Origin: Liolophura sinensis
Taxonomy: Eukaryota; Mollusca; Polyplacophora; Chitonida; Chitonidae
Direction: 5' to 3'
Assembly (NCBI RefSeq): GCF_032854445.1
Contig: NC_088297.1
Span: forward strand, 20,595,127-20,659,126
DNA length: 64,000 nt
Part shown: in pieces, positions 1 through 64,000 of the stretch
Layout: the number at the start of each line of letters is the position of its first letter
How positions within the stretch are numbered: position 1 is the first letter of the stretch
Notes under the pieces: model-generated
The model's input: only the letters and a program-made list of their open reading frames with translations
Database searches by the model: none
Told to the model about the DNA's origin: nothing
Position numbers and translations under genes: made by a program

Positions 1-305
1 CAGGATCAATCCTTGGTCGAGTCACACCTAAGACTTTAAAAGAGGAAGTTGTAACTTCCTCGCTTGGCGTTCAGCATGAAGGGGATAGTGCAACGACTGG
101 TTGACCCATATCAGTATAATGGCTCGGGCGGGGCGGCTTACTTGCCTTCGGTAAGTCGTCTCAGTGATGCAGCACTAAATAAAAGAGCGGTGGAAATCCG
201 TCCTGCAACAAGGAGGCACATTACACGTGCATGCACCCTAATGATTCCTTCGTCGTCATATGACTGAAAAATTGTTGAGTACGACGTTAAACCCCAAGCA
301 CTCAC
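1..305 (+). mobile_element. SINE family 2, 5'-truncated copy
   Basis: Body and 3' end of a dispersed tRNA-derived element, ending in catatgactgaaaaattgtt, then gagtacgacgttaaacccc and actcactcact. Other copies: 36165 (most complete), 55085, and antisense at 7620 and 53185. It lies in an RPLP0 intron. The rest of this intron, 306-652, shows no feature. Confidence 0.75.
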
Positions 306-652
306 TCACTTTAGAATTCTGAACAATTTCTGTGATGGCAATCGGATTAGTTTGACAAAGCCAAGAAATTGAGAAACCCTGTAAAACCCTGAAATACCTC
401 CGAACTGCAAGAGCCTTTTTTTTGGGGAATCCTGCTTAATGAAATGACATAAGAAATTCTACAGCTTTACATACATGAATGACTTCTTAAAAAAATGTGA
501 CCTATATACTGATATGACGCGCAACAAGTGACAATATCTTACGCAGCAAAGCTACACAGATTTTCTGGTGAAAGAAAAAAATAAATAAATAAACCTGTAG
601 ATAATGCAAAATGCTAGAACATAGTTCAAATGCCCATGGTTTCTCTTGACAG

Positions 653-2740
653 AATGAGGTGCATTTGATTAAAGAAGGTGAAAAAGTCGGAGCATCCGAG
701 GCCACATTACTGAACATGTTGAACATCTCCCCCTTCAGCTATGGACTGCTGGTCGAGATGGGTAAGTGTCCAAGTAAATAGCGTTGGGCAGAGCAGATTT
801 TGGCACAAAGACTGTTCGGTAGCTGTATTTCAGATTATCCTTGTAGAAGTCTGTCACCATTTGTCATAACTTGAATTTAAATCAATTCAGAAGTCTTTCC
901 TGATTACTCTCTGTCTCTGTATTTCAGACCATCATTCCAGAAGCCTTTCCTTTTCACTTTCCTTTTCTTTTCAGTCTATGACTCTAAAGGTGTTTCTTAT
1001 TTCAGTCTATGACAATCTAAGGAAGCGTCTCTGATCATTTTCCATTTCTCTACTTTAGTCTATGACTCTGGAAGTGCTTCTGAAGATTTTCCGTTCATAT
1101 TTCAGTCGGACTCTGAAAGTGTTTCTGATCATTTTCAATTTCTTTACTTCAGTCTATGACTCTGGAAGTGTTGCTGATCATTTTTCGTTTCTTTATCTCA
1201 GTCTATGACTTTGGAAGTGGTGCTGATCATTTTTCGTTTCTTTATATCAGTCTATGACTCTGGAAGTGTTGCTGATCATTTTTCGTTTCTGTATTTCAGT
1301 CTATGACTCAGGAAGTGTATACGAGCCAAAGATTCTGGACATCAAGGCAGAGGATTTGAGAGAGCGTTTCATGGAGGTGGGTGATCTCAATTTACAAAGC
1401 ATTCACCAGATATATCAATAACCTGAGAATAACCTGTTCAAAATGGCTTGAAATCCCACCCGAAATGACTAAAGCTTACGACGATGTACATATTACCAGC
1501 CTTGAAATTTTCCTCTTACTCATCTCAGACTTTGTAAGTTAAGATTTGAAATACTAAAAGCAGCTGATTCCATAGGAACAGGTAATAGCTAGTGTAATTT
1601 GGAGGTAGTATATTAAAGGTATTTTCCCACCTTTCTAACCACCAATTCAAATGCGTCGCACTGTCGAATGGTTGTCTGATATTTGTTTAAATAAAAAGTC
1701 TGAAAACAGTCTACACTAGACTAAGATGCCTGGTGTCGCATTTAACTCTTTTTGATTACATTTAATTACAGTTTAAAAAATGTACATGCAGAAAGGTCAG
1801 TACCATGTATGACAGTTGAATCTTCTGACTTCTTGTCTAGATAACAGGTCAAATAAAACTGTAGGCAGTTGATGGTCTAACCTAGTCAACAACTTTTCTG
1901 AGAACAGTATGGCTTAGAGTTTCTGTGAAGTTTTTTTTTTGATACAGTTTTCAAATTTTATTGTTGTACTTCAGGGTGTGCGTAAGATTGCCAGCATCTC
2001 ACTGGCCATTGGCTACCCTACTGTCGCATCTGCGCCTCATTCCATCATCAACGGCTTCAAGAGACTGCTGGCCATTGCCGTGGAAACGGACATCGATTTT
2101 GAGGAGGCTAATATGGTAAGATTTATCTCCCTTGCCAAAGCCCTCCAACGGGTCACCTTGGAAGACTTTGCCACAGTAGTTGTTTGTGTCCGATACCACT
2201 TCTCATTGGTCGCCACAACATGGCTGAAATATTGCCGATGTGGCGTTAAGCTATAGTCATTCTCCTTTTCATTGATAAATATTGAGGGTCACCAAACCAC
2301 TTTCTGTCTGACGTGAGTGCAAAATGTCTTTAAATGGACGTAATGAAATACCTGCAAAAGCACATAATGGGACACGTCACGTGATTTAAGTGACAAGGAA
2401 TGTTCTGCTGCTGCTGCTACAGTTCAACATCAGTCATCTCAGAACACACATCCGATGTAACTCGGCAAGTCACAAATGCGCGAAAATCGGCGCAGAAAAT
2501 ATAGATGTCAGATTTCAGCGAGCTAACTGAACAGGTCAGTATTTTTCAAGTCTTTTGATACCAACTACTACTTTTTCTCGCTAGGCCAAGGAGTACCTGA
2601 AGGACCCGTCTAAGTTTGCCGTGACTGCCGCTGCCGCAGCCCCCGCTGATTCCGGCGCTGCTGCCGAAAAGAAAGAGGAGAAAAAAGAAGAGCCAGAAGA
2701 AGAGTCTGATGACGACATGGGCTTTGGGCTGTTTGATTAA
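653..2740 (+). CDS. RPLP0: Large ribosomal subunit protein P0 (uL10), C-terminal exons
   Basis: P0 anchors the P1/P2 stalk on the 60S subunit and helps recruit translation GTPases. Four coding exons are visible: 653-761, 1300-1376, 1975-2115 and 2585-2740; all introns are GT-AG and the reading phases fit. Together they encode the last 160 residues. The motif [20 protein letters not shown], then [19 protein letters not shown], then an Ala-rich hinge, a Glu/Lys stretch and the terminal [11 protein letters not shown] are diagnostic; that last peptide is the shared P-stalk tail that contacts elongation factors. The first exon begins in mid-protein, so the N-terminal RNA-binding half lies before base 1. 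The intron ahead of the 1300 exon contains a tandem array of decoy copies of that exon's acceptor. No convincing snoRNA was found in the introns. Identification is from remembered family sequence and is very secure. Confidence 0.97.
965..1316 (+). repeat. 47-49-bp tandem array carrying splice-acceptor copies, RPLP0 intron
   Basis: The segment ending in ttcag|tctatgactctggaagtg recurs with AG dinucleotides at about 973, 1004, 1057, 1104, 1151, 1200, 1249 and finally 1298, which is the real acceptor. The last four units are exactly 49 bp apart; older units are 47 bp or irregular. Each unit has a pyrimidine-rich stretch, an AG and the first coding bases of the next exon (YDSGS). Confidence 0.9.
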
Positions 2741-2899
2741 GCGCGCAGACTCCCTTGTAATCACACATAGACCCTGTTTGTGCAAGTGGCAGAAGATCTG
2801 TTCATGGCACTATCTGTTTATAGCTCCGAAATGCCGGCCGCAACAATGTTGCGAGACCATATGGCATGGGGTGTTTGTTAGTGGACAGGGAACATTGGG

Positions 2900-2905
2900 A
2901 ATAAA
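2900..2905 (+). promoter_or_regulatory. Polyadenylation signal of RPLP0
   Basis: AATAAA 160 bases after the RPLP0 stop codon, the first canonical hexamer downstream. A short 3' UTR fits a ribosomal protein mRNA. Confidence 0.75.
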
Positions 2906-3834
2906 AAATACTTGAGAAAGTAAAAGAAAGTGTTTTTTTTTTGTTTTTTTTTTTTGATTAATGTAAATGAAAATTTACAGTATAATTTTTACGAAGATCT
3001 TGCAGCTGGAGAGGGAAGTGAGAATTAGCTGTATCACACAAAGTTTCCGGTTTAGACTACATGGCTCCAAACTCTAAGAAAACATCATTCTCTGCTGCTC
3101 TGGTGCATGACTTAAATCCACTTTTTTGACAGGAAATATTCCAAATTGTCTGGTTTTAGTACGGAGACCCTCTTCACAAAATAATCATATGTAACCTGTA
3201 ACACTGGGTGTCATGGCAGGTACCCTCAAGTAAAGTTCGGTATATTTTGAAAAGCGGGAATGGGCCCCAGACTGGCGTCGGCAGCTATTCCATTCAAGTT
3301 TTGGCAAGATGCCAACATGGCCATAGTGATTGAATGCTCATCTCCATCCAGTGGACATACCTCAGGTTTTAGCAAAAAATTTTTATCAAATCGATAAAAT
3401 CCAATACAGTTTTGCTTTTATTTCAGAATAGCACAAATAATTACTTTTCACAAAACGAAATCCTCGACTGTAGGGTGAAGAACCTACAAGGACAGATAGG
3501 CAGATAGTTACATACAGTTTAGGCTGATGAAGGTGCATGGAAGCTCTGACATTGATAATTTTGGCTTACACCATGTATTGTTAATGAACCGTTATATTAT
3601 CCCAAATAATCATAATTTCATCGCGTCTGACTAAAGTCGCAAAAGACCAGCCGTCTGTCTAAATTGTTTCCCTGACGACAAATTAGTCTGTGGACAGGCC
3701 CTAAAGAGAGACAGAATCGTCGTTGATTTTCTGGTGATGGGCAAGTGAAGACTTGCCTAGTCCAAGCTGAATTTCAGGCACATTGTCTCACTTGCCTCAA
3801 TTGTCAGCCAGTCGGGGACGATTCTATAGCCCTT
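2906..3834. other. Intergenic, nothing recognised
   Basis: AT-rich unique-looking sequence after RPLP0 with T-runs around 2931-2955. No coding exon, RNA gene or known repeat was recognised on either strand. Confidence 0.5.
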
Positions 3835-4040
3835 TCAACTTTCTTGCGGTCGTTGTGAGTTCAAGTCAAGCTCATGCCGGCTTCCTCTCCGGCCGTAAGT
3901 GGGAACGTTTTCCAGCAACCTGCGGATGGTCGTGGATTTCCCTGGGCTCTGTCCGGTTTCCTCCCACCATAAAGCAGGCCGCCGTCGTATGAGAGAAAAT
4001 ATTGAGTACGGCGTAAAACACAAATCAAATAAATAAAACT
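3835..4040 (+). mobile_element. SINE family 1, 5'-truncated copy
   Basis: Starts near the B box (gtgagttcaagtc) and runs through the conserved central part (gcaacctgcggatggtcgtg, then tttcctcccaccataa) to the tail gtacggcgtaaaacac and aataaataaa. Family 1 is tRNA-derived; the most intact copy here is at 32717. Confidence 0.85.
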
Positions 4041-4079
4041 CTCTTGCGAAAAAATGGAGACTTATTTATCAGATTTATT

Positions 4080-4325
4080 GTGAACACAAAAACACGTGTT
4101 GAAATTTAACACAACACGTGTTTTCATACAACACAGAAATGTGTTACCCCAACACAATCATCTGTTAAGTAAACGTGAATTAAATAAACTTGTGTTAAAC
4201 CACAATGGGGTAATTTGTGCCATATATCAAAGACTTGTGTACATTATAACAAGTGTTGTGTACCCAACGGATCTTGTGTTCAATTCTTTTAACACAAGAC
4301 TTTGTGATAATTCAACGCAAGGTAG
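4080..4325. repeat. Possible MITE rich in AACACAAG motifs
   Basis: Many direct and inverted short copies of aacacaa/ttgtgtt, including acacgtgttgaaatttaac followed by acaacacgtgtt, suggest a small foldback element. No second copy occurs in the window and no clear target-site duplication was seen. Confidence 0.35.
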
Positions 4326-4531
4326 TTATTCAAATATCACGTTAGTTGGATTTTGTTCCGATTTTAGGGTCTGGCCGGGGTTAAAACACCAACCTCGAAT
4401 TTCAAATTTAAAAGTTTTCCACAGCGGCCTATTTATACATGCACAACCTACCGGTGGAAGACAAAGGACTTTACCAGACATTAGACTACAGGAACTGTTA
4501 CTAGTCGAGCGTCATCCACCGCTTGCTATCG

Positions 4532-4750
4532 CTACGGGTGGCCGAGCGGGTTAGTGCGCCAGCAAGCCGCAATGACCAAGGAACCTCACACCAATGGTTT
4601 CCTCTCCGGCCGAAAGCGGGAAGGTCTTCCAGTAACCTGCGGATAGTTGTGGTTTTCTTGGGCTCTGCCCGGTTTTTTCCACCACAATGCTGGCCGCAAT
4701 GGTATAAGTGAAATATTCTTGAGTACGGTGTAAAACACTATTTAAATAAG
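4532..4750 (+). mobile_element. SINE family 1, copy with internal deletion
   Basis: A recognisable tRNA-like head (ggtggccgagcgggttagtg) leads to the conserved body and tail, but the segment around the B box is missing. tRNA-derived SINE, probably inactive. Confidence 0.8.
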
Positions 4751-7480
4751 TATCGTGAAGGACCCATAAACAAAAAGTACGGGGAATAACAATGCATTCA
4801 GTTCTTATGTGTTTTGAACGGATCTCTCTTGGCGGTGTGAACGAAACTGAAGCGTCCAAAACTTGTGCTATTTAAAGTAGGGTTGTTTCCGTAAACTTTC
4901 CGGTCCCGTTAAGTCTTTAAGTCTTTACGGTTTACATAGGTATTCCGAATTCGATGTATTTATTCAGAATGATACGGGAGGAAAGATTCGATCTGATTCT
5001 GGTTTCCTTAGTAACAACTGAAACATGAAATTTTCAGTATTCAGTCGGTTGTTGTAGAAATCTAATTTTTACATAATTTTTTTACATCTTACAATTTCAG
5101 AATTTCCAACATGCAAAGCTATAAGCCTGATGGTAGGCATCACACTCGTTCGCCAACATGTGTTGTCATGTACATATATATATACACACACACACATGCA
5201 GGATGAGTTCTCGCCGCATGGCTGAAAAATTAAGTACGGTGTTAAAACCGTGGCGTATGTATATTATTCCTTTGCTTACAAATGCCCATTTGGGCACTAC
5301 AGGTATAAGAGTGCGCCCATTTGGGCACTACAGGTATAAGAGTGTGCCCATTTGTGCACCACAGACATCAGAATGTGCTATCCATTCCCAATTTCACAAA
5401 TCTCACGGAAGTCCATTTTAATAGGCCGCTTGAATGTGAGATCTGTATACAAGGTTTCTACGGGTCCTTGAAATGATTGGTTCTTGATTTTTCTTCGGTA
5501 AACATCATATTGCCCCATGTATCGCAAATTACCCTAGAAATAAGCTAGCATAATGTCATCCATTAAAGTTTGTAGACATAAATGTATACGTGAATGATCC
5601 ATGAAAGTGCTGGGAAACGTATTAGATTTATGTCCTGCAAATCCTCTACAGAGTTTGCCCATTTTATGCCGACGTTGTCACTTTTCATACGGACAACGTC
5701 TTTGGGCTATGGTTATAGTTCCGTCCACACTGATCCCTGGAGATATGAATATACATTGGCACGTGCGACAACTTGTTGAGGCCTGTTAGGGTTCATGAAC
5801 GAGGCTCTCTCCGTTTAATTATTTACTGAAACCAGCATGAAAGACAATAACACCAGGGCTATTTATACACTGTATTGGTTTTCATTGTTCTGAGATAAAC
5901 GGCTTTGTGTCGAGGTCATGAGTGTAAACCCGGGGGACCGTAAACCTGTTAGTAATTGGCCGTATTTACGACAGGCATTCGGCATGCCTTAAATCTTACG
6001 CGGTCACAACAGGCTTTATGGTGGCTGATATGTACGCCAAGGTTCAGACGTAGTTTATATGGGCTAAAGACTAGCTTAAACTCGGGGCCCTCAAGGTCGA
6101 AAGAAATGTCCGCAAAGGTGTTATATGGACTTTTGTGCAAACATTGAACGTTATTCCTGTCTAATTATTCTCAACCTTCTACACTGGAATAATGTTGACT
6201 CTTGTAGAAGCTTGGTGAATATAGTTTGGCGTTACGGTGTCCTATTGCAGCAGACGACATAGCAGTGGATACCGGATTGACACTGACTGTCACCTCGCCC
6301 ATGATGTGTGCTAGAACAAAGAAGTATCGAAGACCATGTGCGGTCAAACTTGACTGTGTGAGTTCGCGCTGTCGCTTTTAAAGAGTTTGCTATACCAGCT
6401 CTTTGAACTCTGCCTGAATTAACACCTGGACAATTTATGGTTTGACATAAACCTAATAGACAGTATTTTTGACGGCTGTGCAAGGGTTAATACCAGCTTA
6501 AACTCATGCTGAACCACTGGAATACGTACCTCACGGCGTTGGAGGGATTTGGATGGTTCCCATATTGATCTCCCGCCACTAAACTTCGTGACACACGAAT
6601 ACAGAACTGTGGCAGCAGTCCAATGGGATATCTTATAGTTTTGTTTTGACAGAATCTTGACGTTGCAGTGTTATCAAGATGTGAACGTTCACTACGATGT
6701 ACTGTATTCTCTTCTTTACACACCAATATAGGCCTACATGTCAGGTTAGTCAGGATCTAAGTACATTGCACCTTGGAAAAGCATCAGTGGATTATTGTTG
6801 TGGTCAATGAGATATAATATTTTTCGTCACGTACCAGTTGGCCCACTTACTTCTCCGAAAGTCTGAAATGCAACGTGCGGAGGCATCTGATGCAACGAAA
6901 TTTGGTAGGTGACCAAACAAACTGAATGCTATGCGAATAGTTTATCTACGATGCTCACTGAGTTTGCACAAGTATATTCCCAAGTGCATATAGCCGACAG
7001 TGTGGATAGGGGATGTACTGGGAATTGTGGTAAAACTGTTATCTCGAAGGCTTTGGATATAGTAAAGCTGCCAATTAGTATATCGTCTAGTTTTAAGGCA
7101 TCAACGAACTTGTGACTATTATAGCCGGAAAACTTTCCAGTGCTGTATGACGGTGGGATGTTCTGTGCGTAGCACAAACTTCGAAACAAGTTCAGAGAAC
7201 GACTGTAAATTAAATATTGCAATTGGACATTGCACTGTCGCGTTATACTTGAAAAAGGACCATACCAGTCTGCCAGAGGGCTTCATAGTGTACACACAAA
7301 GCTCCATATAGTTCCGGGAGACAGTAAACAGCGAATCCTTGACTGGGTTACCTGGATTTTAGCATCAGTTTGGGCCAAACGGATACTTAAACGCTATATT
7401 ATATATGGAAGGTAAGTAAAAGCTACATGCAAAGTTACTACTGCATCTTTCTATTTTGTTTTTGATCTATCTATTTAATT
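4751..7480. other. Intergenic, no gene recognised
   Basis: Contains a short alternating TA/CA tract near 5165-5190 and a three-copy 31-bp repeat at 5284-5375. Several 60-97-residue open frames occur on both strands between 5600 and 7400, but they overlap each other, resemble no family I know and lack flanking splice or polyA support. Confidence 0.45.
5284..5375. repeat. 31-bp tandem repeat, three copies
   Basis: Units begin gcccatttgggcactacag at 5284 and 5315, with a diverged third at 5346. The core gcccatttgggc is itself a near-perfect inverted repeat. Confidence 0.85.
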
Positions 7481-7482
7481 GG

Positions 7483-7600
7483 CGCCGTGCTCTGATTGGT
7501 CAATTTCAGGGCCTCATAAAAAGTGTAATTTTATGAGTTTACACAAAAAAATGCCTTGAGAATATGCTTGAATAAAGGTCTTGAAGAATAATTACTGAAT
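7483..7600 (+). mobile_element. MITE family M1, partial copy
   Basis: Matches the internal part and right end of the elements at 19253 and 47498 (ggtcaatttcagggcctc, then tcttgaagaataatta). The left terminal repeat is missing. Confidence 0.6.
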
Positions 7601-7619
7601 ACTGAGTCTTCTCGTGGCA

Positions 7620-7852
7620 GGACGAGTCCATGCCGTCAAAGTGCTGCCGGCACGAAAGTATCAAATATGACACCCCACCTAGTGATACTATATTGGTACC
7701 GGGCCAACCAGTCTTGTTTCCTTTTTATAATTTCTCAATGCTGAGCGCCAATGGAGGAAACAACAAGTACCATTTTTTTTCAAAGTTTTTGGTATAACCA
7801 GACCTGGGTCTTGCGACTTCGAGGCAGACGATCTAACCGTTATAGGTCATCA
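7620..7852 (-). mobile_element. SINE family 2, antisense copy
   Basis: Antisense to the 36165 copy: accgggccaaccagtcttgt, aacaagtaccatt, then a tRNA-like head in reverse (gacttcgaggcagacgatct aaccgttataggtca). Homologous to 53185-53440. Confidence 0.75.
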
Positions 7853-8437
7853 AAGTGGTCTCACACACTCATGCATATCGCATATCAGTTGCCAGCTGAT
7901 CATATAGGTATACACTTTGGAGATAGCACAATCGCTCATATTTTATTCTCTGGCGTTTATTTGTGTACTTCATAATAAATGCATCATAAATGTCTAATTA
8001 TAAAATATGAGTGATTGATAGGCCTTATATCTATAGAGCTATATTCAGGCTGAGCAGTCACGGATCTGTCTACATTGTTTTCACGTGCATGATGTTCACG
8101 ACTCTATAACCCGCATGGCAACCACATTTTGGAATGCTCTTTAATGTAATGCTTCCTTTTATGATGCATTAAGCCGTAATCATCCGTCCATTCATTTGTT
8201 TATGCGACAAGCGAGGCGATTTTACTTATCCACGTTAGCGGAGACTTTTGCAAAAACTGAACAAAAAATGGAGCACACATTACCAGAAACATGGTTAAAC
8301 TACCATGGTTAAATGTTAAACTACCTTTACTTCTTCATATTTGTAATAGATTTCTTTCCAATGAATTGAATGCGGTCAGTTGTTTGGTTTGTGTAAGGTG
8401 CGTTGTATGCACAAGATTGGCAATATATGTTGTCAGC
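7853..8437. other. Intergenic, nothing recognised
   Basis: AT-rich sequence between a SINE and a minisatellite; no gene or repeat family recognised. Confidence 0.5.
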
Positions 8438-9368
8438 TTCATGTTTAGATTGGTAACATATGTTGTCAGTGATGCCACACAACGTTATCTACACAACACC
8501 TTCATGTTCAGATTGGTAATACATGTATATCTTATGTTGTCAGTGACGTCGCACAACGTTTTCTGCACAAGACCTTAATGTTTAGATCGGTAATATATGT
8601 TGTCAGTGACGTCGCATAACGTTATCTACACAACACCTTCATGTTCGGATTGGTAATACATGTATATGTTGTCAGTGACGTTACACAACGTTATCTACAC
8701 AACACCTTCATGTTCAGATTGGTAATATATGTTGTCAGTGACATCACATAACGTTATCTACACAACACCTTCATGTTCAGATTGGTAATACATGTATATG
8801 TTGTCAGTGACGTCACACAACGGTATCTACACAACACCTTCATGTTCAGATTGGTAATATATGTTGTCAGTGACATCACATAACGTTATCTACACAACAC
8901 CTTCATATTCAGGTTGGTAATACATGTATATGTTGTCAGTGACGTCACACGTTTTCTGCACAACACCTTCATGTTCAGATTGGTAATACATGTATATGTT
9001 GTCAGTGACGTCACACAACGGTATCTACACAACACCTTCATGTTCAGATTGGTAATATATGTTGTCAGTGACATCACATAACGTTATCTACACAACACCT
9101 TCATGTTCAGATTGGTAATACATGTATATGTTGTCAGTGACGTCACACGTTTTCTGCACAACACCTTCATGTTCAGATTGGTAATACATGTATATGTTGT
9201 CAGTGACGTCACACAACGGTATCTACACAACACCTTCATGTTCAGATTGGTAATATATGTTGTCAGTGACATCACATAACGTTATCTACACAACACCTTC
9301 ATGTTCAGATTGGTAATACATGTATATGTTGTCAGTGACGTCACACAACGTTATCTACACCTTCATGT
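8438..9368. repeat. 63/66/69-bp minisatellite with 198-bp higher-order unit
   Basis: About 14 units of the form ttcagattggtaata, (catgta), tatgttgtcagtgacgtcac, then ttatctacacaacacctt. Units of 63, 66 and 69 bp differ by small indels and are arranged as a 198-bp block that repeats almost perfectly (8886-9083 and 9084-9281). Six units contain a perfect TGACGTCA palindrome. Ends abruptly against a MITE at 9372. Confidence 0.93.
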
Positions 9369-9371
9369 TTA

Positions 9372-9579
9372 GGCCCCGGGATCACGAAGCGATCTTAGGC
9401 TTAAGTCAAAACTTCAGTCATTAAATTTGGTATGTCCCTTTCCGTTGATTTAGCTGAATTTGTTGTGCAAAAACTTACCCTTAATTTATGTTGTCAAGCC
9501 AAATTTTGATCTTTGTAACAATTTCAAAGTAATTTGAAATTTTGACTTAAGTTTAAGACCGGATCGTGATCCCTGTCCC
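9372..9579. mobile_element. MITE family M3, copy 1
   Basis: About 208 bp with imperfect terminal inverted repeats: ccccgggatcacgaagcgat at the left and ggatcgtgatccctgtccc at the right, with an inner tgacttaag. Related to 13515 and 14588. Confidence 0.7.
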
Positions 9580-10099
9580 ACGTCTGAATAAAATGTTTGC
9601 CAACCTTACTCATGAAATATGTGCTTGTTAGTGATATAGTAAATTGGGCATTAAAATAATGTTTTAAACAGAGAAAAATGTCGGTGTGACGTCATTAACG
9701 ACATATGTTATGGTGCATTGAGACCATCTTACAATCCAAACATTTAACTGCATTCAATTTAGCCGATTTTTTTCTTGTTTTAAAATTTCTTGATTGTCTT
9801 TTAGATACAGTTTTAATGGTCTTACTATTAACGTCTCAAAGTGATTTTAATGGGGTTTTTTTTTTCGATTAAGTAACTCGAATTTACAAGTCACTAAGTA
9901 AAACCCTTAGTCACTTATCACAAACTACACATGCATGGCAGTCCATGCTCTGCATGAGTGCAAGAAGATTGCGGAGGAATTTTTTTTCTTTTCTTTTTTT
10001 TTTCCTTTTCAAGAAGACCAACCTAATAATCAATGCTTTTAAGGAGCTTCATAACATGATACGAATATCACTGTCTCTATGTTTGTCCTATATTCGTAT
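9580..10099. other. Intergenic, nothing recognised
   Basis: AT-rich with T-runs at about 9850-9868 and 9978-10008; no gene or known repeat recognised. Confidence 0.45.
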
Positions 10100-10261
10100 A
10101 ACTGATCAGTCTGCACGAAAGTCAACAATAACGCGTCCCATGTGTGCAAGGCATATGCTCTGTGGTGCTGATATAAATATAACTGATCAGTCTGCACGAA
10201 AGTCAACAAGAACGCGTCCCATGTGTGCAAGGCATATGCTCTGTGGTGCTGATATAAATGA
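10098..10261. repeat. 81-bp tandem duplication
   Basis: Two nearly identical copies starting ataactgatcagtctgcacg, 81 bp apart. Because the period is a multiple of three, both strands stay open across it, giving short false reading frames. Confidence 0.9.
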
Positions 10262-10718
10262 CCATGTACCCGCGCCACAGTAAGGATAGGCCTCACCCCC
10301 TACACCCCTTTGTCGATCACAGTTTCCTGACGTGAGGAGTAGTTCCCCAGCGACAGCATGGTCACACTGTCAATTCATCGAGTGATTGTACCAGTGTATA
10401 CACATTCTTAGAGCGCTATCGATCATTGCTTGGAGAAAATCCACAGTATGCAGATGTGAATGTGTCTATACTGTACATAAAGTCATAATGGTGTTGTGAC
10501 AGATTAATATTTTTGCTTAAAAACTCGGCATAACTTAGATAGCTTGGTCCCTCATGGTACATTTACAGTTCGAGGTAAGTAATTATGCAGTTTTTATAAG
10601 GTGTCCTATATTGTATAAAGTTAGAACTGGAATGCTATATATAGAAGTCAAATTAAATGACGTTGAGCCAGATTACTATTTTTGTCTAAAAAGACAAAAA
10701 TAAGATAACTTCATCACT

Positions 10719-10977
10719 GTACACTCCAAAATTTAATTTGTTAATTTTAACAGAAAATCTGTTGTCTGAGTGATGCTAGAATGTATTCTCTATTGTACCA
10801 GATTGCTCTTTTAAATATCACACACATATTCTCTTAATTCAACAAAAAAATTTCCATTAGACTAACAGGATATTATGCTGAGTGTGGCAGAATATTGCGT
10901 TATAATGATAATACATTCTAGTATCATTCAGACAACAGACTTTCTGTTAAAATTAACAGATTATTTTTTGAGTGTAC
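10719..10977. mobile_element. MITE family M2, copy 1
   Basis: Terminal inverted repeats aattttaacagaaaatctgt (left) and ctgttaaaattaacagatta (right), flanked by tacact and agtgta. Inner arms read gtctgagtgatgctagaatg against cattctagtatcattcagac. Two further copies at 11284 and 16232. Confidence 0.85.
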
Positions 10978-11283
10978 GTCCAGAGTTGGAGGTAATTAAA
11001 TTGCTGAACGGAACTCCGCAACATAATGTAGTCCGAAAAAAAGTTTGGACAAAATGGGCGTGTGAAGTTTACTAAAAACAAAAACGGGGGAAAAATCTAC
11101 CTGGATATGACAGAGTGTGGCGGGCAAATATGCCTTCCTAACGACTGCTCTTACCACTACTTAGCGTCTAGCGAAGGATCTGGTTATGCAACCGTTACCC
11201 AGATGACACGTGTTAAAAAGAAACAGCTCAACAAACTGGTCTGATCGAAGCAAATGTTTTTTTTTAGTGAAATCTGAATAGCT

Positions 11284-11511
11284 GCACTAAAAATTAATCT
11301 GTTATTTTCAAGTCTGTTGCCTGGGTGATGCTAGAATTTATTCTGTTATTATAACACAATCTTCTGTCATATTCAACATGATATTCTGTTAACCTAATAC
11401 ACTCTTTATGTTGAATTAAAAGAATATGTGTTATATTTAACAGAACAATCTGTTGCAATAGCAGAATATATTCTAGCTTCACTCAGACTTAACAGATTAT
11501 TTTTTTAGTGT
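11284..11511. mobile_element. MITE family M2, copy 2
   Basis: Begins cactaaaaattaatctgtta and ends taacagattatttttttagtg, the same inverted ends as copies at 10719 and 16232. About 228 bp, no coding capacity. Confidence 0.85.
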
Positions 11512-12031
11512 ATTTATGTGTAAGTTTCTCGTGGAGAACAACTCCTTCGTTCAGTATTAGTGACAATGTTTCGCTGTGCTCTCTAACTTCCTTATCAAGT
11601 CATATAGCTTCACTATATAGTCTAAGGTGTATAAGGGGAGCAATGTTTAGTTATTCCTTGTGCACGGTCGTCAGAATCTAACTGCTCTTTTTTCAGACTT
11701 TGATTGGCATGTTTCGTTGATTAATTTGAATCCATTTGCCTTTTGTTGCAGATCTTTTATCTAGTACCTGAAAACTGTCGACCAGTGTCACCTCTCAATT
11801 TTAACTCAAGTCCTTTGTCAGTTTTACTAGAAGGTCCGTCAATTTTCCGGACAGCCCAGCATAAAGTAACGCCAAAGACCAGGCCACAGCTATATTCAGT
11901 ACCGGGCTGTCCAATTATCCGCTGTCAGCTTGAGTGGTCAGTGAGCAATAAACGCCAAGTTCTTGTCCAAGACGATTTGAAGACTTGAATGAATGTAATT
12001 TAGTGAAGGGCTGTCCTGTGACATAAGTTGT
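11512..12031. other. Upstream region of the methyltransferase-like gene
   Basis: No exon recognised. A frame at 11743-11988 follows a possible acceptor (ttgttgcag) but its product resembles nothing known; it could be 5' untranslated sequence of the downstream gene. Confidence 0.35.
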
Positions 12032-12038
12032 TATATAG
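12032..12038 (+). promoter_or_regulatory. Possible TATA box
   Basis: TATATAG lies 51 bases before the ATG at 12089. A start site about 30 bases downstream would leave a 5' UTR of roughly 25 bases. Supported by position and sequence only. Confidence 0.4.
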
Positions 12039-12088
12039 AGGACCGATTATTTGAGTAAGAGAAACCAATCAACCGTTAAATTACCACA

Positions 12089-13009
12089 ATGGCGTCGTCA
12101 TATCTGGGTCCTGAATCGCCAAGGCCTTTGGCAGTCATTTCTGAGGGTTACCAAAAACGTTGGAACCTGCCGGATTACCACCCCTTTGAAAAGTACAATT
12201 TTGGGCGGAAGTATGAGGAGGCCATGATAAGACTGATTCACAAGTACCTGGAACTCGGGACGACCGATCGTCTCTGTTACGTCGGTGACATCACAGGAAG
12301 TCTCGCGCCCCTGCTGCGAGAACGGTTCTGTTTACTGGAGCCAATGACAGCTGTGATTCCGGGGCACGTGCGTTACCTAACAACAGACAACAGTGTCATC
12401 CCAGTGCCCATCGCCCACACAGGCGCAGACGAGTATTTTCGGCTACAGGCAGCGGCTAATCAGAGCATTTCTGGTGGAAAACCCGCCAAGGGAATGTTCG
12501 ACAAAGTTATTCTTAAAGACGCAGTTTCGTCTCTGGAAAACCCAATTGAAACGTACCAAAATATTCTGGGTTCTTGTGGTCCAGATGGAAAACTTCTCAT
12601 AATTCATAGAGCCGGCAATTTAAACACGCTGCCTCTGTTTCGGGATGCGAAACAGCGGATTGATGAAACTGACAAGCCGTACGAAACTATCCTCAAAGAC
12701 TTGTACGCCTGTAACTTTGACGTCAAGTGGAATATTGAGTACGTACCCGTGCGGATGGCAAAAATAAAATGGCTGACCATGATGAAGGATAAATTCCCGC
12801 CTGAAATGCAAATGCTAAGTAATTTCGAAATTTTTTCTGGTGTTCGCGATCTCTCTGAAGGCGTCCTAAAATACGAAGGAGAAGAAGTAGAGTTTTTGGA
12901 CAGGTTGCTCTTCATCACGGCCACGCCCTCCTTTACGGAACTGGCGTATCCTAGAGTTCAAAAATACGGAGCCAATCGATTTAAACCTTTCCGACCATTG
13001 GTAACGTAA
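12089..13009 (+). CDS. Intronless methyltransferase-fold protein, 306 aa
   Basis: Single open frame with a good start context (accacaATGGCG). The pattern is that of a class I S-adenosylmethionine-dependent methyltransferase: residues 60-77 (DRLCYVGDITGSLAPLL) sit where motif I should be, residues 137-150 (FDKVILKDAVSSLE) fit the motif IV region, and residues 162-174 (SCGPDGKLLIIHR) fit the post-motif beta-strand with PDG for the usual PGG. The C-terminal part (residues 228-281: KWLTMMKDKFPPEMQMLSNF, then a strand FLDRLLFITATP) resembles the substrate-side cap seen in small-molecule enzymes of the fold. Motif I lacks the canonical GxGxG, so cofactor binding may be altered or lost. I know no named orthologue; a retrocopy origin or a lineage-specific intronless family are both possible. 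No paralogue lies nearby. Confidence 0.8.
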   Translation: MASSYLGPESPRPLAVISEGYQKRWNLPDYHPFEKYNFGRKYEEAMIRLIHKYLELGTTDRLCYVGDITGSLAPLLRERFCLLEPMTAVIPGHVRYLTTDNSVIPVPIAHTGADEYFRLQAAANQSISGGKPAKGMFDKVILKDAVSSLENPIETYQNILGSCGPDGKLLIIHRAGNLNTLPLFRDAKQRIDETDKPYETILKDLYACNFDVKWNIEYVPVRMAKIKWLTMMKDKFPPEMQMLSNFEIFSGVRDLSEGVLKYEGEEVEFLDRLLFITATPSFTELAYPRVQKYGANRFKPFRPLVT

Positions 13010-13208
13010 AAATGGAACTAGAAGTGACTAATGATATCAGAGGATTCGTCTCGAAGTGAAATTGGTGTTAATTTATGCATAAGCCTAACATATTCCATTT
13101 AGAGCGAGGTGGTATGTAAATTGTGTTTTGAATTGTGTTGTGCTTTGCCCCTCCCCCCCCCCCCCGAATTTTTTTCGCAAAAAGCTATTCTCTATTCAGC
13201 TCACCAGC

Positions 13209-13214
13209 AATAAA
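13209..13214 (+). promoter_or_regulatory. Polyadenylation signal of the methyltransferase-like gene
   Basis: AATAAA about 200 bases after the stop codon, first canonical hexamer downstream. Confidence 0.6.
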
Positions 13215-13514
13215 AATGTAGATGCCATAATGACTAATCTCGTCAAACCACATGCTCTCTCGTGTTACCTCGTGTTCCACTGCACCACATGGTAAACTAA
13301 GTGCAATTCACGTCAAGGACAGCATTGCTTCATATCGACGACGTCAGGGAATTCAGATCAACTTACACACGCTACATGCGCACCAACGCCTTCCTACTCC
13401 ACGGCCTTTTGCCCATGCAGTTTGAATTTCGCTACTTCATCAAAATTGATTTTGTGGGATTCTGCTATTGTTTTGCCACTTAGAAACGTCGGAAATGGAA
13501 AGTTTTCTACCACA

Positions 13515-13706
13515 GGGGCCGATTCCAAAAAAGCGTGACTGTCTTAAGTCAGAATTTGAAATACGATTTTTAAGATTATTTTTGCGTTATATATATAAAA
13601 AAATTTCATCTCCAAAATGTCAACTTCCTATACCAGAAACTTAGCATTTTGATCAAGTTTTAAATATTTACTAAAGTCAGATATGGCTTTGTGGAATCGG
13701 TCCCAG
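13515..13706. mobile_element. MITE family M3, copy 2
   Basis: Left end ggggccgattccaaaaaagc and right end gctttgtggaatcggtccc are inverted repeats of each other. About 190 bp, AT-rich interior. Confidence 0.85.
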
Positions 13707-14052
13707 GCAAAGTTTCCATCATTTGTCTAAGCCAAAATATGTGGTAGCAGTGCGGTACGTCCTTTCTGTTTTTACTGCTCTGAACTGCACTATATATGTA
13801 TATATGTATATTTTATAACACCATGCCTGCTTGTAAGTCGACAAATGACAAAATATAACGTATCTGCTAGTGACAATGTAATATTAAATATGTATAATAT
13901 TAACAGTGTGTTAAGTTGTTCCCATATTTGTGATCCATTTTCATACTGATGACAATATTTCGATATGGTTGAGCTTATGTAGCCTACTGTCTCCAAAGGT
14001 ATTTGCGTTGTGGGTTAAAACGTATATAGCCTTAGGAATATGGTGGTCATTT

Positions 14053-14259
14053 GGAGGCCTCCGTGGCCGAGGTTTAGTGTGCCAGCGCGGCGCAATGACT
14101 CAAGAGCGTCTTGCCAACGCGATCGCTGCTCCTCTTTGACCATACGTGGGACGGCCAGCCTGCAGTCCGGTCGTGTTCCTCCCACCATAATGCTGACCGC
14201 CGATCTATAAATGAAATATTCTTGAGCACGGCGTAAAACACCAATCAAATAAATAAACT
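14053..14259 (+). mobile_element. SINE family 1 copy
   Basis: Head ggcctccgtggccgag, diverged middle, then tttc/cctcccaccataatgctg, gaaatattcttgagcacggc and an aataaataaa tail. A box recognisable; B box eroded. Confidence 0.85.
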
Positions 14260-14587
14260 ACTTAATGAATAGTAGTCATTTATATCAGGGTGGACATGCA
14301 GGTGTAAATAATCGGGAAGCTATTAATCTGTTGGATGGATGAACATGCCGACCTGTTTATATAGTGCTACATTACTGGGACGCCGCGCTGACTGGTCGAT
14401 TGAATGGTGATTGATTCCGTGCTTAAAAAATTTTTCAATATGACAGCTATTAATTTGTGAGGAAAGTGGAATGCCCTGAGTAACGCGAGGTATAACTGAC
14501 AAACCTTCGTGCTTACAGTTGTAGCTGAAACAGCGAGAGCTGGAAGGAAACACGTGAGCGGCCACCTTTGTCAAGAGCTGAGCGCTA

Positions 14588-14773
14588 AGCCGATTCCGCA
14601 ATGCCATTTCTGACTTCAGTCAAACTTTAAAATACGATCTTAAAGCTTACATTTGGGCTTTATCTTAAGACAAATGTATACAAATTTCAACCATTAGTAC
14701 CAAAAACTAAGCATCGTACAGAGTTTTTAAATTTTGACTTAAGCGGAAAAAGGCTTTGTGGAATTGATCCCTG
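14588..14773. mobile_element. MITE family M3, copy 3
   Basis: Left ccgattccgcaatgcc, right ggctttgtggaattgatccc; inner acttaag-type repeats. Same family as 13515, more diverged. Confidence 0.7.
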
Positions 14774-14859
14774 ATCCAGCGAGGCTCCCGCCATGAATTG
14801 TATTGACTCCTTTATGCCGGTCACAGACAAATAATACTGGGCGATCTTTGTTGATTTGG

Positions 14860-15010
14860 TTTTTGATTAACGTGGTGCTCAAGAATTTTCACTTATACGA
14901 TGACGGTAAGTTTTGTGAGTTTAGGAACCCGGAGTGCCTGGTGGAAACCACCGATCTTTTGTAAGTTTCCGACGAACTTTCCCAAGTGTGACGTATAGGC
15001 AGACTTACGC
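14860..15010 (-). mobile_element. SINE-like element family 3, copy
   Basis: Shares the tail of family 1 (gctcaagaattttcacttat, acgatgacgg) but has a different body: aacccggagtgcctggtgga, aaccaccgatctttt, gacgaactttcccaagtgtg. Other pieces at 15293, 23310, 38515, 51205 and 62510. Confidence 0.6.
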
Positions 15011-16231
15011 CATATTAGTGGAAGAAATGTCTTCTCCTGCGAATGCAAGACTCCGTACTTAGAGCCTGGTATGAGGCCTAAATAGAATTGGGTCTGTCAT
15101 ACACAAGTCACAAACAGCTGAAAGACAAATGTTGAATGTATATTTCCGGGCAGCTATCTTACAAACAAAATTATGATATACATTATTTAGATTACACAAA
15201 CCGTAATCTAAAACAGAATTCAAATAGATTATACAAGAGTTGATTTTGAGCATGCAACCGAGAAACTGACCCCTTCAAGGTTTTAATTATTTATTGGCTT
15301 GGGATTTTACGCCATACACAAGAGTGTTGAACATATATTATGACAGCTGTCCGTTTTATGGGTAGAAGAAACCAGGAATATACCACCGACCTTTTACAAA
15401 TAACTGACAATTTTTCTTACGTGTGAAACACAGATTTTCACTCGATGAGCGCGAGCTCAAGATGTATGCTGTGTTGGTGTTAGGCGAGTGATGTCCAACT
15501 TACTTCATTTATACCATCTAATAGTCCTAGCCGTTGACAAGACAACACTTTTAGCCACCTGGACATTGACACAATTCTTTTCAATTAATATTACACGATA
15601 GAATTGATAACATTCTCCACACTGATATCTATACAAAACAATAATATACACTACCTACCACACGAACTAAATGAATTACGACATCCGCAATTGTGGGCAA
15701 CGTAATCGTTTAGAAACTTTAGAGGAACGCAATTCTCAAACTCCCGCCCACGCGAATTTAATGCTAATAATATTTAGACTCATTTAGGTCCAGTGTTTGC
15801 TGAAGTACGGTATGTAATACATTGTTTTTCAAAGTGAAACTAAGCGAAAGCTCGAAAAATTGAAAATCCAGTGTACTCATACAGCACGTAGTATTGGATT
15901 AACGTTCTAACACAAGATGCTAACATAATGATTCTGCCAAATGCCATGGTGTGTTAATTTCCTGCCATAATTACTTGCCCATGCACTCATACACCAATAA
16001 AGCGATCAAACACAACAGAAGCAACTACATATACCGAAAAGTTCTACTGCTGTTGAAACGACTTGACTCATCGGTTCTGATAAAGGCAACACACATATTG
16101 GTGTATAAGAGAAGCCGTAAAGGATTGGCCCAGAACTGGAACAGCTTTCTTGAATACTGAAAATATCAGTAATTTTTTGTTCATTTTAAAACTGTTCTCC
16201 TCTCTTAAAAATCATTTATATGTATAAATTA
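15011..16231. other. Intergenic, little recognised
   Basis: A further eroded family 3 piece sits at about 15285-15425 (ttttacgccatacacaagag, ggtagaagaaaccagg). The rest shows no gene or known repeat. Confidence 0.45.
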
Positions 16232-16479
16232 CACACTAAAAATTAATCTGTTAACTTTAACAGAAAATCTGTTGTCTGAGTAATGTTAGAATGTATTCTA
16301 TTATAACATAATACTGTGTCAAATTCAACATAATACCATATTAGTCTAATATAATGTTTATGTTCAGTAAATAGAACCTGTAGTCTGTTTAACAGAATAA
16401 TCTGTTGCAATATCAGAATACGTTACGGCATCACTCAGACAACAGACTTTCTGTTAAAATTAACAGATTAATTGTTTGT
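16232..16479. mobile_element. MITE family M2, copy 3
   Basis: Starts acactaaaaattaatctgtt, ends gttaaaattaacagattaat. About 248 bp; the best preserved copy, with long inverted arms including gacaacagactttctgttaa. Confidence 0.85.
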
Positions 16480-17226
16480 ATTACAATATTTCTGTAGCGG
16501 CTGATTTGTAGTTGCACAAGTGCCACTGGTCTAAAAACAATGGACAGATCATCCACGTGATATCTTTCATTGGTCTTCATGCAAGCAACACTCACGGAAA
16601 TTTAGACATCAAGATTCAGTTTCCTTGAACGAGAAAGGCATTGATCTACCTCTTGATCTTCCAGAAAAGTTTCTTTTCCCGAAGAAAGAGTAATGGAGTA
16701 ATTTCAACGTATATATAACCTATACTCTCTAAAAGCAATGTATGGATCCAACACATCCAATGTACCACAATCCCTTCTCGTGACGTTATGTTTCATTCCA
16801 TTCCCGATGAAAGCAATAGTGACGTCATGACGTGAAAGAAAGACCGAACATGCATTTGTAACCAATGTGTGGGACATCCGGTTGACCTATTTGCAACAAT
16901 ACTGCTTACGATTGGTCAGTTGCGTTTTCTTGATCAACAGTTCGGAAAGGTCTATTGTGTAAAAAAAAAAAAAAAAAATTCACAAGTTGTATACACCAGC
17001 ACACATTAACTGTAACAAGAACATTAGTGTATACCTTGCATACGTCGTCTTTATGTACCTACCCTATTAATGTGTACCAAATTGTGTACGTATGATACAT
17101 CTTGTTTATATCGCGAGCTACCAAGCACACGTGGAGAAAACGGTATAGCCTACATTTGCTTTCTGATAGTATGTTGGGATGTGTAAAGCTATTTAGCCAA
17201 AACTATCAAACGTTAATCGCTGCTGG
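16480..17226. other. Intergenic, nothing recognised
   Basis: Includes an A-run at about 16961-16979. This is the 3' flank of the minus-strand gene ending at 17227; no clear polyA hexamer for that gene was found. Confidence 0.4.
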
Positions 17227-18009
17227 TCAACATCCGGTCTGCTGGGTCCGCGGGCTCTGGTTTGGAGTGAGGACGGTGTTGAAAGCTGAGATGATCCTAT
17301 GTCTCTTGTCCGACGGCCACTTCTCTGGCTCTCTCTGACACAGCCTGTCTACAAGGTTCTGCACTTCCTTGGCAGTGCACTTCCGGGGCCTGGCCAAGGT
17401 CTGTCGTGGAAGCTCGTGTAACACAACGGGCGCCGTTCCCTTAGACTCGGCCGGAAATCGTTCGGGGTCATAGTCCATGAGGCGGTCCACAATGTCTTGG
17501 ACTTCTAGCTTGCTGTACTTTTTCTTGTAGATAATAGGCACGGCTAACTGGATCTGGTAACCCTTTGATTCGGGAATCTTCTCTGGGTCGTAGGTGGACA
17601 GTCGATCCACAATATCCTGTACATCTTGGGCCGAGTACTTCTGCCCGGAGTTGCTGCTATTCGCCGATTCCAGGGGTGGGAACAGGTTTCCTGGTTCAGC
17701 GGATCTTCTAGCAGAGTCGTACCGACTTAACCGCTCAGTGATGTCTTTGACGCTCCGTTTGAATGGACATCGGTTGCCGGTGAACACTTTGATGGTGACT
17801 CTCTGCTGATAGAGAATATCTGCCGCTGAATTCTGCTCACGTCGGAAGCCAGATTTCCGGCTGCTCGCAGACTTACTGGTAACAGGCCGCAGACGTGGAG
17901 AGGAGCAGCTTGTCCTGTCAATGCTTGGGAAGACAGACTTCAGGCAGTGGTGGTAACGATGTGTGGTCCACGCGAACGGTGGCACATTTGTGGCGTGAAA
18001 TGACGTCAT
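17227..18009 (-). CDS. Intronless four-motif protein, 260 aa, function unknown
   Basis: Open frame from ATG at 18009 (context ctagccATGACG) to TGA at 17227. It carries four spaced copies of a motif: residues 86-104 (SVKDITERLSRYDSARRSAE, weakest), 125-150 (DVQDIVDRLSTYDPEKIPES), 165-191 (EVQDIVDRLMDYDPERFPAE) and 211-237 (EVQNLVDRLCQREPEKWPSD). The core is (D/E)VQ(D/N)(I/L)VDRL, a short linker, (Y/R)(D/E)PE, two residues, P. The rest is basic and Ser-rich with no signal peptide or membrane segment. GC is higher than the flanks, with codon use typical of coding sequence, and the copies differ at the DNA level while keeping the protein motif, which supports selection. The layout recalls small tandem-motif proteins of ciliary microtubules, but that is only an impression; I do not recognise the family. 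Confidence 0.75.
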   Translation of the reverse strand: MTSFHATNVPPFAWTTHRYHHCLKSVFPSIDRTSCSSPRLRPVTSKSASSRKSGFRREQNSAADILYQQRVTIKVFTGNRCPFKRSVKDITERLSRYDSARRSAEPGNLFPPLESANSSNSGQKYSAQDVQDIVDRLSTYDPEKIPESKGYQIQLAVPIIYKKKYSKLEVQDIVDRLMDYDPERFPAESKGTAPVVLHELPRQTLARPRKCTAKEVQNLVDRLCQREPEKWPSDKRHRIISAFNTVLTPNQSPRTQQTGC

Positions 18010-19252
18010 GGCTAGCTAGAGTATAATGTCCTTCGCTCACGCTTCTTCTGAAGCGCGAAGCTTCGTTCTAAGATTTGTAAGCTCCTTTTCACTGAAAAGT
18101 TAAAGTTTGGGTTTAGGGACAACAGATACGATCCACACTGTCTGTTCTTTCAGGTATCCCAAAACAGCTATTTCATGGACAACCTCTTCCTTTGCGATAC
18201 AAAATACCAGTATAGGAAAATCAAATCGGTCTAGTCCCGTTATTGGCAGAAAACTGTTCGAAAGACTAAATTCAGGTCGGAAATCTAAGCTGGCAAAACT
18301 TCGCTCCAGTGATGGAAAGAACCTGAGAATGTTGCGTTCAAATTCAGTTTTTGTTCACTTATATACTAATGTATGATATTGGTCTTCTCCGATGCAAGTT
18401 TAGGTGCCGAAGTCACTCCCACGGTTAGAACATTCTGCTATGCCGGTCATTTCCGGAACTCTCTTGTTTCTCAAATTCGGTATCACATAAAAATCGTCAG
18501 ACTTCATAATACGTGCGACAATTCGATGCCGTAATGCATTAGTCGACTTGTTTATACAGTTTAGGTCTATCACAGCGGTATGCTTGGGGTTTGGCCGTCC
18601 ATCAGCCAAGACTCGCAAGCGCACTAGGAACTGATCGCAGTTTCTAGAGCCTACCCGTTCACCAAAGAATTCCCCGCCCCTAACAATTAATCTCCGCTAT
18701 TAACGCTAACTGGGCAACCCGTAGCTAACACTTATATCTGTAATCTTAATTCCGGTCTTAATTCTATCCGATCGAGTGAGCTATTAAATCACCTATTAGT
18801 AACATTTTCCATTTAGTAGACTACCAAGAAAACACGAGGGGAGATTTCCATGCAAGGAAACAAATGTAAAAGATTAAATACACACTTAATTATCACGTGA
18901 CACAAGGAGGCGTGATAAAATGTTACGAATGTGTATTTTGAGCTACTTGTTGAATTTCTTAAAAATTGTACAAAATTAAAGTTCTCTTTTGCTATGGTAC
19001 AACTATGCAGCCAAATATACACAATGCTGTCTAGAAGTATATCTTGCGCATAATTAGGCGTTGTTTACTTATGTGTATAAGCGTAGATTAAAACTGTTAG
19101 TGAAATAATTGAAATGAAATGTACTAGTACATTAATTGTAAAGGAATTAAAGAATCTTTTAATGCCTGTCCTTTAATGTTTTCCCAACCCGTTATCCGAT
19201 TGAATACTTACTTGCTTTATGTATCGTGAAGGATCCAAGGAAATTGTGTCGA
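18010..19252. other. Intergenic, nothing recognised
   Basis: 5' flank of the four-motif gene. A short dyad cgcttcttctgaagcg lies near 18037-18052. Two 74-89-residue frames (18107-18376 +, 18400-18624 -) resemble no family. Confidence 0.4.
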
Positions 19253-19467
19253 CTACCTTAATTCCTCAACCTTTTCGCACATGAAAGAGCAACTTTCAGT
19301 GTGAGTTATACACCTTTGATTTTTGAGACAAATCTACATTAGTTGGGCTTGCCAATTTTAAGGCTTCAGAAAAGGTATAGTTTTATCAGTTTACACAGAA
19401 TAATGCCCTCAGAATGTTCTTGAACGAACACATTATAAACATGCGGAAAGATTGAAGAATTATAATG
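19253..19467 (+). mobile_element. MITE family M1, copy 1
   Basis: Starts ctaccttaattcctcaacct and ends gaaagattgaagaattata, imperfect inverted ends. Interior shares aagagcaactttcagtg and ttttatcagtttacacag with the 47498 copy. Confidence 0.85.
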
Positions 19468-19721
19468 TTCGAAAAAAGGCAAATTGCGTATGCAAATTAG
19501 GCACTGATGACGTCACAAACGGTCACTGCTGCATGGGTCTTACGGTAATTCGAATTAAATAAAATGGTATCCGAGAAGATCACTAGTTGGCCGAACCGCG
19601 TATATATCCCGGAAGGCCATCGCTTGACCTATAATGCTTGTATCCAGTTCCTCAAGGTTTGTCGGGCATCTGGCAAACAGCGTTTGATTCCTACCCCTAT
19701 ATGTACACGATTGATTTTACT

Positions 19722-19798
19722 TGTTTCATTGGTGTTTTAACGCCATACCCGAGAATATTCCACTTATCCGACGGCGGCCAGCATTACGGTGGATGAAC
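19722..19798 (-). mobile_element. SINE family 1, 3' fragment
   Basis: Antisense tail: ttcattggtgttttaacgcc, gacggcggccagcattacgg. Head absent. Confidence 0.75.
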
Positions 19799-20064
19799 AT
19801 TTTCACCTACAAAAACTATTTTTTAGCATACGGTGAAAACTCCAATCAGAGAAATGAATACAGCTGTATTCAGCTGAATGGGAATTCGTTTCAACCTTTT
19901 ATTTTTGCAATGCGAATGGATCCAGAGATTGAAATAATGGCTTACTATATACGTGGTTAAAGCGCCCTAGTTTTAAAACGTTATAAAATTGCACGACACG
20001 AAGCTTCTAAAATGGCGCCAAACATAATCGGAAAAAGAGAAAGATTATTCATCCCAGTGTCAGT

Positions 20065-20424
20065 TTAGTTATACTGGCTGGAGCATGATGTTACTGGTTG
20101 GAGCATGATGTTACTGGTTGGAGCATGTTGTTACTAGTTATATACATATATATGCGCTTGAAAGACTTTGTTGTTCCCAGCCACACAATGTTTACATTTA
20201 TATATGCCTGCAGTATGCACTCAAGTATACTATTACCCGGATACCCGTGAAGCTTGAAGTGCTTCAGGTTGCTCACTGAATGCGGGATGTTACAGGCTGG
20301 AGCGTGATGTTACTGGATGGAGCCTGATGCTACTGGCTGCAGTGAGATGTCACAGGCTGGAGCGTGATGCTACTGGCTGCAGTGGAATGCTACTGGCTGC
20401 AGCAGGATGTTTTCGTGTACTTGG

Positions 20425-20470
<46 letters not shown>

Positions 20471-20600
20471 TCTTGAATGACTTTGTTGTTTCCAGCCACA
20501 CAATGTTTACATTTATATATGCCTGCAGTATGCTCTCAAGTATACTATTAACCGGATACCCGTGAAGCTTGAAGTGCTTCAGGTTGCTCACTGAACCGTG
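20065..20600. repeat. 21-bp repeats and a duplicated about 145-bp block around a TA tract
   Basis: Units of about 21 bp (ctggagcatgatgttactgg) occur at 20073-20135 and 20285-20410. Between and after them, a block (gactttgttgtt...cagccacacaatgtttac through ttgctcactgaa) occurs at 20161-20279 and again at 20478-20597. A pure TA tract spans 20425-20468. Confidence 0.85.
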
Positions 20601-20963
20601 CACGGTATAAAACCTTGTGATTAAGGTACTTTTGATTAAGACATCAAAAGAGAAACATTTTAGTTGGCAAATCTCTATATAACGGATTTCAGAACATGGC
20701 CTATTGTAAACAAGCATTCATACAGGCATACAATTGTGGATTAAGAGAATGGCCTACTTTAATAAGAAAGTGGCATGTTAAACAGAAGTACTAAAGTACA
20801 AGACAACAATACATATATTCATGCAAGATGTAAACACATTCAAAAGGTATTAACAATTAATTACACAAAATTCATTATTTCAGCATAGAGTACAATATCA
20901 GCCTCACTCCAACAACAGTATAGAGCGTGCTCACCATAAAATGGACGCTGCTTGTCGCCCGAC

Positions 20964-21112
20964 ATTTATTTATTTATTTGATTGGTGTTTTACGCCGTAC
21001 TCCAGAGTAGTCCACTTATGCGACGGCGCCCAGCATTGTGAGCTTGGGGGAAGCCCACGACCAGCTGCAGGTTGCTGGAAAACCTTCCCACGTACGACCA
21101 GAGAGATTCGTT
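20964..21112 (-). mobile_element. SINE family 1, partial copy
   Basis: Antisense: tttatttatttgattggtg, ttttacgccgtactccagag, then gaagcccacgaccagctgca. Head missing. Confidence 0.8.
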
Positions 21113-21990
21113 TCAAGACAGAATTCTCATCAAAGAAAAATAAAAATATCTTTTACAAAAGCATATCACACAAAATGAGAGATATACACGCGTCAAATTT
21201 ACTTTTTTATTTCTTTGGTTGGTTCACAATCAATCATATTTTACACTCTTCTGAGTGAACATTAATCGCATGTGTAGAAAATCGTCACAGTGAAAGCCAC
21301 GGGGGTGTGAGGTGGGGGTGCAGGGTGCTTAATTAAGTTCGTTGAGTCTATTTCTACCACAAGCCCTTTTAGTCTTTTATGGAACAAACTGATCTTGTCT
21401 CTTAAAATGAAGCTGGTTTGGTCAAAACATTTAACAAGATGTTCTTGTCCAAAAATCTTTTCGTTAAAACAATGACAAGCTCTTCTTGCCCCTTAAAGTG
21501 AACAGTCTTCTTGTCAAAACATCTGACAACCTGTCCTTGACTTGCTTCTTAAAATGAACAAAGTTTCTTCTCTAAACATTTAATAAGTCCTTACACTCTC
21601 TTAAAGTGAGTAAATATCTGCCTGAGCAACCCACCCTTTGTTATTTGTTGACGAATGTCAATCTGCATCCTACTTGGGGTTTGTAAGTATCAAGTATTAA
21701 GACATTTACATGCTGCGGCATGAAGCCTGATTGCACCATTTACACGTGGCCATTTGTCAACTATCACACTCAAAAGGCCCACCCAAAAACACCCTAGGTC
21801 AAAATACCCCTCGGACAAAAAGCCCATGCCTTATGTCAACAGGGGACAAAATACTCACGGCCCCAAAGAATAAAACGTATAATTTGATGAATTCAGATAT
21901 TATTTGTGAAATAACTCCTATAAATAGAAATATATGTAAATTCAAAACAGCTTTGTGTATTATCATGCAACTTATTATGCCTTGTATTAA
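21113..21990. other. Intergenic, nothing recognised
   Basis: Contains loosely repeated cttgtc/aaaatgaac motifs around 21360-21620 that look like a very old tandem array. No gene seen. Confidence 0.4.
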
Positions 21991-21995
21991 AATGC

Positions 21996-22001
21996 TTTAT
22001 T
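21996..22001 (-). promoter_or_regulatory. Candidate polyadenylation signal of PDCD2L
   Basis: Reads AATAAA on the minus strand, 244 bases beyond the PDCD2L stop codon. Confidence 0.5.
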
Positions 22002-22244
22002 GCATGGTGTATGTATCTGTCTGTCTGTAGGAATACCCAAATGAGATTTAAATTAGGGGTGCTTTAGGGCTGGACCTTGTGTCCGGTGGATTTTTTTTCT
22101 ACACCCTTTATATTGCATGTTTGCATAAATCTGGATTCTGGTGGTAGTCGTCAATGCCCAAAGGGTTCCCTACTCAGTGACTTGGTATACAAAGGTTATT
22201 CTCCATCTCGACGAAACTGGTCAATCTTTTGAACCTCTTTTCTG

Positions 22245-25200
22245 TTATTTGTTGAACAAGCCTTCGTCAGGATAGGACATCAGCACCACAACTTCTTCTC
22301 TCAGGACATCGCCATCTTGCCAACAACTCTTCACACAGGTGAAAATTAAAACAGTTCCAAACTCTATGGGGCGTTCTGAAAAACGTTATGAAATACAACC
22401 AAGTTACTACCTCAAGAAAAACGTCATGTCTAAATGTACAGCAAAGACTATTGTTTTTTTTTTCTCTTTCATTGTTGTTGTTGTTGTTAATGTTTTCTTA
22501 CAACCCAATGATAAAATCCCCACTAATTGCAGACAGCCATTTTAAAGGTGGAGAAAATGTAAAAATTATATGAAGTTATGATGTAAGGATGTGAAAAGTT
22601 AGTTGTAAATATGGTCTGATATTTTTTTCAATTTTTCTTTAAAATGAAAAAGACACTTGAAAATCATTTTGATATGATGGGTAGTTGAGACCACCTGTTG
22701 GTATAAGGTGTCCTTGCGTAATAACGTTACAAATGAGGGTATATCACATATTTAATAAAAAATTTCCAGCTAATAAATGTCTTTTACCTGGATTTTTATC
22801 ATCTTTATTTTTTTAGTATATTCATAAATATTATTATAATTAACATTAAATGCATGAGTTTTGATATAAACACCAAATATGCATTTGAATAAATTTACTA
22901 ATCTGGCATCAAACCCTTGTTTAGAACATTATTATGCAAAAAACATATATACCTAGAGGTGATCCTGAACACCGATCATACAAAAATATACAATGGTTCA
23001 AATAGCCTTTTCTCCTGAAGGAAAAAGTTGAAAAAAATATTGAAGATCATATTTGGAAATAAGTTTATAAGCTCTTTCATCTGATTTTGGCATCAAGTTC
23101 ATCTTTTCTCCTCCTTTAAGCCCAGCAGTCTGGGATTTCAACTTAATAAAAAAAAATTTCAAGTCAACAGTACATTTCTGACAGGTAAATTGATTTATAA
23201 TTTGGCTTTGGAGGAAACATATGGAATTCTGTGTAGAAGTTGGTCAAATAGCATACATTCCTGTTGCATATATTTCTTGCCAGGGAAACTTATTTATTAC
23301 TTATTTGAAATTTGTTGAAGACATACTCAAGAATTCCGACTTTACTATCTGCTGGAGGGCAGTGTTATAGGTAAATGAAACTGACGTACCCACAATAAAC
23401 CACCAATCTTTGACAAATAACTGACGAACTTGCCAAACTGAGAGAATTTCATTGCGAACAACTGACGAACTTGCCAAAATGAGAGAGTCAGATGGTCATG
23501 TAAGATTACACATTAGTCCACAATCAAGCACTTATTGTAACCAATGCCCTGGGGACAATCAACTGCTTATTGTAGCCAATGCCCTGGGGACAATCAACCG
23601 CTTATTGTAACCAATGCCCTGGGGTCAATCAACTGCTTATTGTAACCAATGCCCTGGGGACAATCAAGCACTCATTGTAACCAATGCCCTGAGGACAATC
23701 AAGCGCTCATTGTAACCAATGTCCTGAGGACAATCAAGCGCTCATTGTAACCAATGCCCTGAGGACAATCAAGCGCTCATTGTAACCAATGCCCTGAGGA
23801 CAATCAAGCGCTCATTGTAACCAATGTCCTGAGGACAATCAACCGCTTATTGTAACCAATGCCCTGGGGACAATCAACCGCTTATTGTAACCTATGTCCT
23901 GAGGACAATCAACCGCTTATTGTAACCAATGCCCTGGGGACAATCAAGCGTTCATTGTAACCAATGCCCTGGGGACAATCAAGCGCTCATTGTAACCAAT
24001 GCCCTGAGGACAATCAAGCGCTCATTGTAACCAATGCCCTGAGGACAATCAAGCGCTCATTGTAACCAATGTCCTGAGGACAATCAACCGCTTATTGTAA
24101 CCAATGCCCTGAGGACAATCATGCGCTCATTGTAACCAATGCCCTGAGGACAATCAAGCGCTCATTGTAACCAATGCCCTGGGGACAATCAAGCGCTCAT
24201 TGTAACCAATGCCCTGAGGACAATCAAGCGCTCATTGTAACCAATGCCCTGGGGACAATCAACCGCTCATTGTAACCAATGCCCTGAGGACAATCAACCG
24301 CTCATTGTAACCAATGCCCTGAGGACAATCAAGCGCTCATTGTAACCAATGCCCTGGGGACAATCAACCGCTCATTGTAACCAATGCCCTGAGGACAATC
24401 AACCGCTTATTGTAACCAATGCCCTGGGGACAATCAAGCACTCATTGTAACCAATGCCCTAGGGACAATCAACCGCTTATTGTAACCAATACCCTGGGGA
24501 CAATCAACTGCTTATTGTAACCAATGCCCTGGGGACAATCAACCGCTTATTGTAACCAATGCCCTGGGGACAATCAACTGCTTATTGTAACCAATGCCCT
24601 GGGGACAATCAACCGCTTATTGTAACCAATGCCCTGGGGACAATCAACTGCTTATTGTAACCAATGCCCTGGGGACAATCAAGCACTCATTGTAACCAAT
24701 GCCCTGAGGACAATCAAGCGCTCATTGTAACCAATGTCCTGAGGACAATCAAGCGCTCATTGTAACCAATGCCCTGAGGACAATCAAGCGCTCATTGTAA
24801 CCAATGCCCTGAGGACAATCAAGCGCTCATTGTAACCAATGTCCTGAGGACAATCAACCGCTTATTGTAACCAATGCCCTGGGGACAATCAAGCGCTCAT
24901 TGTAACCAATGCCCTGGGGACAATCAACCCCTTATTGTAACCAATGCCCTGGGGACAATCAAGCGCTCATTGTAACCAATGCCCTAGGGACAATCAACCG
25001 CTTATTGTAACCAATGCCCTGGGGACAATCAACTGCTTATTGTAACCAATGCCCTGGGGACAATCAACCGCTTATTGTAACCAATGCCCTGGGGACAATC
25101 AACTGCTTATTGTAACCAATGCCCTGGGGACAATCAAGCGCTCATTGTAACCAATGCCCTGGGGACAATCAACTGCTTATTGTAACCAATGCCCTGGGGA

Positions 25201-28200
25201 CAATCAACCACTTATTGTAACCAATGCCCTGGGGACAATCAACCGCTTATTGTAACCATTTCCCTGGGGACAATCAACCGCTTATTGTAACCAATGCCCT
25301 GGGGACAATCAAGCGCTTATTGTAACCAATGTCCTGAGGACAATCAAGCACTTATTGTAACCAATGCCCTGAGGACAATCAAACGCTTATTGTAACCAAT
25401 GCCCTGAGGACAATCAAGCGCTCATTGTAACCAATGCCCTGGGGACAATCAAGCGCTTATTGTAACCAATGCCCTGAGGACAATAGGAGCAGCAGAATCC
25501 TGAAAATTCTCTGTCCAAGAATGGGAGTGAACCCAGGCCTCAGGTGAGACAGTGACTGAAAGGCAAGCACCAGAACCACTCTGTCACAAATCCATATCCT
25601 GTTACAATGTTTGTCTATGTTTGCAACAAGCTTTGTCTATTCATCTCTTTCTACAATGCTTGCGTATTCTCTGGATACAACAGCGGCCCTTGTCACAATG
25701 CTTGCCTATTCTCTTGATACAACAGCGGCCCTTGTCACAATGCTTGCCTATTCTCTTGATACAACAGTGGCCCTTGTCAAAATGCTTGCCTGTTCTCTTG
25801 ATACAACAGCGGCCCTTGTCACAATGCTTGCCTATTCTCTTGATACAACAGCGGCCCTTGTCACAATGCTTGCCTATTCTCTGGATACAACAGCGGCCCT
25901 TGTCACAATGCTTGCCTATTCTCTGGATACAACAGCGGCCCTTGTCACAATGCTTGCCTATTCTCTTGATACAACAGTGGCCCTTGTCACAATGCTTGCC
26001 TGTTCTCTTGATACAACAGCGGCCCTTGTCACAATGCTTGCCTATTCTCTTGATACAACAGCGGCCCTTGTCACAATGCTTGCCTATTCTCTGGATACAA
26101 CAGCGGCCCTTGTCACAATGCTTGCCTATTCTCTTGATACAACAGCGGGCCTTGTCACAATGCTTGCCTATTCTCTGGATCCATACAACAGCGGCCCTTG
26201 TTACAATGCTTGCCTACTCTCTGGATACAACAGCGGCCCTTATCACAATACTTGCCTATTCTCTTGATACAACAGCGGCCCTTGTCACAATACTTGCCTA
26301 TTCTCTGGATACAACAGCGGCCCTTGTCACAATGCTTGCCTATTCTCTTGATACAACAGTGGCCCTTGTCACAATGCTTGCCTGTTCTCTTGATACAACA
26401 GCGGCCCTTGTCACAATGCTTGCCTATTCTCAGGATACAACAGCGGCCCTTGTCACAATGCTTGCCTATTCTCTGGATACAACAGCGGCCCTTGTCACAA
26501 TGCTTGCCTATTCTCTGGATACAACAGCAGCCCTTCTCACAAAGCTTGCCTGTTCTCTTGATACAACAGTGAGCCTTGTCACAATGCTTGCCTGTTCATC
26601 TCCTGCGACATTTCTTAAGTATTCTTTTTTTGGTAAAATGTTTGCTTACTCATCCCTTTTTACAAGTCCTTACCCTCTGTATTCTCAATCTGCAACACAT
26701 AAGCTAAAGCTGGCATCAGTTGAAGCTCAAACACCCTGCGCTCTCCACACACTGGACATGGCGGGATGGAAGTTGAGAGTGGACACCCTGCAGAATCTGA
26801 TAGAAACAGTGGCTCCCCAGCCCACTGATACCTGTCACAGGGGAGAAGTCATTATTTCTGTCATTGGTGATCAAGATGTGTGGTGCAAACAGGCAAAAAT
26901 TAAAAAATAAACACAGACCAATCTGACAGAGCCAGTAGTAACTTAATTCAGAATGTAAAACATTTATTTTTCAACCTGAGGACTTTTTAAAATTGGGGCT
27001 ATCTGTTGACCAATGTATCATAATTTGAAATTATTATGCTCTACAATTCACAACAATTTTGAACTTTGAAACTTTGGCTTAAGTAAAAAATCCTCTGTGG
27101 AACAAGAAGCTGATATTTTATTTGGACAGGTCAAAACAACTGGAAATTTCTGGAATTAAAAATTAAGTATCACACCTTAAACACTGCTCTGGACATAATG
27201 TCAAAGTCTTTTTGAACCTGTACAGCTGCTTGTCACCATGTTTAATTTCACTTTTTTCATACTTTTCACCTGAGCCTCCACTGCAAAAAAAAAACAAAAC
27301 AAAACCAAATCACAAGATGTATCCACTATTTATGAAACTGATACAAGAAATCTCCGGACAAAATGTTACATGATTATCAGTGATAAGGTGCATTCAATGT
27401 AAACACAAAAATAAGCAAAGTCTCCAAATCACAGTTCAGACCATCATCATGTTAAACAATATCCTAGGTCAAATGTGGACAAGCTAGAGACACAGGATGC
27501 AGGTTCAATCCTGACTCTGGTAGGCGAATTTGTAGATTTCTTTCCTGTGATGGTTTAGTGGGACTTAAGTGACAACAGGTGGTCATTGTCCATTGAGGAG
27601 TCATAATTTTGTTGGGGGATCGCTTTCCTGGAACATGAAATGCAAATAGGCCTTCACAACTATAAAGGGACCTTATGTTATCAAGGGTAACTTGTCAAAA
27701 TTCAGTGATTTATGCCAGGCAATCCTGTTCCCTTACCTCACAAAACCGTTTAACAACTGTTTAAGTGGAAAATTCTTGATTGCAGCATAAAAGAACAACC
27801 AAATAAATAAAAAATAAGGTAACAACCTAATAGGGTAATGTAATAATAGGTAAATAGCTAAAATATCTGTTATTTTGGACAAAATGGTAGGTAATGCTGC
27901 ATTGTACAAAATAAAATGTTAATTTTTATCTAAGCTAAAAGCACACACACTTCCTCTATGTAAGAGTTCCTGTGTGAATGAATTCTAGGAGAGGTAAACA
28001 TTCAGGGTCTAGGAGAGGTAAACATTCAGGGTCTAGGAGAGGTAAACATTCAGGGTCTAGGAGAGATAAACATTCAGGGTCTAGGAGAGGTAAACATTCA
28101 GGGTCTAGGAGAGGTAAACATTCAGGGTCTAGGAGAGGTAAACATTCAGGGTCTAGGAGAGGTAAACATTCAGGGTCTGGGAGAGGTAAACATTCAGGGT

Positions 28201-30218
28201 CTGGGAGAGATAAACATTCAGGGTCTAGGAGAGGTAAACATTCAGGGTCTAGGAGAGGTAAACATTCAGGGTCTAGGAGAGGTAAACATTCAGGGTCTAG
28301 GAGAGGTAAACATTCAGGGTCTAGGAGAGGTAAACATTCAGGGTCGGATACAACCTTCTAATTTGGGCACCCTTTCAGCCGGGGTCTCATGTTTATCCAG
28401 TTTATTCAATGCTCTTTTATTGTTGAAAAAATATATATATATATTTATAGTAATAAAATTTTTGCACAGTATTTTTAATACTGATGTACACGTATGATCT
28501 ATCAATGAATTATACATTTAAGAAAGTGCAACGGCTTTTTCTGTAAGACACACCTGGATATTCAATCAATGTTACTTCAACGGCACTTGGGTTAAATTTT
28601 CATGGGGGAGATGGGAAAACATTGGCTTCGAGTCTGACGCTACCGTCTGCGTTTTCGTCTTTTCGGGACAGTAAGAAATCGTCCTATTCCTCCACCAGTA
28701 GATGAAATCAAATCGGCACTACGTTTTACACAGTGGACATGGCTAGAACTCTGTATATATTGTGCAAGCTGCCAGTTGTTTTCGGTCTACCACAAGGCAT
28801 TTTGGCATTTTGGCGTCACTCACAATGAGGCTACACCTTGTTCCTAAGCGCCTCTAGAGTCACAAGGTTTGTACACACGTACAATGTATTATAAACACAA
28901 GAACCACAAGATGGAAGTAAACAAAGACTGAGAATGAGGTAAAAGGTTGCACAGCAGTCGATGGCACAAATGTACGACAAACGGTGACCATGAAAACAGA
29001 GTTAAAAGGAAAAACCGCCTCGACAAATCCTCTCGTATTTGCCAAATTTAAATATGAGTTGTTCTTTGAATTTGGGCTCTTGTTAAGTTTATTTGGGTGT
29101 TTGAGGGGCTTTCTTAATTTGAGTGACGGTAACCGGCAAGAAAACCATTCTGTATCCGACCCTGACATTATATAGACATGACCATTTTGGTGCGCATAAC
29201 CTACATTAGTAGAGAAAGTGGTTTTTAATTTTGGTTAATGAAAAAATAATGAAATACTTTAAAGAACTGCAGTTGAAAGAAAAAATTCCTTTCAAAAGCC
29301 CAATAAAACCTGAAAAGTAGGTTCCTTTGAGGAAGTTGGGGGAGGGGGTAGATGTGTTTTAGGAACAGAAATACCTGTCGTCATAGAAAGTTTCTCTATA
29401 ACCACACCCTTCTTTCCTCTCATACTCCTTCAGCAACTGGTGAACATGTCTGTCTTCAAACTGTTGCACACAAAGACTTTCTGCCAATGTTGAAATAAAA
29501 TATGGAATAAACCGTCTTTGACTGTTTCCAGACACTTGATTATCAAATTCACTGAGATCTCCATGCGACAGTATTGTTGTCCTCTCTGCTGCAACCTTAT
29601 TGGATGATGCTGTGACAGGTGATGTAAACTGGCATTTCAATGGACTACTCTCTACACAATCATCCAATGAGCTCCTCGCACTGTCATCATGAATATGCAT
29701 TTGCTGGAAATGAATAGAACACTCTGAGATGGCCGTCTTTTCATTCTGGTCTTTTTCACAGTCATCAGTCATATCTGGAGAACCTGTCTCCTTCCCTTTT
29801 TGAATAATACTGTCCTCAGAAGTTTTGGTGTCCCCATTTTCATTTCTCAATTGCTGTTGGCTTTTACAATCTGTTTCCATGACAACTCTGACACATTCTT
29901 CATCGTCAAGGCCCCAATCATCTGCAGAATCACACCAGTGATTAGGATTGGTTGAAGAAGCACCCCTGATCCCTGAACTTTCATCGACAGAAGCTGAATG
30001 TAGGTCACTATCCACTTTTGTTTGGCTCCTAAAAATTCTCCAGCTGAAAAAAAATAATCAGTATTAAAAGGTAAAAAATCACAAGTTGCCATAAAAAACT
30101 AGTACATGTAGCAAGAAAGTTTAGAAACCAAATGCAACATTCATACATGTAAGCTTTAATATCAAAAACATTCACAGTCTCCAATTGTAAATTTACAATC
30201 AAGTATTTAAACTCATCC

Positions 30219-30259
<41 letters not shown>

Positions 30260-31655
30260 AGTCATGTAATGTCCTGTTGTAAGCATTTTATGATAAACAT
30301 GTTAAAAGTCTAATGTTAAAAAATACTAGATGAGATAGAGGCAATGCATGTACATTAAACAAATATGAATGTAATAAAGTTTGCAAGAAATAGACTAATA
30401 AAAGTAATCTGAATGCATGAACACAGGTAATTAACTCTCAGAATATATTGCATTTGTATGTATCAAAAATTAAACAAAAATAAAAAAACCTTACCTCTTG
30501 GCTTTTCCTTGGCAGTCAGGTGTTACACAAGCAAAAATATACAATGTCCTGTTGAAGGCAGAGTCTAGCTGACAGAAGAGTTGAGTGACAAGTAACATTC
30601 CTTTCTGACATTCCTCACACTGTGGTCCAACTGAGCTTGCACACATCCAGTTCTACAATCAAAATGATCAGACACTTTAATTGTTATGGTAGCTTGAACA
30701 TGGACTGTAGGCCTACATATTATGAATTCATCATTAGCATTTTTACATCAATTGGTTACACTTAAGAAATACCTCAACAGTTAAATTGACAGTGGTCGTT
30801 TAACACTTTCACAGGATCTCTCCAAGCCCAGAAAAATGTGTATTAGTTAGTGTCTGAAATTAAGCATGGGTTTATTGAAGGTCTGTTTTTTTACTGTTGT
30901 TTTCTTACTGTGGTCATGACTTGTTTATGAATGTGAATTAACGTATGCCACTTCTGTTCACTTCCTGTGCATACATTTATTGTAGGGATATAAAAAGCCC
31001 CTCAGGGGTTTCTATACCCACCAGTTAATCTTTAATGTAATTTAATTCTACACAAAATCCATTTGTTTGGTGATTTGACTTCAGTTTTTCAATGACTTAT
31101 TTACACATGATTAGTGAATCAAATCAAAAACATGCATCATAATGCTTTCTCTGTAACTAAAATGCGTTCAAATAGTTCTCATTTTTGATACGCCAACTGA
31201 CTGATTTGCTGGTTGGCTGCATGGTCTCGACTTAAATTTGTAACCAAAACAACCAGACAGCATTTGTGTCCCAGAGAAGTTGAAAGTATTGTCGTCTGTA
31301 GGTGAGTTAGATCTGAGCTTCTGATTATTCTGTCTCTTCCAACTCTATGGCACTTCTTCAAAGCATTAACAAAGGGGGATTTGTAAAGCTGAGGTTGATG
31401 TCACATGGTAAAGTAATGTCCATTCATCGTCGAAATGCTTTTCATAATGACCATCCAAGAAGCGGGTTAGCTACCAACAAAGTTATCAACCTTGTCTTTA
31501 CAACCGCCTTATTTGGTGTTATTGTCGTTGTCGATGAGGCTGACACTCACCGGCGAACCGCCTATCTTGTCAGTGAACCATGAAACATCAGTTTCGTGTT
31601 TCGTGGCAATAAATTGGTCGTGAAAGCCAATGTAAACTTCTGACAGATTTGCCAT
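22245..31655 (-). CDS. PDCD2L: Programmed cell death 2-like protein, complete, six exons
   Basis: PDCD2 and PDCD2L are known as chaperones or adaptors for ribosomal protein uS5 in 40S assembly. Coding exons in gene order: 31551-31655, 30495-30652, 29375-30043, 27176-27280, 26674-26831, 22245-22375; all GT-AG with matching phases, 441 residues (human about 358). N-terminus: MANLSEVYIGFHDQ, then WFTDKIGGSP. The first zinc-knuckle region has C47, C50, C77 and C82 (QCEEC; ACVTPDC), followed by WRIFRSQ. Exon 3 has the family signature (CDSADDWG) and a long polar acidic insert that explains the extra length. The C-terminal domain has EKYEKSEIKHGD, YQWAGEPLFL, a second set of cysteines C371, C374, C412, C416 (CPVCGERRVFELQLMPAL; TCVKSCW) and ends YPDEGLFNK. 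Introns 3 and 5 hold large minisatellites. It shares a promoter region with RAB20. Confidence 0.96.
22576..23289. other. PDCD2L intron 5, plain part
   Basis: AT-rich intron sequence (about 70-75% A+T by eye), nothing recognised. Confidence 0.4.
23290..23430 (-). mobile_element. SINE-like element family 3, eroded copy
   Basis: acatactcaagaattccgac, then acccacaataaaccaccaat, ctttgacaaataactgacga and acttgccaa match the family 3 body. Lies beside the 35-bp array. Confidence 0.5.
23519..25484. repeat. 35-bp minisatellite, about 56 copies, PDCD2L intron 5
   Basis: Unit: caatcaagcgctcattgtaa then ccaatgccctgagga, strictly 35 bp and head-to-tail for almost 2 kb. Variants are g/a in ctgagga/ctgggga, aagcgctcat/aaccgcttat and gccct/gtcct. 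Each unit holds the dyad cattg-taac-caatg (or attg/caat) and a CCAAT pentamer; the gtcctgaggac form is a second dyad. Confidence 0.97.
25650..26600. repeat. 42-bp minisatellite, about 22 copies, PDCD2L intron 5
   Basis: Unit: caatgcttgcctattctctt then gatacaacagcggcccttgtca. The 42-bp period is a multiple of three without stops on the plus strand, so long false frames arise. It begins about 74 bases past the donor of PDCD2L exon 5 (minus strand). Confidence 0.96.
26985..27107. mobile_element. MITE family M3, partial copy
   Basis: Ends with tttggcttaagtaaaaaatcctctgtggaac, close to the right end of the 13515 and 14588 copies. Left end not recognised. Within PDCD2L intron 4-exon 4 flank. Confidence 0.4.
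27490..27815 (+). mobile_element. SINE-like element family 3, eroded copy
   Basis: gatgcaggttcaatcctgac looks like an old B-box region; the end gtggaaaattcttgattgca, then caaataaataaaa fits the family tail. In PDCD2L intron 3. Confidence 0.4.
27985..28345. repeat. 24-bp minisatellite, about 15 copies, PDCD2L intron 3
   Basis: Unit ctaggagaggtaaacattca gggt, with occasional gaga/gggag variants. Stays open on the plus strand as SRRGKHSG repeats, but the frame is inside a minus-strand intron. Confidence 0.96.
28346..29374. other. PDCD2L intron 3, remaining part
   Basis: Short TA tract at about 28431-28447; frames at 28860-29175 on both strands are shadows. Nothing recognised. Confidence 0.4.
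30225..30256. repeat. A-run, 32 bp
   Basis: Uninterrupted A's on the plus strand (T's in the PDCD2L transcript), in PDCD2L intron 2, about 180 bases upstream of the exon 3 acceptor. Confidence 0.95.
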
Positions 31656-31939
31656 CGTCTCCCAGTCGCTTATACAAATACCAATCAGCGTATGAGAAGC
31701 ATTTCGCAACAGCTGAAACAACAAATATTGTCACCGGCACGTGGTGTTTCGTGTTGTGGAATGAGGTCATTTTTCCCTCTTGTATGCGCGAGTAAAGTTG
31801 AAACTTCCTGTGTTGTGGCGCGAAAACATCACAGGGAGGTGGGACTTCGTTGTCGAGAAGCGCAAGGCTAGAATGTATCAGTCCACTTGAGGGTATTTGT
31901 TATTTCTTCTTTAAATAACGCCCTTCGAAAAGAGAGATC
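31656..31939. promoter_or_regulatory. Shared divergent promoter of PDCD2L and RAB20
   Basis: The 284 bp between the two start codons must hold both 5' UTRs and core promoters. Visible candidate sites: CCAAT at 31681-31685, an E-box CACGTG at 31738-31743, an ETS-type core (acttcctgt, 31803-31811) and an E2F-like ggcgcgaaaa at 31817-31826. No TATA box. GC-richer than the flanks. Sites are by sequence pattern only. Confidence 0.7.
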
Positions 31940-34900
31940 ATGGCGTCGTCACCTACCAGCGGTAAACGAAAAGCGTAAGTTTGTATTTTGTTCATTTCGT
32001 CCGACGAACGGTGATGGTGTTATCATTTCGTGTCGTGTCATTAGGCCCAGTGTCGGAGAAGTCCGCTTCGGACTGTGGCTGTCAAAAGTTCAATGAGGCA
32101 TGACGTTGAGGTCATTACCCCGTGTCCCAGTCTTAAACTGCCTGCAGGTCAAACGCAAAAGCGACATTATTTGTTTTGAAGGGAAATTATCCAAAGGTTT
32201 AATTGGTGTTATAATCGGCAGTCTAGTTCATTTGAGTTAAACGTCGAGGTCTATTTTCCACGATTTCTGATATTTACCTGCCAGAAATCGATTAAAAGAG
32301 ACCTCAACTGAAATATAACTGAACTAACTGCTGTGATGAATTTATCTGAATAACTTCTCTTGTCAAGTAATTAACCAAACTTACATATATCTGGCTCTTG
32401 TTTGAATTTAAAAATGCAAAACTATCCGCCTCATGATTTGTACACTGTTTTCACTGGAGGTCTGCCCGGTTTCCTCCCACCATAATGCCTTGCGCTGCTA
32501 CATAAGTGAAATATTGTAAAATATGGCCTTAAACTCAGTCGAAGAAATAAATTATGCCTTTAATGCCACAAATTTTTCACTCGTATGACGGTGGTCTGGT
32601 GGATGGATGGAGGAAATGGCAGTGCTAAGAAAAACCATGGATCTTTGCCAGTTATCTAACAAAGTTCTTAAATGAGTAGAAGCAGTGGCCAAAACAGTGA
32701 GTGCTTAATATGAATAGGGGCCTCGGTGGCCCAGCTGGTTAGCGCGCTAGTGCAGCGTAATGATCCAGGAGCCTTTCACCAATGCGGTTGCTGTGAGTTC
32801 AAGTCCAGTTCATGCTGGCTTCCTCTCCGGTCGTAAGTGGGAAGGTCTGCCAGCAACCTGCGGATGGTCGTGGGTTTCCCCCGGGCTCTGCCCAGTTTCC
32901 TCCCACCGTAATGCTGGACGCCGTCGTATAAGTGAAATATTCTTGAGTACGGCATAAAATACCAATCAAATAAACAAATAAATTGATATGAATACGCTTT
33001 GGTCAGGGTGAAGGGCCTAACAGTTACAGCGTAGGTGCTAGTGCTGTTATACTGAAACAGTGTTTTTAAAGGAAAATACCTCCAAAAATCAAAGTAGGTA
33101 TCACTAAATAGATCACGTGAAACTATACATAATATACTTTCATATATTTTTTTTAGGATTTTGTGAAAAGAGTTAAAGGTGCTCAAATATTGGAATTCTA
33201 AGGTGGGCTTTATGGACCATTCTATCAGAGGTTAGAAACTCTGAAATCACATGAAATTTTTTCAACTGTATTTATTTATTTATATGATTGGTGTTTTACG
33301 CCGTACTCGGGAATATTTCACTCATACAACGGCGGCCAGCATTATGGTGGGAGGAAACCAGGCAGAGCCCGAGGGAAACCCAAGACCATCCGCAGGATGC
33401 TGGCAGACCTTCCCACATACGGCATACATGCTGAACTTGAACTCATAACCACCGGATTGGTGAGGGGCTCTAGGGTCATTATGCTGCGCTAGCGCACTAA
33501 CCAACTGAGCCACGGAGGCCCCTTTTTCTACTCTTATCACGACTCTACATGTTGGGATAACTCTTTTTACCCATAAGTGAAAGATTACTGAAATAATGTT
33601 ACCCAAAATTCCTTTCTTCTGGTGAACTTCAGGGAAAAAAAATGATGTGATATCTGAGTTCCTAGATACTGTCAGCATGGCTCATAAAGCCCACCATAGA
33701 GGTGATGTGATATCTGAGTTCCTAGATACTGTCAGCATGGCTCATAAAGCCCACCATAGAGGTGATGTGATATCAGAGTTCCTAGATACTGTCAGCATGG
33801 CTCATAAAGCCCACCATAGAGGTGATGTGATATCTGAGTTCCTAGATACAGTCAATATGGCTCATAAACCCCACCACAGAGCTGATGTGATGTCAGAGTT
33901 CCTAGATATGGTCTGTATGGCTCATAAAGCCCACCATAGAGGTGATGTGATATCTGACTTCCTAGATACAGTCAATATGGCTCATAAACCCCACCACAGA
34001 GCTGATGTGACGTCAGAGTTCCTAGATACTGTCAGCATGGCTCATAAAGCCCACCATAGAGGTGATGTGATATCTGAGTTCCTAGATACTGTCAGCATGG
34101 CTCATAAAGCCCACCATAGAGGTGATGTGATATCTGAGTTCCTAGATACTGTCAGCATGGCTCATAAAGCCCACCATAGAGGTGATGTGATATCAGAGTT
34201 CCTAGATACTGTCAGCATGGCTCATAAAGCCCACCATAGAGGTGATGTGATATCTGAGTTCCTAGATACAGTCAATATGGCTCATAAACCCCACCACAGA
34301 GCTGATGTGATGTCAGAGTTCCTAGATATGGTCTGTATGGCTCATAAAGCCCACCATAGAGGTGATGTGATATCTGACTTCCTAGATACAGTCAATATGG
34401 CTCATAAACCCCACCACAGAGCTGATGTGACGTCAGAGTTCCTAGATACTGTCAGCATGGCTCATAAAGCCCACCATAGAGGTGATGTGATATCTGAGTT
34501 CCTAGATACTGTCAGTATGGCTCATAAAGCCCACCATAGAGGTGATGTGATATCAGAGTTCCTAGATACTGTCAGTATGGCTCATAAAGCCCACCATAGA
34601 GGTGATGTGGTATCTGAGTTCCTAGATACTGTCAGTATGGCTCATAAAGCCCACCATAGAGGTGATGTGACGTCAGAGTTCCTAGATACTGTCAGCATGG
34701 CTCATAAAGCCCACCATAGAGGTGATGTGATATCTGAGTTCCTAGATACTGTCAGCATGGCTCATAAAGCCCACCATAGGTTTCAAACATTTGAATGCCT
34801 TTCAAAACTCTTTAAAAAATCTGAAAAAAATGAATGAAAGTATTATGACTCATAGTTTTCAGGTATCTGTAAAATGAACCTTGCCTCATAGTTTAGCTCT

Positions 34901-37900
34901 CTTTTACTTTAAATATGATATTGTTCCACTGAAGTTTGCACTTAGCAGGTGTTTCATAAATCATACAGCAAAAACTCTTATTTATCCATTTAAATTTTTC
35001 AATTTAATACTTTTCAAATAATTTGCTGATTTTTGGGCATGTGAGTATTCTGTTGAAAGATTTTTTTTTCTCTCAAACTTTATCACACTGAAAATTATCT
35101 CAATTACTGTGAAAACCCCAAAATTGCTTAAACGGAGTGAACGCAAGCTGTTTTTAAGCAGATGACCTTAACTGTCTGTCAAGCCAACCTCCTATTGAGA
35201 AAGATGTTGATGCTTCTATGTGTGACAGTGTACAAAACACTAACTAATTTGTTCATTTCTAAAATAGATAATTAGAGTCTGTTTCTAATATCTGTTACCT
35301 TCGGTGACCTGTAATTGATTTGTTGAATTTTGTTCTTAATTACAGAGATTTGAAAGTTGTCATATTGGGAGATGCAGCTGTTGGCAAAACCACTTTGGTT
35401 CATCGCTATATCGAAGGAAAGTTTGAAGAAACAATAAGTGTAAGTGGTGAATTGCATGTTCTGGAAGACTGATAGGAAAGAACCAAAACAAAAGGTTGTT
35501 TTATTGCACTCCCTTCACAGAAGTTGATGAGGGGACATGATCATGATAGACTTGTAATATTGGGCTTTCAGGAGAGTTCTATTTTTGCATGTGGCTTTTT
35601 GTTTTTTTAAGTCTATCAACAATTGAAACATGGAGTCTCATTCCCACTGATCACCCTTGAATATTATTGTTTCCTTTACTGTTATTTTGTGTTGAAAATT
35701 GCTACGATGCTTCAGTTGCTAGAAAACATGAGATGTTGGTTCAGACTTAGCCTTGGACAGGCATTCCTAGAAATTCCCCAACTCCACCGTTCTTGTGGCC
35801 TTGGTGCCAGTAAGGCCTCAACAGCTTATTGTGTTATTGAGGTGGTCTTACATGAAGTTCCTTGACCATCACTTGCCTTCTACTAATATTTGACAATATA
35901 TATAGGTATTCAGGAATTTTAGTTTCTTCAACTCATGAAATTGAAAAATGATGTCATATAAGCGAAATATTCTTGAGTACATGTACATCAGATAAATAAA
36001 TAAATAAATGTTTCACAATATATTTTTGTTCTACAAAGTGGCACATGTCATTTTTACCTGTTAGTGTCAAGGTAGAGTGGTGGATACAACACTGTCAGGG
36101 GAAATATCATTTGTATTTGTGCTCCTTGTGATAAGGCAAGTACGGCTCACTCACTGCATACATGACACCGCTTTGGTGACCTAATGATTGGAGTGTCCAC
36201 CTTGAAATCAAGTCTCCAGACTTACCAAAGTCATACCAAAGAGTACTAGTTGCTGCCTCGCATGGCGCTCATCACTGAGAGGTTAGAGGAAGGAAACAGG
36301 TCTGGTTGACCAGGTGTCAGTATGATGTGACTGGGTGGGGTGTCATGTCTGGTGTCTTCGGCATGATATTTCAGTAGCGGCAGCGCTTAGGGAGTGTGGA
36401 CTTGCCCTACCACAAGATACAGACACCTAATGACTCCTCAGCGTCATATGACTGAAAAATTGTTAAGTATGGCATTAAATCTCAAGCATTCATTCATTCA
36501 CTGCAGACATGACGGAGTTGTCTCCCATTCTGTTGTACTACTGAACTTCGCCATAGATTTCTCAGTTTATCTGTTTGTATGTGCTACATACAAAAGTAGT
36601 AAAACACATTATTCCCTGGTTTCCATACGATGTTTACAGAGGAATAAATAACGGCCTGAGGATTTGATTTATTTATTTGATTGGTGTTTTACGCCGTACT
36701 CAAGAATATTTCACTTATATGATGGCAGCCAGCATTATGGTGGGAGGAAACTGGGCAGAACCCGGGGCAAACCCATGGCCATCTGCATGTTGCTGAAAGA
36801 CCTTCCAACCAAGCCAGCATGAGCTGGACTTGAACTCACGTTGCCCGCATTGGTGAGAGGCTTCTGGGTCATTACCCTGCGGTAGAGTGATAACCAAGTG
36901 AGCCACGGAGGCCCCCTTAAGCCTGAGGGGGCCTAAAACCTATAAAATGGATAATAAGTTTCAAGGACAGTTTTTTAATGTCCTCTCAACTGATTTGTAT
37001 GTTTTCTCTCTAACAGACCATTGGAGCCTCTTTCTTTCTCAAGCAGTGGGGGCCGTACAATGTAGCTGTCTGGGTAAGCTATAAGCTACATGTACATTTA
37101 TAACAAACATGTTTCTCACATGAACACGAGAAATCACCAACTTTGTTAACTTTTTCATCTCCGCTACTATCATTTAACTTCTTCATCATCATCACCGTCA
37201 CTGTCAGTTGACATCTTTGTCAACTTCATCATCATCCGCAGCATCATCATCAGTATCTCTATCAGTTATTTTCAACATCAGCTTCATTATCAACATGGTT
37301 ATCAATTAAATTGGTCATCTTCATCATCATGAACATCATTATTATCCACTTCATCAACATCACTCTCAGGAAAATGTCTACGACTTCGTTATCTCATAAT
37401 CACCTTCACAATCTTTTTTTTTATGTTAAAAACAAGGATAAATCCAAAGTACCATTAAGAATGGTTTAAATAGAAAGGAAATTTGTTTTTTTTATTTATT
37501 AATTTGTACATGGATAATAAAATCAGTTTCAGTCGCACAATGATAATTACAATGGCAACGACACTGTGGTGGTTTTTGAAGGTTTGATTTGAATTCATGT
37601 GAGACTTCCCTAGTCTCTGTAAGTAAGAGTATAGTTTTGCTTTTAAGGCTTTCTGTTGAATACTTATGTTCTCCACAACTTTTGGCACAGGATACAGCAG
37701 GTGAGGAGAAATACTCTGGGCTCTCGTCATTTTACTGTCGTGGTGCTGGAGCAGCCATATTGGCGTATGATATCAGAGAAGGAAAGACATTTGAGTCGTT
37801 ATGGTATGTATACATGTACATCTAATAATCTATAAAAGTTAACAAAAACATTTTCAGAAAGATAGGGATTAATGGCTAGAATAGTCAATGTGTTTGTTAT

Positions 37901-39311
37901 TTGGCAATGATCAAATGTGCCCAGCCATTCAGTAACTAAAATGAAGTAACAAGTATGATATATAATATATATAAATATTTTATATTTTAACCTGCGCAAT
38001 GATGGAATTTATTGATTTCCCGGCTGTTTGCAGGAACTTGGTGACATAAAGATGTGGCCGTTGTACCATTTGTAATCTTTCATTGAAGAATGCTTCCAGC
38101 TTCCCCCATCCATAAAACTGACAATGATTTAACTTAAATATTCCAGTTTCCTCCATCGGTGAAACCCAGGGGGATTTAACTTATGTATTCCAGTTTCCTC
38201 CATCTGTAAAACCCATGAGGATTTAACTTAAGTATTCCAGTTTCCTCCATCTGTAAAACTCATGAGGATTTACCTTGAGGGTACTAGTTTCCTCCATCCA
38301 TAAAACTCATGAGGATTTAACCTGTGCATTCCAGTTTCCTCCCTCCATAAAACTCATGAGGATTTACCTTGAGTGTTGTGGTTTCCTCGATCCAAAAAAC
38401 TCAAGAGGATTTACCTTGAGCATTCTGGTTCCCTCCATCTGTAAAACTCTTGAGGATTTTCCTTGAGGATTCCAGCTCCTTCCATCCATAAAACTCACTC
38501 CCACCCTCTATTTATTTATTTATTTAAGCGACTGTTGTTTAACATCAGGATCAAAGATTTTTCACTTACACCATGCCTGTCAGTTTTATGTGTAGAAAAC
38601 CACAGAACATTGGGAAGTTACTGAGAAACTTTTCCAGTGTGTGACGACCATCATATTTGAGAAAAATTCTTTAGTATTGCATTAAATAAGACAAATAAAT
38701 AAATTGAAACGTTTAAATATTATTTTTTTATTGCACTCTTGTGTCAAGGTTAACTAACCACACTCATGTTTCACTCATGACACATATTGAGATTCTTATT
38801 ATTTAAATTCTTGTTCAAATAATTTAAATTCTTACTTTACTCAAATATTTAAATTCTTATATAAATGATCAAATTCTCAAATAAATGATTGAATTCTAAT
38901 GTTAATATCTAGATCATTTTGTATGTATTTAAATTCTCACTTAAGTATGTAAATTTTTGTATAAGGGCACGATTCACTCCCCTGTTGGAAGCCGCTGATG
39001 AGAAGTGTGTTCGAGTTGTCGTGGGAACAAAATTAGACTTGGTCAAGCCAGGTTCAAGGGAGATAACCCTTGAAGAAGGGGAACACTTTGCCAGTGAAAT
39101 CAACGAGCACATACCTAAAGACAGGCTGAAGCACATCCCTTATTTTGAGACGTCCAGCGTGACTGGGGAAAGCGTGGAGAAAATGTTTGAGTTTATTCTC
39201 GACTATTGCCTGCCACTGACAGAAGAAATGAAGCTATCAATGGAGGGAAACACCATTCATCTGAAAGATTCAAAGACAGATACTGTTAAGAAGAATGGAT
39301 GTGCATGTTAG
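31940..39311 (+). CDS. RAB20: RAB20-like small GTPase, complete, five exons
   Basis: Rab GTPases switch between GDP and GTP states to direct membrane traffic; RAB20 is known from endosome and phagosome maturation. Coding exons: 31940-31974, 35346-35439, 37017-37073, 37691-37803, 38966-39311; phases agree, 214 residues. Visible: P-loop GDAAVGKT (20-27), switch I Thr44 in ISTIG, FFLKQWGPYNVAVW (49-62; the LKQW is typical of RAB20), G3 DTAGEE (63-68), CRGAGAAILAYD (78-89), G4 GTKLDL (120-125), G5 ETSS (161-164), and a C-terminal CAC (212-214) for double geranylgeranylation. Two departures from most Rabs: Glu67 replaces the catalytic Gln of DTAGQ, and Thr replaces Asn in NKxD. RAB20 and RAB24 are known to deviate at such sites, so slow or altered GTP hydrolysis is likely. 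The exon 5 acceptor (ttgtataag) is weak by eye. RAB24 is the alternative name, less likely given LKQW. Confidence 0.92.
32460..32555 (+). mobile_element. SINE family 1, 3' fragment
   Basis: ctgcccggtttcctcccacc, ataagtgaaatattg, tail aagaaataaat. RAB20 intron 1. Confidence 0.75.
32717..32983 (+). mobile_element. SINE family 1, near full-length copy
   Basis: Reference copy for the family. tRNA-like head with A box tggcccagctgg (32727-32738) and B box gagttcaagtcc (32795-32806), conserved middle gcaacctgcggatggtcgtg and gggctctgcccagtttcctc, 3' domain ataagtgaaatattcttgag, tail aataaacaaataaa. RAB20 intron 1, 290 bp from an inverted copy. Resembles published tRNA-derived molluscan SINEs. Confidence 0.93.
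33270..33523 (-). mobile_element. SINE family 1, near full-length inverted copy
   Basis: Antisense tail tttatttatatgattggtg through to the head in reverse (gcgcactaaccaactgagcc, acggaggcccc). Inverted relative to 32717, so the pair could fold in the RAB20 pre-mRNA. Confidence 0.93.
33644..34779. repeat. 60-bp minisatellite, 19 copies, RAB20 intron 1
   Basis: Unit gatgtgatatctgagttcct, agatactgtcagcatggctc, ataaagcccaccatagaggt, exact 60-bp period. A 7-unit block is duplicated: 33661-34020 matches 34081-34440 unit for unit, including the odd variants (gtcaatatgg, atggtctgtatgg). Open through its length on the plus strand (396-residue false frame). Confidence 0.97.
34780..35345. other. RAB20 intron 1, 3' part
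   Basis: AT-rich intron sequence up to the exon 2 acceptor; nothing else recognised. Confidence 0.4.
35949..36010 (+). mobile_element. SINE family 1, tail fragment
   Basis: gtcatataagcgaaatattc, ttgagtac, then aataaataaataaat. RAB20 intron 2. Confidence 0.6.
36165..36505 (+). mobile_element. SINE family 2, most complete copy
   Basis: tRNA-like head (tttggtgacctaatgattgg, agtgtccacctt), then aggaaacaggtctggttgac, ggtgtcagtatgatgtgact, gggtggggtgtcatgtctgg, tgtcttcggcatgat, and 3' end catatgactgaaaaattgtt ending in catt repeats. RAB20 intron 2. Confidence 0.85.
36668..36917 (-). mobile_element. SINE family 1, near full-length copy
   Basis: Antisense: tttatttgattggtgtttta to gagccacggaggccccc, all regions present. 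Lies 100 bp before RAB20 exon 3. Confidence 0.92.
37160..37400. repeat. Degenerate ATC-rich tract, RAB20 intron 3
   Basis: Interrupted runs of catcat with ttcatcatcatcacc-like pieces, an old trinucleotide repeat. Confidence 0.7.
38097..38495. repeat. About 46-bp minisatellite, 8-9 copies, RAB20 intron 4
   Basis: Unit: ttccagtttcctccatctgt aaaactcatgaggatttaac ttaagta. Copies differ at many places, an older array than the others. Confidence 0.9.
38512..38706 (-). mobile_element. SINE-like element family 3, eroded copy
   Basis: tttatttatttatttaagcg, attttt/cacttacaccatgcctgtcag, agaaaaccacagaacattgg, then gagaaacttttccagtgtgt. RAB20 intron 4. Confidence 0.55.
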
Positions 39312-39892
39312 TTCAAGTGCACTGATATTTCGATCTTTTTTTTTCTTAGATGTGTTTATACATGTACATGTTGGAGCTTTGATAGTAGAATTAAATACAT
39401 GTAGATCAAAACTGGCATAGCCACAGCCACACCATGTTTATTTCTCATGATCAAAATCCCAAATGTGTTTGGTGGATAGAAACATTTGGATGACCTCCCT
39501 TTATTGATGTCAAGTTTTTTAATTTTATTTTAATTATTTTTCTTTCATTTATAGGATATATATATTAGAACTTACATGTAGATGTATATGTAAATAGAAA
39601 TCTTAGTGTATCCATCCCTGGTTGCTCATAGGCTGATATATTTTTTTTCCTTTTTTTGAAGTGAGCCAGAGATGGTCATATTTTCATGTCCATGAAGTCC
39701 TGAGCAATGACTGCATAATGCGACTTGTTATTTGGCATGTCATAATTTTTCTCATCCATTTTGCCCTTGAAAAAGAAGTTTTATAATTGTGCAGTGAAAT
39801 TATATTTATGTAAATGTACCCTAATTCTTCTATAATTGGGGATAGTGCGAAAGTAAAATTTTATATTTCGTTACGAGCCGTTTGGAAAAGTA

Positions 39893-40030
39893 AATATATG
39901 AGTATGTTATTCATTAGATGGTCTGACCATGTGAGCAAGAAAGAAACTTATTATTCCAGCTACAATTACATATATACTGGCTAAAATGAGCAGGCCAGGT
40001 GTCCCAAAAATTAGAACAAATAGAGTATAT
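39893..40030. repeat. Dispersed repeat R1, copy 1
   Basis: atgagtatgttattcattag, tacaattacata, tggctaaaatgagcaggcca, ggtgtcccaaaaattagaa match 63456-63575 in order, at clearly reduced identity. Downstream of RAB20. Confidence 0.7.
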
Positions 40031-40270
40031 TTTTGTTTTTGCATAATGATGCGTATTCTAGGTTCATTGGGTTTGCCCTAGCAATATACATTGGTAGGGA
40101 AAGTAAATAGAAATGTACTGCAGGGGTATATTACACAAGTAATCAGCACAAGTTGTTTTTTTTTTGTGGAGCAGGCTTGGTCTAAAAGTGCAAAAACTCC
40201 TCAAAATTAAAGCTGTGCACCTTAATCGGTGTTTACACCATGAGACTTGTTGCTACAAGATGTAGCCATC

Positions 40271-40276
40271 AATAAA
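40271..40276 (+). promoter_or_regulatory. Candidate polyadenylation signal of RAB20
   Basis: AATAAA 960 bases past the stop codon. A variant ATTAAA near 39392 would give a much shorter 3' UTR; I cannot choose between them. Confidence 0.35.
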
Positions 40277-40300
40277 TAGCATGAGAACTGTCAATTAATA

Positions 40301-40660
40301 GGGGAGTTTTGAGTTGGAACACTTCTGTCGACAAAGGTAAAAACAGTCCTACCGTGTTATATGACTTGTGAAAAATGTTAGGCAAACTTTGTTGATATTA
40401 ATTTACTGATCACCCACCTTTTCAATAGGCATATATGACATTTCTTTCCATTACAAACTTCTCAAGTTCCCAAACGTTTGGATTCTCAGTTTCTCCTTCT
40501 TTCATCTAATCTAAGTGACTTTTAATGACGTGTTTTTCAGACACCTGTGTTATAGTGAATGTGATCAAATGTAGTTGCCTAACATTTTTCACAGGTCACA
40601 TGATACACGTGGACTTTTTCTACTTTCATCAATAAAAAATGTCAAACTCAAAACTCCCCT
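40301..40660. mobile_element. Hairpin MITE with about 88-bp inverted arms
   Basis: Left arm 40301-40388 (ggggagttttgagttggaac ... gtgaaaaatgttaggcaaac) and right arm 40573-40660 (agttgcctaacatttttcac ... ctcaaaactcccc) are inverted repeats, roughly three-quarters identical, around a 184-bp centre. No target-site duplication was clear. Confidence 0.85.
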
Positions 40661-40984
40661 GTTTCATTTGAAAGTCATAATGGTAATAAGACAGAGTTGT
40701 CCTACATTTTCATTTCAGTAACCTTTTTTGCTGACTTCACCTTCATCAACACATTAAAACACAAAAGCTTAAAGCTGATGAAATTAGAACATGCATGTGT
40801 AGGGTTACAGGAAAGTATTTTTTTTTTTGTTACACATTAACTTTTATCTTTTATTGGCGTAAGTTTTACTTTGCTATATGCAGGGATCATTAAATAATGC
40901 CTTTTAGCCTAGTTAGGGCTGAGGTGGATATACTGTTTGCTGGTTGAGTCTTTTACACCAAGCTGTGGACATCTGCAAGACACT

Positions 40985-41125
40985 GCAGAATTTTTTTCAT
41001 TTTTTTTTTACATTGCAGGATTTTTAAAATCTTTATTACATTGCAGGATTTTTTATTTTTTTTACATTGCAGGATTTTTTATTTTTTTTACATTGCAGGA
41101 TTTTTTTTTTTTTTAAATTGCAGGT
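40985..41125. repeat. 25-bp T-rich tandem repeat
   Basis: Five or so units acattgcaggattttttatt with variable T-run length. Confidence 0.85.
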
Positions 41126-41554
41126 TTTATGAGTTATCATATGGCATTGTGACAACGGAGTGGTGTCCCTTGATAGTGCATTTCACAGAAAGATGGAGCA
41201 AATACTTGATGCTCAGCATGAGACGATATAGACTAAAATAATTTCAAACAGAGAGTTTCATGAAAAGTAATTTAGAGTAGACAAACTGGTATAACCCAAT
41301 CAGATTTGCTTGTTGTGAGAGCTTGAAATGAGCTAAACAAGAAGGCATTGTGTAGCTCAGGTCATTAATGATGCACTGGGTCATTTGCATACGACTCTCC
41401 CACTCGTTGCCTAAATTGCGCACGTGCACTGTGAATCATGTCTCCTAAATGAGTTCAAATCTTGCACGCCATAATTCTACATTGAAAACTACGTTGAAGA
41501 CACGTTGATGTTCCCCACCAGTCCTGGGGGTCTTGTTGGCAGAAAGAGGTTAAC

Positions 41555-42145
41555 AGCTGTGGTCATGTGATGAAGCCATGCGGGTCAGCTTAGATGAGGA
41601 TCAGTGTCGATCACTTCCCTTGTATCAATATGGTATACAGCTGTGGTCATGTAATAAAGCCATTCAGGTCAGCTTACATGAAGATCAGTGTTGATCACTT
41701 CCCTTGTATCAATATGGTATACAGCTGTGGTCATGCGATGAAGCCATTCGGGTCAGCTTACATGAAGATCAGTGTAGATCACTTCCCTTTGTATCAATAT
41801 GGTATACAGCTGTGGTCATGTGATAAAGCCATTCAGGTCAGCTTAGATGAAGATCAGTGTAGATCACTTCCCTTTGTATCAATATGGTATACAGCTGTGG
41901 TCATGTGATAAAGCCATTCAGGTCAGCTTACATGAAGATCATTGGAGATCACTTCCCTTTGTATCAATATGGTATACAGCTGTAGTCATGGGATAAAGCC
42001 ATTCAGGTCAGCTTACATGAAGATCATTGGAGATCACTTCCCTTTGTATCAATATGGTATACAGCTGTGGTCATGTGATAAAGCCATTCAGGTCAGCTTA
42101 CATGAAGATCAGCGGAGATCACTTCCCTTGTATCAATATGGTGTT
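41555..42145. repeat. About 84-bp minisatellite, 7 copies
   Basis: Unit: gtatacagctgtggtcatgt gataaagccattcaggtcag cttacatgaagatcagtgta gatcacttcccttgtatcaatatg. Units are 84 or 85 bp depending on ccctt/cccttt. Confidence 0.95.
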
Positions 42146-43375
42146 CACCTATGTGTCTCACACATGTGAAGGCTTGTAAGTTACGTGCCAAAGCCTGATG
42201 GTTTTTTTCTTCCTACCCCTTTAAACAAACGAAGGTAGTGTAAATGAAATATTATCCGACGCAGTGTTAAACCTGAAATAATAAGTGAATGAATGTGAAT
42301 AAAATAAAGAAATGCTCTATTTTAATCCCTAAAATGGTATTCTGCCATTTTTTATGTCACAACACAACACCGGGAATGTCATGAAATGATGAACATCTGT
42401 TGTTATAATGTCATGACTCGCTCCATAAGAATATTTTGTTCCGGAGGGATTGATAACAAAACCACACCTTGTCATAGTGTTAAGTCTGGGCATTTCGTGC
42501 AGTAATTGAAATCATTTTTGGTGGTGATAAGCGTGACCTTTGACATTCATCAGTTAGAGTTAACTTTTATCCAGAATATGTGTTTTTATGCGTACGTGTA
42601 GATAGCATTCTTTTTCTGTTATTTTTCCTCTAAGGCATCATGCGATTGGAGAGTCTATGCAAAATGTTGGTTTTTTGGGGGGAACAAATATACATGTGTC
42701 TTTTGCAGTGTGAAATATTGAAATATTTTTTATGATATAACCTATATTTTTCATCTGACATGTCTGATCAGTATTCATACAAAAATTTCTACACCTGTTT
42801 TGAAGCATTAGTAACGTATCTCATCTACCCTCTGGTGTCATTCCTGGAAGCGAATACGGATGGCATGGGGAGGCAAATCTGTTGGACAAAGATTCATTGT
42901 GTTGTAAATTTTCTTTTATCAGATGTATAAGCAGTATCAAATCATTCAGGTTTTTATGTATATAAGTTAATTGTCTTAATTAACAGAGCCACTAATTGAC
43001 TTGTATAGTTTGTCACAAACATCCAGTGCTCAATTGGAATGCAGTTTATGGTGTCGTTAAAGATAAAGCCGTTTTTATTTTTGATTACTGGATTTCAAGG
43101 CCCAGTGTCACAATAACGTCAAACAGGTACATATATAGGAAAATGGTAATAATGAAAATGGTACAAAATATCGTATGACAAATGTACAATAAAAAAATGC
43201 CATACATCGCTTTGTGAAACTGGATCCAGTGGCACATAAAGAACATAAAATGACACTTTTGATACAAAAAATAATCAAACTTCACAAAACATCAACCCTA
43301 CAAAGTGGATGTGAATGATGTGAAACGTGAAATACTTTTTTGGTACTGACATTTCCTTCCCATGATAACCATGTT
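42146..43375. other. Intergenic, nothing recognised
   Basis: AT-rich. A possible SINE tail (taaatgaaatattatccgac, gcagtgttaaacc) sits near 42240-42275. No gene seen. Confidence 0.4.
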
Positions 43376-43985
43376 TATCTGTTGATAAGGTGTATTCTGT
43401 TACAGTGTTGATAACATGTAATCTGTTAGCAGCAGAATGACCCAGGAGCCTCTCACCAACTCTCTGGTCGCTGTGAGTTCAAGTGCAGCTCATGCTGGCT
43501 TTCTCTCTGGCTGTACGTGGGAAGGTCTGTCAGCAACCTGCAGATGGTCGTTGTTTTGCCCCAGGCTCTGCCAGGTTTCTTCCCACCATAATGCTGGCTG
43601 TGGCCATACAAGTGAAATATTCTTGAGAAACACCAATAAATAAATAGTAACATGGTTGATATAAAACTTGTAATCTGAAACACTGTTGAAGTGTACTCTG
43701 TAACACTGTTGGTACATGTTACATGTATTCTGTTACACTGTTGGTACATGTAACATGTATTCTGTTACACTGTTAATGTTCATATGAGCATTTGAAGTGT
43801 ACTCTGTAACACTTGGTACATGTAACATGTATTGTGTTACAATGTTAATGACTTGTAATCTGTTACAATGTTGACAATATGTAATCTATAAATGTTATAC
43901 TGTTCACAGCATGTACTCTATGACAATGTTAACAAGATGTAGCCTGTAACTTTGTTAGTACCATGTAATCTACAACATTAAGCTA
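43376..43985. repeat. Degenerate array of gtaatctgttacactgtt units, SINE inserted
   Basis: Units of about 28-40 bp such as catgtattctgttacactgt tggtacatgtaa recur from 43386 to 43975, interrupted by the SINE at 43433-43650. Confidence 0.8.
43433..43650 (+). mobile_element. SINE family 1, 5'-truncated copy
   Basis: Starts at cagaatgacccaggagcctc, has B box gagttcaagtgc and runs to the tail caccaataaataaatag. Interrupts a tandem array. Confidence 0.88.
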
Positions 43986-44577
43986 GTAGTAATTAGGCTT
44001 TCTGATGCTCAGTCTCTAACTTTGCATTTCTGGAGCTGGCAAGAAATTTGATAGGCAAGATTGAACTCAAGATTTTGGCTCAGTGTGATTGTACTAATTT
44101 ACTGTTTTATGTTTGTTGCTACTTGTACACACACATTTGTAAGGATCTCTCAGAATTGTGTCATGCCATAAAGGCTGAATACCGATTGTGCCAGCTTTGC
44201 AAAGAGCCATTTTTTTTTCTTCAATAAGCCAGTACATTTGGCCACAACCCCACAACCTATCCCACTGTGGCAAGGAAAACTGAAGATTATCTCAGTCCTA
44301 AAATACATGTACAGTATATCTTTTTTAAATACCTGTATATCTATATATAAATGTACATATCATGTAGATGTGCTTTATAACACATTCACAAGTTTCTACC
44401 AATATATTTCCCATATTAGTTTTTCCTAGGATGAGGGCTTGGCACAGTAACAGAAGCCAACCCAACATGATAATGGTCACTAGAATGATTACTGTTGCCA
44501 GTGCTTGTGTTGACGAGTGAAATCAGTTTAATAAATACACTGTATCTCAATATGCTTAGCTGTTGTTTTTTTTTTTT

Positions 44578-44862
44578 CTTTTTGGGGGATGGGGTGTGGG
44601 AAAGTTTGGGGGATGGGGTGTGGGAAAGTTTGGGGGATGGGTGTGGGAAAATTTTGGGATGGGGTTTGGGAGATGGGGTGTGGGAAAGTTTTGGGATGGG
44701 GTGTGGGAAAGTTTGGGGGATAAGGTGTGGAAAAGTTTGGGGGATGGGATGTGGGAAAGTTTGGGGGACGGGTGTGAGAAAGTTTTGGGATGAGGTGTGG
44801 GAAAGTTTGGGGGATGGGGTTTGGGGGGAGCGTGTGGGAAAGTTTGGGGGAAGGCTCTTATT
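44578..44862. repeat. G-rich 20-27-bp minisatellite
   Basis: About 12 units ggggatggggtgtgggaaag tttg. The plus strand has dozens of G-runs of three or more, enough for G-quadruplexes. Confidence 0.93.
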
Positions 44863-44934
44863 TCATGGCTTCTTGGCTTAGTTCATCTTTTTGGAGACTA
44901 AAAACTCCTCAATATGTTGTTGGTTTACTATGAA

Positions 44935-45840
44935 TTGGCATCATGTCTGGTGTCAGTACACTATGGCCAGGTGTCATGTCTGGTGTCAATACACTATAAC
45001 TGGGTGTTATATCTGAAGTCAGCATTCAATGACTGGGTGTAATGGCTAGTGTCAGTATACTATGACAGTGTAATGTGGGATGTCAGTACACTGACTGGTT
45101 GTCATGTCTGGTGTCAGTATACTATGGCCGGTTGTCATTATCTTATGACTGGGTGTCATGTCTTGTGTCAGTATACAATATGTGTCATGTTTGGTGTCAG
45201 TACACTGACTGGGTCTCATATCTGGTGTCAATATACTATGGCCGGTTGTCATTATCTTATGACTGGGTGTCATGTCTTGTGTTAGTATACAATGTGTGTC
45301 ATGTTTGGTGTCAGTACACTGACTTGGTGTCATATCTAGTGTCAGTATACTATGGCCGGTTGTCATTATCTTATGACTGGGTGCCATGTCTTGTGTCAGT
45401 ATACAATGTGTGTCATGTTTGGTGTCAGTACACTGACTGGGCCTCATATCTGGTGTCAGTATACTATGGCCGGTTGTCATGTCTGGATTCGGTATCTTAT
45501 GTCTGGGTGTCATGGTTGGTTTATTATTTGATTGGTGTTTTACGCTGTACTCAAGAATATTTCACTTATACGCCAGCAATATCGTGGAATGACACCAGGT
45601 AGAGCCTGGGGGAAATCCAGGACAATCTGCAGGTTGCTGGCAGACCTTCCCTTGTAGGGTTGGAGAGGAAGCCAGCATTTGCTGGACTTGAACAATGACC
45701 TCTTTGGTGAGAGGTTCCTGGGTCATTGCGCCATGCTGGCGTGCTAACCCCTCGACCAAGGAGGCCCCTGTCAGGGCTGGTGTCAGAATACTATGTCTTG
45801 ATGAGGCGTCTTGTCTAATGTCAGTATACTGTGTACTGCT
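44935..45840. repeat. Minisatellite derived from SINE family 2 body, SINE inserted
   Basis: Units of roughly 37-45 bp (gtcatgtctggtgtcagtat actatgactgggt), grouped in a higher-order block of about 120 bp (45115-45235, 45236-45354, 45355-45472). The unit matches the family 2 segment ggtgtcagtatgatgtgact plus gggtggggtgtcatgtctgg. The SINE at 45524-45769 splits it; array sequence resumes at 45770-45840. Confidence 0.88.
45524..45769 (-). mobile_element. SINE family 1, near full-length copy
   Basis: Antisense, from ttatttgattggtgttttac to ccaaggaggcccc. Sits inside the minisatellite, so it inserted after the array had expanded. Confidence 0.9.
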
Positions 45841-45954
45841 CCCAATATTCAATCTTTGTAACAAACCACTTTGAGGAAAACCACAGATATGGCAAACGAT
45901 TAATGTGCATTTTTATTTTGTGTCTCACTTGAATTTTCACTAATCATACATCAA

Positions 45955-47240
45955 CACTTGAGTTTCAGGTAACCACATGTCAACAATGAGTTTCCAGTAA
46001 CCACATGTCAACAATGAGTTACCAGTAAAGACACATTACCAATTAAGTTACCGGTAACCACATGTCAGCAATGAGTTACCAGTAACCACATGTCAACAAT
46101 GAGTTACCAGTGAAGACACATTACCAATTTAGTTACCAGTAACCACATGTCAGCAATGAGTTACCAGTAAAGACACATTAACGTGCATAAGTTTACCTCA
46201 GCTAAAGTTAATGTGCACAACTGAGTTACTGGTAACCACATGTCAACAATGAGTTACCAGTAAAGACACATTAACGTGCATAAGTTTACCTCAGCTAAAG
46301 TTAATGTGCACAACTGAGTTACTGGTAACCACATGTCAACAATGAGTTACTAGTGAAGACACATTACCAATTAAGTTACCGGTAACCACATGTCAGCAAT
46401 GAGTTACCAGTAAAGACACATCAATGTGCATTAGTTTACCTCAGCTAAAGTTAATGTGCACAACTGAGTTACTGGTAACCACATGTCAACAATGAGTTAC
46501 CAGTAAAGACACATTAACGTGCATAAGTTTACCTCAGCTAAAGTTAATGTGCACAACTGAGTTACTGGTAACCACATGTCAACAATGAGTTACCAGTAAA
46601 GACACATTAACGTGCATAAGTTTACCTCAGCTAAAGTTAATGTGCACAACTGAGTTACTGGTAACCACATGTCAACAATGAGTTACCAGTAAAGACACAT
46701 TAACGTGCATAAGTTTACCTCAGCTAAAGTTAATGTGCACAACTGAGTTACTGGTAACCACATGTCAACAATGAGTTACCAGTGAAGACACATTACCAAT
46801 TAAGTTACCGGTAACCACATGTCAGCAATGAGTTACCAGTAAAGACACATCAATGTGCATTAGTTTACCTCAGCTAAAGTTAATGTGCACAACTGAGTTA
46901 CTGGTAACCACATGTCAACAATGAGTTACCAGTAAAGACACATTAACGTGCATAAGTTTACCTCAGCTAAAGTTAATGTGCACAACTGAGTTACTGGTAA
47001 CCACATGTCAACAATGAGTTACCAGTAAAGACACATTACCAATTAAGTTACCGGTAACCACATGTCAACAATGAGTTACCAGTAAAGACATATTACCAAA
47101 TGAGTTACCGATAAGCACATCAATACTTCAGTAAATGTTCAAAAACTGAGTTAACACTAAAGTTACTGGTAAGTAAATGTCAAAACCAAGTAACCAGTAA
47201 TCGCACATTAACACTTGGATTACCGGTAATGACATAGGCC
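45955..47240. repeat. Composite minisatellite, about 53-bp and 100-bp units
   Basis: Two unit types: short (ccacatgtcaacaatgagtt accagtaaagacacattacc aattaagttaccggtaa) and long, in which acgtgcataagtttacctca and gctaaagttaatgtgcacaa replace the middle. Short and long units are interspersed in a repeating order; the edges (45955-46000, 47090-47240) are degenerate. Confidence 0.93.
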
Positions 47241-47497
47241 TATTACCATTGATCAGAGTTATCAGAGTTATTACCAGTATTACAATTTGTACATGCAACA
47301 TGTATTGATGCCATATAGCAATAATTAAGAAGAATAAAAATCAGTGAAACATCAATTACTTACTAGATGCCAGTATGAATGAAAGGATTGGGGCCAAACA
47401 CTGACACAAACACATCATCCTTGCAACAACAACACTTAACTGCCTCTTAAGAATTTGAAACAATGTTTTTCCAGCTGCAGCTCAGCTGCCTATTAAT

Positions 47498-47720
47498 TAC
47501 CCTAATTCCTCAACACTTTCGCATATGAAAGAGCAACTTTCAGTGCAATTTATGCACAATTTTAATTTGATTTTGGGGACAAAACTACATTGATTGGAAC
47601 GGCCAGTTTCAGGGCTTCACAGAAAGTATAATTTTATCAGTCTACACAGAACAATGCCTCCAGGATATTCTTGAATGAACACCCTGCAAACATGCAAAAA
47701 GGTTGAAAAATTATAGTAGT
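47498..47720 (+). mobile_element. MITE family M1, copy 2
   Basis: Left taccctaattcctcaacact, right aaaaaggttgaaaaattata; interior as at 19253. Confidence 0.87.
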
Positions 47721-48424
47721 ATGATGTACCTAGACAAGCTCAACAAATTACAAAACCCTAAAACCTGCCTCAATCTCACCCATACACCAATAAAGCTGCC
47801 TGTAGTGATGTAATCATAGCATTTCACCTAAAGTTCTGGCATAAAAAATGCACTTTAAGAAGAATACAAAGACATAAAAATGATACTTTTGATCTCACAC
47901 CAGTCAAACAGAATTGATTCCGTATCCTTTTAAGTGACTGTATAAGGTGGATGAATCAATCAGAATCAAGCAGAATGTGTCACCTGTCAAAGATCAGGTG
48001 AAATACCCCAGGTGTCAACCACACTCACAGGCAAGCACAGGTTAACACTTGTAATGAAGACAACACTTATCAGATGGTAATACCAGATGTACAGAGAAAT
48101 CCTTCTGTAAACAATGCATGACGTATCTCTAACAATTCACATCACACCTTTCTGTGAGTGCAGTAAATAACCCCACACTTTCACCCTAAATAATGTATTT
48201 TCAGACATTTTTCACAAAATGATTTCTTGTGTTAAAACGTAAATTTTTCAAGAATGATATCATCCATATATCATCGTAACACCTTTTCTTAGAGCAATCA
48301 AACTGTAAGAATCAGAACTAAAATATACAACTTTTTTCAAATTTTCGAACCTTAATAATCATATACTGTGTGGTTAACTCGTCACATCAGCAATATTTGG
48401 TCTGCGACAGTTAATCATCCCAGG
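47721..48424. other. Intergenic, nothing recognised
   Basis: AT-rich, no gene or known repeat recognised. Confidence 0.4.
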
Positions 48425-48815
48425 TTAACACAGTGTATGTTAACAGTGTACATGTTAACACAGTGTGCATGTTAACACAGTGTACATGTTTAACACAGTG
48501 TACATGTTAACAGTGTACATGTTAACACAGTGTACATGTTAACACAGTGTGCATGTTAACCCAGTGTACATGTTAACACAGTGTGCATGTTAACACAGTG
48601 TACGTTAACACAATGTACATGTTAACCCAGTGAACATGTTAACCCAGTGTACATGTTAACACAGTGTACATGTTAACCCAGTGAACATGTTAACCCAGTG
48701 TACATGTTAACAGTGTACATGTTAACCCAGTGTACATGTCAACACAGTGTGCATGTTAACACAGTGTACATGTTAACACAGTAAAACATGTTAACCCAGT
48801 GTACATGTTAACACG
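48425..48815. repeat. 17-bp minisatellite, about 22-24 copies
   Basis: Unit gttaacacagtgtacat with c/a and indel variants. Contains GTTAAC and TGTACA palindromes in every good unit. Confidence 0.95.
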
Positions 48816-49215
48816 TGTGTAACAGCCTCATCAGAAAGCAGAGAGCAAGTTTTCAGATAAAGTGTTTACTGTAATAAGCTAAACTTGCCGTGTCAGTTAT
48901 CCGTGGACTTCATCTGCTACAAAACACTAATTCCAGTTTAACCAAGATCTACCATAACATCAATAACATTCAAAACTGGCATCACCTGGAGTCCACACAT
49001 GAAAAAAAAGCTTTGCCACACACTTTCATCGTCTTGGCGATTGATCAGAAGTCGGGAAATGACTCCCACAATTTATTTCATTATTGTGTCACACTGTACT
49101 AAAGAACTGTAACTCAAGCTAATGGGTGGAGAAAACCAGCTGGAGAGTCGAGAATAAACCACTGGCCCTTGGCAGGTACCTGAAAAAGTTCCTGTCACCA
49201 AAGTTTCAGCCAAAC

Positions 49216-49408
49216 TACTGTAATTCTTCAATCTTTTTGCATGTTTGCAACATGATTATTCTCTGTTGACTGATAAATTATACTTTTTATGGAGCCTGAA
49301 ATTGGCCAATCCAACCAATTTAGTTTTGCCTGATCAGATTAAAAATAAGCATGACATGCAATAAAAGGTGCTCTTTCATATGCGAAAAGGTTGAGGAATT
49401 AGGGTAGT
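49216..49408 (-). mobile_element. MITE family M1, copy 3 (inverted)
   Basis: Left ctactgtaattcttcaatct and right gcgaaaaggttgaggaatta gggtag, the clearest terminal inverted repeats of the family. Interior runs opposite to the 47498 copy. Confidence 0.87.
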
Positions 49409-49619
49409 GAGAGCTGGATTTTTAGATCTCACCATATCATTTGTCAGCCACAGATGGGCTAGAACCAGTCTTCCACCGAACGAACCTGCGAGCACCTCAT
49501 GGTGCATATTCTTAATTAGTCAAACAAATTCACACAACAAACAGTTTGGCAGGGACTAGTATTTTGTCAGACATTCACACCATAATTTATAACTACAGCT
49601 TATATTTCATCATGGGGTC

Positions 49620-49876
49620 CGCCATAGTAATCATGGCAGCTCGGCGCAGTAATGCAAGAGCCTCTCACCAATGCAATCGCTGTGAGTTGAAGTCCAGCTC
49701 ATGCTGGCTTCCTCTCTGGCTGAACGTGGAAAGGTAAGACAACAGCCTGCAGATAGTCAACGGTTCCCCGCGGGCTCTGCTCGATCTCCTCCCACCATAA
49801 TGCTGATCGAAATTGTATAACTGAAATATTTTTCAGTATGGCGTAAAACACCAATCAAATATATAAATAAATAAAC
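49620..49876 (+). mobile_element. SINE family 1 copy
   Basis: Diverged head (catggcagctcggcgcagta), B box gagttgaagtcc, conserved tail ggcgtaaaacaccaatcaaa then aataaataaac. Confidence 0.87.
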
Positions 49877-50895
49877 ATTTCACCATGTGACACTATTATT
49901 GTGGCAGAGGTTCTTTTTATTTGACAGAAACCAATCAAAATTGACTTTACACTCCAGTTAATGAATATTATGAGTAACTGTAGCAAAATATAATTCACAA
50001 AGACAATATAAAGTACATACAAATGTGCATACAAAATGCTATTAAAGCCACTGAAAAATATTAAACATATTTTTTCCTTCATTATGTACATTCCACAGAG
50101 CTTCCTCTAATGTTTGCATGTACGTTAGGAAAGGAAGTTTGTACACAGATAACAACACAGTCAAAACAAACTGTATATAGAATTAGGCAGTTAATTACAA
50201 GAAAGAAATCACCTACTGTAAAAAAAAAGAGCAAGAGAAAAAAAAACACTCCAAAAAAAGTGTCATAAAACAATTCAAACTGAAATGATATGCGGTACTT
50301 GCTCTGATATCAGCTCACAGCATGAGTTGGTAGAAAAGGATATTAAACCTTGAAATGAAAAAAAGAAAATGACGGTAAAAGAAATTGCCCTACGTATGAT
50401 GATTGATTTATATCTAGAAGCTATCTCTGTTGAACAAAACATATTCCTGTACAGTTACTGTATTTCAGCTCTGGCAAGAAAAATGCTGCTACGGAAGCAA
50501 ATACAGGCCCTCGGATCGTACTGTGGACGCCAACACGTCAGCTTTTCTGATAAGAAATTAATCAAACTCAAGCAAAAGCAACACACAACATAAAATGTTA
50601 AAAAAAGGATTAAAAATTCATCTACTCCTGTTATTAAAGATGCCCTGCAGGCAAGATATGAATAGACTTAATGTTACACTACTGGCCAGTGTTTGACATG
50701 CTGAAGAAGGGCCTACACTGTCTTAGAAAGGTGCACATTTAAACCAGAACAAGCTATGACCTGGAAACTTTGTCCACCCAATTCAGAATTTAGAATAAGC
50801 CATTATGATCATTTCTATTTAAAAAAAAGGACATAAAATAAAGAAAATTGCCACCCCTCATAATTTCTGTACGTAACGGTATGCAATGCTTTTTA
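49877..50895. other. Intergenic, nothing recognised
   Basis: AT-rich. A 74-residue frame at 50369-50593 has no recognised similarity. May include distal 3' UTR of FBXO9, which cannot be told from sequence. Confidence 0.4.
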
Positions 50896-51160
50896 CTTAT
50901 TTATTTATTTGATTTGTGTTTTACTCCCTACTCAAGAATATTTCACTTATACGATGGCGGCCAGCATTATGGTGGGAGGAAACCGGGCACAGCCCGGGGG
51001 AAACCCACGACCATCCGCAGGTTGCTCCAGACCTTCCACTTACTTCCAGGGAGAGGAAGCCAGCATGAGCTGGACTTGAACTCACAGCGACCGCATTGGT
51101 GAGAGGTTCTGGGTCATTACGTTGCGCTAGCGCGCTAACCAACTGAGCCATGGAGGCCCC
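50896..51160 (-). mobile_element. SINE family 1, near full-length copy
   Basis: Antisense, tttatttatttgatttgtgt to gagccatggaggcccc, all domains present. Confidence 0.92.
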
Positions 51161-51204
51161 GCAATGCTTTTAAATTCAAACAAAAAATCTTGCAAACAAA
51201 AACA

Positions 51205-51295
51205 AAAATTTATTTATACATTTGATTGTTGTTTAAAGTGAATTATGCTGAAGAATTCTTCATTTATAAGATGGTAGTCAGGTTTATAAGCTGAA
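51205..51295 (-). mobile_element. SINE-like element family 3, partial, next to its own minisatellite
   Basis: atttatacatttgattgttg, gaagaattcttcatttataa, gatggtagtcagg match the family tail, and the element then runs directly into the 19-bp array. Confidence 0.6.
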
Positions 51296-51495
51296 GAAAC
51301 CCGAGTGCCCGGAGGAAACCTGAGTGTCTGGAGGAAACCTGAGTGCCCAGAGGAAACGTGAGTGTCCGGAGGAAACTTGAATGCCAAGAGGAGACTTGAG
51401 TGTCCGGAAGAGACTTGAGTGCCCGGAGGAAACCTGAGTGTCCGGTGGAAACCCGAGTGCCCGGAGGAAACCCGAGTGCCCGGAGGAAACCATTG
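51296..51495. repeat. 19-bp minisatellite, about 10 copies
   Basis: Unit gaaacctgagtgcccggag. Matches the family 3 body (aacccggagtgcctggtgga aacc at 14935), so the array grew inside the adjacent element. Confidence 0.92.
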
Positions 51496-51977
51496 CGCTT
51501 CGTCAGGTTCCTGACAAACGTCCTGACATAAAGCTGTCGACTAAAATTCAATACTGTGACTGTTTTCATTCAAATTCAACTTCTTCGAAGTTTTAAGATA
51601 GTAACAGCATGAAAGTATCTAGAGATGAGACAGTGGTTTCCTCAAGTTTCCTCTAAAAACTAGCTAAAACACTATCATATTGGTTTTTTACCTTATTGAT
51701 CTCCCTCAGAAAATAAAGCATTATTATTGTTATTATATCAGCAAACTGCCAATGACTCCAGCAAAAACACCAATCAAATGCACACATGATTTTCACAGTC
51801 TAAACAGTTTTCACTTTGTTTCTTTATCAGTCTGATATTGTAGGGGGGGGGGCGGCGTTGTGAAAGATGAGTACAAAAGAACAAGGACAGCAACAGTAAA
51901 TCTACAAAGTCTTGAAAATCTTCAAGTTACTGTGAAACTGTCAAAATTGATTTATATAAGTGATAACTGTTTTCTGC

Positions 51978-52198
51978 TGTTCTCAAGAATATTTCACTTA
52001 TACGACAGCGGCCAGCATTATGGTGGGAAGAAACCAGACTGAGTCTGAGGAAAACCACAAACATCCACAGGTTGCTGGCAGACCTTTCCTTGTGTTATCA
52101 GAGAGAAAGCCAGAACGAGCTGGGCTTGAACTCACCGGGATCACATTGGTAAGAGGTTCTTTGGCCATATATAGAATATGAACCACTAGGCCGGCAGC
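51978..52198 (-). mobile_element. SINE family 1 copy, partly eroded
   Basis: Antisense: tctcaagaatatttcactta, tacgacagcggccagcatta through gctgggcttgaactcac; head poor. Confidence 0.87.
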
Positions 52199-52443
52199 CA
52201 TATTAACCTAAGGGCTTTGGGATATTAACTTTTATTAAAATTATCAAAACTAAAAATTTTTTATCATTATGACCTGTGATGGTTGCAATTACAGGTTGCT
52301 AGGGTTTACAGGCTTACAATCTTTCACTGAAAATCTTTTCCAAAATGCTGATAAATCTTTGCAAAACCTCTAAATAGGCATGTACATGAATAACTCAGTA
52401 ATTAGCTACCATTATTGAAAACAATTTTTATCAACGTTTGTCA

Positions 52444-52449
52444 TTTATT
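52444..52449 (-). promoter_or_regulatory. Candidate polyadenylation signal of FBXO9
   Basis: AATAAA on the minus strand 236 bases after the stop codon; first canonical hexamer found. Confidence 0.4.
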
Positions 52450-52684
52450 TTCAAAAAACCATGTGAAAACAAGCTCTGGTTGTGTCTGGTTCTGTACATG
52501 ATAACTCAATAAAAGACACCCATACGAGTCAACAAATTCTTGAAATCCTCTAAAAATTTAAGTATACACAACCATAGGAGGGGTCAACTAAAAATAACCA
52601 TTTGTGCAGGGTTTCTGACCAAAAATTCCATCTTTATAGACCCACTTAAGGGACCATCTCCAAATCTCTCCTCGAGGCTCTCAA

Positions 52685-55600
52685 TCACTGTAGGGGGCGA
52701 TCTGCGGAGGCGGTGTAGCTTTTGACCCGAGAGAAGTACAATGGTGGATATGTCTTGTTGTTGAGATCAAACTCCGCCACAGACTCCTCACCAGTTAACC
52801 TGTAATAAAAATCAGTCCACTCTGTCTAAGTGATAATTTGAATATTTGAATATATGCCTGAGTTGGTGGCATGCCATGTCTGAAGAGAAGGTGTGTACCT
52901 TTTAGCTGCTAGCTCAAACCTGATGTTAGTTCTATCCCAGTCACAGATAGAGAATTTTCTAGATTTCATACATCATCCCTGCTTACCCACCCAAGAACAA
53001 TGAGAGGGGGATATCCAAGTAATGTCAGTACACTGGGTGTCATGACTGGTGTCTGTAGCAATATAAAAGAATTACAGCAGAGACAGTAAAATCAGTGCAA
53101 CAGCTCTACTATAGTCATCCGGATTTGCATCTGACATTACTTGAGAAAAATCCCGAGTGCTGATGTGAAATGCTGTAGGTATAAATCAGCACTGTACTTA
53201 CAAGACACCACTGAACTAAAAGTGCTGCCACTGAAGCATCATGCCAAAGACACCCGATATGACAATGCACCAAGTCACATTATACTGACACCGGGCCAAC
53301 TAATCCTGTTTCCTTACTCTAACCTCTCAGAGTGTCAAGCGAGGCAGCAGCAAGTACCATTTTTAAAGTCCTTAGCATGAACCAACCCAGGTCTTTTGAC
53401 TTCGAAGCAGACACTCTCACAATTAGGCACTAAACCTGTGCTTGCGCACATGCTAGTAAGATGACAAATGGTAAAAACAAGCCTCCTATAGTCATCCTAA
53501 ACAACTTCACCTCAGAAAAATCCCCAGTGCTGTAGTGTATGCATAGACCAGCATTGTAGTTACATTTTCTGTACTATTAGTCTAAACACCGAACATTAAC
53601 AATTATAATTCAACATTTACGTTTCATAGCATCATCAATGAGGACATGGCACATGAGAATATGATGTCGTTTCCTACCTCCTCAGCTGATGTACAGAGTA
53701 ATGGGTCCATACCATCTGAGCATACTTCCTTCTCCCAGCGTTACAAACCTCCAGCTCCTAAACAACACATACCGTAGAAAGTGACTGACTGATTTACAAA
53801 TAACGCCAAATAACACGAAAATGTGGACTGTTGTTGTGAAGCTTGTGACTTTTTATTTATTTCATTGGTGTTTTACACCGTACTCAAAAATATTTTACTT
53901 ATATAACAGCCAGCATTTTGCTGGGAGGAAACTGGGCACAACCAGAGAAGACCACACAGCCATTCACAGGTTACTGGCAGACTAGTTTCTTGTCAAAAGC
54001 CTGTTATCTTTCATAATGTGTTTAAAATGTGAAGAAAAGACCAGATAATGACAAAATTATCTAACCTTTATAAAACTTTGAGAAGGGGTTATACAGCACA
54101 AACAGCAACAGTTTTATCAGATACTGAGATATCTCACCGAGAAAAAGTACTATGAAAATTTCTTTGAAAGCTGCCCCACTTTACAGACACTCTATGTAAT
54201 CTTAGGTGTCTTTTACATTATTATCCCGCAGATAAAACAACCCTTAACATGTTCTTTATGCTGATGTCACCATGAAAACTTAATACGCATGTTTCAAGGT
54301 ATGACGTTACGACGACAGAGTGAAGTCCCTTTATGATATGACGTCGTCACTTTACAGCACGGTAGGACTAATCTGGTAATTTTAACATGGGGTGGCATAT
54401 AGAATATTGAGAACTAATTGAAAGGATTACACTGATCTTCTGAATTGTGTTCAGGGGTGAATTTGCGTTCCCAATATTGCACAAAAAATGATGATCTGCC
54501 GTTACTTTGATTTAAACACGATCACTGCCATGTTAAAAGATAGGCAAGTAGCCCTACTGTGCCATAAAGTGGCGACGTCATTTTGCACCGGGACGTCATT
54601 CGGTTGTCGTAATGTGGTAACTCGAAAACTGCGTATAGGTACTCAGTGTGCATCTAGGCAGATTTCAAGCGTTCAGTGCTGAGCGTGCTCATTAGCCTTA
54701 CGAGGTGGAAGGTCCTCTCTGGTTCGTTCTGGTTAACATTGAGAAGTCGCCGCTTGTAACGAGCATAGCCAGATGTCAGGTACTCCGTCTTCACTCTCTT
54801 CAGCACTGCCGTTACCTGTGGTGTAAACAAATGAATGCATGAAATCACTACATGTAATTAATAACACAGCTTGTAACCAGCAATTGTTCGGTAGTGCGAA
54901 ACTGATAATGCATTTACTAACAGGCCAGAGATATTTATTTATTTGATTTGAGTCTTTAGGCCACACTCAAGAATACTTCGCTTATACCATAGCGGCCACC
55001 ATTACGGTGGAGGGGAAGGACAGATCCCAGAAGACTTACATGTAGACTGTGTTTGCAGTCAATATATTGAAGAAAACAATTATAAATCGGGCTTCAGAGT
55101 GTGACATCGTCGTCATATGACTGAAAAATTGTTGAGTACGACGTTAAACCCCAAGCACTCACTCACTCAGAGTGTGACATCTGTGTCTATACATTTAACT
55201 TTTCTATCTCTGATAGGGCCTTATATATAGCCTTTCTATCTATGACTTCATGCACAATATTAACCTTTCTATCCATCAGTGTTCCCACAATACGCATTTC
55301 TAGTTTCCGCTGCCTACACTGGTCTTGTCTCTCCGTGAGTACTCCACGACAGGCCTTCCCACAATACGCATTTCTAGTTTCGGTGCCTACACTGGTCTTG
55401 TCTCTCCGTGAGTACTCCACGACAGGCCTTCTCACAATACGCATTTCTAGTTTTCGGTGCCTACACTGGTCTTGTCTCTCCGTGAGTACTCCACGACAGG
55501 CCTTCCCACAATACGCATTTCTAGTTTCCGGTGCCTACACTGGTCTTGTCTCTCCATGAGTACTCCACGACAGGCCTTCCCACAATACGCATTTCTAGTT

Positions 55601-57175
55601 TTCGGTACCTACACTGGTCTTGTCTCTCCATGAGTACTCTACGACAGGCCTTCCCACAATACGCATTTCTAGTTTCCGGTGCCTACACTGGTCTTGTCTC
55701 TCCATGAGTACTCCACGACAGGCCTTCCCACAATACGCATTTCTAGTTTTCGGTACCTACACTGGTCTTGTCTCTCCGTGAGTACTCCACGACAGGCCTT
55801 CCCACAATACGCATTTCTAGTTTCCGCTGCCTACACTGGTCTTGTCTCTCCATGAGTACTCCACGACAGGCCTTCCCACAATACGCATTTCTAGTTTTCG
55901 GTACCTACACTGGTCTTGTCTCTCCATGAGTACTCTACGACAGGCCTTCCCACAATACGCATTTCTAGTTTCCGGTGCCTACACTGGTCTTGTCTCTCCA
56001 TGAGTACTCTACGACAGGCCTTCCCACAATACGCATTTCTAGTTTCCGGTGCCTACACTGGTCTTGTCTCTCCATGAGTACTCCACGACAGGCCTTCCCA
56101 CAATACGCATTTCTAGTTTTCGATACCTACACTGGTCTTGTCTCTCCATGAGTACTCCACGACAGGCCTTCCCACAATACGCATTTCTAGTTTCCGGTGC
56201 CTACACTGGTCTTGTCTCTCCATGAGTACTCCACGACAGGCCTTCCCACAATACGCATTTCTAGTTTTCGATACCTACACTGGTCTTGTCTCTCCGTGAG
56301 TACTCCACGACAGGCCTTCCCACAATACGCATTTCTAGTTTCCGGTGCCTACACTGGTCTTGTCTCTCCATGAGTACTCCACGACAGGCCTTCCCACAAT
56401 ACGCATTTCTAGTTTTCGGTACCTACACTGGTCTTGTCTCTCCATGAGTACTCTACGACAGGCCTTCCCACAATACGCATTTCTAGTTTCCGGTGCCTAC
56501 ACTGGTCTTGTCTCTCCATGAGTACTCCTACGACAGGCCTTCCCACAATACGCATTTCTAGTTTCCGGTGCCTACACTGGTCTTGTCTCTCCATGAGTAC
56601 TCCACGACAGGCCTTCCCACAATACGCATTTCTAGTTTTCGATACCTACACTGGTCTTGTCTCTCCGTGAGTACTCCACGACAGGCCTTTTCACACGTAT
56701 AATTCATTACAGGCTTACTCAGTGATTATTATACTTGTGAATACACCAAATAAGGCCTTTTTATAAGTGAATACCACATTCAGGCCTTTCTATTCATTTA
56801 TGTCCCCCAATAAGGTCCCTTTTGAGGGTACAAATGTACGATTTTTTTTTTTTTTTTTTTTTGATTGGTGTTTTACGCTGTACTCAAGAATATTTCACTT
56901 ATACGACGTCGGCCAGCATTATGGTGGGTGGAAACCGGGCACAGCCCGGGGGAAACCCACGACCATCCGCAGGTTGCTGCAAGACCTTCCCACTTACGGC
57001 CGGAGAGGAAGCCAGCATGAGCTGGACTTGAGCTCACAGCGACCACATTGGTGAGAGGCTCCTCTCCAGACATGACTGTGTCCCCCATCCATAAAACAGA
57101 TAGCCATCATATTAGTAAAAGATTTTTGAACATGACCTTAACCAATAATAAAATAAATAAAATATATAGAATGAA

Positions 57176-57218
<43 letters not shown>

Positions 57219-60200
57219 AACATATGGCATTTTCCTGCGAACACGCTCTACATCAGAGCTTTTCTACATAAGCCTGCTCCTAATAAATCACTGTTGTCTT
57301 ATTCTTAATCTAACCTTATTATCCGTCATCCTGTACACTCCCCGTAACAAGCCCTGCGGTTTGCCTCCTCTGTGTTTCAGTTTGTGTAAGATTTTTACAG
57401 GATCTTCAGGGCTTGTTATCATCAGGATCGTACCTGGTGGAGAAAGACACAGGTAAATGTCAGATTGATATCTTAAAAGGATACATCAAAAGGCACTGTA
57501 AAACAAAAGTTTGGTTTTAATGAAAAAAGACATTCCAAAACAATGAGACAAATTTTCATTTTTGAGGCATATTTTACCCATCTATCCGATGCATCATTTC
57601 GCTCAATACGTTCCAAATGCCCCATCAGAATCTCACCTTCAGGGAAGAACCTCAAATATCTGTAGTACTCCACCGTGTGCCATGCCCGGTAAAGGTTGTC
57701 CACATTCCTCTCTCCTGGACGCACGTACGATGCCTTACTGATGTAACAGCCTGCCAAAGGAAAGATAAACGTCATATCATTCATTTTTGACTGAAATCTG
57801 TCTTTTGTAGTTACTACATGCACATGTAATTGATATCCATACAAAGACTGGAGAGATGTAACTCTTCTGAAATGGAGGGGAGGTTAGGTCATGTATTCTG
57901 TATTCTCTTGTTACAATTATTATTGTTATAATTATTACGCTCATTCACATTTACCACGTATTGTGCTCTACATGTGTGCACTCACCATTGTATCTGAGAT
58001 GAGGTCTTTCAATATACATGTTTCTCCAGCCCCCATATTTTTTGCTCTTTCCAGTGTTGACTCCCCATATCCTGTCAACAACAACAAAAATTTACTTTAC
58101 TGACTTAATGTTTTGATGTGCTCATGTTTGAGAGTAACTGAATTTATCCTGATAGCTGCCGCATGTAATGGTAAATGAAAATATAGAGAACGTTAGTGTG
58201 ATGCAAGCAATGAAATTATTCTTGGCATTAAAAAACTGCTTATCCACTAAACATCCAGGACTGCAGACAGCTACATGTGTAGTCAACTGGACAACTTTCT
58301 GATTTTAAAAACTGAATTGTTTCAAAATTAACTGAAGACAAATTCGAAACAAACCCATGAAAAATGATGACATTCACTGGCACTGTGACAAGAATAGATG
58401 GCTAGAAGGAGAGCCGAGATCTTGCCTGCAACACTGCACCTATGTCATCTCAGAGAGACAGTATAAAATGCTGGTCTTGTATTCAGTTCTCCATCTCCAA
58501 GCACCTTTCTGGAAACTGGTTACAGACCACTATAAACCGAAGGCCAATGGGTTCCCATGTTTAATTTATTTTTCTTTATTTGATTGGCGTTTTAATCAGG
58601 CTTCAAGAAATTCCTCAGCAACAATCTAATAAAACACTTGTACATAAACATTTAATGATGCATTTATAGGAATGGGGAGAAACGAAATGGAGAAATTGGA
58701 CAAGACTCACTTGAGACAGGCACGTCTCCAGATCTCATCATCACGGGCACACAGGTAAAAGCCTCGACACACCTGGAAAAGAAAAACATGGGAGTAGTAT
58801 TAAGTGGACAGTGGTTAAAACACTGAAAAAAAAAAATTGACTGTATGTAGAAATCTGCTTTAAAATAAATTCTTTTACTTGGATGACTTCTGCCATGGTT
58901 ATTCTGTGTTTTCGTAACACAGAGATTGCTTCCCTTTTCATGGATTATCCCCCTGAAGGTGTCAGTTCAACTATCCAATGCTATTAGCATTTGGAAGTAC
59001 TGGTGTGATGGAATTTAAACAACCACAATGATTAACTGTGACTAATCTGCTTGCAAAATTTCTTGTAAGGTTATTTACTTCTGAATTATTGCATTTACTC
59101 CTGTGCTTGGAGAAACTGACAAAGTAAACGCTAATATTTTCCTTAGTCCCATATATTTTAATTCTGAAAAGAAAGACAGATACCTACCATCAAGGAAAGT
59201 AACCCATGTATTATGAAAATAGGTAATTAAAGGATGGAGGAAAGTATGTGACAAACGGTTGAATCTGTCTGCACTGGATGAGATCACCTGACCTCATGGG
59301 TGAAAACGTCAGGACAATGCTATTTTGTACAAGACGGAGCATGATGTCAAAGTGGTTTATTGCTTTGGGATTTGCAGTTGCAAACACCAACGCCTTCTAT
59401 CCAATCAATGCTGCACATTTGTTTATTTAAATTGGTGTTTTATACTGTACTCAAAATTATCCATCATCAGACAAAATACTGCTTTTTTCATTAAACAGAA
59501 TTGGCCACGTGGCGAGGCGTGTATATACCCAAATCCTACAGTTGATGTCTGCCGTCATATGTCTGCCGACTAAGTTATTTCCCTTGGTTAAGTTGTAAAA
59601 ACAATGGTGACATCGCTGAAGCAATTCACCTATTCATCTGTTTTTTGTGCTGTTACATTCATTACATGCTTACTCAGTATTAGGATATGGAAATATTGAC
59701 ACCATATATTTCCATATCCTACCACTGAATAATCATGCAACTAATAATACTTCACTTATACGACCGTTGCCAGCATAATGGTGGGAGGACACGCTAGCTG
59801 TACAATGCACTCTGTCCTTCAACTTACCATTGCAACATTCTCCAGGGCTATCATGTCAAGGTCATTAGTGATGACCCATTTGAAGATGTAGACCAGAACT
59901 TCCACAGGTAGGACAGATATGTGGACAGACTGAGAAAAAAAACAAAAAAAAACAAATCAGGGAATAAAAAATTAAGGGCAAATACAGGCCATAGGCAGAA
60001 CAGATATGTGAGCAGACTGAAATAAAACATTTAAACAGAAAGTTCATGAGAATAGGATTCCATGCATTGGGCTAATGCTTTTCAGCATTTTGTTGCCAAA
60101 TCATCTAATTTTACAGGAAGGAGTCTTTATGCCTATACTTTGATTTTCTCGCTCATCTCATCAACTCCACCTGCTACGTGTATAAGCCATATTTGCATTT

Positions 60201-63082
60201 CAGAATGCACGCCACTACACTCGACAAAACAGAGCAGCCGGAAGTTAGAAGTATGAGGCTGTAGCTGCTTTTCACAGCCAATAAAATGGCAACATTTCAA
60301 AGTAACACTTTCTATTTGGCATTTTCAGTCAATTTTATTTGGCATTTTCTCCATTATTTTTACTAAAAGTTACTGCGAATGGGGACACGATTTCAAATGC
60401 ACAATTTCAATGGTACAGATATGTAGTGTAGTAAGCATGCTGCCACTGGGTTAAAGCATAGATGGATGAGTGAAAATTAGCACCCAGCACTTAGCTCCTG
60501 TGGAATGTGAAAGTGACTTAGTGCTCAGGACCCAAAGAATTCTAGTGTCCAGTCTTTAAAAAACTTAAGGCTAATAAGGCAATGATAATGTTATACATAC
60601 CTTCCTTAGCAGAATGAATACTACACAAAGTGGTGGCATTACACTTCCTTCTATAAGACCAGGATTACCAATGGACACTGTACCAATCTTTCTAAAAGGA
60701 AATACCTCAAATTCTTACCACCCCACAAGGCCTTCTAAGAAACATCTCCTCGCGATCTATACCCTGTCAACACCCCTAATCTTCACTGTTTCCAGTCAGA
60801 CTGACAGATAGTCATGGACTGTAGCTTTGTGAACTTCACCCTGTCGCAGCAACACCTCCCCCCCCACCCTCGATCTTACCCTCTGTTCTCAGTCAAACTG
60901 ACAGATAGCCATGGGCTCCACCTGTAGCAATATGAATACCCTGACACAACCCTCACTGATCTTACCTTCTGTTCCCAGTCAAACTGAGAGATAGCCTTGG
61001 ACTCCACCTGTAGCAATATGAATACCCTGTCACAGACCCCCAGATCTTATCCTCTGTTCCCAGTCAGGCTGACAGATAGTCTTGGGCTCCACCTGTAGCA
61101 ATGTGAATACCCTGTCACAACCCCCCAGATCTTACCCTCTGTTTCCAATCAGGCTGACAGATAGTCTTGGGCTCCACCTGTAGCAATGTGAATACCCTGT
61201 CACAGACCCCCAGATCTTATCCTCTGTTCCCAGTCAGGCTGACAGATAGTCTTGGGCTCCACCTGTAGCAATGTGAATACCCTGTCACAACCCCCCAGAT
61301 CTCACCCTCTGTTCCCAATCAGGCTGACAGATAGCCTTGGGCTCCACCTGTAGCAATGTGAATACCCTGTCACAACCCCCCAGATCTTACCCTCTGTTCC
61401 CAATCAGGCTGACAGATAGCCTTGGGCTGCACCTGTAGCAATGTGAATACCCTGTCACAGACCCCCAGATCTTACCCTCTGTTCCCAATCAGGCAGACAG
61501 ATAGCCTTGGGCTCCACCTGTAGCAATGTGAATACCCTATCACAGACCCCCTGATCTTACCCTCTGTTCCCAATCAGGCTGACAGATAGTCTTGGGCTCC
61601 ACCTGTAGCAATGTGAATACCCTGTCACAGACCCCCAGATCTTACCCTCTGTTCCCAATCAGGCTGACAGATAGTCTTGGGCTCCACCTGTAGCAATATG
61701 AATACCCTGTCACAGACCCCCAGATCTTACCCTCTGTTCCCAATCAGGCTGACAGATAGCCTTGGGCTGCACCTGTAGCAATGTGAATACCCTGTCACAG
61801 ACCCCCAGATCTTACCCTCTGTTCCCAATCAGGCTGACAGATAGCCTTGGGCTCCACCTGTAGCAATGTGAATACCCTGTCACAGACCCCCAGATCTTAC
61901 CGTCTGTTCCCAATCAGACTGACAGATAGTCTTGGGCTCCACCTGTAGCAATATGAATACCCTGTCACAGACCCCCAGATCTTACCCTCTGTTCCCAATC
62001 AGGCTGACAGATAGTCTTGGGCTCCACCTGTAGCAATATGAATACCCTGTCACAGACCCCCAGATCTTATCCTCTGTTCCCAGTCAGGCTGACAGATAGT
62101 CTTGGGCTCCACCTGTAGCAATGTGAATACCCTGTCACAACCCCCCAGATCTCACCCTCTGTTCCCAATCAGGCTGACAGATAGCCTTGGGCTCCACCTG
62201 TAGCAATGTGAATACCCTGTCACAACCCCCCAGATCTCACCCTCTGTTCCCAATCAGGCTGACAGATAGCCTTGGGCTCCACCTGTAGCAATGTGAATAC
62301 CCTATCACAGACCCCCTGATCTTACCCTCTGTTCCCAATCAGGCTGACAGATAGTCTTGGACTCCACCTGTAGCTTCATGAACTTAGCCACCAAATCCAG
62401 TTCTTCCTCATCTTCTTCGATCACACTGGTAACAGAGAAGATCACAAAATGTTCTATTAGATTTAAATAAAACCTAATGAAGTGGATTTGATGTTATTGT
62501 TTTTTTACTTTATATATTTATTTTTTTCTTTTGATTAGTAATAGCATTGCACAGAAGAATATATCACAAACATGAAGATTATTACATTTATTGTTGGAGG
62601 AAACAAGAGTGTCTTTAGTAAACCACCATCATTTGCCCTGTACCTGAAAATTCTCCTGAATTACAGCCACAACCAAATCAGCTGAAGTTGGATTCAAACC
62701 TGTAACCTTGGACACAAAACCTAACCAAAAAACCCTGGTTAAAAAAAGACTGAGCAGGATTTGATCCTGTCCATGTGAGAAAGTTTAAGTTTGCAAATTA
62801 GAATATTTGTCATGCTACTGAAGTCACAATTATGACTTTGGCCCTTTTCCTTTGGTCAGTGTATTTCAATAATATTGCCAATCTTTATCATTAAAAAGAA
62901 AAGAAGACAACGTACTGATGTTTTTCTTTCAACAGTTTCATTTAATCACCAATAAAACTTACACAATCATGTCATTGTTTTCGTTGTCTTTTTTTTTGGT
63001 TTCTTTTGTAATAAAATTAGCAACACTATATGTAAATAGCACACTCACCAGCCTTCCACAGAGTTTTCACTCTCTTTCCTCT
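52685..63082 (-). CDS. FBXO9: F-box only protein 9, last ten exons (5' part outside window)
   Basis: FBXO9 is a substrate receptor of SCF (SKP1-CUL1-F-box) ubiquitin ligases, known to target TTI1/TELO2. Exons in gene order: 63049-63082, 62326-62425, 59828-59929, 58711-58772, 57986-58071, 57637-57750, 57315-57433, 54702-54815, 53678-53757, 52685-52799; all GT-AG, phases consistent, 926 nt. Visible: an acidic stretch [11 protein letters not shown]; the F-box, [20 protein letters not shown] through [20 protein letters not shown]; then [64 protein letters not shown], and the C-terminal [17 protein letters not shown], which align in order with human FBXO9. The N-terminal TPR-like region is upstream of base 64000. 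The intron after the 62326 exon holds 17 partial copies of that exon; another intron holds a 74-bp array. The GCYISK to VEYYRY block is nearly invariant in the family. Confidence 0.95.
53185..53442 (-). mobile_element. SINE family 2, antisense copy
   Basis: aaagtgctgccactgaagca, tatactgacaccgggccaac, aacccaggtcttttgacttc, gaagcagacactct. Matches 7620-7852 and is antisense to 36165. In an FBXO9 intron. Confidence 0.75.
53850..53987 (-). mobile_element. SINE family 1, partial copy
   Basis: Antisense tail and centre (tttcattggtgttttacacc, cagccattcacaggttactg gcagac). FBXO9 intron. Confidence 0.82.
53988..54701. other. FBXO9 intron, nothing recognised
   Basis: Unique-looking intron sequence between the 53757 and 54702 exons. 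Confidence 0.4.
54928..55015 (-). mobile_element. SINE family 1, 3' fragment
   Basis: tatttatttgatttgagtct, cactcaagaatacttcgctt, ccattacggtgga. Confidence 0.7.
55085..55172 (+). mobile_element. SINE family 2, 3' fragment
   Basis: gtcgtcatatgactgaaaaa ttgttgagtacgacgttaaa ccccaagcactcactcact, identical in kind to the end of the copy at 1-305. Confidence 0.85.
55265..56690. repeat. 74-bp minisatellite, about 19 copies, FBXO9 intron
   Basis: Unit cacaatacgcatttctagtt tccggtgcctacactggtct tgtctctccatgagtactcc acgacaggccttcc. Two main variants (tttccggtgcc and ttttcggtacc/ttttcgatacc) mostly alternate, a 148-bp dimer pattern. No similarity to the flanking exons. Confidence 0.97.
56838..57064 (-). 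mobile_element. SINE family 1, nearly complete copy
   Basis: T-run, gattggtgttttacgctgta through gctggacttgagctcacagc, gaccacattggtgagaggct; tRNA head cut off. FBXO9 intron. Confidence 0.9.
57174..57220. repeat. AAAT microsatellite
   Basis: About 11 pure tetranucleotide units. Confidence 0.95.
58562..58626 (-). mobile_element. SINE family 1, tail fragment
   Basis: ttatttttctttatttgatt ggcgttttaatcaggcttca agaaattcc. Confidence 0.55.
58773..59827. other. FBXO9 intron, SINE scraps only
   Basis: Two small family 1 scraps at about 59418-59462 (taaattggtgttttatactg) and 59748-59800 (cttcacttatacgaccgttg). Otherwise plain intron. Confidence 0.45.
59930..60784. other. FBXO9 intron, plain part
   Basis: AT-rich intron with an A-run near 59935-59957; nothing recognised. 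Confidence 0.4.
60785..62325 (-). repeat. 85-bp minisatellite made of partial FBXO9 exon plus splice donor, 17 copies
   Basis: On the minus strand each unit reads gtggagcccaagactatctg tcagcctgattgggaacaga gg|gtaagatctgggggtctgtg acagggtattcacattgctacag. The first 42 nt repeat the last 42 nt of the exon 62326-62425 and the next bases repeat its donor. Units are 85 bp, with ctccacctgtag (plus strand) at about 60927, 61002, 61087 and then every 85 bases to 62277. Most keep GT (gtaag or gtgag); about three (near 61049, 61219, 62069) read gataag instead. The outermost copy (60785-60845) keeps extra exon sequence corresponding to the AAGTTCA..AAGCTACAG region. Confidence 0.95.
62510..62735 (-). mobile_element. 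SINE-like element family 3, eroded copy
   Basis: tttttcttttgattagtaat, ggaggaaacaagagtgtctt, tagtaaaccaccatcatttg, then ttggattcaaacctgtaacc, a B-box-like region in reverse. FBXO9 intron. Confidence 0.55.
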
Positions 63083-64000
63083 CTGTGTAAAAAAGATATA
63101 TTCAATATAAGTAAAAATCAGGTTTATGTGCGATTCCAGCTAGAGAGAACAGCTGGGGAAGAAGCATTAATGTCAGATGCTTTGAGTAAACCACCAGCTT
63201 TTGGTAAGTAACTTTCAAAACAAACTTTAGCAAGAACTGTCCAAATTATTTGCCATTAAGTAAATATCAGACTCATACCTGTACAATTTATCTGGTTAAA
63301 CTGATTCTAAAATTTGAAATAGTTATATTGCAGCTCACTTCTGAAATTTTGGGAATTTCATCACTGATTTTGAAAGGTAACAAGTGCACAGACGAGGGTA
63401 ATAATTTGGGCTATTCTAAAATAAGGGCAAAAATTGTACAGGATTTGCGACAGTCAATTAACATATGAATATGTTATTTATTATATGGACTAACCCTGTG
63501 GAGAAAAAATTACAATTACATGTATATGGCTAAAAAGAGCAGACGAGGTGTCCCAAAAATGAGAAGAATTAGGGTTTTGAAGTGGAAAGGCAGGTACAAG
63601 TATAGATCTGAGATTTGTTTCGTTCTTCCCAGCTTAGCTTTCAGAAACATAGATCTGTACTCTTCCATTCACTAACCTGGAACACAGTGTTTTCAAGAGT
63701 AATAAAGACCATAAAGTCACAATTAACACAAATGTATCTGTTAAATTTTCCAATGAAACTTTCTGAGCTTTCTGAGTCCTACTGACAAATGTGTAGCTAT
63801 TGTTTTCGCAGGTGGCACTTGCACACACGTGGCTGACGTTTAAGTGGTACAAAAAAAAAAAAGCTCAAAGAGCGTCAATTTCTGTTCATTTTAAGAGCAT
63901 CTGGCACTTCATACTTCTACATGTACTTCATACACTCAACAATTAGCTTTCAAAACCTCATTGTCCACTTTTGCGTCCTGAGCTGTTCTATAGATTGGAA
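63083..64000. other. FBXO9 upstream intron, no further exon recognised
   Basis: Contains repeat R1 copy 2 at 63456-63575 (tatgaatatgttatttatta, ggctaaaaagagcagacgag, gtgtcccaaaaatgagaa). Minus-strand frame 63634-63852 does not match FBXO9. The TPR-coding exons are presumably further upstream. Confidence 0.5.

Follow-up and report, generated by a model that had tools for sequence, protein, structure and literature searches.

Boundary-spanning minisatellites in FBXO9 and RPLP0 of the chiton Liolophura sinensis resemble the mirages of amphioxus

Boundary repeats in other genomes and in a chiton

Tandem repeats that span exon-intron boundaries, at 5’ as well as 3’ boundaries, have been described in amphioxus as mirages (PMC3087553, PMC3902484). 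The genes reported to carry them are Adh3 and the globins BflGb6 and BflGb9, with similar repeats in PGBD5, and their units measure 150-160 bp in BflGb6, 157 bp in BflGb9 and 10-72 bp in Adh3 (PMC3087553, PMC3902484). AG and GT are present in many, not all, of the units, the units at the edge of an array escape homogenisation, and splicing of the host genes is normal (PMC3087553, PMC3902484). In human segmental duplications, variable repeats at exon-intron boundaries reportedly switch on cryptic splice sites and give rise to novel introns and alternative transcripts (PMC2812944). Among molluscs, an abalone gene contains a 27-bp minisatellite inside an intron, with no boundary array in the accessible part of that report (PMC6905558).

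We analyzed a 64-kb window, that is, the whole stretch of 64,000 nucleotides from L. sinensis, and characterized a boundary-spanning array in FBXO9 and another in RPLP0 (Table 1). Both arrays have the structure by which mirages are recognized. The FBXO9 array is like the amphioxus repeats in having a unit that spans the boundary, the authentic boundary as one of its outer copies, partial retention of splice signals and divergent edge copies; in the RPLP0 array, too, the authentic boundary is a copy at the edge. The differences lie in the host, here a chiton, in the genes (FBXO9 and RPLP0) and in the 85- and 49-bp units; the chiton FBXO9 array also holds about 17 units, compared to 3 and 6 in the two amphioxus BflGb6 haplotypes. 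The two arrays are thus a known kind of repeat in a host group, the molluscs, for which a limited search of the literature, in the text accessible to it, found no earlier boundary array. The human variable internal tandem repeats share with the chiton arrays a position at exon-intron boundaries, where minisatellites can affect splicing, but they are described as arising inside exons of young paralogs (PMC2812944), whereas the FBXO9 array lies within an annotated intron. The occurrence of two independent arrays, one donor-side and the other acceptor-side, within a single 64-kb stretch of a mollusc suggests that mirages are not special to amphioxus.

Our reading, which we hold with considerable confidence, is that the FBXO9 array is a donor-side ‘mirage’ minisatellite derived from a duplicated exon-intron boundary and that splicing most likely removes it together with its intron.

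Table 1. Positions of the FBXO9 and RPLP0 features within the 64-kb window
Feature	Position	Strand	Basis
Donor-side exon-boundary minisatellite, units 1-17 and degraded 18th fragment	60785..62325	-	TRF and unit reading
Outermost degraded copy (18th fragment)	~60785..60836	-	11 more exon-like nt upstream of GCTACAG
FBXO9 exon, source of the repeat; 100 nt, ends in phase 0	62326..62425	-	translation; identical to the corresponding part of P0074
True FBXO9 splice donor, gtaagatca	62317..62325	-	exon join in P0074
Next FBXO9 exon, around the F-box start; direct join in the annotated protein	59828..59929	-	P0074 match
Lone decayed copy of the acceptor boundary of the next exon (59828-59929), in an FBXO9 intron	59989..60027	-	22/27 exon nt match
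Short FBXO9 exon	53677-53757
RPLP0 acceptor-side boundary array, 49-bp period	970..1318	+	TRF 992-1318, extended by eye to the first copy at 970
Seven RPLP0 decoy acceptors (first base on the exon side)	975, 1006, 1059, 1106, 1153, 1202, 1251	+
True RPLP0 exon at the array edge	1300..1376	+	joined directly in P0196 (L. sinensis uL10)
Upstream RPLP0 exon, start approximate	653..761	+

Structure and origin of the FBXO9 array

The sequence-only reading of this window had assigned the array-bearing gene to FBXO9, and we confirmed the assignment by joining the exons of the minus strand, which matched 270 of 271 residues of P0074, a 431-aa F-box only protein 9-like protein of L. sinensis; the single odd residue reflects the placement of one exon edge. 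One piece of FBXO9 matched the Pfam F-box only C-terminal family. No location was found in the 64-kb window for the first 123 residues of P0074, and the FBXO9 introns within the window range from about 203 to 2499 nt. We found no second close FBXO9 among the best 120 of 370 protein matches, the next match having 56% identity.

Seventeen tandem units of 85 bp had been proposed downstream of the source exon, and we read the same number. TRF reported the array at 60872-62374 with a period of 85, 17.7 copies, 94% matches and a score of 2582, a span that counts the end of the exon as the first copy; the score places the array beyond doubt. We located the units by an exact search for GCTACAG and found that units 1-15 are 85 nt long, unit 16 is 86 nt and unit 17 is 103 nt. 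Each of units 1-15 agrees with the exon in 46-48 of 49 nt, and units 16-18 have decayed. The donor-to-acceptor gap between neighboring units is 43 nt in 16 of 18 cases, the others being 44 and 61 nt.

The exon-derived part of the unit was taken in the earlier reading to be the last 42 nt of the exon. These 42 nt are indeed copied, but the homology also includes the GCTACAG in front of them and comes to 49 nt. An inner unit therefore joins 49 nt from the exon end to 36 nt of intron and so spans the exon-intron boundary; the authentic boundary, with these final 49 nt in the exon itself, stands at one edge of the array as copy 0. GCTACAG is coding sequence of the exon itself (AAG CTA CAG, encoding K-L-Q). 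The earlier statement that an acceptor ends in AG exactly where the 42-nt segment begins was consequently circular, because the segment had been cut at that AG. As the ‘acceptor’ AG of a unit is an AG of the coding sequence, the length of the 42-nt segment was set by the chance position of this dinucleotide. The expectation that the segment would stay in frame behind an exon that ends in phase 0 was upheld; the 42 nt mostly encode VEPK(T/A)ICQPDWEQR.

The proposal that a partial duplication of the end of the exon gave rise to the array gained support from the outermost copy, which remains exon-like beyond the inner unit. In the 11 nt upstream of GCTACAG, this copy reads AAGTTCACAAA compared to AAGTTCATGAA in the exon, with 9 of 11 positions identical, and the inner units have only 4 or 5 exon-like nucleotides among the 12 upstream of GCTACAG. 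We propose that a tandem duplication of the donor-side exon-intron boundary of FBXO9 would have seeded the array, which unequal exchange or slippage then presumably enlarged and homogenised, its copies coming to lie wholly within the following FBXO9 intron. When all pairs among units 1-15 were compared, we found 12 distinct sequences, the only identical pairs being 1-2, 1-12, 2-12 and 3-15, and the intron segment of unit 9 is identical to that of the exon copy. Such identities among units 1, 2 and 12, between units 3 and 15, and of the unit 9 segment are what unequal exchange would be expected to leave.

Tandem arrays are sometimes mis-sized in assemblies, and the FBXO9 array might be an assembly artefact. 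This we regard as exceedingly improbable, given the 12 distinct sequences in units 1-15 and the decayed copies at the far end. In addition, the published assembly is described as PacBio HiFi at 14x (PMC11068029), the species of that assembly having been renamed L. sinensis (PMC12441733). It is possible that the number of copies in the assembly is wrong; invention of the array is not likely.

Splice signals and coding potential of the FBXO9 units

We scored the splice signals of the units with matrices drawn from FBXO9 and RPLP0 in this window only, a small training set of 11 donors and 12 acceptors, which was reduced to 10 donors and 11 acceptors for the scoring of units by leaving out the array-bearing sites. 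When all GTs of the window were ranked, the two commonest unit donors, together present in 12/17 units, came at the 99.1th and 99.7th percentile, where genuine donors fall at 83.1 to 99.9. The donor dinucleotide is kept in 14 of the 17 units, with ataag in place of gtaag in units 3, 13 and 15, and unit 17 carries an in-frame TGA. The suggestion that every unit is a potential exon has to be restricted for these reasons to 13/17, the units in which both dinucleotides occur with an open frame.

The unit acceptors had been described as weak, and our scores agree. Among all AGs of the window the commoner type (12/17 units) came at the 69th percentile, and it scored below 11 of the 12 genuine acceptors in a leave-one-out comparison; the better type (5/17) scored below 10 of the 12, and one genuine acceptor scored lower than the units. 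Under another matrix the unit acceptors were placed at the 75th and 85th percentile. An AG inside the FBXO9 exon that is unused in the annotated protein scored like the units (-1.5 compared to -1.6). The pyrimidine share of the unit acceptor is 0.53, compared to 0.59-0.94 in the 12 genuine sites, and the only branch-like motif in the one unit scored is 11 nt from the AG.

In our preferred account, the spliceosome would recognize the 100-nt exon between its own upstream acceptor and the true donor at 62325, in the manner of exon definition, and join that donor to the acceptor at 59929, so that the array would be removed with the intron. The unit donors, albeit good, would be left without a competent partner, because the ‘acceptor’ of each unit is copied coding sequence. 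With the true donor used and the array removed, the protein most likely gains nothing from the array. The annotated protein agrees with this account; the source exon is joined directly to the next exon in P0074 (QPDWEQR/SVHIS) without a 14-residue insert, this join being that of a database protein model. Inertness or rare use, which had been favored earlier on account of the weak pyrimidine tract of the acceptors, is the likeliest option and is supported here.

The use of the units as 14-codon cassettes, which would give copy-number-dependent variants of the protein just before the F-box, had been proposed as well, and the in-frame 42 nt and the donor, AG and open frame of 13/17 units agree with it. 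We consider such use very unlikely, since the acceptors are weak, with a branch-like motif only at 11 nt from the AG, and the annotated protein is without the insert. Inspection by eye of 17 aligned database FBXO9 proteins (P0074 and 16 others), which are models or predictions and not reads, revealed no doubled segment. We had considered the 43-nt spacing a hard bar to splicing, and dropped this argument since human 43-nt introns are reported to be spliced (PMC4463651). Human ultra-short G-rich introns, for example the 43-nt ESRP2 intron, are spliced from a poor 3’ site, a point in favor of the cassettes (PMC4463651). The unit intron is likewise 43 nt long and G-rich with a poor 3’ site; G is its commonest base (14/43) and its length lies within the 37-65 nt of such G-rich introns. 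It differs in being without the enhancer motif described for the human introns, CAGGGGCTGGG; with as many as two mismatches allowed, this motif was matched at 17 places in the window, none of them in the FBXO9 array.

An excess of synonymous change among the units had been put forward as a check on cassette use, and we did not find one. In units 1-15, 7 of the 42 exon-derived sites are variable, with six replacement changes and one silent change, and this 1/7 compares with 18-25% silent changes expected for random change; the sites are few, and the missing excess counts against cassettes within the limits of seven variable sites. Nucleotide diversity among the units is 0.039 in the 42 exon-derived nt and 0.065 in the 36 intron-derived nt. 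The lower variation of the exon part is not significant (p = 0.13, site permutation, 49 compared to 36 columns), 7 of the 49 columns being invariant by construction as the word used to find the units. Weakly, then, the FBXO9 units are without sign of protein-level constraint. Dscam contains a tandem array of cassette exons, and both it and the FBXO9 array have repeated exon-like units. The FBXO9 units, in contrast, are without proper acceptors and without sign of protein-level constraint.

We evaluated the possibility that the units act as decoy donors, some transcripts ending the exon at a later unit, meeting a stop and being degraded, such that copy number would slightly tune the dose of FBXO9. 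In score, the common unit donors are on a par with genuine donors, and reading through the true donor gives a TGA at codon 7, in the first intronic segment. Use of a later donor in place of the true one would in this way put a stop in the extended exon, with degradation of the mRNA as the probable outcome. Alternative transcripts have been reported for boundary repeats in human duplicated genes (PMC2812944). Against these points, the tuning is an effect that we infer, and splicing in amphioxus is reportedly undisturbed by mirages (PMC3087553, PMC3902484). A decoy effect at a low level is possible; as an account of the array we judge it to be unlikely on the whole.

As a separate observation, the 14 intact unit donors leave room for leaky splicing, which counts against the removal of the array as a plain intron component. 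The cryptic sites that boundary repeats are reported to activate in human duplications (PMC2812944) count against it too.

Intron gain by tandem duplication offers a further comparison, and the potato RdRp gene is reportedly a case of it. The FBXO9 array is alike in having AG/GT at both ends of the duplicated exon piece, but it lies within an annotated intron, with no new intron in use. In the Rogers model, an intron is gained through tandem duplication of a segment that bears AGGT (cited in PMC3087553). Boundary arrays are candidate raw material for intron gain.

The RPLP0 array and tandem repeats across the window

The second, independent boundary array of the 64-kb window lies at an acceptor of RPLP0 and is the mirror image of the donor-side case in FBXO9. 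Its units consist of the end of the intron and the first nucleotides of the RPLP0 exon, with the authentic acceptor, at 1300, as the copy on the array's edge. At this position P0196, the uL10 protein annotated in L. sinensis (315 aa), has a direct join, VEM/VYDSG. The seven decoy acceptors ranked at the 94th to 99.5th percentile, compared to 99.3 for the true acceptor, and a CTGAT branch-like motif 24 nt upstream is common to the true acceptor and four of the seven decoys. Extension of the exon from the decoys encountered a stop in 7/7 cases, which, together with the high scores, adds to the points in favor of decoy use. The two loci are natural tests of how the spliceosome chooses among like sites, with 15 donors at FBXO9 and 8 acceptors at RPLP0, where the annotated acceptor is the last.

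We attempted to determine if arrays are concentrated at splice boundaries. Tandem arrays make up 20.5% of the window, a share obtained by manual merging of 60 TRF rows into 24 places, with the rows of period 1, 2 and 4 bp (three in all) omitted. An excess at boundaries was rejected; 2 of 31 boundaries fell in arrays compared to 6.4 expected (binomial P 0.033), which is rather a shortage, for boundaries placed by hand in three genes only (19 in FBXO9, 6 in RPLP0 and 6 in a RAB20-like gene). As the arrays touch fewer boundaries than expected at random, their occurrence calls for no special targeting, and chance duplication with tolerance would be enough to account for them. Scans of the window with Rfam and for tRNA gave no matches.

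A broader proposal would make boundary-seeded arrays general in a minisatellite-rich chiton genome, with leaky use of the strong decoy sites, yielding transcripts that contain stops, turning array length into a heritable rheostat at genes such as FBXO9 and RPLP0 and with rare 14-residue inserts in FBXO9 through the 43-nt G-rich introns. We mention this as a speculation with little chance of being right.

In addition to the two arrays, an FBXO9 intron contains the single decayed copy of an acceptor boundary listed in Table 1. Its match to the exon was equaled in 0 of 2000 Markov resamples.

Tandem arrays in the window

TRF was run on the whole 64-kb window, in which tandem arrays at 24 places together take up 20.5% of the sequence. 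The class ‘Other (simple repeat, microsatellite, RNA)’ accounts for only 0.08% in the published repeat catalogue (PMC11068029). The stop-free frame on the 60-bp array encodes a 20-residue repeat, DVISEFLDTVSMAHKAHHRG-like, but since the unit length is divisible by three, the lack of stops says little by itself.

Features of the window discussed here
Feature	Position	Strand	Remark
RPLP0 acceptor-side boundary array	970-1318	+	adjoining exon 1300-1376
Gene with homologs across many molluscs	12089-13056	+	
Tandem array, 35 bp x 56	23520-25484		TRF
Tandem array, 42 bp x 22	25653-26597		TRF
Stop-free frame, 403 aa, on 60-bp x 19 array	33626-34837	+	
RAB20-like small GTPase gene	35347-39311	+	four exons recognised
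Tandem array, 74 bp x 19	55282-56689		TRF
Lone decayed copy, acceptor boundary of next FBXO9 exon	59989-60027	-	

Acceptor boundaries of RPLP0 and FBXO9

At its boundary array RPLP0, which encodes a ribosomal protein, presents eight strong acceptors in tandem, the annotated one being the last of the eight. In FBXO9, the decayed copy lies 87 nt upstream of the genuine acceptor boundary.

Neighboring genes

None of the four RAB20-like exons, recognised with a human sequence, lies inside an array. The product of the gene at 12089-13056 shares 95% identity with a protein encoded on a contig tagged lgn. A Pfam search of 12089-13006 gave no match. A few of the mollusc homologs bear the name methyltransferase type 11.
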